Positions 1 to 64,000 of a DNA stretch of 64,000 nucleotides are shown one piece after another. The notes below the pieces were generated by a model. It was not told the origin of the DNA and did no database searches. It saw nothing but the letters and a program-made list of their open reading frames with translations. The translations under genes were made by a program, and so were the position numbers. Origin of the DNA: Hydrogenophaga sp. BPS33 (GTDB lineage Bacteria; Pseudomonadota; Gammaproteobacteria; Burkholderiales; Burkholderiaceae_C); the NCBI RefSeq assembly GCF_009859475.1, contig NZ_CP044551.1, positions 42,880 to 106,879 on the forward strand, in the 5' to 3' direction. Every line of letters starts with the position of its first letter. The first letter of the stretch is position 1.

Positions 1-1230
1 CCGGAAGTGATTCTGGCCGTTGACGCCCAGGTGCGCTTTAGCTGGATCATGCTCGGACGTGAGCCGCGCTCTACCGACGAGCTGCTGATGGTCTATGCCG
101 GCATCATGGCCCACGGCACCAGTCTGACTGCGGTCGAATGCGCGCGCATGATTCCGCAATTGTCTGCCACCAGCATTCGCCAGGCCATGCGCTGGGCGCG
201 GGACGAACGGCGTCTGAGCCAGGCCTGCCAGGCTGTGCTGGAATTCATGCAGCGACACCCGATTGCCGCCACCTGGGGGCGGTCCGATTTGGCATCTTCT
301 GACATGATGACCATGGAGACCACCAAACGGGTGTGGCAAGCCCGGCTTGATCCTCGGCGCAACACACCTTCCATTGGAATCTACTCCCATGTAAAAGACC
401 GGTGGGGCATCTTCCATGCGCAGCCCTTTGTGCTCAATGAGCGCCAGGCGGGCGTGGCCATTGAAGGTGTCATCCGCCAAGAAAAGCTGGAGACCAGCCA
501 GCTTGCTGTGGATACCCATGGCTACACCGACTTTGCCATGTCACATGCCCGTTTGCTTGGTTTTGATCTTTGCCCGCGGTTGAAGGAACTCAAACAGCGC
601 CACCTCTTTGTGCCACGCGGCACCAAAGTGCCCGCAGAAATCGCTGCGGTGTGCGAAGCCAATGTCGACGTCGCTTTGATCGAAAAGCATTGGGATAGTC
701 TGGTGCACCTGGCAGCCTCGGTCATGAGCGGACATGCCAGTGCGGTGGCAGCTCTTGCGCGGTTCGGTTCTGCCGCCCAGGGCGATCCAATCTATGAGGC
801 TGGCGTGCAATTGGGGCGGTTGCTGCGTACGGCGTTTTTGGCTGACTACTTTGTCAAGGACGCTTTCAGGAACGAGTTGCGCCGGGTGCTCAATCGGGGC
901 GAGGCTGTTAACGCCCTCAAGCGCGCCATTTATACCGGCCGGATCAGCCCGGCGCAGGCCAAACGTGTCGATGAAATGCAGGCTGTGGCCGATGCGTTGA
1001 GCCTGATGGCCAACATCGTGATGGCGTGGAATACCTCACAGATGCAGGCGGTCCTGGATCGCTGGTCGAACCGCCGCCAGGTCATTCCACCGGAACTGAT
1101 CGGGAAGATTGCGCCCACCAGGCTGGAGAGCATCAACTTGCGGGGTGTGTTTCGCTTCCCGGTTGACCGCTATGCTGACCAAATCCTGCCTTCGCGGCCA
1201 AATGCATCGATAACTGGCACCAATGGATGA
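1..1230 (+). CDS. tnpA: IS1071 transposase TnpA, C-terminal part (5' end outside window)
   Basis: The reading frame is open from base 1 and corresponds to residues 567-975 of the intact copies. It carries the C-terminal Tn3-family DDE transposase region: a first acidic site near SDLASSDMMTM, then the DTHGYTDFAMSHARLLGF block, and the RNELRRVLNRGEAVNALKRA block that holds the catalytic glutamate. At the two places where copies B and C differ from the others it carries the majority residues (Ala in QACQAVLEF and Thr in DMMTMETT), the same as copy D. Whether the whole gene is intact cannot be seen here. Confidence 0.95.
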   Translation, partial: PEVILAVDAQVRFSWIMLGREPRSTDELLMVYAGIMAHGTSLTAVECARMIPQLSATSIRQAMRWARDERRLSQACQAVLEFMQRHPIAATWGRSDLASSDMMTMETTKRVWQARLDPRRNTPSIGIYSHVKDRWGIFHAQPFVLNERQAGVAIEGVIRQEKLETSQLAVDTHGYTDFAMSHARLLGFDLCPRLKELKQRHLFVPRGTKVPAEIAAVCEANVDVALIEKHWDSLVHLAASVMSGHASAVAALARFGSAAQGDPIYEAGVQLGRLLRTAFLADYFVKDAFRNELRRVLNRGEAVNALKRAIYTGRISPAQAKRVDEMQAVADALSLMANIVMAWNTSQMQAVLDRWSNRRQVIPPELIGKIAPTRLESINLRGVFRFPVDRYADQILPSRPNASITGTNG

Positions 1231-1373
1231 AACCGACCACGGTTTGACGCCACGAATCGCAGATTTGAAAGTGAACAGGAAAGTCAATGAAATCAACGAT
1301 CTACCAACACCACCTCCGCGCCAGTGCTAGCTTTTCGTACCGTCACTTATTGCACTGAAAACGAGGAGACCCC
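1..1373 (+). mobile_element. IS1071 copy A, right-hand part (left end outside window)
   Basis: Matches positions 1832-3204 of the complete IS1071 copies found later in the window. It contains the 3' part of tnpA and the right terminal inverted repeat, which ends ...GAGGAGACCCC at 1373. The next base starts unrelated DNA: the truncated LysR gene of the aniline operon. The right flank is AGCTC. IS1071 is a Tn3-family element with unusually long (about 110 bp) inverted repeats, often found around catabolic genes on IncP-1 plasmids. Identification is by recall of the terminal sequence and transposase. Confidence 0.95.
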
Positions 1374-1468
1374 AGCTCCGCAGCCACTTCGTAGCTGCCA
1401 TGCCGTTCCAGCGCCAGGAATGCTCGGATCAAATCCCATTGGGGAGTGGTCGGACCATCTCGGGTCAT
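1374..1468 (-). pseudogene. tdnR: LysR-type regulator of the aniline operon, 5' fragment cut by IS1071
   Basis: From the ATG at 1468 the minus strand encodes about 31 residues starting MTRDGPTTPQWDLIRAFLAL and continuing ERHGSYEVAAEL. This is the N-terminal helix-turn-helix start of a LysR-family regulator. The frame then runs straight into the IS1071 right end at 1373. Known aniline clusters have the order QTA1A2BR, so position and sequence agree with tdnR/dcaR. About nine tenths of the gene, including the effector-binding domain, is missing, so it cannot act as a normal activator. Confidence 0.8.
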
Positions 1469-1515
1469 GAATGGTGCTCCTTGGGTGGCTCGTGGCTGCC
1501 TGCAAGCATCCAGCG

Positions 1516-2529
1516 TCATGAAAATCGCACCTGCAGCGCAGGGCTGGCGGCACGGGTGCGGCAAGCGAGCAACCAGCCCGCGGCCACGTCGTCCTCGTCG
1601 AGCACCGAACTGTCCAAGCGCTGCACCTCGCCGGCCTGCAGGCGGCACATGCACGAGGCGCATTCGCCGACGCGGCAGGCGTGCGGCGCTGGCAGTCCGG
1701 CGCGCAGCATGGCGGACAGCAGAAGTTCGCCGGCACGCACCGGCACGGCGTGGGTCTGGCCTTTCATCAGGACCGTGAGCAGCGCCTCGGGGCCATCACC
1801 TGCGGCTTCCTCGCTCGCACCTTCCACGGCGGCGCCGAAGTCCTCCCGGTGCACACGCTGGGCATCGAACCCGGCGACCTGGAGACTGGCGCCCACGGCG
1901 TGCATGAAGGGTTCCGGACCGCACATGTAGGCGTCGGCCTGGTCCAGCCCCTGCGCCTGCGCCACCAGAACGGCCTGCGTAGGAAGGCCCTGCTCGGCGT
2001 CATACCAGTGGACGATCTCCAGGCGCCCCGCAGCGGCATCCTGCAACGCCTGCAACTCGGCCAACAGCATGGCCGTGGCCCGGTCGCGGTTAGCGTAGAA
2101 GAGCCGCACGCGCGCCGCACCGCGCGCCAGCGCCTCGCGAGCCAGCGCGAACACCGGTGCGATGCCGCTGCCGCCGGCGTACAGCAGCAGCGGCTGCCCG
2201 GGCCGCGCCAGGGTGAAGTGCCCGGCGGGGGGAAGAACCTGCAACTGCAGGCCCGGCCGGGCGTTGTCGCACAGCCAGTTCGAGACGCGGCCGCCGGCAA
2301 CGCGGCGCACCAGCACGCTGATCGGCTGCCCTGTCACGGGCTCGCTGGTGATCGAGTAGCAGCGCCAGTGCTCGTCGCCCTGCACTTCGACCGCCAGCGT
2401 CAGGTACTGGCCCGGCTGGAACGTGAACTTCGGCTGCTGCTCATCGTCCACGCGCAGGCTGAGCAGGATGGCGTCGCTCCCCTGGGCCGTGACGTCGGTG
2501 ATGGTGAGGGATTGCGCCCGCTTCGCCAT
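1516..2529 (-). CDS. tdnB: Aniline dioxygenase reductase component (FAD/NAD and 2Fe-2S)
   Basis: A 337-residue electron-transfer protein that passes electrons from NAD(P)H to the aniline dioxygenase. Domain order is an N-terminal FAD-binding domain with the CYSITSEP motif, an NAD-binding domain with GGSGIAPVFALA, and a C-terminal plant-type [2Fe-2S] ferredoxin domain with CRVGECASCMC and a fourth Cys in LLACRT. The start is the ATG at 2529 (MAKRAQSLTITD). A longer in-frame extension upstream overlaps tdnA2 and is not credible. It is the last intact gene of the operon, 11 bp after tdnA2. The alternative name in chloroaniline clusters is dcaB; substrate range cannot be read from sequence. Confidence 0.88.
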   Translation of the reverse strand: MAKRAQSLTITDVTAQGSDAILLSLRVDDEQQPKFTFQPGQYLTLAVEVQGDEHWRCYSITSEPVTGQPISVLVRRVAGGRVSNWLCDNARPGLQLQVLPPAGHFTLARPGQPLLLYAGGSGIAPVFALAREALARGAARVRLFYANRDRATAMLLAELQALQDAAAGRLEIVHWYDAEQGLPTQAVLVAQAQGLDQADAYMCGPEPFMHAVGASLQVAGFDAQRVHREDFGAAVEGASEEAAGDGPEALLTVLMKGQTHAVPVRAGELLLSAMLRAGLPAPHACRVGECASCMCRLQAGEVQRLDSSVLDEDDVAAGWLLACRTRAASPALQVRFS

Positions 2530-2540
2530 TGACGCCGCCT

Positions 2541-3185
2541 TCAGAGGAAGAACGAGTTGTTGCCCTGGGGGCGGTCGCTGTCGATCAGATTGACCTGCTT
2601 GAGCACGATGCTCAGGCCAGCTTCCGTCTCGCGCAGAACGAAACCATTCCAGCCCGCCAGCACGCGGCCGTGGCCCTCGCGCGACTCGACCAGCGTGAAG
2701 CTGTAGCGCGCACGCCATTCGTCCGAGCGCCCTGGGCTCGCCCACACCTCGAGTCCGCTGAACTGGCGAGCGGTACGAGAGGTCGGGAACTGCGAGAAGG
2801 CCAGCCCCGTTCCCAGCCGCGTCACCCGGTCCAGGAGGCGGCGCCTGTCGTGGAATTCCAGCGTGACGCTGCATCTCGGGTCCGGAGCGGGCGAGACAGC
2901 AGGAATCCAGTAGACGCATTCTTCGGCGAACAGTGCCAGCCACTGGACGTATGCGTCCTGCGTGAGCGCCCCCTGGTCCAGCAGCCTCGCCTCCACGGTC
3001 AGCATTCGGACGATGTCGCGCTCACGCGCCGCATCGACGGTGCCGGGCTCGCGCACCACCGCCCGGGCCAGGTCGGCGGAGACGTCCATCAGCCAGTCGT
3101 AGAACGATGCGACCACATACAGCGATGGCGGTTGATGGCGGTACCCTTGCCGCCCAGCGGCGGGTTGCTGCGTCGCTGTGCTCAT
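2541..3185 (-). CDS. tdnA2: Aniline dioxygenase small (beta) subunit
   Basis: A 214-residue protein of the ring-hydroxylating dioxygenase beta family. This subunit has no metal ligands and supports the alpha3beta3 oligomer. The typical signs are the fold stretch EECVYWIPAV, the RRRLLDRVTRLGTG segment and the W...Y.V-like C-terminal strands. Its ATG overlaps the tdnA1 stop codon (ATGA, 3182-3185), so the two subunits are translationally coupled, as expected for equimolar partners. Family assignment is firm; the substrate assignment rests on the operon. Confidence 0.85.
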   Translation of the reverse strand: MSTATQQPAAGRQGYRHQPPSLYVVASFYDWLMDVSADLARAVVREPGTVDAARERDIVRMLTVEARLLDQGALTQDAYVQWLALFAEECVYWIPAVSPAPDPRCSVTLEFHDRRRLLDRVTRLGTGLAFSQFPTSRTARQFSGLEVWASPGRSDEWRARYSFTLVESREGHGRVLAGWNGFVLRETEAGLSIVLKQVNLIDSDRPQGNNSFFL

Positions 3186-4531
3186 GCCAGCCTCCCCTTG
3201 TCCATGCGCAGCGTTGGCTCTGCCTGCATCAGGCGCTTCCACTGCGCGTAGTAGTTGCGCATGTGCAGTTCGGTGGTCACCGGTCCGCGGATGATTCCGT
3301 CCTCGACCGGCACGTCTTTGCCGGACTCGTGGTGCCGGCTCATGTCGACCCACTCGTCCTCGGGGCTGTTGCACAACCCGCGCTGGCACTCCTCGAAGTT
3401 GGCGGCGTCGTCCATCTCGCCCATGACGGGGAAATCCTCCTGCGTGCGCAGGCGCATGGTGTTGACCTCTGCGTCCACGTCTCTGCGCCGGGTGGCATGC
3501 CAGCTTACCGAGGTTTCGCCCACCGCCAGAGGCTGGATCACCTGCACCTGGTTGCCGATCAGCGCCAGATTGGGAAAGATGTTGAGGTTCATGCCCGCCC
3601 CGACAGTGGTGTCGAGCACGCGTTGGGCCTGATCGCGGCTGTGGGTGGCGGCCACGTGGGCCTCGTAGGGCTCACGCCCCGGCTGCGGGCGCTGCTCGCG
3701 CCAGGCGGAGTTGCGGTGCATCTCGGGACGCTGGTCGACCACCGTATGCCCGTTGTCGAGCGCGTTGTTGCTCATGCGGGTGCGGTCGGCGTCGGCGAAG
3801 TAGGCCATGTCGCCGCCACCGTAGCGTTCCTTGGTCATCACCAGCAGCGACTGGTGCGAGAACGGCACGTGGTAGCCGTCGCCCGCGTTGTCCCAGACCA
3901 GTTTCCAGTTGCAGCCGACGCGAAAGCGCTGAGCGCCGGCCAAGACGATGTTCTGAGCGCCCCCATTGTGCTCGATCCAGGCGTCCAGATAGCGTGTGGC
4001 ATTGCCGAGGTGCTCGGCCAGGGGCGGCGCCTCGGAGTTCAGGGTAGCGAAGATGAAGCCCTTGTACGACGCCACCTGCGCAGGCCGCGCAAGGTGCATG
4101 TCGCGCGCCTTGAAGGCCGGGCCATAGGCGTTCTTGCCGGGAATGCCGAACAACTGACCTCGGTTGTCGAAACGCCAGCCGTGGTAGGGGCAGGTGAAGT
4201 TGGCGGCGTTTCCTTGGTGCTCGCGGCAGACGGTTGAGCCGCGGTGCGAGCAACGGTTGGAGAACACGCGAATTTGCCCCTCTTCGTCGCGAGTCACGAT
4301 GACCTCGCGCACACCGATCCAGGCTTGCTTGAAATCGTTGGGCTCGGGGATTTCGCTCTCGTGGGCCAGATAGACCCAAGTGGCCGCGAAGATGTTGTTC
4401 ATCTCGCGGGAGAAGATGGCTTCGTCGGTATAGAGGCGACGATGCACCCGATCTTCCTGGACCAGATCATCCCAGTCGCCCTGGGCGGCGGGCGTCCGTG
4501 GAAGGACGGATATCTTGGCGGTGTTTGTCAT
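3182..4531 (-). CDS. tdnA1: Aniline dioxygenase large (alpha) subunit, Rieske non-heme iron oxygenase
   Basis: A 449-residue catalytic subunit. The Rieske [2Fe-2S] motif C-x-H...C-x2-H is visible as C94-S-H96 and C114-P-Y-H117. The mononuclear iron site is in DNAGDGYHVPFSH, with H221 and H226. With its partner subunit and reductase it is expected to hydroxylate and deaminate the aromatic ring to catechol. In aniline systems this step acts on, or is coupled to, a gamma-glutamylated amine made by the Q protein. Gene order and coupling to tdnA2 fit tdn/dca/atd operons. I cannot say whether aniline, toluidine or chloroaniline is preferred. Confidence 0.88.
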   Translation of the reverse strand: MTNTAKISVLPRTPAAQGDWDDLVQEDRVHRRLYTDEAIFSREMNNIFAATWVYLAHESEIPEPNDFKQAWIGVREVIVTRDEEGQIRVFSNRCSHRGSTVCREHQGNAANFTCPYHGWRFDNRGQLFGIPGKNAYGPAFKARDMHLARPAQVASYKGFIFATLNSEAPPLAEHLGNATRYLDAWIEHNGGAQNIVLAGAQRFRVGCNWKLVWDNAGDGYHVPFSHQSLLVMTKERYGGGDMAYFADADRTRMSNNALDNGHTVVDQRPEMHRNSAWREQRPQPGREPYEAHVAATHSRDQAQRVLDTTVGAGMNLNIFPNLALIGNQVQVIQPLAVGETSVSWHATRRRDVDAEVNTMRLRTQEDFPVMGEMDDAANFEECQRGLCNSPEDEWVDMSRHHESGKDVPVEDGIIRGPVTTELHMRNYYAQWKRLMQAEPTLRMDKGRLA

Positions 4532-4567
4532 GGGGGTTTCCTTGTTCCTCTTCGATTGCCTATGGCC

Positions 4568-5329
4568 TTAGGCCGGCAAGGCCGAAATGTCCTGCGGTGT
4601 CGCGGGAAGGCGCCCCGCGTCGAGCAGGCGCCGCCCCAACGCGATCACGCGCTCGGGATCCAGGGCCTGCTGCGATTCCTGCTGCACGCGGACCCATTCG
4701 TCGTCGTCGAACAACGCACGGTGGTAGGCCATGAGCTTCTGCTGCAGGAACTGCCGATCCGCTTCCGGGTGCCCCTGGATACCCAGGAACTGCCCATTCA
4801 CCAGGAAAACTTCGTGCGGGATCGTCTGCGAGGACGCCAGCTGAACGCCGCCCGGCGGCAGGGTGGTCACGCATTCGCCGTGGCTTTGCACCAGCACGGT
4901 GGGGCCTGCGCCGACCTGAGGGCCAAACAGCACCTGGGCCTCGCTGCTCCATTCCAGCCGGTCCGCGCCCAGCTTGAAGCGACCGGACGGATTTCTCCCG
5001 ACCTCCCCGCCCAAAGCGGCTGCGATGGCCTGGGCGCCGAAGCAAAGCCCGACCACCGGCCCCTCGCCACGCTGCGCCGCACCTCGCAGGAACGCCAGCA
5101 GGTTGCTCACCAGGGGCGTCTGCGCGTCATCGATCACCGACTTGGGACTGCCGCTGATGACATGCCCTGAATAATCGAATGCCTTCTCGAGAAAATCATT
5201 TTCAACAGGCTGGATAATCTCCCATTCTTCATTTTCCCGGCCAAAGGCCGAGATCATTTTTTCCTGCAACTCCAAGTCACCCGATGCATCCGAGCACCAT
5301 ATAACTGCGTACTTCTTCATGGCAGTCAT
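4568..5329 (-). CDS. tdnT: Class I glutamine amidotransferase-like protein of aniline oxidation
   Basis: 253 residues if read from the ATG at 5329 (MTAMKKYAV...); another ATG lies at 5320. It has a glutamine-amidotransferase fold with the nucleophile motif GLCFGAQAIAA and a C-terminal GIQGHPEAD that supplies the His-Glu pair. In known aniline clusters this protein sits between the glutamine-synthetase-like Q and the dioxygenase and is thought to control gamma-glutamylanilide levels. The 5' end is a tandem duplication: an extra copy of the first 39 codons lies directly upstream. The TGATG overlap at 5327-5331 couples the gene to that short reading frame instead of directly to tdnQ. Confidence 0.85.
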   Translation of the reverse strand: MTAMKKYAVIWCSDASGDLELQEKMISAFGRENEEWEIIQPVENDFLEKAFDYSGHVISGSPKSVIDDAQTPLVSNLLAFLRGAAQRGEGPVVGLCFGAQAIAAALGGEVGRNPSGRFKLGADRLEWSSEAQVLFGPQVGAGPTVLVQSHGECVTTLPPGGVQLASSQTIPHEVFLVNGQFLGIQGHPEADRQFLQQKLMAYHRALFDDDEWVRVQQESQQALDPERVIALGRRLLDAGRLPATPQDISALPA

Positions 5330-5455
5330 CAGAAAATCTCCCATTCTTCATTTTCCCGGCCAAAGGCCGAGATCATTTTTTCCTGCAAATCCAGGTCGCC
5401 CGATGCATCCGAGCACCATATAACTGCGTACTTCTTCATGGCAGTCATCAGAAAA
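5216..5455. repeat. 119-bp tandem duplication spanning the tdnQ/tdnT junction
   Basis: Positions 5216-5336 and 5335-5455 are near-identical with a period of 119 bp. Because 119 is not a multiple of three, the duplication puts a stop codon after the first copy and re-creates the TGATG start/stop overlap. The copies differ at several positions (5270-5282 against 5389-5401), so the event is not a very recent one or the copy was imported. Confidence 0.9.
5329..5448 (-). CDS. 39-residue micro-ORF, duplicated N-terminus of tdnT
   Basis: A complete short reading frame, MTAMKKYAVIWCSDASGDLD continuing to ENEEWEIF and a stop. Its ATG overlaps the tdnQ stop as TGATG (5446-5450), and its own stop overlaps the ATG of full-length tdnT in the same way (5327-5331). 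It differs from the functional N-terminus at a few bases, for example LDLQEK against LELQEK. It has no active site and probably has no enzymatic role. It may preserve translational coupling between tdnQ and tdnT. Confidence 0.7.
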   Translation of the reverse strand: MTAMKKYAVIWCSDASGDLDLQEKMISAFGRENEEWEIF

Positions 5456-6926
5456 GCTCGAAATATTCACGATGCTCCCAGTTGGTAACCGGATCACCCG
5501 AGAAATCCACCTGCCCTTCGGCATCAACGAACCTTTTCCATTCGCTGCGCCGCAAATGCAACCAATAACGGATGAATTCCTCGCCGAATGCCTCACGGAA
5601 GAATTTCGAGGTTTCCAGCACCTCCAGCGCCTCGGACAGGTTATGAGGCAGGATGGTGACGTCCGCCGCATAGGGTGTTTCCTGCAGCGGCCCCGGATCG
5701 AGTTGGCGGCGGATGCCGTCGATCCCGGAAAACACCTGGGAAGCCAGGTAGAGATAGGGGTTGGCCGCCGGCTCGCCGATCCGGTTCTCCACCCGGCTGG
5801 CCGGGTCGCCGGGTGCGGAGATGACACGCGCCATCGCGGCGCGGTTGTCCTTGGCCCAGGTCACGCGATCTGGCGCCAGCGAATACGGGCGGCGACGGCG
5901 GTAGCCGTTGATCGTCGGCGTGGTGAAGCTCGACGCTGCGCAGGCATGCTCGAGCAGCCCGCCGACGTAGGAGCGCCCCAGCGCCGAGAGCGCCTCGCCC
6001 GGCTGCGGAATGAAGGCGTTGGCGCCCGAGTCCCGCGCCGTGAGTGACTGGTGGAGGTGCCAGCCGGAGGCTACAAAGCCTTGGATGGCGGGCTTGCACA
6101 TGAAGCTCGCGAGATAGCCTCGCCGACGGCAGACCTGCTTGACCGCGTTGCGGAACAGCACCATCGTGTCCGCCACGTCCAGGCCGGGCATCACGTCGAA
6201 GGTGGTCTCCATCTGGCTCGGCGCCCACTCGTCCTCGATGCTGCGCAGGGGCATCCCCAGGGCCAACAGGTGCTGGCGCACCTCGGCCATGATGGGCTCG
6301 ACCTCGTCCAGGTGGTTCTCCAGCAGGTACGAATACCCTTTGGCCACCGGCATCACCTTGGGAGGCGCCGCAGGCGTTCCGGGGCCGCCAAGGGTTTCGG
6401 GCTCCAGGCAGGGATCGACGATGCGCGTCAGATACCACTCGACCTCGAGGCCGGCCTGGTAGTCGTAGCCCAGGTCCTGCATCTCGGCCAGCGCCTTTTT
6501 CAGGATGGCGCGCGGATTCAACGCGAACGGGCGCCCACTGGTCATGTAAAGGTCGGCCAGCATCCAGCCGGTGCGATCCGCCCAGGGCAGGATGCGAAAC
6601 GTGGTGGGGTCCGGGACCATCACGACGTTCGGGCTGCCGGCCAGTTCGGCGCTGCCGAGGCCCCCGTCGGCAGAGAAAGGGTTGAATACGAAGGCGCTGG
6701 CGGTATCGAAAAAGAACGGCGCCATCGTGATCTCCGAGCCGCTGGCGAATGCCGACTTGAGCGCGGCGACCGACAGCATTTTTCCGCGCAGCAGTCCGTA
6801 CTGATCCGGCCAAGACAACCGAACCATCTGCAGCCCCGCTTTCTCAATTTTATTCAGGACGTCTGCTGCTGCGGCTTTCTGGGTATCCGACCAGATGCCG
6901 TGCTTTTCAATGAATTTCCCGCTCAT
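5448..6926 (-). CDS. tdnQ: Glutamine-synthetase-like gamma-glutamylanilide synthase
   Basis: A 492-residue protein of the glutamine synthetase superfamily (type III / PuuA-like, not housekeeping GlnA). Seen in the sequence are the metal-binding acidic block QAGLEVEWYL, the ATP/glutamate block SGWHLHQSL and the C-terminal signature RVENRIGEPAANPYLYLA. The family role in aniline degradation is ATP-dependent ligation of L-glutamate to the amine, giving gamma-glutamylanilide. It is the first gene of the minus-strand operon. A good AGGAG site lies upstream of its ATG. A 3'-truncated second copy is present at 31689-32437. Confidence 0.88.
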   Translation of the reverse strand: MSGKFIEKHGIWSDTQKAAAADVLNKIEKAGLQMVRLSWPDQYGLLRGKMLSVAALKSAFASGSEITMAPFFFDTASAFVFNPFSADGGLGSAELAGSPNVVMVPDPTTFRILPWADRTGWMLADLYMTSGRPFALNPRAILKKALAEMQDLGYDYQAGLEVEWYLTRIVDPCLEPETLGGPGTPAAPPKVMPVAKGYSYLLENHLDEVEPIMAEVRQHLLALGMPLRSIEDEWAPSQMETTFDVMPGLDVADTMVLFRNAVKQVCRRRGYLASFMCKPAIQGFVASGWHLHQSLTARDSGANAFIPQPGEALSALGRSYVGGLLEHACAASSFTTPTINGYRRRRPYSLAPDRVTWAKDNRAAMARVISAPGDPASRVENRIGEPAANPYLYLASQVFSGIDGIRRQLDPGPLQETPYAADVTILPHNLSEALEVLETSKFFREAFGEEFIRYWLHLRRSEWKRFVDAEGQVDFSGDPVTNWEHREYFELF

Positions 6927-7203
6927 CGCGTCTCCTAGGTTATTTGCGGCTAATTATATTAGTCGGCGATACTTGATGATCTAGGGGAAAACCCTTCAAA
7001 TTTACCGTCTTTTTTTATTATCATAGATCAAAAATGATGCGTACATCCGGGAAAACACCAATCCCGCCGAGCGGGTTGCGGCCGGCATGGCACTTGATCG
7101 ACCCAGAACGCTGCACCGGCTGAAGCGCACCGACTCGCGAAGCTTCACAAATGTCGCCTTCATCGGAAGGCTCGGAGCACCCGAAGCAAGACAGGAGAAC
7201 ACG
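6927..7203. promoter_or_regulatory. Divergent intergenic region between tdnQ and iorA
   Basis: 277 bp of markedly AT-rich DNA between divergent starts, so it should hold promoters for both the aniline operon and iorAB. A run around 7005-7025 is almost pure A/T. No LysR-type T-N11-A box could be assigned with confidence. The same region recurs at 32438-32714, with one base difference seen at 7003/32514. Confidence 0.6.
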
Positions 7204-9552
7204 ATGGCAGAGCGATCATTCGTCGAGGAAGTCAAGAAGCTCAGGCTGGGCGAAGGCGAGGTGTTCCGCGGCGAAGGCATCCTGGCGGTGACCAAGGCGC
7301 TGCTGGAATCGGGCGTGGCCTACGTGGCCGGCTACCAGGGCTCGCCGATCTCGCACCTGATGGACGTGCTGGCCGACGCGCAGGACATCCTCGCCGACCA
7401 CGGCATCCGCTTCGAGAACAGCGCCAGCGAGGCGACCGCCGCAGCCACGCTGGCGGCCTCCGTCAACTACCCGCTGCGCGGCGCCATCACCTTCAAAGCC
7501 ACCGTCGGCACCAACGTCGCCTCCGATGCCCTGGCCAACCTGGCCTCCGGCGGCGTCACCGGTGGCGCGCTGATCATCGTGGGCGAGGACTACGGCGAGG
7601 GCTCATCGATCATGCAGGAGCGCAGCCACGCCTTTGCGATGAAGTCGCAGATGTGGCTGCTCGACCCCCGGCCCAACCTGCCCAGCATCGTCCAGTCGGT
7701 CAAGGACGGCTTCGAGCTGTCCGAGGCCAGCCACACGCCCGTGATGCTGCAGATGCGCATCCGCTCCTGCCACCTGCACGGGCATTTCATCTCCGGGGCC
7801 AACCGCCGGCCGGCCTTCACGGTCAAGGATGCCCTGGAGAACCCCGCGCGCGACGTCAACCGCATCGTGCTGCCGCCGGCCTCCTTCCTGCACGAGCGCG
7901 AGAAGATCGAGCAGCGCTGGCCCGCGGCCATCCGCTTCATCGAGGAGCGCTGCCTCAACGAATTCTTCGCGGAGGACATGGCCGATGTCGGGATCGCGCT
8001 GCAAGGCGGCGGCTACAACACCCTGATCCGTGCCCTGCAGAAGCTCGGTCTAGCGAACGTGCATGGCGACTCGAAGATCCCGCTGTACGTCATGAACGTG
8101 GCCTATCCGCTGGTGGACGCCGAATTCGAGCGATTCTGCCGTGGCAAGCGCGCCGTGCTGGTCGTCGAAGAAGGACAGCCGAACTTCGTCGAGCAGAACG
8201 TGGCCAACATCCTGCGGCAACTGGACATCGACACCAAGTTGCACGGCAAGGACGTGCTGCCGCTGGCAGGCGACTACAACACGGCCACGGTGCTCGCCGG
8301 CGTGCGCGCCTTCCTGGAGCGCTATGGTTTCGTCGAACCCCAGGCCCAGCCCGAACGGCGCCAGCGTCCCATCGGCATTCCCGTGATCGCGGTGCCCGCC
8401 GCACCGCCCGCAGCTCCGGCGCCGGCGATGCGCCAGCCAGCCCTGGCCTTCGCCGATGGCGACCTGGAGGACGATGCCCAGGACGATGGCGATGGCAACC
8501 GCATCCCCGTGGGCAGCCCCGTGGGCAGCATCATGGCGTACCAGCAAGGATGGCTTGCCGCAGCTGACGACCTCCCGCCGTTGAGCGAGACCGTGCATCC
8601 ACGCCCTCCGGGCCTGTGCACCGGCTGCCCGGAGCGGCCGATCTTCACCGCCATCAAGCTGATCGAGCGCGAATTGGGCGCGCACCACATCAGCGCCGAC
8701 ATCGGCTGCCACCTGTTCTCCATCTTGCCGCCATTCAACCTGGGCAGCACGACCATGGGCTACGGTTTGGGCAGCGCCAGCTCGGCTGCCTTCACCGTCG
8801 CCCCGGGCAGCGCCCCAGCCGCCAAGCGGGCGATCTCGATCATGGGTGATGGCGGCTTCTGGCACAACGGCCTGACCTCCGGCATCGCCAACGCGGTTTT
8901 CAACCGCAGCGACAATCTGACCGTCATCGTCGACAACAACTACAGCTCGGCCACCGGCGGCCAGGACATTCCGTCCTCGCGCGCGCTCAATCCAACGCGC
9001 AGCACGGGCCACGAGATCGAGCGCGCCGTCAAGGGCGTGGGCGTCGACTGGGTGCGCACCATCAAGCGCACCTATGACCTGAAGGCCATGATGGCCACGC
9101 TGCGCGAGGCGCTGACCACGCCCGAGCAAGGCCCCAAGGTGCTCATCGCCCAGAGCGAATGCATGCTCAACCGGCAGCGCCGCGAGAAGAAGCAGGTGCG
9201 CCAGGCGCTCGCCGACGGCCAGCGCGTGGTGCGGGAACGCTTCGGCGTCGATCCCGACACCTGCACGGGCGACCATTCCTGCATCCGGCTGTCGGGCTGC
9301 CCCTCGCTCTCCATCCGAGACAACCCGGATCCGCTGCGCACCGACCCGGTGGCCATGGTCATCGACAGCTGCGTGGGCTGCGGCAACTGCGGCGAAGTCG
9401 CGCATGCAGCCGTGCTCTGTCCTTCGTTCTACCGCGCCCAGATCGTGAGCAACCCGACACGCTGGGACCGGCTGCTCCAGCGCGTGCGCACCGCCGTGAT
9501 CGGCTGGCTGCAGCGCGGCGATGCCCGCCGCCGCGCCCGCTACGCCTTCTGA
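7204..9552 (+). CDS. iorA: Indolepyruvate:ferredoxin oxidoreductase alpha-like protein (TPP enzyme)
   Basis: A 782-residue protein in the order pyrimidine-binding domain (GYQGSPISHLMDVLA near residue 40), transketolase-type C-terminal/middle domain, TPP-binding domain with MGDGGFWHNG...DNN near residues 546-578, and a C-terminal ferredoxin-like domain with two cysteine clusters (CTGDHSC...GC and CVGCGNCGEVAHAAVLCP, about 686-735). The family oxidatively decarboxylates aryl-pyruvates to aryl-acetyl-CoA with ferredoxin as acceptor. A linker around residues 410-470 is rich in Ala/Pro/Asp. The start ATG has ACAGGAGA upstream. It is transcribed away from the aniline operon. Its substrate here is unknown, and it is not part of the aniline clusters I know. 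Confidence 0.85.
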   Translation: MAERSFVEEVKKLRLGEGEVFRGEGILAVTKALLESGVAYVAGYQGSPISHLMDVLADAQDILADHGIRFENSASEATAAATLAASVNYPLRGAITFKATVGTNVASDALANLASGGVTGGALIIVGEDYGEGSSIMQERSHAFAMKSQMWLLDPRPNLPSIVQSVKDGFELSEASHTPVMLQMRIRSCHLHGHFISGANRRPAFTVKDALENPARDVNRIVLPPASFLHEREKIEQRWPAAIRFIEERCLNEFFAEDMADVGIALQGGGYNTLIRALQKLGLANVHGDSKIPLYVMNVAYPLVDAEFERFCRGKRAVLVVEEGQPNFVEQNVANILRQLDIDTKLHGKDVLPLAGDYNTATVLAGVRAFLERYGFVEPQAQPERRQRPIGIPVIAVPAAPPAAPAPAMRQPALAFADGDLEDDAQDDGDGNRIPVGSPVGSIMAYQQGWLAAADDLPPLSETVHPRPPGLCTGCPERPIFTAIKLIERELGAHHISADIGCHLFSILPPFNLGSTTMGYGLGSASSAAFTVAPGSAPAAKRAISIMGDGGFWHNGLTSGIANAVFNRSDNLTVIVDNNYSSATGGQDIPSSRALNPTRSTGHEIERAVKGVGVDWVRTIKRTYDLKAMMATLREALTTPEQGPKVLIAQSECMLNRQRREKKQVRQALADGQRVVRERFGVDPDTCTGDHSCIRLSGCPSLSIRDNPDPLRTDPVAMVIDSCVGCGNCGEVAHAAVLCPSFYRAQIVSNPTRWDRLLQRVRTAVIGWLQRGDARRRARYAF

Positions 9553-9628
9553 ACGGCATGCCGCACCGCAAGCCGAGCCCCAACGCCGATGCACCAACCG
9601 TTCCACCTCTCTCGCTTCAACCAGAACC

Positions 9629-10444
9629 ATGAGCCCCCGTGACCTTCCTCCAGCGACGCTGACCGAACCGATCAAGATCGCCGTCCTGGCGATGGGTGGC
9701 GAAGGCGGTGGCGTGCTTGCCGACTGGATCGTCGACCTCGGCGAAGCCAATGGCTGGTTCGCCCAGACCACCTCCGTGCCCGGAGTCGCGCAGCGCACCG
9801 GTGCGACGATCTACTACGTGGAATTGTTCCCTGGCGCCGACGTTCCAGGAGCGCGGGCGCCCGTGCTCGCCCAGGCGCCACTGCCCGGGGATGTGGACAT
9901 CGTGCTGGCCTCCGAGCTCATGGAAGCCGGCCGGGCCGTCCAGCGGGGCTTCGTGACGTCGCACAACACGACGCTGATCACTTCCACGCACCGCGTCTAC
10001 TCGATCGCCGAGAAATCGGCGATGGGTGACGGCCGGGTCGACAGCGCCGCTCTCCTGCGACAGGCCGGACGGGCGGCCAGGCGCTTCATCAGCTTCGACA
10101 TGGCCGAGGCCGCCGAGCGCACCGGCAGCGTGCTCAGTGCGGTCCTGTTCGGCGCCCTGAGCGGCTCGGGGGTGCTGCCGTTCAGCTGCAAGCAGTTCGA
10201 AGAGACCATCGAACGCGGTGGTGTCGGTGTCAAGCCCAGCCTCAAGGCCTTCGACTTGGGCCAGGCCGAAGCGCGCAAGGCCGATACCGACGCGCCCCCA
10301 TCCAAGCCGCGTGCGCCGCAGTCCGCCGCCGCCGATGTTCAGCCGAGCCACCCCGCCGTGGCCCGCCTGGTCGCGCGCGCACTCCAACTGCCCGCCAGCG
10401 TGCGCGGCACCGCCGTCGAGGGGGTCCGCCGTCTCGTGGACTAG
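9629..10444 (+). CDS. iorB: Indolepyruvate:ferredoxin oxidoreductase beta-like protein, 3' end replaced by IS1071
   Basis: A 271-residue gamma/beta-domain protein of the pyruvate:ferredoxin oxidoreductase family, with the glycine-rich start KIAVLAMGGEGGGVLADWIVD and the QRTGATIYYVELFP motif. The TAG stop is made of TA from the gene plus the first G of IS1071 (10442-10444), so the natural C-terminus is lost. Bacterial fused IorB proteins are often around 500 residues, so up to about half could be missing. The start at 9629 is preferred by size, but the ribosome-binding site is poor and an in-frame ATG at 9521 overlaps iorA. Confidence 0.75.
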   Translation: MSPRDLPPATLTEPIKIAVLAMGGEGGGVLADWIVDLGEANGWFAQTTSVPGVAQRTGATIYYVELFPGADVPGARAPVLAQAPLPGDVDIVLASELMEAGRAVQRGFVTSHNTTLITSTHRVYSIAEKSAMGDGRVDSAALLRQAGRAARRFISFDMAEAAERTGSVLSAVLFGALSGSGVLPFSCKQFEETIERGGVGVKPSLKAFDLGQAEARKADTDAPPSKPRAPQSAAADVQPSHPAVARLVARALQLPASVRGTAVEGVRRLVD

Positions 10445-13400
10445 GGGTCTCCTCGTTTTCAGTGCAATAAGTGACGGTACGCAAAGCTAGCACTGGCGCG
10501 GGGGTGGTCTGGGTAGACCGTTGATTTCATTGACTTTCCTGTTCGCTTTGTAAACGGGTATGGTGGCCTCCCACTTTTGAGGTTCACGATGCAGGGTTGG
10601 CACACAACGTTTTTGGGGATGCGTGGGCTCCCCCGCGATATCAGCGACTTCGAGATGAAGGCATTTTTCACCTTCGATGGTGCCGAGCGCGACGCAATCA
10701 ATGCACGCCGAGGTGATTCCCACAAGCTTGGTCTGGCGCTCCATATTGGTTTCCTGCGCATGAGTGGGCGTTTGCTCGGTGCCTTTCGGGTAATTCCAGT
10801 AGCCTTGTGGCGCCACCTTGGCAACGAGCTTGGCATTGCAGCACCAGAAGTCGCCTCGCTGAGAGCCATGTATGAACGCGGGCGCACGCTATTCGATCAC
10901 CAACAAGTAGCCTGCACGGTCCTTGGATTCCAGTGGATGAGCGAGCACCAGCGCCGCTCACTGGTACGTGAACTGCGCGACGAAGTGGCGCGCTGCGCCG
11001 ACCGCGATCAGCTACTCGTGCGGGCGCGTCAATGGCTGTACAAGAACAAGCTGGTGATCGTGCACGAGCGGGCAATTCGGACACTGATTGCGGCGGCACT
11101 TGCCCAGCTTGAAGTTGAAACAGGCACCGCCATCGCCGCCAGCGTTGATCCAGCAACACTTGATCGCTGGCGAGCCTCAGTTTCAGAGCTGCGCCCAGAT
11201 GGACAAACCCAGCAGAGTTGGCTATGGGCTGCACCGGCGAAACACTCAACCCGCCAAATCAGCGAGGTACTGGAGCGCATCGACCTGCTTTACACGCTGG
11301 ACGTTCATAAGCACCTGGCAGACATCCCCGATCTCATCTTGCGCCGCTACGCGCGCCGACTTGTCTCCAGGCCGCCCTCAGCCGGAGCCAAGATCAAAGA
11401 GCCAGCGCGCACCGTGGAGGTCGCATGCTTTCTTCGGTATTGCCTGTTCACCACCACAGACCAGTTGATCCTTATGGTGCAGCGCCGGATCGCCGATCTG
11501 TGGCGTCAGGCTGCCGCCGATGTCCCCGCTACCGTCAATTGGGCCGCAATGTACAAAACGCTGCTCGGCGAACTTGTTGCCTTGAGCGCGCAAGGTGCGG
11601 TGCCAGATGCTGAGTTGCGTGCCCGTCTTGAAGCCTTGATCACCGAACCCAGAAACGCAAACCACCGAGCAGGGCCTCCCTGGTCCGCGAGGATTGATTG
11701 ATGGAATTCGCCCCGTGCGGTCGTTGCTCGTCGCCATTGCAAAGCTGCCCTGGCAGGCCACCGGCGAGCATCCTGCCATCGAGTACCTTGCCAAGCTGCA
11801 AGCTTTATATCTCAAAGGATCCAGAAAGCTGCCAGTTGAAGTGGTGGCACCAAGTCTGGGAATGATCTGGCAGGTTTCGATCTCCAGCCCAGACCGGGAA
11901 CGGGCGTTTCAGGCGTTGGAGGTGGCCACCCTGTTTGCCCTGCGCCGCGCGGTGCGCAATGGCTCGGTCTGGATTGAGCACAGCCTGAGCTTTCGGGGTC
12001 GTGCGCGCTTGTTCTTCACGGACGAGCGTTGGCAGGCAGAGTCCAAGAAACACTATGCCCGTCTATCGTTACCCAGCAAGGCTGCCACTTTCTTGAAGCC
12101 TTTGCTGGCCAGAGTAACTGCCGGTGTCGATGCGGTGGCCGCTGCAGCCCGCAGTGGCGTACTGCGCGTGGATGATGAACTCCATTTGTCGCCATTGCCC
12201 GCAGAGGACGAAGACCCAGAAGTGACCAAGCTGCGCGCGGCTTTGGATCACCGCATCGGTGAGGTTCAATTGCCGGAAGTGATTCTGGCCGTTGACGCCC
12301 AGGTGCGCTTTAGCTGGATCATGCTCGGACGTGAGCCGCGCTCTACCGACGAGCTGCTGATGGTCTATGCCGGCATCATGGCCCACGGCACCAGTCTGAC
12401 TGCGGTCGAATGCGCGCGCATGATTCCGCAATTGTCTGCCACCAGCATTCGCCAGGCCATGCGCTGGGCGCGGGACGAACGGCGTCTGAGCCAGGCCTGC
12501 CAGCCTGTGCTGGAATTCATGCAGCGACACCCGATTGCCGCCACCTGGGGGCGGTCCGATTTGGCATCTTCTGACATGATGACCATGGAGACCACCAAAC
12601 GGGTGTGGCAAGCCCGGCTTGATCCTCGGCGCAACACACCTTCCATTGGAATCTACTCCCATGTAAAAGACCGGTGGGGCATCTTCCATGCGCAGCCCTT
12701 TGTGCTCAATGAGCGCCAGGCGGGCGTGGCCATTGAAGGTGTCATCCGCCAAGAAAAGCTGGAGACCAGCCAGCTTGCTGTGGATACCCATGGCTACACC
12801 GACTTTGCCATGTCACATGCCCGTTTGCTTGGTTTTGATCTTTGCCCGCGGTTGAAGGAACTCAAACAGCGCCACCTCTTTGTGCCACGCGGCACCAAAG
12901 TGCCCGCAGAAATCGCTGCGGTGTGCGAAGCCAATGTCGACGTCGCTTTGATCGAAAAGCATTGGGATAGTCTGGTGCACCTGGCAGCCTCGGTCATGAG
13001 CGGACATGCCAGTGCGGTGGCAGCTCTTGCGCGGTTCGGTTCTGCCGCCCAGGGCGATCCAATCTATGAGGCTGGCGTGCAATTGGGGCGGTTGCTGCGT
13101 ACGGCGTTTTTGGCTGACTACTTTGTCAAGGACGCTTTCAGGAACGAGTTGCGCCGGGTGCTCAATCGGGGCGAGGCTGTTAACGCCCTCAAGCGCGCCA
13201 TTTATACCGGCCGGATCAGCCCGGCGCAGGCCAAACGTGTCGATGAAATGCAGGCTGTGGCCGATGCGTTGAGCCTGATGGCCAACATCGTGATGGCGTG
13301 GAATACCTCACAGATGCAGGCGGTCCTGGATCGCTGGTCGAACCGCCGCCAGGTCATTCCACCGGAACTGATCGGGAAGATTGCGCCCACCAGGCTGGAG

Positions 13401-13645
13401 AGCATCAACTTGCGGGGTGTGTTTCGCTTCCCGGTTGACCGCTATGCTGACCAAATCCTGCCTTCGCGGCCAAATGCATCGATAACTGGCACCAATGGAT
13501 GAAACCGACCACGGTTTGACGCCACGAATCGCAGATTTGAAAGTGAACAGGAAAGTCAATGAAATCAACGATCTACCAACACCACCTCCGCGCCAGTGCT
13601 AGCTTTTCGTACCGTCACTTATTGCACTGAAAACGAGGAGACCCC
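10444..13645 (+). mobile_element. IS1071 copy B, complete ends but frameshifted transposase
   Basis: 3202 bp from GGGGTCTCCTCG to CGAGGAGACCCC, 2 bp shorter than the other complete copies (3204 bp). The left flank is GACTA and the right flank TCGTC, so there is no target duplication. On the left it cuts iorB and on the right kfrA, two unrelated genes, as expected after recombination between IS copies or adjacent deletion. Confidence 0.95.
10577..13502 (+). pseudogene. tnpA: IS1071 transposase, disrupted by two single-base deletions
   Basis: The first frame ends at 11701 after residue 374 and the rest (from about 11694) continues in another frame to 13502. Compared with copies C and D, one A is missing at about 11646 and one G at about 11691, both in short homopolymers. 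Together they shift the frame by two, so no functional protein is expected. There is also a private change, Pro instead of Ala, in QACQPVLEF. Homopolymer sequencing error is the main alternative explanation. Confidence 0.85.
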
Positions 13646-14010
13646 TCGTCCAGCTCGCCGGTGAGCTGGTCGGCCAGCTCTGCGGCTTCCTGGCGCGCTG
13701 CTTCCGTCTCCTGGCGCACGGCCTCCAGCGCCTCGCGCTCGGCGGCCAGGCGGTTGTTCGCCATTTCCAGCGCCACGGCCCACAAGTCGCCGCCCAGCTC
13801 GGCCAGCTTGTCAGTGATCGCCTGCGGTGCCGGCTCGCGGATCGGGGCGGCCTGGCTGGCCTTGCGTGCGCGCCACTCGTTCATCGCCTCGCTGATGGTG
13901 GTGAAGCTGCCGCTGCCGAGCTGCTTGCGCACGTTCGCCAGCGTGGGGTTCTGGCCGGCCGCGTCCAGTTCGTCGGCCACCGCAAATATCTGCTCCTTCG
14001 AGATCGCCAT
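13646..14010 (-). pseudogene. kfrA: KfrA, 5' part, truncated by IS1071 B
   Basis: 121 codons from the ATG at 14010 (MAISKEQIFAVADELDAAGQ). The fragment contains the N-terminal DNA-binding domain with TLANVRKQLGSGSFTTISEAM and the beginning of the alanine- and glutamate-rich coiled coil (REALEAVRQETEAARQEAAE). KfrA of IncP-1 plasmids is a long coiled-coil protein that represses its own promoter and supports stable inheritance. The coiled-coil body is lost here, but the DNA-binding part is retained and could still bind the operator upstream. Confidence 0.8.
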
Positions 14011-14029
14011 GTCGGGCCTCCTTTGGCCG

Positions 14030-14068
14030 GTTGTATGTTGTAGCGTGAAGCATACTACAACATACAAC
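14030..14068 (-). promoter_or_regulatory. kfrA promoter with 14-bp perfect inverted repeat
   Basis: GTTGTATGTTGTAG (14030-14043) is perfectly mirrored by CTACAACATACAAC (14055-14068) with an 11-bp spacer. On the minus strand a -10 element TATGCT (14049-14054) lies in the spacer and a -35-like TTGCGT (14072-14077) lies just outside, 17 bp apart. This is the expected layout of the KfrA autorepression operator. Confidence 0.7.
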
Positions 14069-14080
14069 ACTACGCAAGCG

Positions 14081-14109
14081 GTTTAGCTGAACTTTTTTTA
14101 GCGGCTAAA
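14081..14109. promoter_or_regulatory. KorA-like and KorB operators upstream of kfrA
   Basis: GTTTAGCTGAAC at 14081-14092 is one base away from the IncP-1 KorA operator GTTTAGCTAAAC. TTTAGCGGCTAAA at 14097-14109 is an exact IncP-1 KorB operator. They place kfrA under the same global control as the rest of the block. Confidence 0.8.
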
Positions 14110-14117
14110 ACGCGGGC

Positions 14118-14144
14118 AAAAAAAGCCCCGCTCGATGGCGGGGC
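14118..14144 (-). terminator. Rho-independent terminator after korB
   Basis: Hairpin GCCCCGC (14125-14131) / GCGGGGC (14138-14144) with a 6-nt loop. Read on the minus strand it is followed by seven T residues (14124-14118). It lies 45 bp downstream of the korB stop. Confidence 0.85.
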
Positions 14145-14188
14145 GATGGGTGGGGGTCGGTGGTCGGCGATGCCCGGCGCTGGGCGTG

Positions 14189-15238
14189 TCAGCCCTCCAG
14201 CAGCGCGACAAGCTGCACGGTGCCAAGGTCGGCCTCGAACTCCTGGCCGTCATCCTCGTATTTGAGCCAGGCCCAGCCCTCGGCCGGGGGCCGGCGGTTG
14301 AGGATCAGCCGTGCCGGCCGGTCGTCGTGCTTGACCTGGATGATGGCCTTCTTGAGCTTGTCGGGGTCGGCCTCCTTCGGCTCCTTCTTCCCCTTGGCGT
14401 CATCATCCTGCGGCCCCTGCTCGCCGTCGCCGGCCTCGGCGTCGGTCTTGCCGGTCAGCGCATCGACGGTGTTGGGATCACGGTCGCCGTCCTCGTGACT
14501 GCGCTTGTCCTCCAGGAACTCGCGCAGCAGCTTCACCGAGCCGCGCGTCAGCTCCTGGCTGTCGTCGGCCAGCCAGGCGGCCACCTCGTCGGGGTTCTTC
14601 TTGTAGGCCGTCACCAGCTCGTTGATGACAGTCACGTCCTTGCCCCGGCCGCTATTGAACGCCTCGGCAATGGGTTCGGGCAAGTCCAGCAGCGTGACGT
14701 GCTGCGTGACGAAGGCCGGCGACTTGCCGATCTCCTTGGCGATCTCGCCCTTCTTCTTGCCCTTCGCCAGCTCGCGGCCGATGAAGTCGGCGATCTCACG
14801 CGCCGTCAGCTCGTTGCGTTGCAGGTTCTCGATAACCTGGTCGGCCTCGTTGTAGTCGTTGTCGATGAAGGCCGGGATCGTGGTCTTGTGCGCCCACTTC
14901 GAGCCGCGATAGCGCCGCGCGCCGTGGTTGATGAGGTAGCGCCCCGGTGCGTCCGGGTTCTCGCGCACGCTGATGGGCGACTTCACGCCGCGCGCTTTGA
15001 TCGTCTCGCCGATCTCCGCGATGCTCTCCGGCGAGAAGCCGGGGTTGTCGGCCGTGCGCGGCTGGTGCGGGTCTTCGTCGATCAGGTCAAGCGGCAGCTC
15101 CTGCGGGCCTGCGCCGCCGGCGTTGGCCGCCGGCTGCTCGTTCAGCAGGCCGGCCAGGTCGCCCAGCCCGTCCAGGCCCAGCCCGGACGATTGCGGCTTG
15201 TCCTGCTCCTTCTTCTTGGCGTTGGTCTTGGCGCTCAT
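14189..15238 (-). CDS. korB: KorB, ParB-family partition protein and global repressor
   Basis: A 349-residue ParB-family protein. The N-terminal ParB/Sulfiredoxin-like domain includes SPISVRENPDAPGRYLINHG and GARRYRGSKW, followed by the helix-turn-helix KGEIAKEIGKSPAFVTQHVT and an acidic, lysine-rich linker. A C-terminal SH3-like dimerisation domain (WAWLKYEDDGQEFEADLGTVQ) completes it. KorB binds the 13-bp operators seen at 14097, 16410, 17643 and 19954 and pairs with IncC for partition. The start ATG at 15238 overlaps the incC stop, so the genes are coupled. Confidence 0.92.
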   Translation of the reverse strand: MSAKTNAKKKEQDKPQSSGLGLDGLGDLAGLLNEQPAANAGGAGPQELPLDLIDEDPHQPRTADNPGFSPESIAEIGETIKARGVKSPISVRENPDAPGRYLINHGARRYRGSKWAHKTTIPAFIDNDYNEADQVIENLQRNELTAREIADFIGRELAKGKKKGEIAKEIGKSPAFVTQHVTLLDLPEPIAEAFNSGRGKDVTVINELVTAYKKNPDEVAAWLADDSQELTRGSVKLLREFLEDKRSHEDGDRDPNTVDALTGKTDAEAGDGEQGPQDDDAKGKKEPKEADPDKLKKAIIQVKHDDRPARLILNRRPPAEGWAWLKYEDDGQEFEADLGTVQLVALLEG

Positions 15239-16317
15239 TGCGCGATCTCCATCTTCGTGAACACGTAATCCGCCAGCGCACGCACCTCCTGGGTGGCCTT
15301 CCGCGCGGCGGTCTTCTTGATCTTCCACACCGGCATCTGCTCGCCCAGCGCCTCGGCGATGCTGTCACGCGCGCCGATGCTGAACGGCAAGATGAGCTGC
15401 GGGTATGCCTGCTGCAACGTCGCCAGGTTGTTGACGTGGCGCGGCTTCCGCGCGTCCACCTTGTTCGGCACCATGCCGAGGAAGCGCAGCTTGGGGTTCT
15501 GCTTGCGCAGGTTGCTGATGACCGCGACCATCTTCTTCATGCCCTGCAAGCTGTACGCCTCCATTTCGATGGGCGACAGCATGTAGTCGGCCGTCAGCAC
15601 GGCCGCCGTCATGGCGACGCCAAGGGAGGGGGCCGTGTCGATCAGGCACACGTCGAAGAACTCGCCCAGCGCGGCCACACTGGCCCGCAGCGCGGCGGCC
15701 GCCTGGGAAAGCTCCATCTTGTCCAGGTTCGCCAGGTTGGCGTCTGCCGCGATCAGCGCCAGGCCGTCATCCTCCCGGTCAGCGAACCAGGCGCGCAGCT
15801 CGTCGCCGCCGGCGGTGAACATGCGACTGGCGGGATAGCCCGAGTCGTGGCCGGCCAGCGTCCAGCTCGCATTGCCCTGGGTGTCCAGGTCGATCACTGC
15901 AACCCGAAGGCCGCGCTCCTGGAAGTCGAACGCCAGGTGGCAGGTTGCGAACGTCTTGCCTTGACCGCCTTTCTGAATTGCCGTGACCAGTGTTTTCATG
16001 AGTTGGGTTCCTGTTTCCTCTTTCCCTTGGCGTCGGCTTCCCAACGCTTGACGATGAACGCTTGATGCTCCGGCAGTACCGCCGTCACCCGCTCGAAGCC
16101 CTGCGGGAGCACTTCCCCCGCCACTGCCCACACGCGGCTGACCGCTTGCGATACCGCCCCCTTGGTCAGCCCCAGCGAGGCCACAAACTCGGCCTGGGGC
16201 CTTCCATCGACCAGCACGCCGCGCGCTATGTCGATGGTCTGTTGCCCGATCTCCAGGCCCTTGATCGCCGCCTGGAATTGGGCTTCGGTTAGCCGTTTCT
16301 TCATGGAGAACACCCAT
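15235..16317 (-). CDS. incC: IncC, ParA-family partition ATPase, two nested starts
   Basis: From the ATG at 16317 the frame gives 360 residues (long form); from the internal ATG at 15999 it gives 254 residues (short form, MKTLVTAIQKGGQGKTFATC). The deviant Walker A KGGQGKT is at the start of the short form, and CLIDTAPSLG follows. In IncP-1 plasmids both forms are made and korA is encoded in another frame inside the long form's 5' region; exactly that arrangement is seen here. IncC works with KorB in partition and strengthens KorB repression. Confidence 0.92.
   Translation of the reverse strand: MGVLHEETANRSPIPGGDQGPGDRATDHRHSARRAGRWKAPGRVCGLAGADQGGGIASGQPRVGSGGGSAPAGLRAGDGGTAGASSVHRQALGSRRQGKEETGTQLMKTLVTAIQKGGQGKTFATCHLAFDFQERGLRVAVIDLDTQGNASWTLAGHDSGYPASRMFTAGGDELRAWFADREDDGLALIAADANLANLDKMELSQAAAALRASVAALGEFFDVCLIDTAPSLGVAMTAAVLTADYMLSPIEMEAYSLQGMKKMVAVISNLRKQNPKLRFLGMVPNKVDARKPRHVNNLATLQQAYPQLILPFSIGARDSIAEALGEQMPVWKIKKTAARKATQEVRALADYVFTKMEIAQ
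15996..16304 (-). CDS. korA: KorA transcriptional repressor
   Basis: A 102-residue repressor starting MKKRLTEAQFQAAIKGLEIG with a helix-turn-helix around QAEFVASLGLTKGAVSQAVS. Its stop overlaps the short incC start (ATGA, 15996-15999), and the whole gene lies inside the long incC reading frame. It recognises GTTTAGCTAAAC; the perfect site at 16378-16389 overlaps its own promoter. The length matches the family. Confidence 0.92.
   Translation of the reverse strand: MKKRLTEAQFQAAIKGLEIGQQTIDIARGVLVDGRPQAEFVASLGLTKGAVSQAVSRVWAVAGEVLPQGFERVTAVLPEHQAFIVKRWEADAKGKRKQEPNS
16021..16033 (+). repeat. 13-bp recurrent motif TTTCCCTTGGCGT, copy 1
   Basis: Exact copy inside the 3' end of korA. Other exact copies are at 17659-17671, 18372-18384 and 19975-19987; close relatives at about 14390, 16441, 17225, 20645 and, inverted, 21082. 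Confidence 0.6.
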
Positions 16318-16376
16318 ATAAACTCCACACCCGGTTGTTGAACAAAAGGCGGTGCCAGCCGCCGACCATGTGCAGA

Positions 16377-16422
16377 AGTTTAGCTAAACTCGCCGCCCGC
16401 GTCAAGCGTTTTAGCGGCTAAA
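16377..16422 (-). promoter_or_regulatory. korA promoter with KorA and KorB operators
   Basis: On the minus strand a -35 TTGACG (16400-16405) and a -10 TAAACT (16377-16382) are 17 bp apart. The exact KorA operator GTTTAGCTAAAC (16378-16389) covers the -10, and an exact KorB operator TTTAGCGGCTAAA (16410-16422) lies just upstream, overlapping the end of kleF. This is the classic dual autoregulation of the IncP-1 central operon. Confidence 0.88.
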
Positions 16423-16740
16423 AATGGGCGCGTGATCTTCTTTCTTGGCGTTCAACCTGGCCGCGTCAGCGGCACTCATGAAGAACGTCATCAGCGGGCC
16501 GACCGTGCGGCTCGAACCGTTGGCAAAGCACACGTCGAACTGACCGCCGGCGGTGTGCGGATCGACGCCTTCCACCAGTCGCCAGGGGTCAAGGCCCCAT
16601 TCCTCGGATTGCGCGCTGTACCAATAGGCCGGCGCATCGCCGTTCAAGTCGCTGGCCGCGTACTCGCGCACCAGGACGGCCACCCGGCCGGTGTTCGGCT
16701 CCACGAATCCCGGCGGGTAGGGTAGGGTCTGTTTTTTCAT
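16411..16740 (-). CDS. kleF: KleF
   Basis: A 109-residue soluble protein of the IncP-1 kle group, MKKQTLPYPPGFVEPNTGRV at the start and a DPWRLVEGVDPHTAGGQFDV core. Its function is unknown; kle genes are co-regulated maintenance genes. It begins one base after the kleE stop, and its own stop is formed inside the KorB operator of the korA promoter. Assignment rests on position between kleE and korA and on general resemblance. Confidence 0.7.
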   Translation of the reverse strand: MKKQTLPYPPGFVEPNTGRVAVLVREYAASDLNGDAPAYWYSAQSEEWGLDPWRLVEGVDPHTAGGQFDVCFANGSSRTVGPLMTFFMSAADAARLNAKKEDHAPIFSR

Positions 16741-16741
16741 G

Positions 16742-17068
16742 TCAAAGCCCCTTCGGCTTGTAGATCGAAACGAAGTAGGTGATCGCGGTCAGCACCGCGA
16801 AGTACGCCAGGAACGACCAACCGGCATACACGCCAGGCGTGTTCCAGTGGTAGAGCATCCGCACGAACTGGAAGAAGGTGGCAATCGACAGCACCCACTT
16901 GAGGATCGGCCAGACCAGCACGGTCGCCACCCATACGAACTTGACCAGGCCGGCCAGCAGGCCAGCACCGGGGGCCTTGTTGGGGGCAGCAGACGCGGCG
17001 GCAGGCTCCACCGGCGCGGGCGCGGCGGGCTGCTCGATCTCCTTGGGGAACTTGATGATGTTGGACAT
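16742..17068 (-). CDS. kleE: KleE, small membrane protein
   Basis: A 108-residue protein starting MSNIIKFPKEIEQPAAPAP, a short Ala/Pro linker, then two hydrophobic segments (LLAGLVKFVWVATVLVWPIL and WSFLAYFAVLTAITYFVSIY), so it should be an inner-membrane protein. KleE of IncP-1 plasmids has the same N-terminus and topology and no firm biochemical role. The start is fixed by the conserved MSNIIKFP; longer in-frame extensions reach into untranslated DNA. Confidence 0.82.
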   Translation of the reverse strand: MSNIIKFPKEIEQPAAPAPVEPAAASAAPNKAPGAGLLAGLVKFVWVATVLVWPILKWVLSIATFFQFVRMLYHWNTPGVYAGWSFLAYFAVLTAITYFVSIYKPKGL

Positions 17069-17276
17069 AGCTTGACCCTCCACGCGCTTACGTGTTGAAT
17101 GCTGGGTGCTCCCACTCGGAAGCATGGTTACGGTGTGCCAGCACCAGGCCAAGCGCCCCGGATCACTCCGGGGCGTTCCTCCACCTGGGGCCGCCCTTGA
17201 TCTTGCCTCGGCTCACGCAATACTCCTTCTTGGCGTCCTCGATAGGCCCGGCCGTTGCCGACCGGGCCATGTGCTC
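17069..17276. other. kleE-kleA intergenic segment with GC-rich hairpin
   Basis: 208 bp without a credible gene. It contains a strong hairpin CGCCCCGGA (17154-17162) / TCCGGGGCG (17167-17175) without a T-run, which may act as an attenuator or mRNA stabiliser between kleA and kleE. Confidence 0.5.
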
Positions 17277-17513
17277 TTACCAGCCGGCCCGGCGCTTGGC
17301 CTGCTCGACGGCTTCCATCGACCAATGGCCCTTGGCCTGCCCCTCCAGGGAGCATCCGGCGAAGTACGCCTTGCCGCGCAGTTCCTCGGCTTTGCACACC
17401 AGCTCGGCCGCCTCGGCCATCATGGCCGCGATCTCGTCACGGCGGGCCGGGAAGTCGGTCGCTGCCGCGCCCTCCAGCTCGTCAATCCAGGGCATAATCT
17501 TGTTGTCGCTCAT
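17277..17513 (-). CDS. kleA: KleA
   Basis: A 78-residue protein, MSDNKIMPWIDELEGAAATD, with two predicted helices rich in Ala and Glu (EIAAMMAEAAELVCKAEELR). It matches the IncP-1 KleA family in length and N-terminal KIMPWID. Its role is unknown. The ribosome-binding region GGAGAAAGTCCG and everything upstream for about 95 bp is shared with klcA, so both are controlled in the same way. Confidence 0.82.
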   Translation of the reverse strand: MSDNKIMPWIDELEGAAATDFPARRDEIAAMMAEAAELVCKAEELRGKAYFAGCSLEGQAKGHWSMEAVEQAKRRAGW

Positions 17514-17564
17514 CGGACTTTCTCCGGTAGTTGACCTGGGCAATGTGCCCGGCCTTCAAGTGCT

Positions 17565-17655
17565 ATATTAGGGCAAAATGCCCTAACCTGTCAAGCACTT
17601 TAGCTAAACTTTTTTCGCTTTACCGGAATCCGAAGGCTAAACTTTAGCCGCTAAA
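17565..17655 (-). promoter_or_regulatory. kleA promoter with KorC-, KorA- and KorB-type operators
   Basis: Minus-strand -35 TTGACA (17589-17594) and -10 TAATAT (17565-17570) are 18 bp apart. A perfect 19-bp palindrome TTAGGGCA-AAA-TGCCCTAA (17568-17586) fills the spacer and resembles the IncP-1 KorC operator. A KorA-like site CTTTAGCTAAAC lies at 17598-17609 and an exact KorB site TTTAGCCGCTAAA at 17643-17655. Confidence 0.85.
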
Positions 17656-17658
17656 ACC

Positions 17659-17671
17659 TTTCCCTTGGCGT
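17659..17671 (+). repeat. 13-bp recurrent motif, copy 2
   Basis: TTTCCCTTGGCGT directly after the korC stop and 3 bp from the KorB operator at 17643-17655. Confidence 0.6.
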
Positions 17672-17928
17672 CAATCCTCTTTCCAGATCACGCCCAGCCC
17701 GGCCTGGTCGCACAGGATCGCCCATGCCGCATAGGGAATCGGGGTGTCCTCGCCGATCCAGCGGCGGATCGTGCGGTCGCCCTTCGCGCCCAGCCCCAGC
17801 GCCTTCGCGGCCTTGCTGCCGCTGAACCCGGCCAGGCGCAGCACCTCTCGGACTTCCTCGCCGGTCGGTTGCGCCCAGCGTTCGGCCGGCTTCAAGCACT
17901 CCAGCCGGATATTGGCGTCGTTCGTCAT
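17671..17928 (-). CDS. korC: KorC transcriptional repressor
   Basis: An 85-residue helix-turn-helix protein, LECLKPAERWAQPTGEEVRE then VLRLAGFSGSKAAKALGLGA and DRTIRRWIGEDTPIPYAAWA. Length and sequence fit KorC of IncP-1, which represses the kle and klc promoters. Two KorC-type palindromes are present at 17568 and 19911. It is the last gene of the klcA-orf-klcB-korC run, 16 bp after klcB. Confidence 0.85.
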   Translation of the reverse strand: MTNDANIRLECLKPAERWAQPTGEEVREVLRLAGFSGSKAAKALGLGAKGDRTIRRWIGEDTPIPYAAWAILCDQAGLGVIWKED

Positions 17929-17944
17929 TCGTTCGTTCTCCTGG

Positions 17945-19153
17945 TCAAGTGATAAGCCGCAACTGGTCGAAGCCGTAGATCGACTGGATGCAGCTCGGGT
18001 CTGAATCGACCACGCGCCGGCCTGCGCGATTGGTCTTGTACGTTACCGGCCTGTCGTCGTGCGCCCACACCTGGCGGGTGTCGGGATGCACCTTCACGAT
18101 GATGATGCGCTTGCCGATGTAGCGGTCGAAAACCGGGTGATGGACGCTCACGATCTCGCACCGCTGGCCGGGCTTGAACTCCACCAGGTCGGCCGGGCCT
18201 CCATCGCCATTCCTGGCGATGCTGCAGGTTGCCGCGCTCGCTCGCGGCATCGTTGTTTCCGGCGATACAGGCCCGCCCTCGCCCGGCTCGGCATCGTCGG
18301 CTTTGACGATGCTGCAGGTCATCGTCGTTTCTGGCGATGCGGGATCTCGCTCCGGGCCTGCGCCGGTGATTTTTCCCTTGGCGTCCAACCCGGCGGCCCT
18401 GGCCGCCTTGATCCTGGTCGCGGCCTCGGCCGCCCAGCGCCTGGCGATGAAGGCCCGATGCGAGGGCAGCACCACATCGACCAGGACGAACCCCGGCGGC
18501 ACCAGGACGGTCGCCGGTGCGCGCCGCGCCGGCGGCTCCAAGCCGGCCAGCCAAGCGGGCAGGGGAGCATCGGCCAGGCGGTCGCGGTAGCTGGCCTCGA
18601 CCATCACCGGGCGCTTCTTCTCGGCTCGCTGCGCAGCCAGGATGCCGCGCGCAACCTCGTCCACCGTCATGCAGCCCTGCGCCGTGTCGAAGTGCGAGCG
18701 GTAGCCCGTTTCGGAGATAAACGGCCTGTCCAGGTCGATGACGTGGAACTGGAAGTGGGCACCCAGCGGCCCGCCGTAGCCGGCCTCGTACTCCACCAGG
18801 GCGCGCATGTCGCCATCCGCGACCAGGAACTGGCCGCGCTGGCCCCACAAGGGCACGTCGCCAGGCACCGCCGCGCAATGGCGCTCGATGACCTGGCCGG
18901 GCGCGTCGTGGTCGGCCATGCTGCCCACGTGCGTTCCGCCGTTCATCTTCCAGATGACGGCCTCGTATCGGTCGCTGGCCGCCTCGGCGGCCGCACCGTC
19001 ACCGCGCATGATCGCCGCGTCGATCTCCACCACGGCCGCCACGGCGGCGGCCAGCAGCTCGTCGCGGTCGGTGGGCAGCTCGGCCAGCAGCTCGGCCGCC
19101 GGCGCGTTCCAGTCCTGGCCCGGCTGGGCCGGCGTCTTGCGTTTCTTCGCCAT
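17945..19153 (-). CDS. klcB: KlcB
   Basis: A 402-residue protein starting MAKKRKTPAQPGQDWNAPAA at the ATG at 19153 (a TTG at 19168 would overlap the upstream stop and is less likely). The N-terminal half contains AELLAELPTDRDELLAAAVA and a conserved-looking GDVPLWGQRGQFLVADGDMR. The C-terminal part has a FKPGQRCEIVSVHHPVFDRY segment. Family position between klcA and korC matches IncP-1; biochemical function is unknown. The middle, about residues 230-310, is low-complexity with repeated SPETTM pieces. Confidence 0.72.
   Translation of the reverse strand: MAKKRKTPAQPGQDWNAPAAELLAELPTDRDELLAAAVAAVVEIDAAIMRGDGAAAEAASDRYEAVIWKMNGGTHVGSMADHDAPGQVIERHCAAVPGDVPLWGQRGQFLVADGDMRALVEYEAGYGGPLGAHFQFHVIDLDRPFISETGYRSHFDTAQGCMTVDEVARGILAAQRAEKKRPVMVEASYRDRLADAPLPAWLAGLEPPARRAPATVLVPPGFVLVDVVLPSHRAFIARRWAAEAATRIKAARAAGLDAKGKITGAGPERDPASPETTMTCSIVKADDAEPGEGGPVSPETTMPRASAATCSIARNGDGGPADLVEFKPGQRCEIVSVHHPVFDRYIGKRIIIVKVHPDTRQVWAHDDRPVTYKTNRAGRRVVDSDPSCIQSIYGFDQLRLIT
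18372..18384 (+). repeat. 13-bp recurrent motif, copy 3
   Basis: TTTCCCTTGGCGT inside klcB. Confidence 0.6.
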
Positions 19154-19159
19154 CGGCCG

Positions 19160-19174
19160 GCCCCTCAAGTGTCA
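19160..19174 (-). repeat. Solitary IncP-1 iteron
   Basis: On the minus strand TGACACTTGAGGGGC, the core of the IncP-1 TrfA-binding iteron. It lies between the small zinc-ribbon-like gene and klcB, overlapping the stop codon of the former. Solitary iterons outside oriV are known in IncP-1 plasmids and can titrate TrfA. Confidence 0.7.
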
Positions 19175-19383
19175 GCACGCCGCCACGCGATCACGTCGCG
19201 GGCTTCGTAGCCGTGGCGCTTGCAGTCGTCGCAGAATCCCGAGCTGAACCCCTTGTGGTTCGTGCCGATCCATGCGGCCGGCTTGCCGCATTCGTGGCCG
19301 TAGGTGCCCGGCTCGGCGTTGTGGCACTTGCCGTCCGTCGCGTAGCTGTTCGTCGGTGCCTGGGGAGCGTTGTTCCTGGTCAT
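19165..19383 (-). CDS. Small cysteine-rich hypothetical protein
   Basis: 72 residues from the ATG at 19383, which has a good GGAGG site 4 bp upstream. Cysteines are arranged C-x10-12-C...C-x2-C (KCHNAEPGTYGHECG and FCDDCKRHG), suggesting a zinc ribbon. It lies between klcA and klcB and should be co-transcribed with them. Not a gene I recognise from the reference IncP-1 maps. Confidence 0.65.
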   Translation of the reverse strand: MTRNNAPQAPTNSYATDGKCHNAEPGTYGHECGKPAAWIGTNHKGFSSGFCDDCKRHGYEARDVIAWRRADT

Positions 19384-19427
19384 GGTCGCCTCCTGGAAGC
19401 CCCGGCCGAAGCCGGGGCCGCCCCTCA

Positions 19428-19856
19428 TCAGTCAATAGCCCGGTAGATCGCGGCCGCCTCGGCGTGGCTGGCTGCGAAGCCGCGCAGGAAGTGATAGCGG
19501 TCGATCAGGGCATCGCCGGCGTCCGTGTCGGCGGCCTCGGCCGCGAGCTGACCCAGCGCGAACAGGGTTGCGACAATGCCGGCGGCGTCGGCCGACAACT
19601 CGCCTCGGAAGCCGTTGCCGTCCACCTCGATCTCCAGGCGGTCGGCCAGGTCGGGGGCCATGTAAAAACCGCCGTCCGACAAGGTGTAGTAGTGCCAATA
19701 CGCGCCGCTGTAGCGTTCGCAGAGCCGGCGAAGCCAGGCATACACCAGGGCCTCGCCGCGCATCATCAGACGCGGGCCGAAGTAGGCGGGCAGGAAGTCG
19801 AGGCGCTGGGCCTCGGCGACCAGGGAAGCGGTAACGGGTTGCTCTTGGGTGTTCAT
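19428..19856 (-). CDS. klcA: KlcA, ArdB-family antirestriction protein
   Basis: A 142-residue protein, with WHYYTLSDGGFYMAPDLADR and NGFRGELSADAAGIVATLFA, both typical of the KlcA/ArdB family. These proteins protect incoming plasmid DNA from type I restriction during establishment. The start ATG at 19856 follows the same leader as kleA. It heads the klcA-orf-klcB-korC operon. Confidence 0.9.
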   Translation of the reverse strand: MNTQEQPVTASLVAEAQRLDFLPAYFGPRLMMRGEALVYAWLRRLCERYSGAYWHYYTLSDGGFYMAPDLADRLEIEVDGNGFRGELSADAAGIVATLFALGQLAAEAADTDAGDALIDRYHFLRGFAASHAEAAAIYRAID

Positions 19857-19907
19857 CGGACTTTCTCCGGTAGTTGACCTGGGCGAAATGCCCGGCCTTC
19901 AAGTGCT

Positions 19908-19966
19908 ATATTAGGGCAAAATGTCCTAATCGTCAAGCACTTTAGCTAAACGTTTTAGCCGCTAAA
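19908..19966 (-). promoter_or_regulatory. klcA promoter with KorC-, KorA- and KorB-type operators
   Basis: Minus-strand -35 TTGACG (19931-19936) and -10 TAATAT (19908-19913) are 17 bp apart. A KorC-type palindrome lies at 19911-19929 with one mismatch compared with the kleA copy, a KorA-like site CTTTAGCTAAAC at 19940-19951, and an exact KorB site TTTAGCCGCTAAA at 19954-19966. The block from the ATG to the KorA-like site is nearly identical to that of kleA. Confidence 0.85.
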
Positions 19967-19974
19967 CCTTGCCC

Positions 19975-19987
19975 TTTCCCTTGGCGT
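19975..19987 (+). repeat. 13-bp recurrent motif, copy 4
   Basis: TTTCCCTTGGCGT between the KorB operator at 19954-19966 and the antitoxin operator. Confidence 0.6.
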
Positions 19988-19989
19988 GC

Positions 19990-20002
19990 ATTACAATGTA
20001 AT
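19990..20002. promoter_or_regulatory. Palindrome upstream of the toxin-antitoxin pair
   Basis: ATTACA-A-TGTAAT, a 13-bp perfect palindrome 27 bp before the antitoxin start. Type II antitoxins of the RelB/DinJ family repress their own promoter through such sites. Confidence 0.6.
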
Positions 20003-20028
20003 TCACGAACCCAACCGGAGAACCAATC

Positions 20029-20292
20029 ATGGCTGCAAACCAGCTCGTACAAACGCGCATCGACGGCGCGATCAAGGAAGAAGCGGCGGCCGTCCTGGCC
20101 GCGATGGGCCTTACCGTGTCCGACGCGGTGCGGCTGCTGCTCACGAAGGTGGCCCAGGACAAGGCGCTGCCCTTCGAGCCGCTGATTCCGAACGCCACCA
20201 CCATCGAGGCGATGAAGGAAGCCCGCAAGGGCAAGCTGCCGCGCTTCGCCACCGTCAACGATCTGATGGCCGATCTGCATGCGGCAGATTGA
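20029..20292 (+). CDS. dinJ: RelB/DinJ-family antitoxin
   Basis: 87 residues with an N-terminal ribbon-helix-helix (LVQTRIDGAIKEEAAAVLAA then MGLTVSDAVRLLLTKVAQDK) and a flexible C-terminal toxin-neutralising tail (PNATTIEAMKEARKGKLPRF). It is transcribed opposite to the IncP-1 control genes. Its end overlaps the toxin start by 14 bp. Function: plasmid stabilisation by post-segregational killing. Confidence 0.88.
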   Translation: MAANQLVQTRIDGAIKEEAAAVLAAMGLTVSDAVRLLLTKVAQDKALPFEPLIPNATTIEAMKEARKGKLPRFATVNDLMADLHAAD

Positions 20293-20560
20293 GCGCACCG
20301 GCCAGTTCAAGCGCGACTACAAGCGCGAGGCGAAAGGGCAGCACCGGGCCACGCTCGACGCCGACCTGGTGCCCGTCCTGGTCGCGCTCGCCGACGACCA
20401 GCCGCTGGAACCTCGGCACCGCGACCACGCGCTGACCGGGGACTGGAAGGATCACCGGGATTGCCACGTCAAGCCCGACCTGGTGCTGATCTACCAGAAG
20501 CCCGACGCCGACACGCTGCGCCTGGTGCGCCTCGGCTCTCACTCCGAACTCGGCTTGTGA
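20279..20560 (+). CDS. yafQ: YafQ-family mRNA interferase toxin
   Basis: 93 residues of the RelE/YafQ ribosome-dependent endoribonuclease family: MRQIERTGQFKRDYKREAKG at the N-terminus, DHALTGDWKDHRDCHVKPDL in the middle with the conserved histidines, and LRLVRLGSHSELG at the C-terminus. It overlaps the antitoxin gene, the usual arrangement for a tightly coupled pair. Confidence 0.9.
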   Translation: MRQIERTGQFKRDYKREAKGQHRATLDADLVPVLVALADDQPLEPRHRDHALTGDWKDHRDCHVKPDLVLIYQKPDADTLRLVRLGSHSELGL

Positions 20561-20595
20561 TCGGCGCGGGCCTGGCCCCGCGTCTCACGTTTCAT

Positions 20596-20612
20596 TGACA
20601 CTTGAGGGGCGC
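20596..20612 (+). repeat. IncP-1 iteron (17 bp)
   Basis: TGACACTTGAGGGGCGC, a good match to the TrfA-binding iteron consensus of IncP-1 plasmids. Confidence 0.75.
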
Positions 20613-21107
20613 TTTCCGCGCCACCGGCCGAGCTGGCCGACCCCCTTCCTTGGCGTAAAACCTGCGGCGGTGGAGCTGCTGCGATGCTTGAGGATCGCGC
20701 GGCCGGTCGAACCGCGGCGACCTGGTTGGGGAGTGTGAGGGGGCTTTGCCCCCTCGCAAGCTCTCGAACTTACTGCCTTCCGCCAGGCGCTTGCGCCTGG
20801 CTCTCCTAAGCCGTAGCGCCGAAGGCGCTCCATTGTGGGGTGAGGCCGCAAGGCGGCCGAGGGGCGTAGCCCCTGGGGGGATGGGAGGCCGCTTGCGGCC
20901 GGGTGGGATCGAGAAGGGGGGTTTCCCCCCTTCGGCGGCCGGTCATGCTGCGCGGTAGCTTGGGCCGTGTTGCCGTTTTTTTCGCCAGCCTCTGGTTAAA
21001 ACTACCTGGTTATATAAAAAGGTTATAAAGACGGTTAAAAACCTGGTTAGCATGACCGAAAAACGCGCGTAAACCGTTGTCACGCCAAGGAAAAGCGCGA
21101 AGAGGCC

Positions 21108-21122
21108 GCCCCTCAAGTGTCA
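21108..21122 (-). repeat. IncP-1 iteron, inverted
   Basis: Minus strand TGACACTTGAGGGGC, 9 bp from the left end of IS1071 C. It faces the iteron at 20596 and frames the hairpin-rich and AT-rich parts of the origin. Confidence 0.75.
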
Positions 21123-21131
21123 ATGGATAAG

Positions 21132-24100
21132 GGGGTCTCCTCGTTTTCAGTGCAATAAGTGACGGTACGCAAAGCTAGCACTGGCGCGGGGGTGGTCTGG
21201 GTAGACCGTTGATTTCATTGACTTTCCTGTTCGCTTTGTAAACGGGTATGGTGGCCTCCCACTTTTGAGGTTCACGATGCAGGGTTGGCACACAACGTTT
21301 TTGGGGATGCGTGGGCTCCCCCGCGATATCAGCGACTTCGAGATGAAGGCATTTTTCACCTTCGATGGTGCCGAGCGCGACGCAATCAATGCACGCCGAG
21401 GTGATTCCCACAAGCTTGGTCTGGCGCTCCATATTGGTTTCCTGCGCATGAGTGGGCGTTTGCTCGGTGCCTTTCGGGTAATTCCAGTAGCCTTGTGGCG
21501 CCACCTTGGCAACGAGCTTGGCATTGCAGCACCAGAAGTCGCCTCGCTGAGAGCCATGTATGAACGCGGGCGCACGCTATTCGATCACCAACAAGTAGCC
21601 TGCACGGTCCTTGGATTCCAGTGGATGAGCGAGCACCAGCGCCGCTCACTGGTACGTGAACTGCGCGACGAAGTGGCGCGCTGCGCCGACCGCGATCAGC
21701 TACTCGTGCGGGCGCGTCAATGGCTGTACAAGAACAAGCTGGTGATCGTGCACGAGCGGGCAATTCGGACACTGATTGCGGCGGCACTTGCCCAGCTTGA
21801 AGTTGAAACAGGCACCGCCATCGCCGCCAGCGTTGATCCAGCAACACTTGATCGCTGGCGAGCCTCAGTTTCAGAGCTGCGCCCAGATGGACAAACCCAG
21901 CAGAGTTGGCTATGGGCTGCACCGGCGAAACACTCAACCCGCCAAATCAGCGAGGTACTGGAGCGCATCGACCTGCTTTACACGCTGGACGTTCATAAGC
22001 ACCTGGCAGACATCCCCGATCTCATCTTGCGCCGCTACGCGCGCCGACTTGTCTCCAGGCCGCCCTCAGCCGGAGCCAAGATCAAAGAGCCAGCGCGCAC
22101 CGTGGAGGTCGCATGCTTTCTTCGGTATTGCCTGTTCACCACCACAGACCAGTTGATCCTTATGGTGCAGCGCCGGATCGCCGATCTGTGGCGTCAGGCT
22201 GCCGCCGATGTCCCCGCTACCGTCAATTGGGCCGCAATGTACAAAACGCTGCTCGGCGAACTTGTTGCCTTGAGCGCGCAAGGTGCGGTGCCAGATGCTG
22301 AGTTGCGTGCCCGTCTTGAAGCCTTGATCACCGAAACCCAGAAACGCAAACCACCGAGCAGGGCCTCCCTGGTCCGCGAGGGATTGATTGATGGAATTCG
22401 CCCCGTGCGGTCGTTGCTCGTCGCCATTGCAAAGCTGCCCTGGCAGGCCACCGGCGAGCATCCTGCCATCGAGTACCTTGCCAAGCTGCAAGCTTTATAT
22501 CTCAAAGGATCCAGAAAGCTGCCAGTTGAAGTGGTGGCACCAAGTCTGGGAATGATCTGGCAGGTTTCGATCTCCAGCCCAGACCGGGAACGGGCGTTTC
22601 AGGCGTTGGAGGTGGCCACCCTGTTTGCCCTGCGCCGCGCGGTGCGCAATGGCTCGGTCTGGATTGAGCACAGCCTGAGCTTTCGGGGTCGTGCGCGCTT
22701 GTTCTTCACGGACGAGCGTTGGCAGGCAGAGTCCAAGAAACACTATGCCCGTCTATCGTTACCCAGCAAGGCTGCCACTTTCTTGAAGCCTTTGCTGGCC
22801 AGAGTAACTGCCGGTGTCGATGCGGTGGCCGCTGCAGCCCGCAGTGGCGTACTGCGCGTGGATGATGAACTCCATTTGTCGCCATTGCCCGCAGAGGACG
22901 AAGACCCAGAAGTGACCAAGCTGCGCGCGGCTTTGGATCACCGCATCGGTGAGGTTCAATTGCCGGAAGTGATTCTGGCCGTTGACGCCCAGGTGCGCTT
23001 TAGCTGGATCATGCTCGGACGTGAGCCGCGCTCTACCGACGAGCTGCTGATGGTCTATGCCGGCATCATGGCCCACGGCACCAGTCTGACTGCGGTCGAA
23101 TGCGCGCGCATGATTCCGCAATTGTCTGCCACCAGCATTCGCCAGGCCATGCGCTGGGCGCGGGACGAACGGCGTCTGAGCCAGGCCTGCCAGGCTGTGC
23201 TGGAATTCATGCAGCGACACCCGATTGCCGCCACCTGGGGGCGGTCCGATTTGGCATCTTCTGACATGATGAGCATGGAGACCACCAAACGGGTGTGGCA
23301 AGCCCGGCTTGATCCTCGGCGCAACACACCTTCCATTGGAATCTACTCCCATGTAAAAGACCGGTGGGGCATCTTCCATGCGCAGCCCTTTGTGCTCAAT
23401 GAGCGCCAGGCGGGCGTGGCCATTGAAGGTGTCATCCGCCAAGAAAAGCTGGAGACCAGCCAGCTTGCTGTGGATACCCATGGCTACACCGACTTTGCCA
23501 TGTCACATGCCCGTTTGCTTGGTTTTGATCTTTGCCCGCGGTTGAAGGAACTCAAACAGCGCCACCTCTTTGTGCCACGCGGCACCAAAGTGCCCGCAGA
23601 AATCGCTGCGGTGTGCGAAGCCAATGTCGACGTCGCTTTGATCGAAAAGCATTGGGATAGTCTGGTGCACCTGGCAGCCTCGGTCATGAGCGGACATGCC
23701 AGTGCGGTGGCAGCTCTTGCGCGGTTCGGTTCTGCCGCCCAGGGCGATCCAATCTATGAGGCTGGCGTGCAATTGGGGCGGTTGCTGCGTACGGCGTTTT
23801 TGGCTGACTACTTTGTCAAGGACGCTTTCAGGAACGAGTTGCGCCGGGTGCTCAATCGGGGCGAGGCTGTTAACGCCCTCAAGCGCGCCATTTATACCGG
23901 CCGGATCAGCCCGGCGCAGGCCAAACGTGTCGATGAAATGCAGGCTGTGGCCGATGCGTTGAGCCTGATGGCCAACATCGTGATGGCGTGGAATACCTCA
24001 CAGATGCAGGCGGTCCTGGATCGCTGGTCGAACCGCCGCCAGGTCATTCCACCGGAACTGATCGGGAAGATTGCGCCCACCAGGCTGGAGAGCATCAACT

Positions 24101-24335
24101 TGCGGGGTGTGTTTCGCTTCCCGGTTGACCGCTATGCTGACCAAATCCTGCCTTCGCGGCCAAATGCATCGATAACTGGCACCAATGGATGAAACCGACC
24201 ACGGTTTGACGCCACGAATCGCAGATTTGAAAGTGAACAGGAAAGTCAATGAAATCAACGATCTACCAACACCACCTCCGCGCCAGTGCTAGCTTTTCGT
24301 ACCGTCACTTATTGCACTGAAAACGAGGAGACCCC
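21132..24335 (+). mobile_element. IS1071 copy C, complete (3204 bp)
   Basis: Full-length element with both long inverted repeats (outer 38 bp almost identical, imperfect to about 105-110 bp) and an intact transposase. The left flank is ATAAG (IncP-1 origin DNA) and the right flank GCTTC (alphaproteobacterial ICE DNA). The lack of a 5-bp duplication shows that the flanks were not joined by a simple insertion of this copy. Confidence 0.96.
21265..24192 (+). CDS. tnpA: IS1071 transposase TnpA, intact
   Basis: A 975-residue Tn3-family transposase. The N-terminal DNA-binding part begins MQGWHTTFLGMRGLPRDISD, and the C-terminal DDE catalytic part has the blocks noted for copy A. The start ATG follows TTTTGAGGTTCACG. 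Unlike typical Tn3 elements there is no resolvase gene in the element, as known for IS1071. A private change, Ser for Thr in DMMSMETT, marks this copy. Confidence 0.95.
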   Translation: MRFTMQGWHTTFLGMRGLPRDISDFEMKAFFTFDGAERDAINARRGDSHKLGLALHIGFLRMSGRLLGAFRVIPVALWRHLGNELGIAAPEVASLRAMYERGRTLFDHQQVACTVLGFQWMSEHQRRSLVRELRDEVARCADRDQLLVRARQWLYKNKLVIVHERAIRTLIAAALAQLEVETGTAIAASVDPATLDRWRASVSELRPDGQTQQSWLWAAPAKHSTRQISEVLERIDLLYTLDVHKHLADIPDLILRRYARRLVSRPPSAGAKIKEPARTVEVACFLRYCLFTTTDQLILMVQRRIADLWRQAAADVPATVNWAAMYKTLLGELVALSAQGAVPDAELRARLEALITETQKRKPPSRASLVREGLIDGIRPVRSLLVAIAKLPWQATGEHPAIEYLAKLQALYLKGSRKLPVEVVAPSLGMIWQVSISSPDRERAFQALEVATLFALRRAVRNGSVWIEHSLSFRGRARLFFTDERWQAESKKHYARLSLPSKAATFLKPLLARVTAGVDAVAAAARSGVLRVDDELHLSPLPAEDEDPEVTKLRAALDHRIGEVQLPEVILAVDAQVRFSWIMLGREPRSTDELLMVYAGIMAHGTSLTAVECARMIPQLSATSIRQAMRWARDERRLSQACQAVLEFMQRHPIAATWGRSDLASSDMMSMETTKRVWQARLDPRRNTPSIGIYSHVKDRWGIFHAQPFVLNERQAGVAIEGVIRQEKLETSQLAVDTHGYTDFAMSHARLLGFDLCPRLKELKQRHLFVPRGTKVPAEIAAVCEANVDVALIEKHWDSLVHLAASVMSGHASAVAALARFGSAAQGDPIYEAGVQLGRLLRTAFLADYFVKDAFRNELRRVLNRGEAVNALKRAIYTGRISPAQAKRVDEMQAVADALSLMANIVMAWNTSQMQAVLDRWSNRRQVIPPELIGKIAPTRLESINLRGVFRFPVDRYADQILPSRPNASITGTNG

Positions 24336-24343
24336 GCTTCACG

Positions 24344-24418
24344 ATGACGCCACATGATGCTGTCCTTCCCGAAGGCTATGCTCAACGCTGGGCGGCCGAG
24401 GTGAACGCAGCCAAGTGA
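24344..24418 (+). pseudogene. Possible C-terminal remnant of an unknown gene
   Basis: The plus strand after the IS1071 end reads MTPHDAVLPEGYAQRWAAEV then NAAK and a stop. The frame is open into the IS end, so it could be the tail of a gene cut by IS1071. It is too short to identify and may be chance. Nothing else is seen between 24336 and 24437. Confidence 0.3.
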
Positions 24419-24437
24419 GGGGGCGCCGAGGCTAGCT

Positions 24438-25064
24438 TCACGGTTGCGATTCAGCCGAAGCGAACGATTCCGTGCTGAGCGGCACGAAGAGTGTCGGGGA
24501 ACCCGCTCGATCGCTGGTCTTGCCGGATGGCGCCGATCGCAGGGCGAAGAAGATCGGGTTCACCGGCACCGTTTGCATTGAGTCTGGCCGCTGCGCGGTC
24601 ACACCGCCCACCGACGCGAGATAGGCACGCGTCTCGCCGGGAAGCGTTCGGCCCGTCGCGAGATGCTCGGCGTAACGCGCGGGCCCGGCATTATAGGCCC
24701 CGAACAGCCCGGGATAGCCGAACCGGTCGTACATCAACCGCAGATAGGCAGCGCCCGCGACAATGTTGTCGTGTGGGTCGTGCGGATCAGCTCCAAGTCG
24801 AAGCGCCGCACGCACCTGTGCCCATGTGCCGGGCATGAGCTGCATCAGGCCCATCGCACCGGCCCGGCTGGTGATCGGCCGCCCATTCAAAATCGTCTTT
24901 CCGGCGCTCTCGGCGCGCATGACGCGTTCGATCCATGCCGCCGGGATGCCTGACCGGGCCGATGCTTCATCGATATAGGGACGCCAACGCTCGACCAGTT
25001 CCGCATGCGCCGACGTTGCTACCAGCAGCGCTAGCGCGATGGCGAGCGATCTCAGCGCGCCCAC
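24438..25064 (-). CDS. Exported lytic transglycosylase (SLT domain) of an ICE transfer module
   Basis: 208 residues with a signal peptide (LRSLAIALALLVATSAHA) and an SLT domain: catalytic glutamate in VMRAESAGK, then GAMGLMQLMPGTW and FGAYNAGPARYAEH. Such enzymes open the peptidoglycan for a conjugative type IV secretion system. It starts at a GTG (25064) inside the end of the traF-like gene, so the two are coupled. The order excisionase-like HTH, TraF, transglycosylase matches alphaproteobacterial ICEs, including the rdfS-traF region of the Mesorhizobium symbiosis island. Confidence 0.85.
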   Translation of the reverse strand: MGALRSLAIALALLVATSAHAELVERWRPYIDEASARSGIPAAWIERVMRAESAGKTILNGRPITSRAGAMGLMQLMPGTWAQVRAALRLGADPHDPHDNIVAGAAYLRLMYDRFGYPGLFGAYNAGPARYAEHLATGRTLPGETRAYLASVGGVTAQRPDSMQTVPVNPIFFALRSAPSGKTSDRAGSPTLFVPLSTESFASAESQP

Positions 25065-25627
25065 AGCAAGGTTGCTTTGCCGACGATATCGCCGCGGTCC
25101 GTTGGACCGAAATAGCGCCCGTCGAACGAGGCGGGGCTATCGGCCATCAGCAGCAACATCGCCCCGCGCCGGAGCGTGATGCAGCCGGTCCACCACGGCA
25201 TCGGGCGGCCCGCGCCATCGCGGATCAGGCGGTTCGCGATCCAGCGGCCATCGACGAATATCTCCTGCCCGAGCGCGCAAACGGTATCACCAGGTTCGGC
25301 CGCGACGCGCTTCACCAGCGGCACGTTGGCGGGCAGATAGTGCCGGCGCGCGGCGAAATCGCGGGCAGGAGCTGGCGGCCAGGCGATGACCATATCGCCG
25401 GTCGCGAGATCGGTCCCCCCGACACGGTAGAGCCCGATCGGTGCGCTCGCGCTGGCATTCCAGACAAGGAAGGGGCGCGGCGGGAGCGCGATCGTGGCGG
25501 CGAGCGCGGCCGCGAGCCCACCAAGGGCGAGGCCGCGGCGCGCAAAGCGCCGCCGCCGCGATCGGGCGAAGCGAAGGCTCTGGCCCCAGCGCGCGAGCGC
25601 GGCAGCCGCGGTGTGGCGCTCAATCAC
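25052..25627 (-). CDS. traF: TraF-type S26 signal peptidase of conjugation
   Basis: 191 residues from the GTG at 25627. It has one N-terminal transmembrane segment (GLALGGLAAALAATIALPP) followed by an S26 peptidase domain: NASASAPIGLYRV with the catalytic serine, and PLVKRVAAEPGDTVC with the catalytic lysine. TraF peptidases process the conjugative pilin. The start overlaps the upstream HTH gene by 8 bp, which decides for this GTG over the longer in-frame extension through that gene. Confidence 0.85.
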   Translation of the reverse strand: MIERHTAAAALARWGQSLRFARSRRRRFARRGLALGGLAAALAATIALPPRPFLVWNASASAPIGLYRVGGTDLATGDMVIAWPPAPARDFAARRHYLPANVPLVKRVAAEPGDTVCALGQEIFVDGRWIANRLIRDGAGRPMPWWTGCITLRRGAMLLLMADSPASFDGRYFGPTDRGDIVGKATLLWAR

Positions 25628-25850
25628 GATCGCGCTCCCCGCGGGCGCCCAGCGACCAGCAATCGAGATCGTCGATATGATAGCGGACATGGCGGCAATG
25701 GCGCCGGAAGCGCGGACCGGTGCCGGCGCTGCGATGTTCCTGGAGCGTCCGCACCGAAACGCCAAGATAGTGTGCGGCCTGTTCGGGGCTCAAGAAAGGG
25801 GAGCCGCGCAGTGCGAGGCCCGCGCGGGCGACTTGATCATCGTCGTTCAT
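25620..25850 (-). CDS. Small MerR/excisionase-like HTH protein (RdfS-like)
   Basis: 76 residues with a winged helix-turn-helix of the AlpA/Xis type: SPFLSPEQAAHYLGVSVRTL then QEHRSAGTGPRFRRHCRHVR with YHIDDLDCW. In the Mesorhizobium ICE the equivalent gene just upstream of traF is rdfS, the recombination directionality factor that drives excision. Position and size suggest the same job; the proof would be an attachment site and integrase, which are not in the window. Confidence 0.65.
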   Translation of the reverse strand: MNDDDQVARAGLALRGSPFLSPEQAAHYLGVSVRTLQEHRSAGTGPRFRRHCRHVRYHIDDLDCWSLGARGERDRD

Positions 25851-25927
25851 GGCTTCGATCCAAATGTATCGCGCCGCGACGCGCGGCGGGTGGATCGGGT
25901 GATGCCGACGGATCGCGCGCGCGGGGA

Positions 25928-25958
25928 GTGTCGAAAACCGGCACTCGCATTTCGACAC
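25928..25958. promoter_or_regulatory. Inverted repeat upstream of the excisionase-like gene
   Basis: GTGTCGAAA (25928-25936) and TTTCGACAC (25950-25958), perfect 9-bp arms with a 13-bp spacer, in a 233-bp gene-free stretch. It is a candidate binding site for the DUF2285 activator that is expected to switch on the excision and transfer genes. Confidence 0.5.
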
Positions 25959-26036
25959 ACCCGGGTGAGAGGGCAGGGTGCCGACGGGGCGGCGCAGACC
26001 CGCCCGAAGCGCGAGGCGCCAAATTAAACTTTGGGC

Positions 26037-26303
26037 TTAACCAGCCTGTTCGGATTTCCGGCCGAACGCCTCCAGTGCGGAACCAAGCCCCTCACCGACG
26101 ATCCAGTGGGCGCGGGCAAGATGGCTTTCCCAGCACTTTCGCGCGGTCTCGCCATCGGCCGCGACGTCGAGGCCGAGGATCAGTCGTGCTCCTTCGGCCC
26201 AGCCCATGCCGGCAGCGTCGGCGTCGAGCAACTCGGCGTAAATCGGAAGGGTTTGCCGATCATAGCCCGTTACCTGACCACTTGGCGCGACATTCCGCAG
26301 CAC
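26037..26303 (-). CDS. DUF2285-type antiactivator (QseM-like)
   Basis: 88 residues if started at the GTG at 26303, which has GGAG six bases upstream; a TTG at 26315 would add four residues. The core AELLDADAAGMGWAEGARLI, LGLDV and CWESHLARAHWIVGEG is the C-terminal DUF2285 pattern (HLARAxW). In the Mesorhizobium ICE a small DUF2285 protein, QseM, binds and blocks TraR and FseA, and is encoded divergently from the XRE-type repressor gene qseC. The same divergent pair is seen here. Confidence 0.65.
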   Translation of the reverse strand: MLRNVAPSGQVTGYDRQTLPIYAELLDADAAGMGWAEGARLILGLDVAADGETARKCWESHLARAHWIVGEGLGSALEAFGRKSEQAG

Positions 26304-26389
26304 AAGAAACTCCAAATGTGGTGTTTGCTCATCAATTTGGAGACCTTACGCCATGGCTAAAAGGCCCGCAAGCGGGCTCAACATCGCTT
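26304..26389. promoter_or_regulatory. Divergent operator region between QseM-like and QseC-like genes
   Basis: An 86-bp divergent control region. CCAAAT (26312-26317) and ATTTGG (26334-26339) form an inverted repeat, and GGCCCGC-AA-GCGGGCT (about 26362-26377) forms a second one near the XRE start. It should carry both promoters and the binding sites of the XRE regulator. Confidence 0.5.
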
Positions 26390-26623
26390 ATGTCGAGCCG
26401 GAAGACTCTTGCCCACAATTTGCGCGTTCTACGTGCCGCGAGAGGCTTGTCACAGGAAGCGCTGGCAGATGCCGCGATGGTCGATCGAACTTACATCAGC
26501 GCTCTCGAACGTCAGAAGTATAGTGTCACTATCGACCGGCTCGATGAGATCGCAAAACCTCTCGGCATCGAAACCTACGTCCTGCTGATGAACGACCTTC
26601 CGCCAGAAGTCCTGAAGAATTAG
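26390..26623 (+). CDS. XRE-family regulator (QseC-like)
   Basis: A 77-residue single-domain Cro/CI-type helix-turn-helix: HNLRVLRAARGLSQEALADA then AMVDRTYISALERQKYSVTI. The start ATG at 26390 is chosen because the much longer upstream frame is only a shadow of minus-strand genes. It is the only plus-strand gene in the ICE fragment. By context it is the counterpart of QseC, which sets the on/off state of quorum-sensing control by repressing the antiactivator gene. Confidence 0.75.
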   Translation: MSSRKTLAHNLRVLRAARGLSQEALADAAMVDRTYISALERQKYSVTIDRLDEIAKPLGIETYVLLMNDLPPEVLKN

Positions 26624-26631
26624 CCGTCGGG

Positions 26632-27379
26632 TCACCAGGTCAGGATCGGCAGCGGTCCCTGCCTGACCAAGCTTTCACCCATTGCGACCAACCGGCGTAT
26701 GGCGGACTTGCGGTATTCTCCCGGCCCAGGCCATTCGCCGCCCTCCAACAGTTCGGTCGCGATTTCCCTGAGGGATGCGCCATCCGCGCGGGCATCGCGC
26801 GCGCGCAGCGCCGTGGCCGATCGTATTACCCTGGAAGCCCTCTCGACCGCGCTAGGTTCAGTTCCCGCAAGTCTATGCTCAAGTCGCCGGATAGTGTCCA
26901 TCTGCTGGGCTAGCCGCCCATCCTGTGCGAGCAGGTAGGTCAGGTGGACGGGACCTGACATTACGGTCCCCGAGACAACATCCAGGCGAAATATCTCGCC
27001 ATGGGCGATGAAGCGGACGTGCTCGCCATCCGCATCCGGGAGGATGCGCGAATCGAAGCGGCGAATGTCCGTGGCATCGAGCCGGGTCGTCGCTCTCGCC
27101 CCGACCAACAGCACGCGCGCATCGACGTCCGCTCTCCACATGGGTGCCGCGTGGACGCAATCGAGCTCCGGATTCTCAGGGAAAGTGCAGCCCCCATTCG
27201 CCCGCGGAGCCGGGCTCGCCTGCGGGTATCTCCGCGGTCAACGCGCTGGCCGCGGCAAATCGCCAATAAGCAGAATTCCGGCGCAGTACTTCCCAGGCAA
27301 GTGCATCGCGGCCCAGCGCCGGGATGGCATCATAGGCCGCCCGGTCGCGCCAGTCCGGCAGATGCGCGGTCCCGCTCAC
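26632..27379 (-). CDS. DUF6499-DUF2285 activator (FseA-like), apparently made by +1 frameshifting
   Basis: Frame 1 starts at the GTG at 27379 and encodes 67 residues of a DUF6499 domain (PDWRDRAAYDAI, LAWEVLRRNSAYWRF, GEWGLHFP), ending CAC TTT CCC TGA (stop at 27176-27178). If the ribosome slips +1 at CCC, the next frame continues PENPELDCVHAAPMWRADVD and the DUF2285 domain (ALRARDARADGASLREIATE) to the stop at 26632, giving about 248 residues. In the Mesorhizobium ICE the same two domains (Msi172/Msi171) are fused by +1 frameshifting into FseA, the activator of excision. Without slippage only the short protein is made, unless translation restarts at 27141. It lies 8 bp after phyH. Confidence 0.72.
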
Positions 27380-27387
27380 GGCGTTCG

Positions 27388-28254
27388 TCAGCCCATCTCG
27401 CCCATCTGGGAGCGGATGAACATCTCGGCCGCTTCGGCCTGGTCGGGCCGCAGCGCGTCGATCGACGGCAGATGGTCCGGCACTCTGTCTCGCAACAGGA
27501 TCGAGGGGCATTGGCCCTCGACATTGCCGAGGTTGGGGCGGTGCTGGGCGTAGCCGACGAGCGCAGCCAGTTCCGGCGAGAAGTGGCGCGCTACCTGTGG
27601 TGGGTAGACTAGCCATTGCAGCTCGAAGGGTTTCAGCCAGCCGAGGCAGTAGCTGATGACGATGCCGCGCCGAGGCGCCGCGCTGGCATTGCCGCCACCG
27701 CCATGCAGGGTGGAGCCGAGGAAGATCAGGGCGTCGCCCGGCGACACCGTTGGCACGACCACGTCCTCTTCGGCAAGCACCGGAATGTCCTGCTCGAGGT
27801 GGCTTCCCGTCCAGATTCGCGTGCCGCCGTTCTCCCGCGTGAAGGTGGTCAACGGCCACATTACGTTGACGAGATATTCGAGGCTGCCTTTGGGCCCTTG
27901 CCACATGTCCTGGTCGCGGTGCGGCAGCTGGGGCAGAGCACCGGGGTGGATCTCGATGGCCTGGGTCAGATTGAGCGCGATCCGCTCGCACCATGGCAGG
28001 AGCATCTGCTCGACGATCTCCAGGATCAGCGGATGCCTCGCCAGGCGTTCGATCGCCGACGAGCGGGTCAGCAGCGATCCGAAACGCTTCGTCCTGTCGC
28101 CGTAGAATGCCCCTTGGCATAGCGGTGTCGCAGCGAAGCGAGGGTTCAGATCCGCCTCGATGCCAGCGATCAGGGCAGGCTCGACGCCGCGCCCGAACAC
28201 GCACCAGCCATCGCGCGCGAGCATCGCGGCGTGGCGATCGACGGCGGCGCTCAT
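27388..28254 (-). CDS. Phytanoyl-CoA dioxygenase (PhyH) family protein linked to luxI
   Basis: 288 residues of the Fe(II)/2-oxoglutarate-dependent PhyH family. The facial triad is visible: H112 and D114 in LPHRDQDMW and the distal H184 in STLHGGGGN, followed by the 2-oxoglutarate-binding Arg in APRRG. The ATG overlaps the luxI stop (ATGA, 28251-28254), so the protein is made together with the autoinducer synthase. A PhyH gene next to luxI is, to my knowledge, a recurring feature of sphingomonads. The substrate is unknown; modification of the signal or its precursor is a plausible but unproven role. Confidence 0.8.
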   Translation of the reverse strand: MSAAVDRHAAMLARDGWCVFGRGVEPALIAGIEADLNPRFAATPLCQGAFYGDRTKRFGSLLTRSSAIERLARHPLILEIVEQMLLPWCERIALNLTQAIEIHPGALPQLPHRDQDMWQGPKGSLEYLVNVMWPLTTFTRENGGTRIWTGSHLEQDIPVLAEEDVVVPTVSPGDALIFLGSTLHGGGGNASAAPRRGIVISYCLGWLKPFELQWLVYPPQVARHFSPELAALVGYAQHRPNLGNVEGQCPSILLRDRVPDHLPSIDALRPDQAEAAEMFIRSQMGEMG

Positions 28255-28856
28255 GCCGACACCCGATCGGCAGCATCGGCATAGACACCCGTCCAGCGAA
28301 GCCGCTCGGGCGTGTCCGGACGGACATGGATGAGGAAGGCGCCGATCGCTCCGCCTGGGAGATGCACGGCGGGCCCGAGCGGCTCGGCCTGCCAGCCCAT
28401 CGCGAGGACTTCCTTGCGGAACGGATCGGGGATGAGGCCAGTCAAGCGCTCGATCCCGCGCTCCAGCGCAAAATCTACGACTGCCGAGAACAGCATGTTG
28501 CGCAGTTTGAGTCTCCGGGCAGCACCGTGTCGCTGGGGCAGACATAGCCGCGTGGTTTCCCAGGTCGTATTGCCCACGGGGACCCCGAATGGGCAGAGAT
28601 TAGAAAAGAGCGTACCAAGCATGTGCGGATGGGTACTGGGAAAGAGCCGGATAGAGGCTTGATGCTCACCGCGTGCGTCAGAGACGATGAAATAGACAGT
28701 ATGAGCATTGTCGAACTGGTCGATCTCGTACTGGTCATCGACCACCGGGACATCCCAACCGAACAGGTCGACGAAAAGACGCTTGCGGTCGGCGAACATC
28801 GAACAAAGCAGCGGCTGGCTGTCCGCTGCCAAATCATTTTCGATAACATGGATCAT
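28251..28856 (-). CDS. luxI: Acyl-homoserine-lactone synthase (LuxI/TraI family)
   Basis: 201 residues with the conserved LuxI positions R24, F28, W34 (FADRKRLFVDLFGWDVP), the D/E pair in DDQYEIDQF, R70 in QASIRLFPS, and E100/R103 in TTWETTRLCLP. It makes an N-acyl-homoserine lactone from S-adenosylmethionine and acyl-ACP. It is downstream of luxR in the same direction, 73 bp apart, and heads the luxI-phyH-activator run. Chain length of the signal cannot be predicted here. Confidence 0.88.
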   Translation of the reverse strand: MIHVIENDLAADSQPLLCSMFADRKRLFVDLFGWDVPVVDDQYEIDQFDNAHTVYFIVSDARGEHQASIRLFPSTHPHMLGTLFSNLCPFGVPVGNTTWETTRLCLPQRHGAARRLKLRNMLFSAVVDFALERGIERLTGLIPDPFRKEVLAMGWQAEPLGPAVHLPGGAIGAFLIHVRPDTPERLRWTGVYADAADRVSA

Positions 28857-28929
28857 AGAGGTTTCTCCCGGCATAGACCTGTCGTGCCGGAAGAGAGCAG
28901 CGATGAGCGGCCCGAAATAGACCGAGTGA

Positions 28930-29715
28930 TTACTCGGGTTGACGAGCCCTCAGCTCGTCCAGACCGATTTCCCCGGCAAGCACGGCGCTCACGACGAGCT
29001 CGGTGCGGTCTTGCGCGCCAAACAGGCGGCGCGCTTCGGTCAGATAGCCATCAACCGTGCGAGGCGTGAGAGCTAGCGCGCGGGCAATCTCCTTATTGGA
29101 ATATCCGCGTCCCGCCAGAATGACACAATCACGCGGGCGCGGGTGCAGTCTCGGCCGGCATGGGACAGTCGGCAACTCCCCGCAGAGCAGCCGGCGGGCC
29201 GCCTGGAAAGCAAAGACACCGATCATCTGCGCAGCACCGAGGAACAACTGCGCACGCTCGGGGCGGCACATTCCTGCGAATGTACAGGAACCCATACGCT
29301 CGCCGAGCCGGACATGCGGCACCGTGATGCCTTCGTTCAGCCCCTCTTGTGCGCCACGTTCCAGGCTCGTGCGATCCTGCTGGTCCAGGCGAATGATCCG
29401 AGGCAGGTCGGACCAGAGGAATGCACTGTCGGCAAAGATGCATCCGCGGATAACGGGATCGCGCCTGAAGCGACGCTGGGTCACGAGCCGCTCCATGATC
29501 GCTGGCGGATAGTCCCTTAAATCGACACGGTCGGGTCGCGGCGTCCGCAGGTCGTCGTGATGCACCAGCGCGTAATGCCGGAAGCCCATCTCGCGGACGA
29601 CCGCCTCCATCAAGGTGACAAGTTCATCCCGCGATGACGTCGCCCGAAGGACTTCGACAACGGTGCTGGTCAGCTCAAGGCAGAACGGTCTGCTGGGCCG
29701 TGCGTCAGACTGCAT
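28930..29715 (-). CDS. luxR: LuxR-family quorum-sensing regulator
   Basis: 261 residues: an N-terminal autoinducer-binding domain (about 20-170, with RHYALVHHDD and RRDPVIRGC) and a C-terminal LuxR-type helix-turn-helix (RDCVILAGRGYSNKEIARAL then ALTPRTVDGYLTEARRLFGA). It should bind the lactone made by the neighbouring LuxI and act on the luxI promoter in 28857-28929, where I see no clear lux box. It corresponds to TraR of ICE circuits by context. Confidence 0.87.
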   Translation of the reverse strand: MQSDARPSRPFCLELTSTVVEVLRATSSRDELVTLMEAVVREMGFRHYALVHHDDLRTPRPDRVDLRDYPPAIMERLVTQRRFRRDPVIRGCIFADSAFLWSDLPRIIRLDQQDRTSLERGAQEGLNEGITVPHVRLGERMGSCTFAGMCRPERAQLFLGAAQMIGVFAFQAARRLLCGELPTVPCRPRLHPRPRDCVILAGRGYSNKEIARALALTPRTVDGYLTEARRLFGAQDRTELVVSAVLAGEIGLDELRARQPE

Positions 29716-29871
29716 TCATTCATGCCTCGTCCCCCTGCTGGACCGATTGCAACAGATTCCCCGACGTTCAGATGACGCGACGTTCCGCCACTTGAAGCTC
29801 AAGATTCCCCGCTTCGTCAGGTTTTCATTGGCTGTGGGCGTGATAGCGGGCCCGTCATCTCGACGCCCCAC

Positions 29872-31626
29872 TCATTTCGCCGGCTCGCCAACATCGGCCC
29901 GATAGACCAGCTCGCCCTCAATGAAGGTCATGTCCACTCGCGTCTCGTGGATCTTCGTGGGCGGGACGGCAAACGGGTTTTGATTGGTGACGATAATGTC
30001 AGCGAGCATTCCCGGAACGATGCGCCCCACCTTGTTTCCCATTCCTTCCTGCCGTGCCGAATTTTCGGTGAAGATGCGGAATGCCTGCTCAAAGCTGATC
30101 GCCTCGGATTTGCCAAAGCTATCCGCGCTGCCACCGGACCTTTGGCGCGTAACCAACTGCTCCAGGCCTATCCAGGGATTGACCGACGGGACAACCGACC
30201 AGTCGGAGCCCGGCACGACCAAGGCATCGGCCTCCAGCATTTCGCGCACCGGCCAAACCCGCTCGATCGTTTCCGGCCCCACCGCCTTGGTGATGTCGTC
30301 GTTGATCGGAGTGGGACCCCAGAGATAAGGGGAAACCTCGAAGGTCGCACCGATCGCTCGTGCCCGCTTGATGTCCCCGGGAGCAACGAATACATTATGT
30401 CCGACATTGTGCATATTGGGCGTAAAACCATTGGCCTTGCGGGCAGCCTCGATGGCGTTGAGCCCTTCACGCACCGCGGCATCTCCCGCTGCGTGGAACT
30501 TCACTGTTAGCCCCTGCCTGTCGAAATCGGCAACCGCCTTGTCGAGGACATCTTGCTGTATCAGCAACAGACCCATGCGGCTGGCTTCATCGTTGCGCCC
30601 ACCAACTCCGCCCGCATAGGGCTCCAGCATGCCGGCTGTATGACTATCAGTCGGAACACCATCGAGAAAGATCTTGACGCAATCGGCCGCCAGTCGATTC
30701 CGCGAATAAATGTTGCGAGATGCAATCGCCGACAGGGTCGAAGGGACGCCCGGCGCCCACGTGATGCACAAGCGCACCCTTTGCTTCAGCTGACCAGCAT
30801 CGGCGATAGCGGCATAGGTCGCAAGCTCGGTTGCCCCTCCGGCGGTGAAGCCGACAGCGGCTTCGGTAAAGGAGGTGATGCCGAACGACAGCATCTGCTG
30901 CAGCGACCATCTAAGGCCAGCTTCTGCCTGCGCCAACGTCGGCTTGGGGGTGATGCGCGAGATGACATCGACGGCGGACTCCCTTTGCACGCCGCTCGGC
31001 ACGCCATCAGCATCGCGCTCGAAGATGCCGCCAGGAGGGTTGGGAGTCTCTTTGGTGACACCAGCCAGCTTCAGCACCTGGCTGTTCACCCAATTGCTGT
31101 GGCCGCTGGTGTCCTCCAGATAGACTGGATTGTTGGGTGCCACCTTGTCGAGCATGGCTCGGTTGGGGATCTTGCCCAGTGCCGAAGCATCCCATTGACC
31201 GCCGATGATCCAGTCTCCCGGCTTGGCTTTGTCGACACAGGCCCTTACGAGGTTGAGCGTCCGTTCGAGGTTCGACCCCTGCGGAATCTTGCACTGTGCC
31301 TCGCGCACCCCGGCATAAATGGGATGCACGTGCAGATCGTGCAGCCCAGGCAATACGGTGCGGCCACCCAGATCAATGGTCCGGGTGCCGTCTTTTCGTA
31401 GCCTGGCGACCTCTTCCGAAGATCCGACCGCGATGATCACCCCTTCATGGACCGCCAGCGCTTCCGCCCATCCATCTGGTGTTTTGACGTGTCCGTTTGC
31501 CAGAATCAGGTCCGGACCGGATGATGTGGCAGTGTCCAACAGAGGCGCCGGCGCGCCACGGGCGGGCTCGACGATCATCATGGCGGCGAGCAGCGAATGA
31601 GCAAATATGGCCCTATGCATCGGCAT
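29872..31626 (-). CDS. Exported YtcJ-like amidohydrolase (Amidohydrolase_3 family)
   Basis: 584 residues with a probable signal peptide (AIFAHSLLAAMMIVEPARGA), a metal-binding H-x-H in LHDLHVHP near residue 98, a carboxylated-lysine/metal region, and the C-terminal VGRIVPGMLADIIVTNQNPF typical of urease-superfamily metal hydrolases. Relatives include N-substituted formamide deformylase and many enzymes of unknown substrate. It is complete, and its start lies 62 bp from the junction with the truncated tdnQ copy. Whether it feeds amines to the aniline pathway is speculation. 29716-29871 contains no gene. Confidence 0.78.
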   Translation of the reverse strand: MPMHRAIFAHSLLAAMMIVEPARGAPAPLLDTATSSGPDLILANGHVKTPDGWAEALAVHEGVIIAVGSSEEVARLRKDGTRTIDLGGRTVLPGLHDLHVHPIYAGVREAQCKIPQGSNLERTLNLVRACVDKAKPGDWIIGGQWDASALGKIPNRAMLDKVAPNNPVYLEDTSGHSNWVNSQVLKLAGVTKETPNPPGGIFERDADGVPSGVQRESAVDVISRITPKPTLAQAEAGLRWSLQQMLSFGITSFTEAAVGFTAGGATELATYAAIADAGQLKQRVRLCITWAPGVPSTLSAIASRNIYSRNRLAADCVKIFLDGVPTDSHTAGMLEPYAGGVGGRNDEASRMGLLLIQQDVLDKAVADFDRQGLTVKFHAAGDAAVREGLNAIEAARKANGFTPNMHNVGHNVFVAPGDIKRARAIGATFEVSPYLWGPTPINDDITKAVGPETIERVWPVREMLEADALVVPGSDWSVVPSVNPWIGLEQLVTRQRSGGSADSFGKSEAISFEQAFRIFTENSARQEGMGNKVGRIVPGMLADIIVTNQNPFAVPPTKIHETRVDMTFIEGELVYRADVGEPAK

Positions 31627-31688
31627 CTCCCTGGCGCCTTGGTTGAAATGAAATGGAATGATCGCGCGAGGCTAATGCGGCAGGCGCT

Positions 31689-32437
31689 TCCAGGCCGGGC
31701 ATCACGTCGAAGGTGGTCTCCATCTGGCTCGGCGCCCACTCGTCCTCGATGCTGCGCAGGGGCATCCCCAGGGCCAACAGGTGCTGGCGCACCTCGGCCA
31801 TGATGGGCTCGACCTCGTCCAGGTGGTTCTCCAGCAGGTACGAATACCCTTTGGCCACCGGCATCACCTTGGGAGGCGCCGCAGGCGTTCCGGGGCCGCC
31901 AAGGGTTTCGGGCTCCAGGCAGGGATCGACGATGCGCGTCAGATACCACTCGACCTCGAGGCCGGCCTGGTAGTCGTAGCCCAGGTCCTGCATCTCGGCC
32001 AGCGCCTTTTTCAGGATGGCGCGCGGACTCAACGCGAACGGGCGCCCACTGGTCATGTAAAGGTCGGCCAGCATCCAGCCGGTGCGATCCGCCCAGGGCA
32101 GGATGCGAAACGTGGTGGGGTCCGGGACCATCACGACGTTCGGGCTGCCGGCCAGTTCGGCGCTGCCGAGGCCCCCGTCGGCAGAGAAAGGGTTGAATAC
32201 GATGGCGCTGGCGGTATCGAAAAAGAACGGCGCCATCGTGATCTCCGAGCCGCTGGCGAATGCCGACTTGAGCGCGGCGACCGACAGCATTTTTCCGCGC
32301 AGCAGTCCGTACTGATCCGGCCAAGACAACCGAACCATCTGCAGCCCCGCTTTCTCAATTTTATTCAGGACGTCTGCTGCTGCGGCTTTCTGGGTATCCG
32401 ACCAGATGCCGTGCTTTTCAATGAATTTCCCGCTCAT
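31689..32437 (-). pseudogene. tdnQ: tdnQ second copy, 3'-truncated
   Basis: 249 codons identical to the N-terminal half of the intact tdnQ except for two changes (Asn to Ser and Phe to Ile). The homology stops at 31689 in TCCAGGCCGGG, and the frame runs on for 25 unrelated residues to a stop at 31613. The C-terminal catalytic half (SGWHLHQSL and RVENRIGEP blocks) is missing, so the product cannot be active. The junction joins this repeat to the amidohydrolase region without an IS at the break. Confidence 0.88.
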
Positions 32438-32714
32438 CGCGTCTCCTAGGTTATTTGCGGCTAATTATATTAGTCGGCGATACTTGATGATCTAGGGGAA
32501 AACCCTTCAAATTCACCGTCTTTTTTTATTATCATAGATCAAAAATGATGCGTACATCCGGGAAAACACCAATCCCGCCGAGCGGGTTGCGGCCGGCATG
32601 GCACTTGATCGACCCAGAACGCTGCACCGGCTGAAGCGCACCGACTCGCGAAGCTTCACAAATGTCGCCTTCATCGGAAGGCTCGGAGCACCCGAAGCAA
32701 GACAGGAGAACACG
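32438..32714. promoter_or_regulatory. Second copy of the tdnQ-iorA divergent promoter region
   Basis: Same 277 bp as 6927-7203 with a T to C change at 32514. It should drive the second iorAB and, on the other side, the truncated tdnQ and whatever lies beyond. Confidence 0.6.
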
Positions 32715-35063
32715 ATGGCAGAGCGATCATTCGTCGAGGAAGTCAAGAAGCTCAGGCTGGGCGAAGGCGAGGTGTTCCGCGGCGAAGGCATCCTGGCGGT
32801 GACCAAGGCGCTGCTGGAATCGGGCGTGGCCTACGTGGCCGGCTACCAGGGCTCGCCGATCTCGCACCTGATGGACGTGCTGGCCGACGCGCAGGACATC
32901 CTCGCCGACCACGGCATCCGCTTCGAGAACAGCGCCAGCGAGGCGACCGCCGCAGCCACGCTGGCGGCCTCCGTCAACTACCCGCTGCGCGGCGCCATCA
33001 CCTTCAAAGCCACCGTCGGCACCAACGTCGCCTCCGATGCCCTGGCCAACCTGGCCTCCGGCGGCGTCACCGGTGGCGCGCTGATCATCGTGGGCGAGGA
33101 CTACGGCGAGGGCTCATCGATCATGCAGGAGCGCAGCCACGCCTTTGCGATGAAGTCGCAGATGTGGCTGCTCGACCCCCGGCCCAACCTGCCCAGCATC
33201 GTCCAGTCGGTCAAGGACGGCTTCGAGCTGTCCGAGGCCAGCCACACGCCCGTGATGCTGCAGATGCGCATCCGCTCCTGCCACCTGCACGGGCATTTCA
33301 TCTCCGGGGCCAACCGCCGGCCGGCCTTCACGGTCAAGGATGCCCTGGAGAACCCCGCGCGCGACGTCAACCGCATCGTGCTGCCGCCGGCCTCCTTCCT
33401 GCACGAGCGCGAGAAGATCGAGCAGCGCTGGCCCGCGGCCATCCGCTTCATCGAGGAGCGCTGCCTCAACGAATTCTTCGCGGAGGACATGGCCGATGTC
33501 GGGATCGCGCTGCAAGGCGGCGGCTACAACACCCTGATCCGTGCCCTGCAGAAGCTCGGTCTAGCGAACGTGCATGGCGACTCGAAGATCCCGCTGTACG
33601 TCATGAACGTGGCCTATCCGCTGGTGGACGCCGAATTCGAGCGATTCTGCCGTGGCAAGCGCGCCGTGCTGGTCGTCGAAGAAGGACAGCCGAACTTCGT
33701 CGAGCAGAACGTGGCCAACATCCTGCGGCAACTGGACATCGACACCAAGTTGCACGGCAAGGACGTGCTGCCGCTGGCAGGCGACTACAACACGGCCACG
33801 GTGCTCGCCGGCGTGCGCGCCTTCCTGGAGCGCTATGGTTTCGTCGAACCCCAGGCCCAGCCCGAACGGCGCCAGCGTCCCATCGGCATTCCCGTGATCG
33901 CGGTGCCCGCCGCACCGCCCGCAGCTCCGGCGCCGGCGATGCGCCAGCCAGCCCTGGCCTTCGCCGATGGCGACCTGGAGGACGATGCCCAGGACGATGG
34001 CGATGGCAACCGCATCCCCGTGGGCAGCCCCGTGGGCAGCATCATGGCGTACCAGCAAGGATGGCTTGCCGCAGCTGACGACCTCCCGCCGTTGAGCGAG
34101 ACCGTGCATCCACGCCCTCCGGGCCTGTGCACCGGCTGCCCGGAGCGGCCGATCTTCACCGCCATCAAGCTGATCGAGCGCGAATTGGGCGCGCACCACA
34201 TCAGCGCCGACATCGGCTGCCACCTGTTCTCCATCTTGCCGCCATTCAACCTGGGCAGCACGACCATGGGCTACGGTTTGGGCAGCGCCAGCTCGGCTGC
34301 CTTCACCGTCGCCCCGGGCAGCGCCCCAGCCGCCAAGCGGGCGATCTCGATCATGGGTGATGGCGGCTTCTGGCACAACGGCCTGACCTCCGGCATCGCC
34401 AACGCGGTTTTCAACCGCAGCGACAATCTGACCGTCATCGTCGACAACAACTACAGCTCGGCCACCGGCGGCCAGGACATTCCGTCCTCGCGCGCGCTCA
34501 ATCCAACGCGCAGCACGGGCCACGAGATCGAGCGCGCCGTCAAGGGCGTGGGCGTCGACTGGGTGCGCACCATCAAGCGCACCTATGACCTGAAGGCCAT
34601 GATGGCCACGCTGCGCGAGGCGCTGACCACGCCCGAGCAAGGCCCCAAGGTGCTCATCGCCCAGAGCGAATGCATGCTCAACCGGCAGCGCCGCGAGAAG
34701 AAGCAGGTGCGCCAGGCGCTCGCCGACGGCCAGCGCGTGGTGCGGGAACGCTTCGGCGTCGATCCCGACACCTGCACGGGCGACCATTCCTGCATCCGGC
34801 TGTCGGGCTGCCCCTCGCTCTCCATCCGAGACAACCCGGATCCGCTGCGCACCGACCCGGTGGCCATGGTCATCGACAGCTGCGTGGGCTGCGGCAACTG
34901 CGGCGAAGTCGCGCATGCAGCCGTGCTCTGTCCTTCGTTCTACCGCGCCCAGATCGTGAGCAACCCGACACGCTGGGACCGGCTGCTCCAGCGCGTGCGC
35001 ACCGCCGTGATCGGCTGGCTGCAGCGCGGCGATGCCCGCCGCCGCGCCCGCTACGCCTTCTGA
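32715..35063 (+). CDS. iorA: Indolepyruvate:ferredoxin oxidoreductase alpha-like protein, second copy
   Basis: 782 residues, identical in translation to the gene at 7204-9552; see there for domains. The second copy doubles gene dosage and is intact. Absence of protein-level differences points to a recent duplication. Confidence 0.85.
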   Translation: MAERSFVEEVKKLRLGEGEVFRGEGILAVTKALLESGVAYVAGYQGSPISHLMDVLADAQDILADHGIRFENSASEATAAATLAASVNYPLRGAITFKATVGTNVASDALANLASGGVTGGALIIVGEDYGEGSSIMQERSHAFAMKSQMWLLDPRPNLPSIVQSVKDGFELSEASHTPVMLQMRIRSCHLHGHFISGANRRPAFTVKDALENPARDVNRIVLPPASFLHEREKIEQRWPAAIRFIEERCLNEFFAEDMADVGIALQGGGYNTLIRALQKLGLANVHGDSKIPLYVMNVAYPLVDAEFERFCRGKRAVLVVEEGQPNFVEQNVANILRQLDIDTKLHGKDVLPLAGDYNTATVLAGVRAFLERYGFVEPQAQPERRQRPIGIPVIAVPAAPPAAPAPAMRQPALAFADGDLEDDAQDDGDGNRIPVGSPVGSIMAYQQGWLAAADDLPPLSETVHPRPPGLCTGCPERPIFTAIKLIERELGAHHISADIGCHLFSILPPFNLGSTTMGYGLGSASSAAFTVAPGSAPAAKRAISIMGDGGFWHNGLTSGIANAVFNRSDNLTVIVDNNYSSATGGQDIPSSRALNPTRSTGHEIERAVKGVGVDWVRTIKRTYDLKAMMATLREALTTPEQGPKVLIAQSECMLNRQRREKKQVRQALADGQRVVRERFGVDPDTCTGDHSCIRLSGCPSLSIRDNPDPLRTDPVAMVIDSCVGCGNCGEVAHAAVLCPSFYRAQIVSNPTRWDRLLQRVRTAVIGWLQRGDARRRARYAF

Positions 35064-35139
35064 ACGGCATGCCGCACCGCAAGCCGAGCCCCAACGCCGA
35101 TGCACCAACCGTTCCACCTCTCTCGCTTCAACCAGAACC

Positions 35140-35955
35140 ATGAGCCCCCGTGACCTTCCTCCAGCGACGCTGACCGAACCGATCAAGATCGCCGTCCTGG
35201 CGATGGGTGGCGAAGGCGGTGGCGTGCTTGCCGACTGGATCGTCGACCTCGGCGAAGCCAATGGCTGGTTCGCCCAGACCACCTCCGTGCCCGGAGTCGC
35301 GCAGCGCACCGGTGCGACGATCTACTACGTGGAATTGTTCCCTGGCGCCGACGTTCCAGGAGCGCGGGCGCCCGTGCTCGCCCAGGCGCCACTGCCCGGG
35401 GATGTGGACATCGTGCTGGCCTCCGAGCTCATGGAAGCCGGCCGGGCCGTCCAGCGGGGCTTCGTGACGTCGCACAACACGACGCTGATCACTTCCACGC
35501 ACCGCGTCTACTCGATCGCCGAGAAATCGGCGATGGGTGACGGCCGGGTCGACAGCGCCGCTCTCCTGCGACAGGCCGGACGGGCGGCCAGGCGCTTCAT
35601 CAGCTTCGACATGGCCGAGGCCGCCGAGCGCACCGGCAGCGTGCTCAGTGCGGTCCTGTTCGGCGCCCTGAGCGGCTCGGGGGTGCTGCCGTTCAGCTGC
35701 AAGCAGTTCGAAGAGACCATCGAACGCGGTGGTGTCGGTGTCAAGCCCAGCCTCAAGGCCTTCGACTTGGGCCAGGCCGAAGCGCGCAAGGCCGATACCG
35801 ACGCGCCCCCATCCAAGCCGCGTGCGCCGCAGTCCGCCGCCGCCGATGTTCAGCCGAGCCACCCCGCCGTGGCCCGCCTGGTCGCGCGCGCACTCCAACT
35901 GCCCGCCAGCGTGCGCGGCACCGCCGTCGAGGGGGTCCGCCGTCTCGTGGACTAG
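35140..35955 (+). CDS. iorB: Indolepyruvate:ferredoxin oxidoreductase beta-like protein, second copy, truncated at IS1071
   Basis: 271 residues, identical to 9629-10444 including the TAG stop completed by the first G of IS1071 D. That both copies carry the same truncation shows that the cut preceded the duplication. Confidence 0.75.
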   Translation: MSPRDLPPATLTEPIKIAVLAMGGEGGGVLADWIVDLGEANGWFAQTTSVPGVAQRTGATIYYVELFPGADVPGARAPVLAQAPLPGDVDIVLASELMEAGRAVQRGFVTSHNTTLITSTHRVYSIAEKSAMGDGRVDSAALLRQAGRAARRFISFDMAEAAERTGSVLSAVLFGALSGSGVLPFSCKQFEETIERGGVGVKPSLKAFDLGQAEARKADTDAPPSKPRAPQSAAADVQPSHPAVARLVARALQLPASVRGTAVEGVRRLVD

Positions 35956-38900
35956 GGGTCTCCTCGTTTTCAGTGCAATAAGTGACGGTACGCAAAGCTA
36001 GCACTGGCGCGGGGGTGGTCTGGGTAGACCGTTGATTTCATTGACTTTCCTGTTCGCTTTGTAAACGGGTATGGTGGCCTCCCACTTTTGAGGTTCACGA
36101 TGCAGGGTTGGCACACAACGTTTTTGGGGATGCGTGGGCTCCCCCGCGATATCAGCGACTTCGAGATGAAGGCATTTTTCACCTTCGATGGTGCCGAGCG
36201 CGACGCAATCAATGCACGCCGAGGTGATTCCCACAAGCTTGGTCTGGCGCTCCATATTGGTTTCCTGCGCATGAGTGGGCGTTTGCTCGGTGCCTTTCGG
36301 GTAATTCCAGTAGCCTTGTGGCGCCACCTTGGCAACGAGCTTGGCATTGCAGCACCAGAAGTCGCCTCGCTGAGAGCCATGTATGAACGCGGGCGCACGC
36401 TATTCGATCACCAACAAGTAGCCTGCACGGTCCTTGGATTCCAGTGGATGAGCGAGCACCAGCGCCGCTCACTGGTACGTGAACTGCGCGACGAAGTGGC
36501 GCGCTGCGCCGACCGCGATCAGCTACTCGTGCGGGCGCGTCAATGGCTGTACAAGAACAAGCTGGTGATCGTGCACGAGCGGGCAATTCGGACACTGATT
36601 GCGGCGGCACTTGCCCAGCTTGAAGTTGAAACAGGCACCGCCATCGCCGCCAGCGTTGATCCAGCAACACTTGATCGCTGGCGAGCCTCAGTTTCAGAGC
36701 TGCGCCCAGATGGACAAACCCAGCAGAGTTGGCTATGGGCTGCACCGGCGAAACACTCAACCCGCCAAATCAGCGAGGTACTGGAGCGCATCGACCTGCT
36801 TTACACGCTGGACGTTCATAAGCACCTGGCAGACATCCCCGATCTCATCTTGCGCCGCTACGCGCGCCGACTTGTCTCCAGGCCGCCCTCAGCCGGAGCC
36901 AAGATCAAAGAGCCAGCGCGCACCGTGGAGGTCGCATGCTTTCTTCGGTATTGCCTGTTCACCACCACAGACCAGTTGATCCTTATGGTGCAGCGCCGGA
37001 TCGCCGATCTGTGGCGTCAGGCTGCCGCCGATGTCCCCGCTACCGTCAATTGGGCCGCAATGTACAAAACGCTGCTCGGCGAACTTGTTGCCTTGAGCGC
37101 GCAAGGTGCGGTGCCAGATGCTGAGTTGCGTGCCCGTCTTGAAGCCTTGATCACCGAAACCCAGAAACGCAAACCACCGAGCAGGGCCTCCCTGGTCCGC
37201 GAGGGATTGATTGATGGAATTCGCCCCGTGCGGTCGTTGCTCGTCGCCATTGCAAAGCTGCCCTGGCAGGCCACCGGCGAGCATCCTGCCATCGAGTACC
37301 TTGCCAAGCTGCAAGCTTTATATCTCAAAGGATCCAGAAAGCTGCCAGTTGAAGTGGTGGCACCAAGTCTGGGAATGATCTGGCAGGTTTCGATCTCCAG
37401 CCCAGACCGGGAACGGGCGTTTCAGGCGTTGGAGGTGGCCACCCTGTTTGCCCTGCGCCGCGCGGTGCGCAATGGCTCGGTCTGGATTGAGCACAGCCTG
37501 AGCTTTCGGGGTCGTGCGCGCTTGTTCTTCACGGACGAGCGTTGGCAGGCAGAGTCCAAGAAACACTATGCCCGTCTATCGTTACCCAGCAAGGCTGCCA
37601 CTTTCTTGAAGCCTTTGCTGGCCAGAGTAACTGCCGGTGTCGATGCGGTGGCCGCTGCAGCCCGCAGTGGCGTACTGCGCGTGGATGATGAACTCCATTT
37701 GTCGCCATTGCCCGCAGAGGACGAAGACCCAGAAGTGACCAAGCTGCGCGCGGCTTTGGATCACCGCATCGGTGAGGTTCAATTGCCGGAAGTGATTCTG
37801 GCCGTTGACGCCCAGGTGCGCTTTAGCTGGATCATGCTCGGACGTGAGCCGCGCTCTACCGACGAGCTGCTGATGGTCTATGCCGGCATCATGGCCCACG
37901 GCACCAGTCTGACTGCGGTCGAATGCGCGCGCATGATTCCGCAATTGTCTGCCACCAGCATTCGCCAGGCCATGCGCTGGGCGCGGGACGAACGGCGTCT
38001 GAGCCAGGCCTGCCAGGCTGTGCTGGAATTCATGCAGCGACACCCGATTGCCGCCACCTGGGGGCGGTCCGATTTGGCATCTTCTGACATGATGACCATG
38101 GAGACCACCAAACGGGTGTGGCAAGCCCGGCTTGATCCTCGGCGCAACACACCTTCCATTGGAATCTACTCCCATGTAAAAGACCGGTGGGGCATCTTCC
38201 ATGCGCAGCCCTTTGTGCTCAATGAGCGCCAGGCGGGCGTGGCCATTGAAGGTGTCATCCGCCAAGAAAAGCTGGAGACCAGCCAGCTTGCTGTGGATAC
38301 CCATGGCTACACCGACTTTGCCATGTCACATGCCCGTTTGCTTGGTTTTGATCTTTGCCCGCGGTTGAAGGAACTCAAACAGCGCCACCTCTTTGTGCCA
38401 CGCGGCACCAAAGTGCCCGCAGAAATCGCTGCGGTGTGCGAAGCCAATGTCGACGTCGCTTTGATCGAAAAGCATTGGGATAGTCTGGTGCACCTGGCAG
38501 CCTCGGTCATGAGCGGACATGCCAGTGCGGTGGCAGCTCTTGCGCGGTTCGGTTCTGCCGCCCAGGGCGATCCAATCTATGAGGCTGGCGTGCAATTGGG
38601 GCGGTTGCTGCGTACGGCGTTTTTGGCTGACTACTTTGTCAAGGACGCTTTCAGGAACGAGTTGCGCCGGGTGCTCAATCGGGGCGAGGCTGTTAACGCC
38701 CTCAAGCGCGCCATTTATACCGGCCGGATCAGCCCGGCGCAGGCCAAACGTGTCGATGAAATGCAGGCTGTGGCCGATGCGTTGAGCCTGATGGCCAACA
38801 TCGTGATGGCGTGGAATACCTCACAGATGCAGGCGGTCCTGGATCGCTGGTCGAACCGCCGCCAGGTCATTCCACCGGAACTGATCGGGAAGATTGCGCC

Positions 38901-39158
38901 CACCAGGCTGGAGAGCATCAACTTGCGGGGTGTGTTTCGCTTCCCGGTTGACCGCTATGCTGACCAAATCCTGCCTTCGCGGCCAAATGCATCGATAACT
39001 GGCACCAATGGATGAAACCGACCACGGTTTGACGCCACGAATCGCAGATTTGAAAGTGAACAGGAAAGTCAATGAAATCAACGATCTACCAACACCACCT
39101 CCGCGCCAGTGCTAGCTTTTCGTACCGTCACTTATTGCACTGAAAACGAGGAGACCCC
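35955..39158 (+). mobile_element. IS1071 copy D, complete (3204 bp)
   Basis: Complete, with intact ends and transposase. The left flank is GACTA (iorB) and the right flank TTTCA (inside trbM), so there is no target duplication. Its right end marks the border between cargo and the VirB-type transfer region. Confidence 0.96.
36088..39015 (+). CDS. tnpA: IS1071 transposase TnpA, intact
   Basis: 975 residues, intact Tn3-family DDE transposase. It carries the majority residues at the sites where copies B and C have private changes, so it represents the standard sequence of this molecule. Confidence 0.95.
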   Translation: MRFTMQGWHTTFLGMRGLPRDISDFEMKAFFTFDGAERDAINARRGDSHKLGLALHIGFLRMSGRLLGAFRVIPVALWRHLGNELGIAAPEVASLRAMYERGRTLFDHQQVACTVLGFQWMSEHQRRSLVRELRDEVARCADRDQLLVRARQWLYKNKLVIVHERAIRTLIAAALAQLEVETGTAIAASVDPATLDRWRASVSELRPDGQTQQSWLWAAPAKHSTRQISEVLERIDLLYTLDVHKHLADIPDLILRRYARRLVSRPPSAGAKIKEPARTVEVACFLRYCLFTTTDQLILMVQRRIADLWRQAAADVPATVNWAAMYKTLLGELVALSAQGAVPDAELRARLEALITETQKRKPPSRASLVREGLIDGIRPVRSLLVAIAKLPWQATGEHPAIEYLAKLQALYLKGSRKLPVEVVAPSLGMIWQVSISSPDRERAFQALEVATLFALRRAVRNGSVWIEHSLSFRGRARLFFTDERWQAESKKHYARLSLPSKAATFLKPLLARVTAGVDAVAAAARSGVLRVDDELHLSPLPAEDEDPEVTKLRAALDHRIGEVQLPEVILAVDAQVRFSWIMLGREPRSTDELLMVYAGIMAHGTSLTAVECARMIPQLSATSIRQAMRWARDERRLSQACQAVLEFMQRHPIAATWGRSDLASSDMMTMETTKRVWQARLDPRRNTPSIGIYSHVKDRWGIFHAQPFVLNERQAGVAIEGVIRQEKLETSQLAVDTHGYTDFAMSHARLLGFDLCPRLKELKQRHLFVPRGTKVPAEIAAVCEANVDVALIEKHWDSLVHLAASVMSGHASAVAALARFGSAAQGDPIYEAGVQLGRLLRTAFLADYFVKDAFRNELRRVLNRGEAVNALKRAIYTGRISPAQAKRVDEMQAVADALSLMANIVMAWNTSQMQAVLDRWSNRRQVIPPELIGKIAPTRLESINLRGVFRFPVDRYADQILPSRPNASITGTNG

Positions 39159-39368
39159 TTTCAGCGTGTCCGACAGCTTCTTGTGACTGATCGAGAAGTA
39201 CCGCTTCAACGACGGAGCGCACTCGCTCGGCCGCGTGCCCGAAGACAAGCACAAGACGGCTTCGCACGCGAGGCGCACGTCGCCAGTGAAAAGGCCATCG
39301 TCGGCCTGGGCCGCCGTGGCGCTGAACATGCCCGCGAGCGCGAGCGGCAAAAGGGCGAGCTTCTTCAT
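39159..39368 (-). pseudogene. trbM: TrbM-like protein, 5' part, truncated by IS1071 D
   Basis: 70 codons from the ATG at 39368: a signal peptide (MKKLALLPLALAGMFSATAAQA) and the start of the mature TrbM domain, LACEAVLCLSSGTRPSECAP then SLKRYFSI. The IS1071 right end follows codon 70. TrbM proteins are around 190 residues, so most is lost. In RP4 trbM is not essential for transfer under laboratory conditions. Confidence 0.8.
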
Positions 39369-39381
39369 AGTCGATTCCTCC

Positions 39382-39942
39382 TTACTGGTTGAAAACCTCG
39401 ATTTCCACGCGGCGGTTCTGCGCGCGGCCAACGGCCGTGCCGCCTTCCGCTACATGGTCGCCACCCGACAGGTAGTTGACCGATACCTTCGTCGCGGGAA
39501 CTCCACGGGCCACCAAGTAGTTCATGGCGGCTTGTGCGCGCTTGAGCGCGATACGCTCATCGCCAGCACTCGGGCGCTCGGCATCCGTGCGGCCCCTGAC
39601 CTCGATCCGGCGAGCATTCGCCAGGAGCGGCAGAAGCTCGGCTTCCTGGGCCGCCGTGGGCTGGAAGTGTGCCGAGTTGAAAGGGAAGTGAACCGTGACC
39701 GTGTGCGAAACCGGCGCGGGCGGCGGTGCTGGATGCACGACGGCCGGCACTGCGGCCGGCCGGCGTTCCAGTTCTCGCACTCGTTGCTTCGTTTCGGCCA
39801 GATCGGCCCGGAGGGACAGCACGGAGGCGGTTTCCGCGTCATTCACCGCCGTGCGGTTCGTGCCGTCCACGGTCGGCGGTTTAGGTGGCGTCGAGCACGC
39901 GGCAAGCATGGCGGCACAACTGATGATGACCAATCTACGCAT
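39382..39942 (-). CDS. OmpA-family lipoprotein of the transfer region
   Basis: 186 residues: a lipoprotein signal with lipobox (MRRLVIISCAAMLAACS), a coiled-coil stretch (LRADLAETKQRVRELERR), a Pro/Ala linker, and a C-terminal OmpA/MotB peptidoglycan-binding domain (VTVHFPFNSAHFQPTAAQEA, IEVRGRTDAERPS and GRAQNRRVEIEV). It probably anchors the transfer apparatus or outer membrane to peptidoglycan. It is followed 13 bp later by trbM. A tra-type operator lies about 30 bp upstream of the start. Confidence 0.82.
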   Translation of the reverse strand: MRRLVIISCAAMLAACSTPPKPPTVDGTNRTAVNDAETASVLSLRADLAETKQRVRELERRPAAVPAVVHPAPPPAPVSHTVTVHFPFNSAHFQPTAAQEAELLPLLANARRIEVRGRTDAERPSAGDERIALKRAQAAMNYLVARGVPATKVSVNYLSGGDHVAEGGTAVGRAQNRRVEIEVFNQ

Positions 39943-39972
39943 TTTGAACCCCTTAGTTGGTGACTTTTGCGA

Positions 39973-39993
39973 ACCAAAATTATACATCTTGGT
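39973..39993. promoter_or_regulatory. Tra operator-like palindrome 1 (upstream of OmpA-like lipoprotein)
   Basis: A 21-bp imperfect palindrome with outer arms ACCAAAAT and ATCTTGGT, one of seven related sites in the transfer region. Confidence 0.6.
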
Positions 39994-40075
39994 AGCGTTT
40001 GAGGATAGGCGCGGCGCTGAAATTGTCTTGCCCGACATGCGTCGAGCTGTCCAGGTCGGCCGACGTGCCGGCATT

Positions 40076-40115
40076 GGTGACAAACAGATCCACCAGGTTG
40101 GATGCGTTTGTCACC
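40076..40115. repeat. 40-bp palindromic element a
   Basis: Ends GGTGACAAAC / GTTTGTCACC (10-bp perfect arms) with an inner hairpin ATCCA-CCAGGT-TGGAT. It is nearly the same as element f, with a compensating base-pair change at position 7. Confidence 0.85.
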
Positions 40116-40143
40116 ACACACGGGAGCTGCGCAGCGTGCCGAT

Positions 40144-40183
40144 GGTGACGGCCGCCGCGCCTGGCTGGGCTGGCCGTGTCACC
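40144..40183. repeat. 40-bp palindromic element b
   Basis: Exactly 40 bp, ends GGTGAC / GTCACC, with a GC-rich inner part containing CCTGGC. Same spacing as the other members. Confidence 0.75.
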
Positions 40184-40197
40184 ACGTCCGGGCGATT

Positions 40198-40237
40198 GGT
40201 GACGGATCTCGCCGGCGCCGGCGGCGGAACTGTCACC
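40198..40237. repeat. 40-bp palindromic element c
   Basis: Exactly 40 bp, ends GGTGAC / GTCACC, inner CGCCGGCGCCGGCG. Confidence 0.75.
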
Positions 40238-40261
40238 AACGAAAGAGGCGGGCAAAAAAAT

Positions 40262-40301
40262 GGTGACATCGAGCGCGCATCGAGGCGGCCGCGGCGTCAC
40301 C
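40262..40301. repeat. 40-bp palindromic element d
   Basis: Exactly 40 bp, ends GGTGAC / GTCACC. Fourth member in a 226-bp cluster that makes up most of the gene-free stretch 39943-40433. Confidence 0.75.
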
Positions 40302-40368
40302 ATCAATAGACTGGCGCTATCATAATCCGCCGGTCATTTTACATAATCTATATTATATGTAGTAGGCT

Positions 40369-40391
40369 AAAGCCTTGTCGCGCAAGGCTTT
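40369..40391 (+). terminator. Hairpin with T-run, terminator-like
   Basis: AAAGCCTTG (40369-40377) / CAAGGCTTT (40383-40391) with a 5-nt loop and further Ts to 40393. The T-run favours the plus strand although the neighbouring genes are on the minus strand, so it may be a barrier against antisense transcription or a weak bidirectional terminator. Confidence 0.5.
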
Positions 40392-40433
40392 TTGCCGTTT
40401 CCAAGACAGTTTCAGCGTGTCGTGAGGCTGCAT

Positions 40434-40658
40434 TCAGGCACTGCGCGAGTACGCGCCGGCCGGCATCGACTGATCCAGTCGTGCGGCCAGTGTGGCGACC
40501 ACCGACGCCCGCGTGTTGTCGCTGGCCGGCAGTGCATCGCCAGCCAGCGCCGCGACCGCCTCGGGCGAGGCGGTGCGGATGTAGTGCAGCACCAGGGCCG
40601 GCGCGTTGTCCAGCAGAGCCTTTTCGAGCTGGTCGGCCTGTTCGTTCCAGAAGTCCAT
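40434..40658 (-). CDS. Small hypothetical protein
   Basis: 74 residues, MDFWNEQADQLEKALLDNAP then ALVLHYIRTASPEAVAALAG, predicted helical and soluble. It follows the LPD7 protein gene by 21 bp in the same direction. I do not recognise a family. Confidence 0.6.
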   Translation of the reverse strand: MDFWNEQADQLEKALLDNAPALVLHYIRTASPEAVAALAGDALPASDNTRASVVATLAARLDQSMPAGAYSRSA

Positions 40659-40679
40659 AGTCGTGTCTCCAAGAGTGAA

Positions 40680-42077
40680 TTAACGGGTGCGCTCGGCGTT
40701 GCGCTCGACCTGCGGCCGGCTGCGCTCGGGCTGCTGCTGCGTGGTCGGAGCGGCTTTGTCGTACACCGGCACCGAGGGCACCTTGCCGGCCTTCTCGCGC
40801 TGTTCCAGCCGCTCGTTGATGGCCTTCATGATCGCGTCCCGCTGCTTCGGGTCTTTGACCTTCTCGGCCAGCACTTCGGCGGCGACGGCGGCCACCACCT
40901 TGGCCTTGTCCGACCGCTCAGGCGCTTTTTCAGGCTGCGGCGCGGCCTGGGTCTTGCCGGTGTCCTGCTGCGTGCCCTGGCGGCCTTTCTGCGCGTCCTG
41001 GCGCGTCTGCGTGGCCTCATGCTCGACTACGTTCTTCGAGCGCAGATCGCGGCGGGCTTCCAGCTCCTTCAAGTCCTTCTCCTGCGGCTTGAACCCGCGA
41101 ACCTCTATGCCGCGAAGGTTCGCTTCCATCCAGACCTCGCGCTGGAAGTCAGGATGACCGGAAACGCGAATGGTCTTCCAGCCCTTCGCCTCGGCCATCG
41201 TCGCCATCGCGTGCGCGACACGCTCATCGTTCGACGCGGACACCATGCGCGGGCCTTTGTCCTTGAAGGCCACGCGCTGCGGCTGATCCTTGAAATGGAA
41301 CTTCGCGCCGGAGACGCGGAACTGCTGGTGAACCTGCTGCATGAGTTCCACTTGCCGGTTCTTCTCGCGCTCGGTCGATACCTGTTCGGGGTAGGCGGTA
41401 TCCGCACCCGTGCGCTCGGCGATGCGATTCGCGTCGTCTTGTTCCTGGGCTTTCTCCGACAGGTTTTCAACCTTGATGCGCTTGCCCTCGGCCTGCTGCC
41501 CGAGCTGGTTTTGCTCGGCCGCAAGACGCTGCTGACGCTCGGCCTCTCGCATGCGCGCCACGCGGGCCAGTGCCTCGTCCACGTCGATTTCTTCGAGCTT
41601 TTCCGGCTCGTGCGACACGACGTTTTTCTCGGTCGGATCGTCCGGTTGCATGCGGTCAAACTCGGCCTGCTTGCGATCCTCCTTTTCGGCTATGCGACGG
41701 GCGTTTTCCTCGGGAGAAAGGCCGTACTCATTCGCCAACGCCGCGCCTTTCAGCGTGCCCTTCTCGGCCTCAGCTTCACGAATTGCCTTCGCATTTTTTT
41801 CGCCGACTGCGTTCTCCAGGTCGATGTCATCAAGACCCTTGAGCTTCGCCACGGTCTTGTTGTCCATCGTGAACGACACGTTGTAGGCGGGCTGGCCGTC
41901 CTTCTCGCCGCGTTCGTACTTCACCGCCGTGGCCGGCTTGCCGTCAATCTCGATGATGCCGACAGCAGGGCTGCGCATCGAGGCGTTCAGCTCGGTTGTC
42001 ACTTGCTTGAGTCCGTCGATTTGCTCCTTCAAGTTCGCATCGACTTCGGGCGCGTTGCCCTTGTTGATTTCAGCCAT
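40680..42077 (-). CDS. LPD7-domain protein, relaxase-tail-like
   Basis: 465 residues. The central region FHFKDQPQRVAFKDKGPRMV followed by AHAMATMAEAKGWKTIRVSG and WMEANLRGIEVRGF is the LPD7 domain, usually found at the C-terminus of large conjugative relaxases. No relaxase catalytic motifs (three-histidine or active Tyr) are present. The rest is charged, coiled-coil-like (about 100-210) and Lys/Gln/Pro-rich toward the end. It may be an accessory protein that works on transferred DNA with a relaxase encoded elsewhere. It begins 11 bp after the KfrB-like gene. Confidence 0.72.
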   Translation of the reverse strand: MAEINKGNAPEVDANLKEQIDGLKQVTTELNASMRSPAVGIIEIDGKPATAVKYERGEKDGQPAYNVSFTMDNKTVAKLKGLDDIDLENAVGEKNAKAIREAEAEKGTLKGAALANEYGLSPEENARRIAEKEDRKQAEFDRMQPDDPTEKNVVSHEPEKLEEIDVDEALARVARMREAERQQRLAAEQNQLGQQAEGKRIKVENLSEKAQEQDDANRIAERTGADTAYPEQVSTEREKNRQVELMQQVHQQFRVSGAKFHFKDQPQRVAFKDKGPRMVSASNDERVAHAMATMAEAKGWKTIRVSGHPDFQREVWMEANLRGIEVRGFKPQEKDLKELEARRDLRSKNVVEHEATQTRQDAQKGRQGTQQDTGKTQAAPQPEKAPERSDKAKVVAAVAAEVLAEKVKDPKQRDAIMKAINERLEQREKAGKVPSVPVYDKAAPTTQQQPERSRPQVERNAERTR

Positions 42078-42088
42078 GTTCGCGCCCC

Positions 42089-42808
42089 TTAACGTTCGAT
42101 GCCCTTGTCAGCCTGCTTCGCAGGCTGCGCCTTGGTCGGTGCCGGCTTCGCGGCCTGCTGCGCCGCTTGCTCGCGCGGCTCGAAAGCCTGCTTCGTCACG
42201 GCTTCCATGTGCTTCAAGAACGCGGCCCGCTGGTTCGCGTTCTTGATGTTGCCGGCCGCGTATTCCTGCGCCTGGGCAAGCAACGCTTCGGGCTTCATCG
42301 TCTCCTTCGCTTCCTTGGCCTTCGGCGCTTGGTCGCGCTGCTGGCCCTGCGCCTGATCGGCCGTCGCTTCCTTCGGCTTGAACGGGTACGCCTTCGCCTT
42401 GTCGCCCGTGTAGTGAATCTGGACGTTGAAGCCGTTGAGCTGCTTCTTCGCGTCCAGCATCGCCAGCGTGGAGCCTTGCAGCTCCACCTTGTCCTTCGGA
42501 TGCACTACCGCGTAGCTGCGATCCTTGCCCACGGCCTGCACGATGAACTTGTCGTTGTTCAGGACAACGGGGCCGTAGTAGCTGCCGTTCTCCTTCGCAG
42601 CGGCAATACCGGCGCGAACTTCCTTGCCGGCGTCGTCTTTCAGCCGGTTGCCGTCAGCGTCTTTCGGGGAAAGTTTGTTGATCGCGTAGTCCCGAACTTC
42701 CTTCGGAACTTCCTCGATCTTCATCAGGTAGTCGCCCACCTGGGGGCGCTGCTTCGCGGGTTGCTTGGCCGGTGCGTTGTCGCCGGCAGGGATGGTGCGG
42801 TCATTCAT
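42089..42808 (-). CDS. KfrB-domain-like plasmid protein
   Basis: 239 residues from the ATG at 42808, chosen because GGAG lies 9 bases upstream; an ATG at 42832 would add eight residues. The recognisable part is AAKENGSYYGPVVLNNDKFI then VQAVGKDRSYAVVHPKD, which fits the KfrB domain pattern (YxGxVxxxxxxxxVQ). The C-terminus is an Ala/Lys/Gln-rich tail. It is placed between virD4 and the LPD7 gene. Function unknown. Confidence 0.65.
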   Translation of the reverse strand: MNDRTIPAGDNAPAKQPAKQRPQVGDYLMKIEEVPKEVRDYAINKLSPKDADGNRLKDDAGKEVRAGIAAAKENGSYYGPVVLNNDKFIVQAVGKDRSYAVVHPKDKVELQGSTLAMLDAKKQLNGFNVQIHYTGDKAKAYPFKPKEATADQAQGQQRDQAPKAKEAKETMKPEALLAQAQEYAAGNIKNANQRAAFLKHMEAVTKQAFEPREQAAQQAAKPAPTKAQPAKQADKGIER

Positions 42809-42918
42809 GGTGAAGGCTCCTATGGAGTTCAAAAAATGCGACTTGCGGTGAAGTCGCCCTTGGGCTGCGCCCGTTTTGGTAGTTGCCGACGTTCATCGAC
42901 ACATACCAAATTCATGCC

Positions 42919-45513
42919 TTAACCAGCATTCTTCGTTGAAGGCAGGGGCTTGTCAAGCACGCCTAAATCCAGTAAAGGCGCGCGAGACTCGGTTTCCGGT
43001 GCCGGCTCATCGTCCAGCATCGGCGGTTCTTCCATCGCATCGAGGGCGGCCAGCATGTCCGCCTCGTCCGGCATCCCGTCGTCGCCGGGCATGGCCGCGT
43101 CCATCATTGCGGCCAGCTCGTCGTCGCTCGGCAGATCGTCCAGGCCGTCCGGCAAGACAGTTTCATCGTCCGCCGTGTCGTCGGCTTCGGCCACCGTCGC
43201 CGGCAGCGCCTGGGGCGCTTCCTGGGCGTCCTGGGCGGCATTCGCGTCGTCGTCGGTGTCCACGTCCACCGCGATGGCGTTCTGCGCTGTATCCGCGTCC
43301 AGGGCCGTGTCCAGCACGTTGTCCAGCTCGGCCGCGTCGTCTGCCTCGGCCTGGGCGGCTGCATCGACGCCGGCATCCGGTTCGGCATCGAGCGCGGCCA
43401 GCTCGTCGTCGCTCGGCCGCTCGCCGATGCCGTCGTCGCCGATTTCCTCGTCGTCGTACTCGTTCACGGCGTCCAGGGCGTCGAAGAATCCGTTCACGAA
43501 GTCTTCGACCTGTTCGGGCGCGATGCCTTCGCTACCGCTCGCCACCTTGAGCGCCGAAGTGTCCAGGGCCAGCTTGCGGAGGTCGATGCCCTTCTCGACA
43601 TCGGCCGTCGTCAGCTCGCGGATACGCGACTGAACGACAGCTTCGTGCAAGTCCAGATCGAGCGACGGCACAGGCGAAGCCAGCTCGCCGGAACCCCACA
43701 CATCTTCAAGCTGCTTCTTCGACGGCAGCTTGCGGCCGAGCTTCGCCAGCGTAGGCGACACCGACTTGAGCCGATCCATGAAAGCGTGATCGGCGTAGTA
43801 GGCGATCTTCTCGCAGCGAATCGGCTTCGTGTTTTCCAGACTGATGATTTGCTCGCGCTGGCTCATTTCCTTGAGTTCCTGCGGCAGCATCAAAGCCCGG
43901 CGCTGGCCGGCACCCTCGCCGATGGACTCGGAAAGGCTGGTGCCGCCCCGGCCGTTGCTCTTGTTCTTCGAGTGAACCGTCATGTAGCCCAGGGCTTCCG
44001 AATACTCGTTCGCGTCCCGTTGCTCCCGTGGCGTGTAGAAAATCTGGCACGCATGGTTCGTCACGAAGGTGCGCGCGTTCTCGCGGCCGTAGCCCTTCGG
44101 CGGCTCGGCTTCGAGCTGGCCCGGCGACTGGATAATCGTCAGCAGGCGCAGGCCATAGCCGGCCATGTAGCTGTTGGCCTTGTCGATGATGCCGATCCGG
44201 CCGGGCGCGGTGAACTCGTCGGCCAGGATCAAGCATTGGTATTTCAGCTCGGGCGTGGCGTGCAGAAGCTGGTTCGTGTTCAGGTTCACCAGTTGGGTGT
44301 AGAACAGGTTGATGAGCAGCTTCGCCTCGGCCAGCTTGTTGGCCGGAATGCCAAGGTAGATCGACATGCGCCGCTTGCGCACGTCGCGCAAGTCGAAGTC
44401 GTTCGCCGACGTGGCCGCGTCCACGATGGGGCTGGCCCACATCGTCAACGGCACGTTGAACGTCGCCATGATGGACGACAGCGTGTTGTCCGAGGTGGAC
44501 GTGAAGCGGTTGATCGCATCGACGCATTCACTCGACAGCGGCGGCAAGCCTTCGCCGTCCCACTCGGTCACGGGAACGAGCGTCTTCGCAATCTCGCCCG
44601 TTTCCTCGTCCACTTCCTCAACCTCGCGGTAGTTCCGCTGGTTGATGATGCCTTGCAAGTGATCCTTGATCGGCTGGCCCTTGCCCGACGACTGGCGCAG
44701 CAGCTCCCCGATGGTTCGCGGCAGCGTGGGCGTCTCGCACAGGTACAGCGTCAGGCCCAGGAACAGGTTTCGCGCCGCATCATCGAAAAACGCATCGCGG
44801 CCTTCGCCCGGATAGAGCGAGTAGCCAATCGCCAGGATGTCCGTCACGCGCATGCGCGGATCGTCGCTGATGTACCCCAGGGGGTTGTATCGGTGCGTCT
44901 TGCCGTTCAGCGGGTTGCCCTCGGCGTCCTCGGCAATCGAGAACGGGTTGAACAGATAGACCTCTTGCCCCCACTTCCTGCGGAACTTGGACGTGATGAG
45001 GAAGTTTTCCAGCTTCACGTCCATTGCCACGACCGACTCGGCCCAATTGAGCAGGTTCGGGATGACGATGCCGACGCCCTTACCCGAGCGAGTCGGCGCG
45101 GCCAGCAGCACGAATTGCATGCCGGCGAACATCAGGAAGCGGTTCTTCCACTTCCCGATGATGATGCCGGTCTTGTCGAACAGCCCGGCCTTGGCAATCT
45201 CCGGCGTCTTGGCGAAGCGGGCTTCGCCGTGCAGCGTCCGCACGTCGCGCAGCGCCGCAATCGTCAGCACGATGGGCACGCCGTAGCCCACGGCCGCCGC
45301 CACGATCATGGACACCGTGAGGCGCTTCGCCACGACCGGATCGTTTTGGTAGAACTGCCAGTACGTCCACCACGTCGAAAAGTCGGTCTTGCCGAACGGG
45401 TTCGCCTTGCTGAACAGGAAGAAGACAAACCCCGACAGCCACACGATGCCCACCGTCGCGGCGATGAACACGGCCAACCCGAATAGCCACTTCACCCACT
45501 TAGGCATTTCCAT
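42919..45513 (-). CDS. virD4: VirD4/TraG coupling protein with acidic C-terminal extension
   Basis: 864 residues. There are two N-terminal transmembrane segments (LFGLAVFIAATVGIVWLSGF and the region around residue 75), Walker A in APTRSGKGVG near residue 138, and Walker B in CLILADEF near residue 428. It links the relaxosome to the secretion channel. Canonical VirD4 proteins end around residue 650; here about 200 further residues, extremely rich in Asp, Glu and Ala (for example DDELAAMMDAAMPGDDGMPD), follow. A 221-bp spacer with three palindromic elements separates it from virB11. Confidence 0.9.
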   Translation of the reverse strand: MEMPKWVKWLFGLAVFIAATVGIVWLSGFVFFLFSKANPFGKTDFSTWWTYWQFYQNDPVVAKRLTVSMIVAAAVGYGVPIVLTIAALRDVRTLHGEARFAKTPEIAKAGLFDKTGIIIGKWKNRFLMFAGMQFVLLAAPTRSGKGVGIVIPNLLNWAESVVAMDVKLENFLITSKFRRKWGQEVYLFNPFSIAEDAEGNPLNGKTHRYNPLGYISDDPRMRVTDILAIGYSLYPGEGRDAFFDDAARNLFLGLTLYLCETPTLPRTIGELLRQSSGKGQPIKDHLQGIINQRNYREVEEVDEETGEIAKTLVPVTEWDGEGLPPLSSECVDAINRFTSTSDNTLSSIMATFNVPLTMWASPIVDAATSANDFDLRDVRKRRMSIYLGIPANKLAEAKLLINLFYTQLVNLNTNQLLHATPELKYQCLILADEFTAPGRIGIIDKANSYMAGYGLRLLTIIQSPGQLEAEPPKGYGRENARTFVTNHACQIFYTPREQRDANEYSEALGYMTVHSKNKSNGRGGTSLSESIGEGAGQRRALMLPQELKEMSQREQIISLENTKPIRCEKIAYYADHAFMDRLKSVSPTLAKLGRKLPSKKQLEDVWGSGELASPVPSLDLDLHEAVVQSRIRELTTADVEKGIDLRKLALDTSALKVASGSEGIAPEQVEDFVNGFFDALDAVNEYDDEEIGDDGIGERPSDDELAALDAEPDAGVDAAAQAEADDAAELDNVLDTALDADTAQNAIAVDVDTDDDANAAQDAQEAPQALPATVAEADDTADDETVLPDGLDDLPSDDELAAMMDAAMPGDDGMPDEADMLAALDAMEEPPMLDDEPAPETESRAPLLDLGVLDKPLPSTKNAG

Positions 45514-45526
45514 ATCAATCCCCTTT

Positions 45527-45566
45527 GGTGACAGGCCGACGACCTGGCCAGCTCGCCGGCGTCACC
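45527..45566. repeat. 40-bp palindromic element e
   Basis: Ends GGTGAC / GTCACC, inner CCTGGCCAGCTCG. It lies 14 bp upstream of the virD4 start. Confidence 0.75.
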
Positions 45567-45583
45567 ATCCAGAAAAACAAAAT

Positions 45584-45623
45584 GGTGACGAACAGATCCA
45601 CCAGGTTGGATGCGTTCGTCACC
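45584..45623. repeat. 40-bp palindromic element f
   Basis: Ends GGTGACGAAC / GTTCGTCACC, inner ATCCA-CCAGGT-TGGAT. Identical to element a except for a paired change (A-T to G-C) that keeps the stem intact. Confidence 0.85.
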
Positions 45624-45688
45624 ACCGCAGCGGCTTTGCCGCCTTTCCCCACCCCGGCCAGGGGCCGGAGGGGGCGGCGTGCATGATT

Positions 45689-45728
45689 GGCGACAGGCGC
45701 AGCTCCTCGATCGCGCGGGCCTGTCACC
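45689..45728. repeat. 40-bp palindromic element g
   Basis: Ends GGCGACAGGC / GCCTGTCACC. It lies in the virB11-virD4 spacer, 7 bp after the virB11 stop. Confidence 0.75.
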
Positions 45729-45734
45729 ATCGCC

Positions 45735-46805
45735 CTACGCATCAGCCGGAGCCGGTGCGCGTTTCAGCTTCGGCTCGTACCACAGCTCGGTGATGTGGCG
45801 GCCGAAGTCGCCGTACACGTCGTTATGCACATGCACCACGACATCCACCACCATGTAGAGCAGGCGACGGATGACCGCATAGGGAAGCGTCCGGCCCTGG
45901 CGGTTCTGGAGCACCATCAAGCCCAGGCGCTCGAACGTCAGTTCGGCGGAACCGGCGTGGCAGCTCGTGATGCTGCCGCCGTGGCCCGAGGCGGCCACGT
46001 TGATGAAGTCGAACGTCTCGCCGCTGCGCAGCTCGGCCAGCAGGATGCGAGTCGGCTTCATGCGCAAGCAGCTCTTGAGCAGCGCCGCCGCCGTCACGGG
46101 CGCGTTTTCTTCTTCCTTCGCCTCGGACGGGTAGAACAGATGGACGTGGTTCGGATGGTTCGGCAAGAACAGCTCGGGCACGTCTTCAATCGTGATGATG
46201 CGTTGATCCTGGGGAATCTCCTGCATCAGCGCCTTCATGAAGGTGGTCTTACCCGAGCCGGTTTCGCCGGCCACCACGATGACCTTTTCGAGCTGGACGG
46301 CCCGACGCAGGAAGCCGACGTAATCGTGCTTTTCCTTGAGCTGCAAAAGCTCCAGCTCGTCGGGACTCAGTTCGGCGCTGATCGGCCGAATGTGAGCGAA
46401 GAAGTCTTGCTTCGCGTAGTCATCCAGCGTGCGAACCGTGAAGGACGGCTTTCGGATCGTGACCGAAATCGTTCCTTGCTCGCACGCGGGCGGCATCACG
46501 ATTTGCACGCGCTCGCCTTGCGGCAGGATGGCCGAGAGGATCGGCCGCACGTCCGACACGTCGTTGGATGAGAACTTGGCGACGGCCGTCGCCAGCGAAC
46601 GCAGATGCTCGTAAGTGAGAGCCGGCGCTTCGTGCCGTTCCCACTTGCAAGCCCTTTCGCACCACACTTCACCCGGCCGGTTCACGCAGACTTCCGTGAT
46701 GGCCGGATCGCTCATCCAGGTGGCGAGCGGTTGAAGGTGGAAATCGACCGAAGTCGCGCGGTTCAGCGAGGCCGCGAGGTATTCACTGGTTGGTTGCTGC
46801 GACAT
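45735..46805 (-). CDS. virB11: VirB11 secretion ATPase
   Basis: 356 residues from the ATG at 46805 (MSQQPTSEYLAASLNRATSV). Walker A is in VVAGETGSGKTTFMKAL near residue 180, the Asp box in IITIEDVPEL, and Walker B in RILLAELRSGE. It is a hexameric cytoplasmic ATPase that powers pilus assembly and DNA transfer. Its start lies 23 bp inside virB10. A longer upstream ATG is possible but has no family support. Confidence 0.92.
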   Translation of the reverse strand: MSQQPTSEYLAASLNRATSVDFHLQPLATWMSDPAITEVCVNRPGEVWCERACKWERHEAPALTYEHLRSLATAVAKFSSNDVSDVRPILSAILPQGERVQIVMPPACEQGTISVTIRKPSFTVRTLDDYAKQDFFAHIRPISAELSPDELELLQLKEKHDYVGFLRRAVQLEKVIVVAGETGSGKTTFMKALMQEIPQDQRIITIEDVPELFLPNHPNHVHLFYPSEAKEEENAPVTAAALLKSCLRMKPTRILLAELRSGETFDFINVAASGHGGSITSCHAGSAELTFERLGLMVLQNRQGRTLPYAVIRRLLYMVVDVVVHVHNDVYGDFGRHITELWYEPKLKRAPAPADA

Positions 46806-47919
46806 CGTACACGCTCGAAAAGTCCAGATCGCGGGCGATGTAGACACCGACTTGCTCGCCCTGATTCTTGTAGAGGGTTGGCGGAATGTTGATGGTGTTC
46901 TTCAACGCTTCCGCCGCCATGTTTTGGGTGGCCTCGCCCGTGCTGCTGAAATTGATTTGGCCGCTGTTGTTGTTCGTGCCCTGGGTGGCATACCGTGCAA
47001 CGTCATCGACCAGACTCAGCATCAGCGCGCCGCCGAACCGCTGCCAGAAGTGGTTATCAATGTAGCCCGGCAGGCCCGCGCCGCCGAGCGGATCGGTGCC
47101 TGGGGAATCCAGGTTGATGACCACGCCGTTCGGCGTCTTGATGCGCGACCACAGCACGAAGATGCGAGCCATGCCCTGACGCATGTTCGATTGGTACTCG
47201 CCCGAAATGGTCGAGCCGCGTTCGACCAGCAGCACCTTGCCGTTGTCGCTGTAGATGTTGCGCGTCACGACGCAGGCCGTCATGCCGGGCACCGTGCTAT
47301 CGAGCTTCGTTTGCAGCGCGCAGTCGATGAAGCTGCCTTTCGCCAGGATGAAGTTGCGATTGCCCAAGTGCCCGGCCTTGCGCGACGGCGTGCGCGTCGA
47401 AGACAGCAGGGCCGAGAGGCCGCCACCTTCGGGCGGCGGTGCAGCGCGGCCCGGCTGGCCGCCCGCATCCGCGCCCGTGTCGCCCTTCTGCGCGACAGCC
47501 ATCAGGCCCGAGCCTGACTTGTCCAGCGAAGGCGCGGGCCGTTGCTGGCCGCTGCCGCCCGCATCGCCCGGCAGAGGCGGTGCGCTCGCCTGCCCTGCCC
47601 CACTCGGCGCAGGAACGACCGGCACCGGAGCCGCAGGGGCCGGCGCAGCTCCAGGCAGCTCGGGCGGATCGGTGAAGGTGCGCGCCGGCACGGCGCTGGT
47701 GAGTTGCATCGCCTTGGCTTGCTGCGCGTCCGCCTCGCGGTCGGCGCGCTGCTTGTGCTTCCAGTAGGCCGCACCGCCGCCCAGGCCAACGACCAGGAGC
47801 AGCACCACGACGATGAGGCCACGCTTCGCAGTCGATGGCCCGTGATCGTTCACGCTCGGCATGCCGCGCTCGCCGTCAAACGTCTCCAGCTCGGCCTGCT
47901 GATTGGTTTGGTTGCTCAT
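46783..47919 (-). CDS. virB10: VirB10/TrbI-family channel protein
   Basis: 378 residues: one N-terminal transmembrane helix (RGLIVVVLLLVVGLGGGAAY), a long Pro/Ala-rich periplasmic linker (about 70-165), and the conserved C-terminal domain with FIDCALQTKLDSTVPGMTAC, TRNIYSDNGKVLLVERGSTI and LDSPGTDPLGGAGLPG. VirB10 spans both membranes and forms the core complex with VirB7 and VirB9. The start overlaps the virB9 stop (47916-47919). Confidence 0.93.
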   Translation of the reverse strand: MSNQTNQQAELETFDGERGMPSVNDHGPSTAKRGLIVVVLLLVVGLGGGAAYWKHKQRADREADAQQAKAMQLTSAVPARTFTDPPELPGAAPAPAAPVPVVPAPSGAGQASAPPLPGDAGGSGQQRPAPSLDKSGSGLMAVAQKGDTGADAGGQPGRAAPPPEGGGLSALLSSTRTPSRKAGHLGNRNFILAKGSFIDCALQTKLDSTVPGMTACVVTRNIYSDNGKVLLVERGSTISGEYQSNMRQGMARIFVLWSRIKTPNGVVINLDSPGTDPLGGAGLPGYIDNHFWQRFGGALMLSLVDDVARYATQGTNNNSGQINFSSTGEATQNMAAEALKNTINIPPTLYKNQGEQVGVYIARDLDFSSVYDVAATNQ

Positions 47920-48794
47920 TCTTCATCCCCTCCAACGATTACGCGCTTCACGCCGGGAACCGTCGTGCCATCAGTGGGCGGCAGGCCGTCCACGTCGTAC
48001 TTGTCGTTGTAAACGCCAACGACAGCGTTCCCCAGGCGCAAGACCAGCTCGCGGGCCACGCGATGGACGACCAGCACATCCTTGTCCACATGCGTGTTCA
48101 CGAGGCTTTCCGACTTGTCGGCAGCCACGATGAACACGGCCGGGAAATCCCGGTTGTTCGGGAATTTCAGGTAGGTAAAACGGCCGTCGTCGTAGGCCAT
48201 CGTCGGCGCGATGCCATCGGAGGCATCGCCGACCTGCATCGAGTAGGCCCAATTGCGCGGCGCGGGCTTCTCATCGAGCTTCGCTTGCGCCTTTGCCTTG
48301 TCGGCCGCCCTCGCCCGCGCTGCCGCTTCGTCCTCGGGGTACTTGAACTCGACGCGATAGGCCACGCGCTGGTTCTGCGGTGCCTTGCCGCTGTTGCCAC
48401 CACCCGGCAGCAGCTTCAAGTCGAAGTCGTACATGCGGCGGTTCGTCGTCACCATCAAGTTGGTGTCCCACTTCCCCGCCTCGGGAGCCATCACGATGGC
48501 TTCCTGGCCGCTGCCGGTCTTGATCGACTTCGGCTTGACGTACAGGATGTTGCGCCGGTCGGAGAACTCCCATCCCTGGGTGAAGCCCGACGCGACATCA
48601 AGGATTTCTTCGTCGGCAGCGAAGACGATGCGGGCACCGAGGCCCGGCAAGGCGCGGACGATGACGACATCGCCCGCGTTGTAGTTGACGTACTGAATGC
48701 GGCCGTCGTAGCGCGACCCCACCGGCACGTCGGCCGCCTGCGCGGCCGTGGCCGCGCCGAGTGCCAGCAGCACGGCGAATGCGATCTTCTTCAT
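47916..48794 (-). CDS. virB9: VirB9 outer-membrane-complex protein
   Basis: 292 residues with a signal peptide (MKKIAFAVLLALGAATAAQA), an N-terminal domain (SRYDGRIQYVNYNAGDVVIV) and the C-terminal VirB7-binding domain (AYDDGRFTYLKFPNNRDFPA). It forms the outer-membrane core complex with virB7 and virB10. Its start overlaps the virB8 stop by 4 bp. Confidence 0.92.
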   Translation of the reverse strand: MKKIAFAVLLALGAATAAQAADVPVGSRYDGRIQYVNYNAGDVVIVRALPGLGARIVFAADEEILDVASGFTQGWEFSDRRNILYVKPKSIKTGSGQEAIVMAPEAGKWDTNLMVTTNRRMYDFDLKLLPGGGNSGKAPQNQRVAYRVEFKYPEDEAAARARAADKAKAQAKLDEKPAPRNWAYSMQVGDASDGIAPTMAYDDGRFTYLKFPNNRDFPAVFIVAADKSESLVNTHVDKDVLVVHRVARELVLRLGNAVVGVYNDKYDVDGLPPTDGTTVPGVKRVIVGGDEE

Positions 48795-49522
48795 TGTGCG
48801 ACCCCCATTTCAGGATCGACGCGGTAGCTCAGTACCTGGAAGCCGAAGGGGTTCACCAGTCGGGCGCTTTCGCGGATCAGCGACGGATTGCGGTACTCGT
48901 AGGCGACTGTTGCCACCCACTTGGTGACAGTGCCCGGCGAGTTGGGATCATCAACGCGCTTCGTCGTCTTGATGAACCGCACGGTGCCGATGCCCTTGCC
49001 ATTCGGCACGACGCTGACAATCTCGACCGACACGCGCACCGAGTTGCCGTATTTTTTATCGAGGGCGTCTTTACCCTCGAACAGCGCGGCGTATTCCTGG
49101 CCCACGCGAGCCGAGGACAGCAGGCCCACGGTGTCGTAGTCCTTCTGGAGCGTGTACCAGTCATAGGTTTCATGCGAGCGGACGTATTGGGCCAGCCAAT
49201 ACTTGTCCATGACCTCATCGAAGCGAACGCCCTTCGTGTCCATCGCCGTCACGATGTCCGGGACGCCCGTCGTGTTGTCCACGCGGATGACGTAGGGCGT
49301 GTTTTCCTTGAGCGGCAGCATCAAGGCGATGGCGACTACCAGCAGCACCACGCACACCACGGCGAACGTCGCAATCGTCCAGGCGCGGCGCTCCGACTTC
49401 TCGACCAGGAGCACGCGCGATGCTTCCCAATTCAAAGCCGCCTCGTGCAGCTTCTCGCCCTTGCTCTTTTCCGGCTCCGCACTCGGTGCCGGTTCAGTCG
49501 CGCGGTTCTTGCGTCCGAACAT
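48791..49522 (-). CDS. virB8: VirB8 inner-membrane assembly protein
   Basis: 243 residues with a cytoplasmic N-terminus, one transmembrane helix (WTIATFAVVCVVLLVVAIAL) and a periplasmic NTF2-like domain (YDWYTLQKDYDTVGLLSSA and TVTKWVATVAYEYRNPSL). VirB8 nucleates assembly of the secretion channel. The start lies immediately after the virB7 stop. Confidence 0.92.
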   Translation of the reverse strand: MFGRKNRATEPAPSAEPEKSKGEKLHEAALNWEASRVLLVEKSERRAWTIATFAVVCVVLLVVAIALMLPLKENTPYVIRVDNTTGVPDIVTAMDTKGVRFDEVMDKYWLAQYVRSHETYDWYTLQKDYDTVGLLSSARVGQEYAALFEGKDALDKKYGNSVRVSVEIVSVVPNGKGIGTVRFIKTTKRVDDPNSPGTVTKWVATVAYEYRNPSLIRESARLVNPFGFQVLSYRVDPEMGVAQ

Positions 49523-49524
49523 GA

Positions 49525-49689
49525 TTACTCCCCTTCTCGTTGATTGACTGGAGCCGCTGCGGGCGGCACCTGCTTGTTGATCTGGACTCGCGGCTTGCCT
49601 TCGAGCGAAGGCACGACCGGAGGACGCGCGTTCGTGGCGCAGCCCGCGAGGGCGGCGGCGAACAGAAGAACGACAGATACCCGTTTCAT
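49525..49689 (-). CDS. virB7: VirB7 lipoprotein
   Basis: 54 residues: a signal peptide with lipobox (MKRVSVVLLFAAALAGC, Cys17 as the lipidated residue) and a short Pro-rich mature part (RPPVVPSLEGKPRVQINKQV). Size, lipobox and place before virB8 identify the small VirB7 lipoprotein that stabilises VirB9. It is the first gene of the virB7-virB11-virD4 unit. Confidence 0.82.
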   Translation of the reverse strand: MKRVSVVLLFAAALAGCATNARPPVVPSLEGKPRVQINKQVPPAAAPVNQREGE

Positions 49690-49724
49690 GTTGGTGTCCC
49701 TAAGTGAAATGAATCGGCACGCCA

Positions 49725-49763
49725 GAATATACCATATTCACAACCAAAGTGCCCTATTTTGGT
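49725..49763. promoter_or_regulatory. Tra operator-like palindromes 2 and 3 (upstream of virB7)
   Basis: GAATAT-ACC-ATATTC at 49725-49739 and a 21-bp site with arms ACCAAA and TTTGGT at 49743-49763. They sit between the virB6 terminator and virB7 and probably control the second transfer operon. Confidence 0.65.
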
Positions 49764-49774
49764 TGCGCGAAGAC

Positions 49775-49812
49775 GAAAAAAAGCCGCCCTGTTTCGGTGA
49801 AAACAGGGCGGC
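49775..49812 (-). terminator. Rho-independent terminator after virB6
   Basis: A perfect 12-bp stem GCCGCCCTGTTT (49783-49794) / AAACAGGGCGGC (49801-49812), followed on the minus strand by a run of Ts (49782-49776). It lies 22 bp after the virB6 stop and separates the virB2-B6 and virB7-D4 units. Confidence 0.9.
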
Positions 49813-49834
49813 CGTTGGTGGCCGCCGTGGCCTC

Positions 49835-50920
49835 TTACTGCTTCACCGTGCCGCCCGAGGCGCGGCCCCAGTTCTTGCCCATGTTCTGCATCACATGCTG
49901 GCGATAGGCCGGGTTCCACATCGTGTTGCCGGCCACCAGATGGTTGGCCCGGCGAGCCGTGACCATCATCCCGGACTGCATATCGCGGCGCGTCGTCATC
50001 GGGTTCACCATGTTGCCGACGCCCTTCGCACCACGCAGACCACCCGTGACGGGCATCGCCAAATGGCGAATGCCCATCGCTGCCATCGAGACGCCACCGG
50101 CAAGGCCGGAGGCTATGCCGCCTGCCTGCAAGATGATCCACACCAGGACGCCCGTCAGCGCGCCGATTTGCAGCGCCGCGAACATCGGGTTCGAGTCGCC
50201 GCTACCGGAGAAGTCCGCGCCCGCGATGAAGGCGTCGTATGCCCGCATGGCAAACGTCATGATGATTGCCATGATGACGATGGTCAGGATGTAGTTCATC
50301 GCCTGCCCAAACCAGGAATCGAAGAACTTCGCCGTGGCCGGGAACATCAAGGCCAGGATGAACAGCGGCCCCAGGGCGAACACAATCGCCAGCGAGAACT
50401 TGGCGACGATGACCACCGCGCCGCCGAGCATCGACACCAGGACGGTGCCGAGCGCCACGACCACGCCGGCAATGGCCCAGCCGAGCACAGCGCCGAAGTT
50501 CCAGCCGGCCTCGTCGGCCTTCTGGAAGCACTGCGCGACGATTTCCAGCCCTTTGCCCAGGGACTGGTCGAGCACCTGATAGATGTTCGCGGCGGGCGGC
50601 CCGCCCGACGTGTTCATCGCGTCAGCCAAGCCCGTTTCCAGGCCGTTGAGCGCGCCCATCACCCCGTTGGCGTATCCGTCCACCGTGAGCGCAAAGGCCG
50701 CGATGATGACGATCTTCACGCACTGCTTGACGAACGTCCAAAACGGCGACTCAATCGCGCCCGTGCTGATGGCGTAGCCGGTCAGCACGATGTAGAGCGT
50801 CACGCCAGTGATGGCGATCATTTGCAGCGCGTACATCAAGTTCGTGGCGGCCGGTGTCACGAACGCATTGGTAGCGTTCTGCACTGTCTCGCCGATGAAC
50901 TGAAAAACCATCGGGTCCAT
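49835..50920 (-). CDS. virB6: VirB6/TrbL-family polytopic membrane protein
   Basis: 361 residues with about six to eight hydrophobic helices (for example YALQMIAITGVTLYIVLTGY, VLGWAIAGVVVALGTVLVSM and FSLAIVFALGPLFILALMF). VirB6 forms the inner-membrane part of the DNA channel. The Gly/Met-rich cytoplasmic C-terminal tail (NPAYRQHVMQNMGKNWGRAS) is typical of plasmid VirB6. Confidence 0.9.
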   Translation of the reverse strand: MDPMVFQFIGETVQNATNAFVTPAATNLMYALQMIAITGVTLYIVLTGYAISTGAIESPFWTFVKQCVKIVIIAAFALTVDGYANGVMGALNGLETGLADAMNTSGGPPAANIYQVLDQSLGKGLEIVAQCFQKADEAGWNFGAVLGWAIAGVVVALGTVLVSMLGGAVVIVAKFSLAIVFALGPLFILALMFPATAKFFDSWFGQAMNYILTIVIMAIIMTFAMRAYDAFIAGADFSGSGDSNPMFAALQIGALTGVLVWIILQAGGIASGLAGGVSMAAMGIRHLAMPVTGGLRGAKGVGNMVNPMTTRRDMQSGMMVTARRANHLVAGNTMWNPAYRQHVMQNMGKNWGRASGGTVKQ

Positions 50921-50931
50921 AAGTCACCGTC

Positions 50932-51240
50932 CTATTTGTTGTTGCCCTCGGTCTTGGCCGGAGCGGCCGAAGACGGAGCGGAAAGAGGCGCTACCTTGAT
51001 CGCCCCGCCGCGTGCGCTCCAGGTCGAAGACGAATCGGCGCGGCTGGCGTTGACGCAGTTGGGCGTTGCGGCCAGCTCGCCAGGGTTCGACTTGCACTTG
51101 GCGAGCTGCGCTTCGCGCTCGGCCTTGTGCTCCTTGAACCACTCGACCGTTTGCACGACCTCCTGCGGCTTGTCTTCCTTGCAGCCGGCCAGGGCCAGGG
51201 CCGCGACTGCTGCAAGCATCATCACTACGTTTTTCTTCAT
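50932..51240 (-). CDS. eexN: EexN-family entry-exclusion lipoprotein
   Basis: 102 residues: a lipoprotein signal (MKKNVVMMLAAVAALALAGC) and the EexN-like block TVEWFKEHKAEREAQLAKCK and PGELAATPNCVNASRA. Entry-exclusion lipoproteins prevent redundant uptake of the same plasmid, and the gene is usually found between virB5 and virB6, as here. The C-terminus is Ser/Ala-rich. Confidence 0.85.
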   Translation of the reverse strand: MKKNVVMMLAAVAALALAGCKEDKPQEVVQTVEWFKEHKAEREAQLAKCKSNPGELAATPNCVNASRADSSSTWSARGGAIKVAPLSAPSSAAPAKTEGNNK

Positions 51241-51259
51241 CGGTCACTCTCCTATCGTT

Positions 51260-51299
51260 GGTGACGGGGCCGAGCTGGCCAGGTCGAAAAGTTGTCACC
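51260..51299. repeat. 40-bp palindromic element h
   Basis: Ends GGTGAC / GTCACC, inner GGCCGAGCTGGCCAGG. It lies between virB5 and the eex gene, 20 bp from the eex start. Confidence 0.75.
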
Positions 51300-51306
51300 A
51301 AAGGAT

Positions 51307-51346
51307 GGTGACGCAAGACGCCGGCGAGATCCTCGCCGGCGTCACC
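51307..51346. repeat. 40-bp palindromic element i
   Basis: Ends GGTGAC / GTCACC. It contains an alternative very strong hairpin GACGCCGGCGAG / CTCGCCGGCGTC. Directly follows element h in the virB5-eex spacer. Confidence 0.78.
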
Positions 51347-51353
51347 ATTGCCA

Positions 51354-52073
51354 TTACGGCGTGCCGAACGTGATCGGCGTTGCCTGAATGCCCTTGCGGG
51401 CCGCCCAGGTGCGGGCCTGCAATTCACGCTGCTGCTGCTGCTGAATCTTGTCCTCGGCCTGGGCCACCATCGCGTAAAGCTGGAGCTTCGTTTGCTCGTT
51501 CTGGATCATTGCCTGTTCGGCGGCGATCCGGCCTTGCAGCTCGGCGATGGCCTTCGGGTCGGGCGTGTCGTTGATCTTCGCCATGAGGCTGTCAATCTGG
51601 TTGAGCCGCGACTTCGCCTTGTCGTAGGCATCCAGGGCGAAAGCCTGATCCTGGGCCGACTTCACGGCCCGCGCCTCGCACAGCTTCTTCTGGTCGCTGA
51701 CCGTGATGTGCGCGCACGAGTCGAAAATCTTCGACTGCGAGTAGATCGAGGCCGCCCGGCCGCTCAGGCCGGCATAGCCGCCCGTTTTCACCGAGTCATA
51801 GACGCCTTGCCAGTCACTCGGCAGGTAATCGCGCAGCGCCGGGTTGTTCAGGATATTGCCCAGGCCGCGAGAGCCAGTCAGGGACTGGTACTGCTGTTTC
51901 ATCTGGTCGATTTGGCTAACCATTTGGTCATATTGCATCTTCCACTTCGCCATCGTCTCGATTTGTTGCTGGATGCTGTTGGCGATGGAAGCGCCATCCG
52001 TTACCGGGATTTGCGCGCTGGCCGCGCCCGCCATCGTGATGGCGAGCGCAGCGACAAGAGCCTTCATCTTCAT
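51354..52073 (-). CDS. virB5: VirB5 minor pilin
   Basis: 239 residues from the ATG at 52073: a signal peptide (MKMKALVAALAITMAGAASA), then a mainly helical mature protein (QQQIETMAKWKMQYDQMVSQ and KLCEARAVKSAQDQAFALD). VirB5 sits at the pilus tip. It begins 4 bp after the virB4 stop. Confidence 0.88.
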   Translation of the reverse strand: MKMKALVAALAITMAGAASAQIPVTDGASIANSIQQQIETMAKWKMQYDQMVSQIDQMKQQYQSLTGSRGLGNILNNPALRDYLPSDWQGVYDSVKTGGYAGLSGRAASIYSQSKIFDSCAHITVSDQKKLCEARAVKSAQDQAFALDAYDKAKSRLNQIDSLMAKINDTPDPKAIAELQGRIAAEQAMIQNEQTKLQLYAMVAQAEDKIQQQQQRELQARTWAARKGIQATPITFGTP

Positions 52074-52077
52074 GATT

Positions 52078-54612
52078 TCACCTTTCTTGCTGCTTAGAGG
52101 ACGCCACCCGTGCCTTGCGGCGCTGGTGGAACACGGGAACCCACACTTCCGGGTCATCGCCGACTTCGGCGAGAATTTCATCGAGCAGTTCGACGTTATC
52201 GGAGCTGCCCGACAAAATGGCGAGTTCATCGCCGAAGCTAATTACCGTGTTCCCGTCAGCGTCCTTAACGTCGCTCAGATCGAAGCGGCCGATCATCGAC
52301 TGATGGCCTTGCTTCACCAGGAACATGCGGCTTTCTTCACCCATCGTCTTGATGATTTCAAACTCCGAGGGCGTGCATTTGAAGCCCTCGGTGTATTCGG
52401 TGAAGTCCGCCTTCGGGTTAGGCAGGTAGATTTCCGTCGCCACCTGTTGCACCAGGGACGCGGCAATCTTCGACTTCAACATGCTGCTAGGCATTTGCGT
52501 AGCGAACACGCCGAGGCCGTTTTGCTTGCGAATGGTCAATTGCTTGTCGCCCGCGAAGTCCGCGAACGCCTCGGCATCGACCCACTTCCAAGCCTCGTCC
52601 ATGAAATAGACGAAGCGGCGGCCGTCGATGACCGAATCCATGCGATGCAGCAGGTACATGGAAATCGGCGTCCGCACGTCGTTGTTGTCCAGGAAGTGCG
52701 TGCCGTCGAAGCCATAGTTCGCGTGCGTGGTGAAGTCGATGAGGTCGGTCGCGTTGTCCAGCACCCACCAGAACGGGCCACGCTTGCCGTGGCCGTCATC
52801 GACGCACCACCGCGCGAGGCGCTTCGCCACGCTGTTTTCGCGGTCTTCCTTGTCGGTGCCCTCGGTGATGTTCTGCAACACCACCGACAGCCGGCGAATC
52901 TCCTTCGGCATCTTCATGACGGTTCGCACCGCATGACTGATGCGCGCATCGTCCGCCGTGGTGACGCGCTCGCCACCGGCCGACACCAGGACGCGAATCA
53001 GCTTCTCCAGGAACAGGATGTTCGTCTCGTTGGCTTCCATCTGGAACGGATTGAAGCCGGTCGGCTGGCCGTTCCTGACGGCCAGATACTTGCCGCCGAT
53101 GGCGCGAATCAGCAGCTCCGCGCCGCGATCCTTGTCGAAGAACACCGTCGTGAAGCCGACAGGCGAGCGCGGCTTGTATTTCTGCGACTGGCACAGAAGC
53201 ATGTTCAGCAGCACCGTCTTACCCGCACCGGACTGGCCGATGACGCGGGTATTGCCGAGCACCTTCTTGTCGAAGGCGTCTTCGTCGCCCTTCGAGTAGT
53301 GGAAGTTGAAATACAGCGGCTGGCCCGAAGGCGTCTTGAACAGCGTCACGGCCTGCCCCCACGGGTTGCCGTCGCGCTTGCCCGCGCGGAAGTTGTGGAA
53401 GCTGCACAGGCCCGCAAAGTTCTTGCTGGTCAGGCCGGCCACGCGCGGCCGGTACGACCAATTGCAAGGCAATTGCGCGTAGAAAGCCGAGTCGGTCGCC
53501 GTGGCGATCAAGGCGGACAGAAAACCCCTGTCCTGAATGATCGTCATGGCCGACGTGGTGTTGCGGCGCACCTTCTCGACCGTCTCGCCGAAGACCAGCA
53601 GCGAGTAGTGGTACTCGCCCATGACGAACTGACCTTGAATCAGCTCGTCAATGGCCTGCGTCATTTCCGCGATTTGCGTCGCGCTGCCGTCCTCGGCGTT
53701 CATCAACTGGCGTTGCTGCCGCTCCAGAAAGTCCTTGCCGTCGCGCTTGCTCATGAAGCTGAACGACTGCGTGATGACGTACTCGTAATCCTCGTACAGC
53801 AGACCGTTCAAGATGCCCGGCTCGGTGTGCGCCGAGTAGTCCTTGAAGTCGATGCCCATCGCGTAGCGCGTCTTCGTCGGCGAGCGGATTTCGATAGTCT
53901 CCGCGCCCACGAACACCCAGGCCGTGCCCAGGTAAGCGTTCAGCGGCCCGGCCGGCACGCGCACCTTCTGCCACTCGCCGGACACCAGGAAGTTCAAGAA
54001 CTCCAGCGCCTGCGAGCACACGATGCCGTTCTCGTCCTCATAGGTGCGCAGTTCCTCGATGCCGGTTTTCTCGTCGGTGCCGTAGCGGCGCATGCTGGCC
54101 TCGACCTGATAGGCGATGTCGTCCAGCTTGCGGATGGCCGCCTTCTGATCCTTGAGGATTTCATCGACGGTGCGCCGCGCCGACTTCGCCATCGCCTTGC
54201 CGATCCGCGAGGGATTCGGCCGGTAGATGACCGTCAGATACAGCTCGTTCGCCATCATGCGATAGCCCACGAAGCTGTCGTAATACTTGCGATCCAGCTC
54301 GCGGCAAAAGTCGTTGTCGTACACGCCCTTGAGCCTGTCCGACGTGCGGCGGCGGACGTTGTGCGTCCACAGCGCCACGTTGCTGGTAGCGATGGAGCGC
54401 AGCAGCGTGTTGAGCTGTTCCTTGCGCCGCAGAATCTCGTCCGGCTCTGCCGTCTCGAAGCTGATGCCGGCCACGCGCCACACGCGCAGGAAATCGCCCT
54501 GCGTCGTGACGATGGTGTTCGGCGACACATGGCTGCTGTAAGGAATGAAGGGCGCAACCGCCCTTTCATTGTTCACTTGGTCGAAGTATTTAGGTTTTGG
54601 CAGGGCAGACAT
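52078..54612 (-). CDS. virB4: VirB4 secretion ATPase
   Basis: 844 residues of the CagE/TrbE/VirB family. The N-terminal half begins MSALPKPKYFDQVNNERAVA; Walker A is in RVIGQSGAGKTVLLNML near residue 460 and Walker B in FVYFMDEAWKW near residue 665. It is the largest ATPase of the channel and is required for pilus biogenesis and DNA transfer. It follows virB3 by 9 bp. Confidence 0.93.
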   Translation of the reverse strand: MSALPKPKYFDQVNNERAVAPFIPYSSHVSPNTIVTTQGDFLRVWRVAGISFETAEPDEILRRKEQLNTLLRSIATSNVALWTHNVRRRTSDRLKGVYDNDFCRELDRKYYDSFVGYRMMANELYLTVIYRPNPSRIGKAMAKSARRTVDEILKDQKAAIRKLDDIAYQVEASMRRYGTDEKTGIEELRTYEDENGIVCSQALEFLNFLVSGEWQKVRVPAGPLNAYLGTAWVFVGAETIEIRSPTKTRYAMGIDFKDYSAHTEPGILNGLLYEDYEYVITQSFSFMSKRDGKDFLERQQRQLMNAEDGSATQIAEMTQAIDELIQGQFVMGEYHYSLLVFGETVEKVRRNTTSAMTIIQDRGFLSALIATATDSAFYAQLPCNWSYRPRVAGLTSKNFAGLCSFHNFRAGKRDGNPWGQAVTLFKTPSGQPLYFNFHYSKGDEDAFDKKVLGNTRVIGQSGAGKTVLLNMLLCQSQKYKPRSPVGFTTVFFDKDRGAELLIRAIGGKYLAVRNGQPTGFNPFQMEANETNILFLEKLIRVLVSAGGERVTTADDARISHAVRTVMKMPKEIRRLSVVLQNITEGTDKEDRENSVAKRLARWCVDDGHGKRGPFWWVLDNATDLIDFTTHANYGFDGTHFLDNNDVRTPISMYLLHRMDSVIDGRRFVYFMDEAWKWVDAEAFADFAGDKQLTIRKQNGLGVFATQMPSSMLKSKIAASLVQQVATEIYLPNPKADFTEYTEGFKCTPSEFEIIKTMGEESRMFLVKQGHQSMIGRFDLSDVKDADGNTVISFGDELAILSGSSDNVELLDEILAEVGDDPEVWVPVFHQRRKARVASSKQQER

Positions 54613-54621
54613 AAGTCCCTC

Positions 54622-54945
54622 TCACTTGCGTTTCGTGAAGGCAATCGGGCTGTAGGCCGATGCCTTCCAGAAGCGCCCGTTCTTGTTGCGGTTGATGACC
54701 CGGAACACGAATTTCAGGCCCAAGAGCCTGAATTGTTGATCGTCCGATTTGGCGATGATCCGCATCGTTATCACGATGGGAATCAGCGTGAAGGCGAACA
54801 GGATCGTCGTCCACACGCTGATGAGAACCACCACCCCGCCGACCACTGCGAGCGGCACCAACGGGACGCCGAACAGCATGGCCGGCCGGGTGCAACCCTT
54901 GAACAGCGGATCGCGCGGATCGAAGTCATCCATTGGTGCCGACAT
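54622..54945 (-). CDS. virB3: VirB3 membrane protein
   Basis: 107 residues with two adjacent hydrophobic stretches (AMLFGVPLVPLAVVGGVVVL and ISVWTTILFAFTLIPIVITM), DPLFKGCTRPAMLFGVPL being the typical VirB3 start. It works with VirB4 and lies between virB2 and virB4 in the usual order. Confidence 0.88.
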   Translation of the reverse strand: MSAPMDDFDPRDPLFKGCTRPAMLFGVPLVPLAVVGGVVVLISVWTTILFAFTLIPIVITMRIIAKSDDQQFRLLGLKFVFRVINRNKNGRFWKASAYSPIAFTKRK

Positions 54946-54960
54946 CGCGTGACCTCCCGC

Positions 54961-55266
54961 TTAGGACAGGAGGTAGCGGGCCAGCTCGGCCGCGCCGCCG
55001 ATGAGCAGACCACCGGCCAGAATCTTGCCGACCTCGGCGATGTCGGCATGCTTGAACAGGAACTTGTAGCCCGCCCACATGATGGCGATGGTCACGGTCG
55101 TGATGGACACGCCGCGCAGCACGGCCAGCACGTTGTCCATGAAGGTGTTCACCTTGTCCAGCCCGCCAGTCTGCGCGAGCGCCGGCTCGGCCGCGAACAG
55201 CGCGGCCATCACCAGGAAGCCGAGCATCACGGCCATGCGGTTGTTGGAAGTGGTAGCAGTCGTCAT
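54961..55266 (-). CDS. virB2: VirB2 major pilin
   Basis: 101 residues from the ATG at 55266: a long signal (MLGFLVMAALFAAEPALAQ), then two hydrophobic helices (VSITTVTIAIMWAGYKFLF and VGKILAGGLLIGGAAELARY), the VirB2/TraA-type pilin layout. It is the first gene of the virB2-virB6 unit, downstream of the palindrome at 55400-55422. Confidence 0.9.
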   Translation of the reverse strand: MTTATTSNNRMAVMLGFLVMAALFAAEPALAQTGGLDKVNTFMDNVLAVLRGVSITTVTIAIMWAGYKFLFKHADIAEVGKILAGGLLIGGAAELARYLLS

Positions 55267-55399
55267 TTCATTTGCTCCTGAAGTGAAAGAAAAAGGTAGC
55301 CGGTAGGCCGGCCGGCAAGCCGGTTGAAAAGCGTCCAATCTAGTTCATGCTGCAATGTTCTCCCCGTTATCCGTGCCTGCCGGATTATACAACAGGCCG

Positions 55400-55422
55400 C
55401 GCCAAAATAGTATATTTTGGCG
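55400..55422. promoter_or_regulatory. Tra operator-like palindrome 4 (upstream of virB2)
   Basis: CGCCAAAATA-GTA-TATTTTGGCG, 10-bp perfect arms, the best-conserved member of the family. It lies between the topA stop and virB2 and probably controls the virB2-B6 operon. Confidence 0.75.
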
Positions 55423-55431
55423 AGCGTTTTT

Positions 55432-57789
55432 CTACTTTTTTGGCGTCTTGAGAACAAGCCGCGTAGGTGCCGCCGCGCGCTTCACCGTCGCCTTGGCTGC
55501 GGGCTTTGCGCCCTTCGCCTGCTTCGGTACAGGCTTGCCGGCCTGATCGTCCATGATGACCTTGCAGCCGTCTTTGAAGCCGCTGCAACCCCACCAGTAG
55601 CCGTACTGGCCCTTGCGGCGATACATCGGCTTGCCGCAGGACGGGCAAGGGGCCGTCTTGATCGCCACCGGCTGGCCCTTCTCGTCGTCCAGGAAGGTCT
55701 TGCACTCATCGTTCGTGCAGAACCACGCGAACGCGCCCTTGATGGGCTTGCCGCTTTCCTTGTCCTTCTTCTGGAAGCGCCGCAGCGGCGAGCTGCATTT
55801 CGGGCACGGGTGAACCTTCGGTTCCACCGGCCGCCCCTTGTCGTCGTCCATGAACGTCTTGCAGTCGTCGGTCGGGCAGAACCACCCCAGGCCGCCCGCC
55901 TTCTTCTTGTACCGCCGCAGGGGCGTGGAGCACTTCGGGCACGGGTGTTCCTTGCGTTCCACCGGCTTGCCGTCCACGTCGTCCAGGAAGGTCTTGCACT
56001 CGTCGTTCGTGCAGTACCAGATCGGCAGCTTGCCGGGCTTCTGGTACTTGCGCAGCCCGGCGCTGCACTTCGGGCACGCGAAGCGCGGCTTGAAGTCGCC
56101 GCCCTGGGCGATGGCGTCCAGCTCGGCCTTCAACTGATCGTAGGCCGGGGCCACCACGTCCAGGTACTCGCGCTCGCCTTCGGCGATGCGGTCGAGCTGC
56201 GATTCCAGCTCGCGCGTGAAAGCCAGCTCCATGAACTCGAAGCCGGCCTTCACCAGATGTTCCACCAGGATGGTGCCTGTCTCGGTCGGCACCAGATAAC
56301 GCTTGTCTTCGACAAGGTAGCCGCGCGCCATGATGTTGCCCATGATCGCGGGATAGGTCGCCGGGCGGCCGATGCCTTCGTCTTCCAGCTTCTTGATGAG
56401 ACTCGCTTTCGTGAAGCGCGGCGGTGCCTTCGTCACCTTGCGCAGCAGCTCGCCGCTGTCGGCCTGCTTCGCGCTGCCGACATCGAGCACCGGCACCTTG
56501 CCGGCGCTGTCCTCGGCCTCGTCGTCCGTCTTGTCTTCCACCGCGTCCTTCGCCGTCAGCACTCGCCATCCCTGTTCAATCAGGGTACGGCCCTTGGCCT
56601 TGAACTGGAACGGCTTCGCGCCATCGGTCGCTTCCAAGGTGACGCTGTTCACCTTGTAGCGGGCATCGGCCAGTTGCGAGGCAACCGTCCGCTTCCAGAT
56701 GAGCGCATAGAGCTTGCGCTGATGCTCGTCCTCGCCGGCTTCCAGCACGTCGATATGGGCCGGCCTGATGGCCTCGTGCGCCTCTTGCGCGCCCGCCTTC
56801 GTCTTGAACTTGCGCGGCGCGTCCGGCAGCTTCCAGCCCTGCCCTTCGGCGTAGGCGCGCACCTCGGCGATGGCCTCGTCGCTGATGTTCACGCTGTCGG
56901 TGCGGATGTAGGTGATCGCGCCTTGCTCGAACAGCTTTTGCGCATCCTTCGCCGTCAGCTCGGGATCGCGCTTTAGCGTGACGCTCGCGGCTTGCAGCAT
57001 GAGCGAGGTCGAGAAGCACGACGGCGGCGCTTCGCGCGCCGTGTCGGTGCCGGAGTCCAGCACCTTGAACTGGCGGCAGCCTGCGGCCTGCTTCGCCAGG
57101 GCTTCATCGAGGACATAGGGCACGTCCTCGGTGATGAATGGCTTCGTGTCCCACTCCGCTTTCCACACGCCGCCGTCGAACTTCACCACCGCGCCGAAGT
57201 GGTTCGTCTTCTTGAACGCCACGATGCGGCGCTCCAGGTCAACGACCAGTCGCACGGCCACGCTTTGCACGCGGCCGGCCGACAGGTTTTGCCCGAGCAT
57301 GTTCGACAGCAGCGGCGACACCAGATAGCCGACGATGCGATCCAGTGCCCGCCGCGCTTCCTGGGCCTGCACAAGATCGGCGTCGATCTTGCGCGCCTGC
57401 GACAGTGCCGCCCGAATCGCCTTCTCGGTGATTTCATCGAACGTCACCCGTTCGTAGTCGCCTTCGTCCAGGCCGAGAGCGTCTTTCAGGTGCCACGCGA
57501 TGGCTTCGCCCTCGCGGTCGGGATCGGTCGCCAGAAAGATCATGTCCGCCCTGCCGGACAGGGCGCGGATGCGGGCGACTCGTTCCTCGCCGCCTGGGAA
57601 CGTCCGGCCCTGTACCTGGGCCGGAGGGATGTATTCGTACTGCAAGGCGAAGTCGGGCGCTTCCAGGCCGATGTCGTGCTTCGGCAGGTCGCGGACATGG
57701 CCCACGCTGGCGACGACTTTCCAGCCGTCGCCGAGGATGGATTCGATCTTCTTCACCTTGTTGGGGCTTTCCACGACCATGAGCTTCAT
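55432..57789 (-). CDS. topA: Type IA DNA topoisomerase within the virB cluster
   Basis: 785 residues: an N-terminal TOPRIM domain (KLMVVESPNKVKKIESILGD and TDPDREGEAIAWHL), catalytic Tyr in ITYIRTDSVNIS near residue 296, and four C-terminal zinc ribbons (CPKCSAGLRKY, CPKCSTPLRRY, CPKCSSPLRRF and CPSCGKPMYRR) before a basic Ala/Lys tail. Plasmid topoisomerases of this kind (compare TraE of RP4 and TopA of plasmids with VirB systems) are thought to handle transferred DNA. Its start lies 11 bp after the virB1 stop. Confidence 0.92.
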   Translation of the reverse strand: MKLMVVESPNKVKKIESILGDGWKVVASVGHVRDLPKHDIGLEAPDFALQYEYIPPAQVQGRTFPGGEERVARIRALSGRADMIFLATDPDREGEAIAWHLKDALGLDEGDYERVTFDEITEKAIRAALSQARKIDADLVQAQEARRALDRIVGYLVSPLLSNMLGQNLSAGRVQSVAVRLVVDLERRIVAFKKTNHFGAVVKFDGGVWKAEWDTKPFITEDVPYVLDEALAKQAAGCRQFKVLDSGTDTAREAPPSCFSTSLMLQAASVTLKRDPELTAKDAQKLFEQGAITYIRTDSVNISDEAIAEVRAYAEGQGWKLPDAPRKFKTKAGAQEAHEAIRPAHIDVLEAGEDEHQRKLYALIWKRTVASQLADARYKVNSVTLEATDGAKPFQFKAKGRTLIEQGWRVLTAKDAVEDKTDDEAEDSAGKVPVLDVGSAKQADSGELLRKVTKAPPRFTKASLIKKLEDEGIGRPATYPAIMGNIMARGYLVEDKRYLVPTETGTILVEHLVKAGFEFMELAFTRELESQLDRIAEGEREYLDVVAPAYDQLKAELDAIAQGGDFKPRFACPKCSAGLRKYQKPGKLPIWYCTNDECKTFLDDVDGKPVERKEHPCPKCSTPLRRYKKKAGGLGWFCPTDDCKTFMDDDKGRPVEPKVHPCPKCSSPLRRFQKKDKESGKPIKGAFAWFCTNDECKTFLDDEKGQPVAIKTAPCPSCGKPMYRRKGQYGYWWGCSGFKDGCKVIMDDQAGKPVPKQAKGAKPAAKATVKRAAAPTRLVLKTPKK

Positions 57790-57800
57790 CGTGTACCCCC

Positions 57801-58565
57801 TCAGAAGACGATGGCCGAGCGCGCCGGCTGCGCCGGTTGCTCGCCCTGGCTGGCCTTCGCGTCATCCTTGGCGACAGTCAGATCCGCCGCGGCGGATGCG
57901 CCTGTCACCACGGGCTTGAGCTGCGCGGGCGCTTCGCTCGCCCGGCGCAGCAGCACCGGGGCATGATCGGCAGGCGGCCCATCGCTCGCGCCCTGGGCCG
58001 TCACCTTGACCGGCCCGGAGCCGGCCGCCGTCACGCGCTGCGGGCGTGCTGCACCCGGCGCGATCGACGGAACGACCGGGATCGGCTTTGCCTCGACGTT
58101 GGCTTGCGCCAAGACCTTTTGCACATACGACGGCTCGCCGGCCTTGTCAGGCCGGAAGCCGCGCGTGAAGTTGCCCGAGTAGTAGCAGGAGAAGGCCGAG
58201 TGCAGCGCCCGTTGCCGGTCGCCCTCGGTGCGGGGCAAAGCCCGCGTGTAGCAGTCTTCGAGAATCTTCGAGCCGACGCGGATGTTCGCGCACGGCTCGA
58301 AGGCTTCTTCGTAGGTTAGGGAGTATTTCGGCAGGTTGTAGCGGTTGACCTGGGCAACCCCTACCGAGAAGTTCCAGCCAGCGGCTTCAAGAGCCTTGGC
58401 CGTCGCAACAGCTTCCGCTTGCGACTTGGGTTGACGTTGGAGCCTTCCGCCCACCACGCCGATGGCGTAGGGGTTGAAGCTCGATTCGACTTGCACGACG
58501 GCCGCCATCGTCTGCGGGGCCACCGTAGGGGCGCATTGCTGCGCCAAGACCATGAAATCCAGCAT
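57801..58565 (-). CDS. virB1: VirB1 lytic transglycosylase
   Basis: 254 residues from the ATG at 58565. It has an SLT domain with catalytic Glu in VVQVESSFNPYAIG near residue 27, WNFSVGVAQVNRYNL and FSCYYSGNF; then a Pro/Ala-rich tail from about residue 160. It makes holes in peptidoglycan for the channel. A 40-bp palindromic element (57870-57909) lies within the last 40 codons and encodes part of the tail. No signal peptide is obvious from this start. Confidence 0.88.
   Translation of the reverse strand: MLDFMVLAQQCAPTVAPQTMAAVVQVESSFNPYAIGVVGGRLQRQPKSQAEAVATAKALEAAGWNFSVGVAQVNRYNLPKYSLTYEEAFEPCANIRVGSKILEDCYTRALPRTEGDRQRALHSAFSCYYSGNFTRGFRPDKAGEPSYVQKVLAQANVEAKPIPVVPSIAPGAARPQRVTAAGSGPVKVTAQGASDGPPADHAPVLLRRASEAPAQLKPVVTGASAAADLTVAKDDAKASQGEQPAQPARSAIVF
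57870..57909. repeat. 40-bp palindromic element n, inside virB1
   Basis: Ends GGCGACAG / CTGTCACC with an inner AGATCCGCC-GC-GGCGGATGC that resembles the core of elements a and f. It is translated as part of the virB1 C-terminal tail. Confidence 0.8.
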
Positions 58566-58596
58566 GTAACCGACTCCCTTTAGCGAGGAAACGGCT

Positions 58597-58617
58597 ACCA
58601 ATATACCATATTTTGGT
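58597..58617. promoter_or_regulatory. Tra operator-like palindrome 5 (upstream of virB1)
   Basis: A 21-bp site with arms ACCAATATA and TATTTTGGT, 31 bp upstream of the virB1 start and touching the stop codon of the upstream gene. Confidence 0.7.
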
Positions 58618-59018
58618 CAGTGTTCACCCCCTTTTTTGGTCTTGCGCGCGGTGCGTGCCGGCTTCGCCTTCGAGCTTTGCGCCGGCTTGGCCGACTTCGG
58701 TCGCGGCGGCAGTTCCTGGTTGCGAAACAGCTCGAAGCTATCGGTCGGATAAGCCTCGCGCAGATGATCGTTCATACGTTTCAAGTCCTTGAAAACCTTC
58801 GGCATGTTCCGGTCGCGTCGGGTTGTCAAATACCACTCTTTTCCCTCAGCCCACTTCAAGAGAACGACGACATAGAAGCCCACTGGCGTTTCCATCACCT
58901 TGAGCTTGTCAAGGGTTTTTTGAAGTACGGCCAGCTCTAGATCGCCCTCCAGAATGCTGTTCTCGGGACTACATGGAGGAAGTTTCATGCTCGTCCTGTT
59001 TTCGTTCGGGTCGGTCAT
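58617..59018 (-). CDS. Hypothetical protein upstream of virB1
   Basis: 133 residues from the ATG at 59018. The middle part VGFYVVVLLKWAEGKEWYLT then RRDRNMPKVFKDLKRMNDHL looks like a conserved globular domain; the C-terminus is a Lys/Ala/Pro-rich basic tail (AKPARTARKTKKGG), suggesting nucleic-acid binding. A palindromic operator lies upstream, so it could be regulated by, or be, the transfer-region regulator. I do not recognise the family. Confidence 0.68.
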   Translation of the reverse strand: MTDPNENRTSMKLPPCSPENSILEGDLELAVLQKTLDKLKVMETPVGFYVVVLLKWAEGKEWYLTTRRDRNMPKVFKDLKRMNDHLREAYPTDSFELFRNQELPPRPKSAKPAQSSKAKPARTARKTKKGGEH

Positions 59019-59043
59019 AGTCAAAAACGACTCACATTGTATC

Positions 59044-59064
59044 GCCAAAACACTATATTTTGGT
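59044..59064. promoter_or_regulatory. Tra operator-like palindrome 6
   Basis: A 21-bp site with arms GCCAAAACA and TATTTTGGT, 26 bp upstream of the hypothetical gene at 58617-59018. Confidence 0.65.
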
Positions 59065-59232
59065 AGTGGTTTCGGCTAATTACGGCTTAAAAAATGCTCC
59101 CTGCCCATGCTCGCCCGGCTACGCCGGGACGGGCTTTCGTGCTCCGCATCGAGCCTGCGGCCACGGCCTTGTCTCGCCCCATTCGGGCGTCAATCCCTCT
59201 CGGCAGCGCCTCCGGCGCTGGACGGCCCAACT

Positions 59233-59272
59233 GGTGACAACTGGCATCACCAGGTGAGCGTCCACAGTCGCC
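59233..59272. repeat. 40-bp palindromic element k
   Basis: Ends GGTGAC / GTCGCC, exactly 40 bp, with an inner hairpin CTGG-CATCA-CCAG. Its right end is degenerate in the same way as the left ends of g, m and n. Confidence 0.65.
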
Positions 59273-59287
59273 AAATTGTAGCAAGTT

Positions 59288-59325
59288 GGCGACAGTTTGA
59301 GTAGCAAAGACCCGTTCGCGTCACC
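59288..59325. repeat. 38-bp variant of the palindromic element (l)
   Basis: Ends GGCGAC / GTCACC, but 38 instead of 40 bp and with little inner symmetry. It may be a decayed member. Confidence 0.5.
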
Positions 59326-59944
59326 AATCATTGCCTGCCTTTACATGGGGATAAACCCCCGTTCGGCCGGCTGCGCCGACATGGTGCCGCGCCCTGGCGT
59401 CGAAGACGCCCTTTCCCCCACCCTGCCCAGGGCAGGAAGGGGGCGGTGTGTAGGCCCGCGCAGCGGGCAACCAGTCCATGCACACCGCGACACGTCGCCG
59501 TGCTGCACACAAGCCCGCAGACTGCCGCCACGTCGGCAGACTGCACACAGCCGGGCCGGCTGGTTCATGCACGCTGCCCCCGCCGCTGGCGGTGGAGAAA
59601 GGCGGCTTTGCCGCTACGCAGCCGGCGCGGCCGTCTGGTTGTGCCGCCTGCGTCGGCCGTAGGGCGCTCGCGTTCCGCGCCCGCCCTTGGTGGCATGTCG
59701 TCATCGTCCGGTGGCGTTGCTCCACTGCGCACCTTTCGCCTGCCCTAGACGGTAGTCCAGCCATGCCGTCGCTCCAAGGGCCGGGCAAGCCCTGAAATCC
59801 TCACCCGTTCGCACTCGCTGCGCTCGCTTGCGCTGCGGCTTCCGGTTTCTCCCTTTCCGCGCCGTCCTGTCCGGCCCACCTACGGGCAATCACGGCGAAA
59901 GGCACTCAGCGGAGCAAGGTTCAACACCACAGGAGAAATGCGAC

Positions 59945-60373
59945 ATGACTCACCAACAAGTTCAGTTTGAAAAGCCGGCTCAAGCATCTAGCAGAGCAGA
60001 GGTTGAACAGCAGAAAACCGTCCTGTTTCACATCGAAGTCGTGAACACGAAGACGGGCCGCCGCGAGCGTCAAACAGCCTACCCGATGACCGAGAAGGAA
60101 TGCAGCGTGATGGTCAGCAAGATGACCGCCTACCCCTGGCGCACCGTCGAGCTGGTGCCAGCCGAAGCGCCGACCTTCGAGGGCGAGCAGCGCGAAGCCG
60201 CATTCAAGACCGTTTGGCGCGACACGCATCGGGACTACCGGGGCCGGCTGGCCGACGGCTCGCTGTCGCTGATGAGCTGGGCGAAGTTCGGCGGCGGACT
60301 GGTGACGGCCGCGAGCATCACCGACGCCGAGCTGGCCGAGCGACTGGACGACGCGAAGCGCCGCGCACGCTGA
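59945..60373 (+). CDS. Hypothetical protein, first of the leading-region-like cluster
   Basis: 142 residues from the ATG at 59945, with AGGAG 9 bp upstream. Contains VLFHIEVVNTKTGRRERQTA and FKTVWRDTHRDYRGRLADGS; no motif I can name. It starts a run of plus-strand genes that extends to the window end. Confidence 0.72.
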   Translation: MTHQQVQFEKPAQASSRAEVEQQKTVLFHIEVVNTKTGRRERQTAYPMTEKECSVMVSKMTAYPWRTVELVPAEAPTFEGEQREAAFKTVWRDTHRDYRGRLADGSLSLMSWAKFGGGLVTAASITDAELAERLDDAKRRAR

Positions 60374-60401
60374 TTTTGTATTGCACTGGAGAGCCAACAC
60401 C

Positions 60402-60605
60402 ATGACCCGCACCGAATACCGCCAAGCCCGCCGATTGATCCGCGACAACGGCCGCGCCGCCATCAAGTGGATGGCCCCGCACGTCGCCGCCGCGATGGAC
60501 GTTCTCACCTTCGGCCAGGGCAAAGACCGCCTCGCCGAGCGCGCGGACATCGTGGCCTATTGCCGCCGCGAGGGCATCGCCTGCAACCCCCGCCAAACCG
60601 CCTAA
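60402..60605 (+). CDS. Small hypothetical protein
   Basis: 67 residues, MTRTEYRQARRLIRDNGRAA then IKWMAPHVAAAMDVLTFGQG. Helical, basic N-terminus. It follows the previous gene by 28 bp. Not recognised. Confidence 0.65.
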   Translation: MTRTEYRQARRLIRDNGRAAIKWMAPHVAAAMDVLTFGQGKDRLAERADIVAYCRREGIACNPRQTA

Positions 60606-60628
60606 CAGCACGACCAGGAGCGCACACC

Positions 60629-61036
60629 ATGAACGAACTTTTCCAGGCATCCGACGTGATCCACACGCACACCCGCGCGCAGCTCATCGAGGACGGCGAC
60701 CTGATCGACGTGAGCGAGACAGCCCGCGAGGCCGGCTTTACGGTGCCCGTCGCCATCACCCGCGCGGCCTGGGCCGATTGCGTCGAGTGGACGGCCGAAA
60801 CCGACAAGCGCAAGACCACGATCCAGGACGAAGCCGGCCGCCTTTGGGACGTGATTTATATGGCCCGACTCGCCGCCCGCGTGCGTGGCGATCAACCCCG
60901 CCGCGTGTTCGAGCTGTACCGCGTGCCGGTGCAGGGCCGAGGCATCCGGCCGCGCCGCGTGGCGCTGGCGATGCACATCGGCCCCGGCGATGCCGGCGAG
61001 CCGGTTATCACCATCGGCCTGCCGAACGAAGACTAA
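60629..61036 (+). CDS. DUF6573-family protein
   Basis: 135 residues with the family pattern VIHTHTRAQLIEDGDLIDVS, ETAREAGFTVPVAITRAAW and a C-terminal VALAMHIGPGDAGEPVITIG. Members occur in leading regions and accessory parts of many broad-host-range plasmids, with no known function. AGGAG lies just upstream of its ATG. Confidence 0.78.
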   Translation: MNELFQASDVIHTHTRAQLIEDGDLIDVSETAREAGFTVPVAITRAAWADCVEWTAETDKRKTTIQDEAGRLWDVIYMARLAARVRGDQPRRVFELYRVPVQGRGIRPRRVALAMHIGPGDAGEPVITIGLPNED

Positions 61037-61093
61037 GCCCGCAGGGTGCCCGACGAGGGCACCCGCTACCCGACACGACCAGGAGCGCACAAC

Positions 61094-61621
61094 ATGGCCC
61101 GATTCATCCCCGAGAACGCCGAAACCCGCGAATTTCCCGCCGCCGCCGTGGTGGCCTACTGCTACGAGAGCAAGCGCGGCCCCGCGCTGCTGGCCTACAA
61201 GGGCCGCCAGTCGAAGCCGGCGCGCTTCCTGGCGTTCGGCAGCGCCGAGGCCCGCGACCGTTCGCTGGCGTCGTTCGTGGAGTACGAGGAAGGCATCGAG
61301 ACGCGCAAGCGCGAACGGCAGCAGGCCGGCCACGGGCTGGCCGTGGGCGACATCGTTTATTCCGTGTGGGGCTACGAACAGACGAACGTCACGTTCTACG
61401 AAGTGGTGCGCGTGCCGTCCGGCCGCTCGGCGACGGTGCGCGAGCTGGAAGCCGACCGGATCGAGAGCGCGCCGGGCAGCATGACCGGCAAGAGCACACC
61501 GAAGCCCGGCCAGTACGTCCAGGGCGCGAAGGAAAAGACCCGCCGCGCGACCGGCTGGCACACCCTGGGCGAGCTGTCGAAGTGGGACGGCACGCCGCGC
61601 CCCGTGACGTGGTACGCCTGA
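61094..61621 (+). CDS. Hypothetical protein
   Basis: 175 residues from the ATG at 61094 with an AGGAG site. Contains FPAAAVVAYCYESKRGPALL and VGDIVYSVWGYEQTNVTFYE, probably a small beta-rich domain. Conserved-looking but not identified. Confidence 0.7.
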   Translation: MARFIPENAETREFPAAAVVAYCYESKRGPALLAYKGRQSKPARFLAFGSAEARDRSLASFVEYEEGIETRKRERQQAGHGLAVGDIVYSVWGYEQTNVTFYEVVRVPSGRSATVRELEADRIESAPGSMTGKSTPKPGQYVQGAKEKTRRATGWHTLGELSKWDGTPRPVTWYA

Positions 61622-61630
61622 CCGCGACAT

Positions 61631-61670
61631 GGTGACGGCCGCAGCTCCTGGCCAGCTCGGCCGCGTCACC
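61631..61670. repeat. 40-bp palindromic element j
   Basis: Ends GGTGAC / GTCACC, inner GGCCGCAGCTCCTGGCCAGC. It lies 10 bp after the preceding stop codon and before a new promoter region. Confidence 0.75.
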
Positions 61671-61724
61671 AAGACAGGGCAAAAAAATTTTGCCCTTTCG
61701 TCCCACGTTTCCACCTTTTTATTT

Positions 61725-61745
61725 GCCAATATGGTATAGTTTGGA
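61725..61745. promoter_or_regulatory. Tra operator-like palindrome 7
   Basis: A 21-bp site with arms GCCAATAT and AGTTTGGA, 52 bp upstream of the gene at 61797. The site is preceded by an AT-rich tract, so it probably marks a second promoter of the leading-region-like cluster. Confidence 0.55.
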
Positions 61746-61796
61746 CATCGAGAACGGTTAAACGTGATCGCCAAATCAGCCGATAAGGAGCTACCC

Positions 61797-62021
61797 ATGC
61801 GAACCATCGACATGACCCCGACCTGGGGCGAGTGGGCCAACATTTACCGCCGCTTCGCCGAGTCGGGCGAGGCCAAGGCCGTGCGCGAGCTACGCGCCGA
61901 CTTCGCCAAGGCGATGGCCGCAGCGCAGGCGCTGCAAGCCATCACTGGCACGCTGTCCGACGAGCAGGCCGGCATCGTCGCCAAGACGATGACCGCCGAG
62001 CTGACGAAGCAGGGCTTCTAA
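61797..62021 (+). CDS. Small hypothetical plasmid protein
   Basis: 74 residues, MRTIDMTPTWGEWANIYRRF then AESGEAKAVRELRADFAKAM. The ATG at 61797 has AAGGAG seven bases upstream, better than the GTG-type starts before it. Short proteins of this kind are common on broad-host-range plasmids; function unknown. Confidence 0.72.
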   Translation: MRTIDMTPTWGEWANIYRRFAESGEAKAVRELRADFAKAMAAAQALQAITGTLSDEQAGIVAKTMTAELTKQGF

Positions 62022-62031
62022 GGTGGCGACC

Positions 62032-62235
62032 ATGAGCAAGCACAACGGCCGCCCCTTCCTTGTCCTGGCCGACCGCGACCTGGGCCGCGAAGCCTGGGCG
62101 CAGTACGACGCCGAGGCCGAGATTTTCACCCTCGCCGCGTCCGAGGACATGGACGACCCCATCGGCGAAGCCGAGAGCGTGAGCGAGTGCCAGCGCGTGG
62201 CATCCGGCTGGTTTGACGAGCTGCGGGCCGAATGA
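62032..62235 (+). CDS. Small hypothetical protein
   Basis: 67 residues, MSKHNGRPFLVLADRDLGRE, acidic. A GTG at 62023 is an alternative start. Its stop overlaps the next start (ATGA at 62232). Confidence 0.65.
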   Translation: MSKHNGRPFLVLADRDLGREAWAQYDAEAEIFTLAASEDMDDPIGEAESVSECQRVASGWFDELRAE

Positions 62236-62663
62236 TGCGGGCCGCGTCCACCACGACCAGGAAGCCGGCCGGCTTGTGGCGCTACTCGCTGCGCTGGAGC
62301 CTGCCGCACAAGCCCTGCCCTGGCCCGCTGGAACTGGCGGCGGTCGAGGTTCCGGCCGGCGACCAGTGCCCGCCCGTGGTGGCCGATCTTTGGAAGCCCG
62401 GCACCGGCTATGCCGTGTGCGTTGACTTCCCGCAGCCGGCCGAAATCCGCCGCTGGAGCGACGAGCGCAAGGCGCAGGCACGCCGCCGCAATCTCGCGCG
62501 CCGCGTCGAGAAGGCCGCGCCCTTGTTCGCCGACGAGCTGATCGCCCGCGAGCTGGAGGCGCGGCCCGACTACTTCGCGGGCAAGAACCCGCATCGAGGC
62601 TTGGCGACAGACACGCCGCCAGGCCTCGATGCTTCCGTCACCAACGAAAGGGCAACGCAATGA
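62232..62663 (+). CDS. Hypothetical protein with a palindromic element in its 3' end
   Basis: 143 residues, starting MMRAASTTTRKPAGLWRYSL and including a long basic helix (RRWSDERKAQARRRNLARRV). Element m (62603-62642) encodes most of the last 20 codons (LATDTPPGLDASVTNERATQ). The start and stop both overlap neighbours as ATGA, so it is part of a tightly coupled operon. Confidence 0.68.
   Translation: MMRAASTTTRKPAGLWRYSLRWSLPHKPCPGPLELAAVEVPAGDQCPPVVADLWKPGTGYAVCVDFPQPAEIRRWSDERKAQARRRNLARRVEKAAPLFADELIARELEARPDYFAGKNPHRGLATDTPPGLDASVTNERATQ
62603..62642. repeat. 40-bp palindromic element m, inside a coding region
   Basis: Ends GGCGAC / GTCACC, exactly 40 bp. It lies at the very end of the reading frame 62232-62663. 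Confidence 0.7.
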
Positions 62664-62797
62664 AGGAATGGAACGTGTACGCGGACGGCCGCTATCTCGG
62701 CACCGTCCATGAAACGACCGAGGAAGCCGCCCGCGCGGCGGCCTTCTCGAAGTTCGACATCCCCGAGGACGCGGACGTGTCCGTGTCCCGTCGCTAA
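62660..62797 (+). CDS. 45-residue hypothetical protein
   Basis: MKEWNVYADGRYLGTVHETT then EEAARAAAFSKFDIPEDADV and SVSRR. The ATG overlaps the preceding stop (ATGA, 62660-62663). The regular alternation and strong coupling support a real gene although short. Confidence 0.65.
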   Translation: MKEWNVYADGRYLGTVHETTEEAARAAAFSKFDIPEDADVSVSRR

Positions 62798-62815
62798 CCA
62801 CCAGGAGGAACACCG

Positions 62816-63082
62816 ATGGACACCTATCAGCAAATCCACGACTTCACGCCGGCAGGCGCTGGCAAGTTCGCCGACTTCATCGCCGAGCACGCCAAGCCGG
62901 AGCTGGACGCCGGCATGCACAAGCTGGAATGCCTGGGCGTGATCGAGGACAACTTGAACAGCCCGAGCGCCGGCCCGCTGGCCTGGGAGCTGGCAGCGGC
63001 GAGCGCGGCCGATGGCCGCGCGCACACCTTCGCCGCCGAGCTGGACGACCTCATCATCGAGCACGTCACCCCGGACGAGTGA
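62816..63082 (+). CDS. Small hypothetical protein
   Basis: 88 residues, MDTYQQIHDFTPAGAGKFAD then FIAEHAKPELDAGMHKLECL. AGGAGG nine bases upstream. Helical and acidic. Function unknown. Confidence 0.7.
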   Translation: MDTYQQIHDFTPAGAGKFADFIAEHAKPELDAGMHKLECLGVIEDNLNSPSAGPLAWELAAASAADGRAHTFAAELDDLIIEHVTPDE

Positions 63083-63092
63083 GGGCCACGCG

Positions 63093-63368
63093 ATGAACAT
63101 GCACAGCATGACCCTTGAACAGCTCCGCGCCACGCACGAGACGGGCGGCCTTGCCGCCGTCACGCTCGAAGCGCACGGGAAAGGCTTCTACCTCGTGGCC
63201 GATTCCCGCTCGGGCGGGCGCGTGGTGCTGGTGCGCTACTCCGACCGCAAGCCGCGCCTGTTCGTTGAGCCGGGCACGGCCTTGAAGCTGCTGCGCGAAA
63301 TCGGCTTCGGCACGGCCAAGGTGAACATGGCCGGCTGGCAACCCGACCAACAACAGGCCGACGTGTAG
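63093..63368 (+). CDS. Small hypothetical protein
   Basis: 91 residues from the ATG at 63093, MNMHSMTLEQLRATHETGGL, then a beta-rich part (FYLVADSRSGGRVVLVRYSD and GTALKLLREIGFGTAKVNMA). It recalls small plasmid-partition or stability accessory proteins, but I cannot name a family. Confidence 0.68.
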   Translation: MNMHSMTLEQLRATHETGGLAAVTLEAHGKGFYLVADSRSGGRVVLVRYSDRKPRLFVEPGTALKLLREIGFGTAKVNMAGWQPDQQQADV

Positions 63369-63385
63369 CGGCCGAGGGGGTACAG

Positions 63386-63601
63386 ATGAAAACGCTTCGC
63401 CTCGCCATCCTGCCGCTGCTGCTGGCCGCCCTGGGCGGCTGCGCGAGCGGCCCCTACTACTACGGCGGCACGAGCTACCGCATGCACAACATCGGCGGCC
63501 TGCCGGTGTCCGGCTCGCTTGGTGTTCACGTCACGCCGGGCGGCCTGATGGTGTCGCCGAACATCGTCGTAAGCCCTACCTTCGTGGACTGGAAGAAATG
63601 A
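63386..63601 (+). CDS. Small lipoprotein
   Basis: 71 residues with a lipoprotein signal (MKTLRLAILPLLLAALGGCA, lipobox ending in Cys19) and a short Gly/Ser-rich mature part (YYYGGTSYRMHNIGGLPVSG). Its stop overlaps the next ATG (63598-63601). A surface or exclusion role is possible but only a guess. Confidence 0.72.
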   Translation: MKTLRLAILPLLLAALGGCASGPYYYGGTSYRMHNIGGLPVSGSLGVHVTPGGLMVSPNIVVSPTFVDWKK

Positions 63602-63669
63602 ACCTCAAAACCTCGGAACAGCTCGCGGTCGGCCTAGCCAATTCGTACATGGGAGGCACCGAGCAATGA
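63598..63669 (+). CDS. 23-residue peptide linking two genes
   Basis: MNLKTSEQLAVGLANSYMGG then TEQ. It overlaps the preceding stop (ATGA) and the following ATG (ATGA at 63666), so ribosomes would pass through it. Could be a coupling leader only. Confidence 0.45.
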   Translation: MNLKTSEQLAVGLANSYMGGTEQ

Positions 63670-63998
63670 AGACCTTCGCACGCTGGCTGCGCCGCAACAT
63701 GCTGGTGCCCCTGCTGCTTGTCCTGGGGGCCGGCGCAGCCGCCACGATCTACCAGTCGATGGAAATCGACGCCCTGGGCTATCGCCAGTTGCAGAACGCC
63801 TACAAGACCGGCTCCAGCGCCTTCCAGGCGCGTGTCGCCGAGGCGATGCAGAACGGCACCGTGAGCCGTTGGGAACGCACCGCCCTGCTGCGGCAGTATT
63901 GGAGCGAGAGCCACGCCCTTGCGGTTGAGCTTGAAGTCGGAGAAATCGCCGCCGAGCGGCAGGCGCTGGCCGCACTGGTCGGCGGACAGGAGGGGCAT
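63666..63998 (+). CDS. Membrane-anchored protein, 3' end outside window
   Basis: 111 codons visible: one N-terminal transmembrane helix after a basic start (MKTFARWLRRNMLVPLLLVL) followed by a periplasmic helical part (RQLQNAYKTGSSAFQARVAE and ALLRQYWSESHALAVELEVG). The frame is open at the window end. Not identified. Confidence 0.7.
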   Translation, partial: MKTFARWLRRNMLVPLLLVLGAGAAATIYQSMEIDALGYRQLQNAYKTGSSAFQARVAEAMQNGTVSRWERTALLRQYWSESHALAVELEVGEIAAERQALAALVGGQEGH

Positions 63999-64000
63999 TC

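Follow-up and report, generated by a model that had tools for sequence, protein, structure and literature searches.

What is a quorum-sensing module doing beside a probable linuron hydrolase gene on a plasmid of Hydrogenophaga sp. BPS33, and why does a dioxygenase gene follow its signal synthase? Within the window (the whole stretch of DNA analysed, 64,000 nucleotides), the module reads on the minus strand as luxR, luxI, phyH and an FseA-type activator; next come genes for an XRE regulator, a QseM-type antiactivator, an rdfS-like protein, TraF and a transglycosylase, the XRE gene being the only plus-strand gene at or adjoining positions 26632-29715. The XRE, QseM-candidate, rdfS-like HTH, traF and SLT genes lie outside this interval. 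Scans of the 64-kb window for tRNAs and Rfam families gave 0 matches. The features are:

28930..29715, minus strand: luxR, TraR-like receptor (Pfam Autoind_bind 1.3e-21, GerE 1.8e-7)
28922..28937, no strand: lux-box-like dyad CCGAGT-N4-ACTCGG, overlapping the luxR stop, upstream of luxI
28251..28874, minus strand: luxI, AHL synthase (Pfam Autoind_synth 8.7e-18, 64.9 bits, cut-off 24)
27388..28254, minus strand: phyH, Fe(II)/2-oxoglutarate dioxygenase (Pfam PhyH 7.2e-21), with an ATGA overlap with luxI
26632..27379, minus strand: fseA-type activator, DUF6499 (27379-27176) and DUF2285 joined by a +1 frameshift (PF20109 1.1e-13, PF10074 1.3e-9)
27176..27196, minus strand: frameshift site TGGGGG CTG CAC TTT CCC TGA (from frames and motif)
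26318..26623, plus strand: XRE regulator (qseC-like), divergent from qseM (HTH_3 3e-13 on 26390-26623; a 306-bp CDS in locus L002)
26037..26315, minus strand: candidate qseM-like lone DUF2285 antiactivator (20-row profile against 7UQT, 2.4e-13; named a DUF2285 protein in L002)
25928..25958, no strand: FseA-box-like inverted repeat GTCGAA-N15-TTCGAC, upstream of rdfS
25620..25850 (frame 25620-25958), minus strand: rdfS-like excisionase-type HTH (HTH_17 1.5e-9; TIGR01764 0.0002, below cut-off)
25052..25765, minus strand: traF, conjugative signal peptidase (Peptidase_S26 3.3e-20; TIGR02771 2.5e-22, below cut-off)
24438..25064, minus strand: lytic transglycosylase (Pfam SLT 1.5e-16)
21129..24335, plus strand: IS1071 copy, left bound of the block (identical repeats, inverted ends; L002 also has an IS1071 transposase here)
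35948..39161, plus strand: IS1071 copy, right bound of the cassette (identical repeats, inverted ends; L002 comparison)
29872..31626, minus strand: amidohydrolase, probably HylA linuron hydrolase, a neighbour outside the switch (position and junction as in the hylA papers)
31613-32437: truncated glutamine-synthetase-like (dcaQ-like) gene, abutting the amidohydrolase gene

The luxR, luxI and PhyH-type genes of the first-pass annotation, with the ATGA overlap between luxI and phyH and an activator 8 bp further on, were all recovered by Pfam and frame analysis, and so were its XRE regulator, DUF2285 antiactivator, excisionase-like HTH, TraF and transglycosylase, although for QseM and rdfS the window protein on its own gives a weaker assignment. 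The activator starts at a GTG (27379), 8 bases past the phyH stop, and its DUF6499 frame ends at a TGA (27178-27176), with DUF2285 going on in the +1 frame. Both Pfam profiles on which the annotation had staked its reading match these frames, i.e., DUF6499 (PF20109) at 51.8 bits against a cut-off of 23.8 and the C-terminal DUF2285 domain (PF10074) at 39 bits against 26.4; what had been overlooked is that the gene is split into two overlapping frames by a +1 frameshift. An identical shift occurs in 31/31 comparable rows (those having both domains), on which ground a sequencing error or pseudogene was rejected. The UGGGGG frameshift motif is present in 31 of 38 rows, and a +1 frameshift at this conserved site (UGGGGG/WGL) is described for about 61% of FseA homologues (PMC10359603). 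Profile A4 of the DUF2285 domain matches RovC (6xz5) at 1.8e-4. With the joined FseA as query, phmmer gave a single chance match among solved structures, and NCBIfam gave no match for three DUF6499/DUF2285 pieces or for PhyH.

Taken alone, the window QseM had no Pfam match; despite this, the profile of 20 rows that includes it matches the solved QseM (7UQT), which makes the protein, as far as its sequence goes, a candidate lone and negatively charged DUF2285 antiactivator. PF10074 was matched weakly by 4/20 QseM rows (best 0.011), and hhalign of QseM to the FseA DUF2285 gave a probability of 4.7. The net charge of the window QseM is −5 versus +4 for the C-terminal 95 residues of FseA, and the QseM-like protein exceeds the FseA C-terminus in acidity in 36/36 loci. 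A QseM antiactivator would be expected to bind DUF6499 and TraR. The rdfS-like protein, with traF adjacent, scored above the HTH_17 cut-off and below that of the excisionase profile TIGR01764 (21.6 vs. 28.8 bits). Upstream of rdfS, the sites bound by the FseA family are inverted hexamers with 15-16 bp between them, and the repeat at 25928-25958, with hexamers 15 bp apart, is a candidate for such a site; the pattern GTCG-N17..20-CGAC was found in 14/18 rdfS upstream regions (shuffles: mean 0.36, maximum 3). The window LuxI is the sole LuxI match in the host genome. Many relatives carry an identical or similar dyad ~55-62 bp ahead of luxI, and a second subgroup has CCCGGAATTCCGGG; the dyad is modestly above chance (18/30 score at least 6, vs. 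20% of shuffles), and the top-scoring repeat upstream of luxI in the window is another one.

The claimed likeness to the TraR-TraI1-FseA-QseC-QseM-RdfS circuit of ICEMlSymR7A from Mesorhizobium japonicum R7A, in which QseC controls QseM, is supported. Both have a LuxR/LuxI pair, a DUF6499+DUF2285 activator with a +1 UGGGGG frameshift, a lone acidic DUF2285 antiactivator (here recognized by the QseM profile), an XRE gene, an inverted repeat (FseA-box-like in the window) before rdfS and the order rdfS-traF. In contrast to ICEMlSymR7A, the window has a dioxygenase gene between luxI and fseA, a sphingomonad origin, a truncation and a plasmid location; we know of no phyH between traI1 and fseA in R7A.

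Recurrence was assessed in two sets, i.e., 298 genomes of one sphingomonad family, with 119 LuxI sites (35 near FseA and 84 without it), and 80 loci found through PhyH, among which L006 is a copy of the window block. The window gene order recurs in 37/80 PhyH loci and is therefore not due to chance; a one-off combination was rejected on the same count. Within the 298 genomes, phyH stands at 86/119 LuxI sites, including 33/35 near FseA and 53/84 without FseA, with neither phyH nor FseA at 31. FseA follows luxI-phyH downstream at 13 sites and lies upstream or divergent at 20. Since phyH is present at 33 of the 35 FseA-near LuxI sites with FseA on either side, luxI-phyH is a stable unit, and the earlier picture of a phyH wedged between synthase and activator had to be given up. 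PhyH matches of at least 45% identity lay within 3 kb of a LuxI in 87 of 92 cases. Distances correlated at r 0.93 for LuxI-PhyH, 0.87 for LuxI-LuxR and 0.58 for DUF2285-PhyH across 33 loci, whereas across the 71 loci with luxR, luxI and phyH the LuxI-LuxR value (0.92) exceeded that for LuxI-PhyH (0.88), and linked genes co-vary anyway. Three loci (L148, L149, L163) carry luxR-phyH-fseA without luxI, and one (L157) has luxI-fseA with phyH absent. Of the 13 sites with the window's order, 9 have TraG and TrbE/VirB4 matches no more than 70 kb away on their contig, and at 8 of the 9 a listed integrase lies within 80 kb as well, so that luxI-phyH is not confined to places far from ICE transfer genes.

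The first-pass annotation had proposed a sphingomonad version of the Mesorhizobium circuit, which stands for the likeness of the circuit and the origin of the DNA but not for the replicon, a plasmid of betaproteobacterial type on which the block is stranded. For identity and stranding jointly, we are highly confident that the block is sphingomonad ICE control DNA between IS1071 copies, carried as cargo of this plasmid. Unbroken DNA similarity to sphingomonad loci extends to 29686, inside luxR, the window PhyH is nested among sphingomonad rows, and at the left end IS1071 lies 102 bp beyond the transglycosylase gene. The carrier is a PromA-type catabolic plasmid that matches plasmids of linuron-soil Variovorax and Hydrogenophaga, and four plasmid records hold the quorum-sensing block at 99.9-100% and the amidohydrolase gene at 99-100% identity. 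Membership of the block in the plasmid's own transfer system was rejected, as at least 80% of the 40-58 kb stretch is present in 15 records, but at least 80% of the block in only 4. The integrase, relaxase, T4SS and attachment sites of one element, which would mark an intact ICE, are not found together at the window block. A search of the genome for TraG-type genes gave a single full match, which belongs to the plasmid itself (C3:86632-88095), and one weak partial match on C2. Because of this, and since the host genome yielded no further DUF2285 activator, we regard the block as a stranded control region and not a working ICE.

The neighbouring amidohydrolase is probably HylA, as judged from its position and its junction with the dcaQ-like gene, which agree with the descriptions in the hylA papers (PMC7039861; PMC5911999). 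An origin of hylA in the same ICE segment was rejected, since unbroken similarity ends at 29686, before hylA. Beyond that point there are only two short matches (30987-31224), to the amidohydrolase of L007; apart from the copy L006, this is the single locus among the 80, many of them short, with a similar amidohydrolase near luxR (50% identical, opposite orientation).

Four PhyH residues (H112, D114, H184, R195) are invariant in 56/56 rows and fit an HxD...H metal triad plus a 2OG arginine, also in the alignment to PrhA. The structure model has a pLDDT of 83.7. The solved chains that match PhyH best are those of PrhA, AusE, AndA, SptF and similar enzymes, not phytanoyl-CoA hydroxylase proper, the enzyme for phytanoyl-CoA. 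These nearest solved relatives are natural-product tailoring oxygenases. The enzyme family as such is broad. That PhyH tailors the signal seems to us an evenly balanced proposition. By analogy, the LuxI-linked crotonase of M. japonicum MAFF 303099 may serve as a precedent, where, as far as the available text of Suo 2023 goes (PMC10470506), an R1-I1-crotonase circuit has a dedicated enzyme gene directly behind luxI that is needed for an unusual lactone; the enzyme there is a crotonase versus a 2OG oxygenase in the window, and that text makes no tie to FseA. Counting somewhat against tailoring, the accessible part of Gan 2016 (PMC5012321) describes three NovI proteins, with genes in novR-novI-phyH order, which when expressed in Agrobacterium apparently without phyH produced common lactones (C8, 3-OH-C8 and 3-OH-C10 as the major ones) that explained the wild-type spots, in an assay targeted to standards.

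Gene content, frames, motifs, order, conservation and location are read in the DNA; regulation, PhyH substrate and present-day activity are our inference. Our overall best reading, which we hold with somewhat more than even confidence, is a switch for conjugation, stranded here, with a dioxygenase that tailors its signal. In intact elements, LuxR with acyl-homoserine lactone would bind the dyad at the luxR/luxI border and activate a single translationally coupled operon, luxI-phyH-fseA. LuxI would produce the lactone, and PhyH may oxidise the acyl precursor or the finished lactone to a signal preferred by the partner LuxR. A +1 ribosomal frameshift at UGGGGG CUG CAC UUU C would give full-length FseA, which is predicted to bind the inverted repeat before rdfS and switch on rdfS-traF-transglycosylase (excision and transfer), with QseM, under XRE control, blocking FseA and probably LuxR too. 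Since the rest of the ICE is gone from the window, the possible output of the circuit here is limited to signal and the three products still encoded. A more specific version is possible but doubtful: sphingomonad mobile elements would run on a three-gene quorum system with a private channel, in which LuxI and PhyH make an oxidised lactone of an undescribed kind that the partner LuxR requires. An ICE would thereby gauge the number of elements like itself before FseA frameshifting commits the cell to transfer, and the luxI-less loci (L148, L149, L163) would be eavesdroppers converting a host's or neighbour's lactone into their own ligand.

PhyH could also be a quorum-controlled metabolic or host-adaptation enzyme, co-transcribed and not acting on the signal. 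The breadth of the family, the 53 LuxI sites with luxI-phyH and no FseA, and the common lactones that related LuxI proteins make apparently without phyH (PMC5012321, in the text available) fit such a role, whereas the retention of the enzyme while FseA switches sides and the 87/92 close PhyH matches within 3 kb of a LuxI count against it, and we consider it unlikely. Quite unlikely, in our view, is an enzyme that destroys or damps the signal, a quorum-induced oxygenase that inactivates lactone or precursor and so restricts how many donor cells there are or how long they act. The circuit already has several known brakes (PMC10359603), and this would be another. Its place in the shared operon, its strong conservation and the luxR-phyH-fseA loci without luxI, where incoming signal could be removed, agree with this, but a plain degrader need not obviously track LuxI (r 0.93, 33 loci), and the closest solved relatives tailor rather than degrade their substrates.

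The remaining alternative concerns the neighbour, i.e., that the module now regulates hylA, recruited for linuron degradation, a question from Albers et al. 2018. The available text of that paper (PMC5911999) reports that, in Variovorax WDL1, luxR/luxI transcripts rise under consortium conditions and only the linuron-hydrolysing subpopulation carries the module. All four near-identical copies are accompanied by the amidohydrolase gene. However, the same text judges the transcript rise to be no greater than the rise in cell share, unbroken sphingomonad similarity stops short of hylA, and, as an ICE switch, the module has conserved targets of its own, which leaves hylA control very improbable to us.

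Although the first-pass annotation knew of no description of this combination, part of it is in print: the accessible parts of Gan 2013-2016 describe luxI then phyH, linked to conjugation genes, as here. The literature search found no paper joining this synteny to FseA/QseM, and in this respect the statement held. Plasmid pSLPG of Sphingobium SYK-6 likewise shows luxI then phyH, its PhyH being 56-58% identical to that of the window, and no FseA, QseM or RdfS was found in the annotated pSLPG stretch or in the accessible text of these papers. The window's locus itself, at 99.9% DNA identity, is the hylA-adjacent luxR/luxI of Variovorax WDL1 (Albers 2018, PMC5911999), called a putative quorum-sensing circuit in a text whose available part has 0 matches for 'phytanoyl' and in which FseA, QseM and an ICE origin do not appear.

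Two separate published threads, the unexplained sphingomonad luxI-phyH pairing and the rhizobial FseA/QseM transfer switch, are here tied into one conserved circuit. Once joined, they give the PhyH reaction a clear test, for which natural variants exist in L157 (no phyH) and in L148, L149 and L163 (no luxI). The quorum genes beside the Variovorax linuron hydrolase gene seem to be a start button left stranded by a sphingomonad mobile element and not a dedicated hylA regulator.

The genes that the first-pass annotation had placed here (luxR, luxI, phyH, activator, XRE regulator, antiactivator, helix-turn-helix (HTH) gene, traF and transglycosylase) are all present, as arranged below, with the one amendment that the activator is split by a +1 frame.

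Window: G000:C3:42880-106879, on a contig of 106,879 bp
From 29715 downwards, minus strand: luxR, luxI, phyH and a DUF6499/DUF2285 activator in succession
After the activator, reading the minus strand downwards: XRE gene, plus strand
Beyond the XRE gene: small acidic antiactivator-like gene, excisionase-like HTH gene, traF, lytic transglycosylase gene
25928-25958: GTGTCGAAAACCGGCACTCGCATTTCGACAC, upstream of the rdfS-like gene, containing inverted hexamers 15 bp apart

The previously noted spacing is seen in the sequence: an ATGA overlap joins luxI and phyH, and the activator starts at GTG 27379, 8 bases past the phyH stop. Its DUF6499 part is closed by a TGA (27178-27176) and its DUF2285 part lies open in the +1 frame, joined reading across the shift giving a 248-residue activator. 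The frame comparison covered 38 rows, the window and the 37 loci where a DUF2285 part follows phyH; seven loci gave no tblastn match to the short piece carrying DUF6499. The other 31 rows (the window plus 30 loci, among them L006, which duplicates the window block) have both parts, and in every one DUF2285 is in the +1 frame. A TGGGG-N-[C/T]T-N-CAC-TTT motif occurs at the shift stretch in 31 of the 38 rows (the pattern is unmatched in loci L007, L019, L021, L030, L033, L053 and L068), and a UGGGGG/WGL site has been described in FseA, the corresponding activator of the Mesorhizobium R7A symbiosis ICE, by Jowsey et al. 2023 (PMC10359603).

A profile of 20 antiactivator rows matched 7UQT, the solved QseM antiactivator, at 2.4e-13 among solved structures, although the window antiactivator alone had no Pfam match, PF10074 was weakly matched by only 4 of the 20 rows, and the profile matched that of the FseA domain weakly. 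The published identity between the two DUF2285-type domains in R7A is likewise only 18% (PMC10359603). In all 36 loci compared, the final 95 residues of the FseA match are less acidic than the antiactivator segment, and the FseA DUF2285 profile also matches RovC (1.8e-4).

Upstream of the rdfS-like gene, the 15-bp-spaced inverted hexamers have the FseA-box geometry of PMC10359603. Of 18 regions upstream of rdfS in such loci, 14 contain the form GTCG-N17..20-CGAC (absent in L023, L027, L036 and L068), whereas shuffles averaged 0.36 and reached 3 at most. The inverted-repeat signal ahead of luxI is modest, with 18 of 30 luxI upstreams scoring at least 6 as a plain inverted repeat vs. 20% of shuffles. 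In the window, the dyad CCGAGTAATCACTCGG overlaps the luxR stop ~60 bp ahead of luxI and recurs, exactly or near-exactly, at the equivalent place in one group of relatives, a second group having CCCGGAATTCCGGG there; the best-scoring inverted repeat in the window's luxI upstream is another repeat.

The circuit is real and conserved rather than a peculiarity of this window. A PhyH scan of genome contigs placed a DUF2285 part at most 1.5 kb behind phyH in 37 of 80 loci (the best 80 of 89 confirmed). Since that scan started from PhyH, we drew 298 genomes from the family of Novosphingobium flavum G001 (source of locus L009), known carriers G001 and G002 included. LuxI was found in 91 of the 298 (119 sites), PhyH in 93 (at 1e-25) and DUF6499 in at least 103. 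PhyH lies within 3 kb at 86 of the 119 LuxI sites and DUF6499 within 4.5 kb at no fewer than 35, as sites with a weak DUF6499 may be missed. Among the DUF6499 matches listed, PhyH accompanies 33 of the 35 FseA sites vs. 53 of the 84 without FseA (Fisher p 0.0003, related genomes not being independent), 31 sites have neither, and of the 33, 13 keep the window's order while in 20 FseA is upstream or divergent. The two exceptions are L158, which retains a phyH remnant, and L157 (6562-8342), where luxI is followed directly by the split activator without phyH, a Mesorhizobium-like order; the genome of L157 also has a phyH version of the circuit. Conversely, for 87 of the 92 PhyH hits that reach 45% identity, a LuxI is no more than 3 kb away (one G009 locus counted twice).

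In other genomes too, luxI-phyH is found near genes for ICE transfer. Of the 13 sites in the window's order, 9 have matches to a TraG-type coupling protein and to TrbE/VirB4 at most 70 kb away on the same contig, with a tyrosine integrase within 80 kb at 8 or more of these; genome G019 gives a tenth site with transfer genes nearby if its contig is circular, and neither match is nearby in G002, G152 and G246. In a PhyH tree of 56 rows (rooted by midpoint only), all 36 FseA-downstream rows lie together on the same side of a branch supported at 99/93. This group, 37 rows with L036, spans several sphingomonad families and includes an Acidiphilium, which fits the expectation for a mobile module. 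In L036 (8001-10331), phyH is followed directly by rdfS-traF-transglycosylase and no activator hit was detected.

In the window itself the circuit is a stranded fragment. The G000 genome has no second LuxI or PF10074 match, and no full TraG-type match apart from the one that belongs to the plasmid itself. We conclude that the circuit is a piece of a sphingomonad ICE captured by IS1071, because continuous DNA similarity to sphingomonad loci stops at 29686 on the hylA side (beyond which only two short matches remain, both to the L007 amidohydrolase), the window PhyH is nested on a short branch among sphingomonad rows, and IS1071 copies enclose it. The quorum-sensing (QS) block (24200-31700) is 99.9-100% identical in four records, and over the 40-58 kb transfer region the identity to records of Hydrogenophaga PBL-H3 and linuron-contaminated-soil Variovorax is 100%; judging by these matches, the host would be betaproteobacterial. 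An amidohydrolase gene adjoins the circuit and abuts a truncated glutamine-synthetase-like gene, the hylA/dcaQ layout of PMC7039861; from strain names and layout, we infer that the matching records correspond to the PromA plasmids described there and that the amidohydrolase is HylA. A word search of PMC7039861 gave no quorum, luxI or LuxR; QS genes beside hylA are reported in PMC5911999, which raised the question of their control over hylA.

The four IS1071 copies (1-1373, partial at the window edge; 10437-13652; 21129-24335; 35948-39161) offer recombination sites for cargo shuffling. A glutamine-synthetase-like/oxidoreductase block occurs twice (5448-10444 and 31613-35955), the first gene of the second copy being truncated, dcaQ-like, at the amidohydrolase junction, and IncP-like maintenance genes (ParB, ParA, KorA, Kle, KorC, antirestriction, RelB/YafQ; annotation of record L002) lie between IS1071 copies at 14189-20560. 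In Sphingobium nicotianae (L007, 3961-5658, minus strand), the luxR of the same circuit has near it a gene whose product shares 50% identity with the window amidohydrolase, possibly by chance, as this is the sole such case in 80 loci apart from L006.

The PhyH residues that we take to bind metal and 2-oxoglutarate do not vary in any of the 56 rows, so an active oxygenase would be expected. The nearest solved proteins, by sequence and predicted fold (pLDDT 83.7), are PrhA, AndA and SptF, all tailoring oxygenases. Across the 33 loci having all five proteins, PhyH varies least (mean distance 0.30), and distance correlations were 0.93 for LuxI-PhyH, 0.87 for LuxI-LuxR and 0.58 for DUF2285-PhyH; in the 71 loci with luxR, luxI and phyH, LuxI-LuxR (0.92) exceeded LuxI-PhyH (0.88). 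As phyH keeps beside luxI while FseA switches sides, PhyH is most naturally read as a part of signal production. There is precedent in a crotonase gene behind luxI that is required for an unusual lactone (Suo et al. 2023, PMC10470506), but Gan et al. 2016 (PMC5012321), for whom the bacterial PhyH reaction was "yet to be described", count against it: three NovI from novR-novI-phyH loci, apparently expressed without phyH, gave common lactones that explained the wild-type spots, detection being targeted to standards. Overexpressing novI in wild-type Rr2-17 gave, besides nine common lactones, two signals that were not characterised (PMC11674143, in whose text a word search did not find phyH).

Loci lacking luxI argue that PhyH may act on a lactone from any source. 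Of the PhyH hits that reach 45% identity, five are away from LuxI (L148-L151 and a partial hit in G146). In L148 (4638-7860) and L149 (5730-8513), luxR and phyH stand side by side, divergent from a DUF6499/DUF2285 activator with no luxI between; L163 (6033-8797; a 39% PhyH hit) is arranged alike, also without luxI. These three are possible receptor-only ICE switches, although their count is not an unbiased rate since they were found through PhyH. L150 is luxR-phyH, and L151 has no luxR match beside phyH. That LuxI and PhyH jointly make an oxidised, private-channel lactone required by the partner LuxR, on which luxI-less elements eavesdrop, we regard as rather unlikely, and slightly more so in light of the Gan 2016 lactone data.

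The luxI-phyH synteny was already published (PMC3704786, PMC4288048, PMC5012321). Open-licence literature yielded nothing on DUF2285 together with phytanoyl or on FseA together with luxI and Sphingomonas, and phyH in combination with integrative and conjugative elements led to a single actinobacterial subject (by title); no account of the joined luxI-phyH-FseA/QseM circuit was found in this literature, which does not prove its absence. Compared with the FseA/QseM transfer switch, the circuit here adds a LuxI-linked dioxygenase, and what is new is a conserved version of that switch in which a dioxygenase is linked to LuxI.
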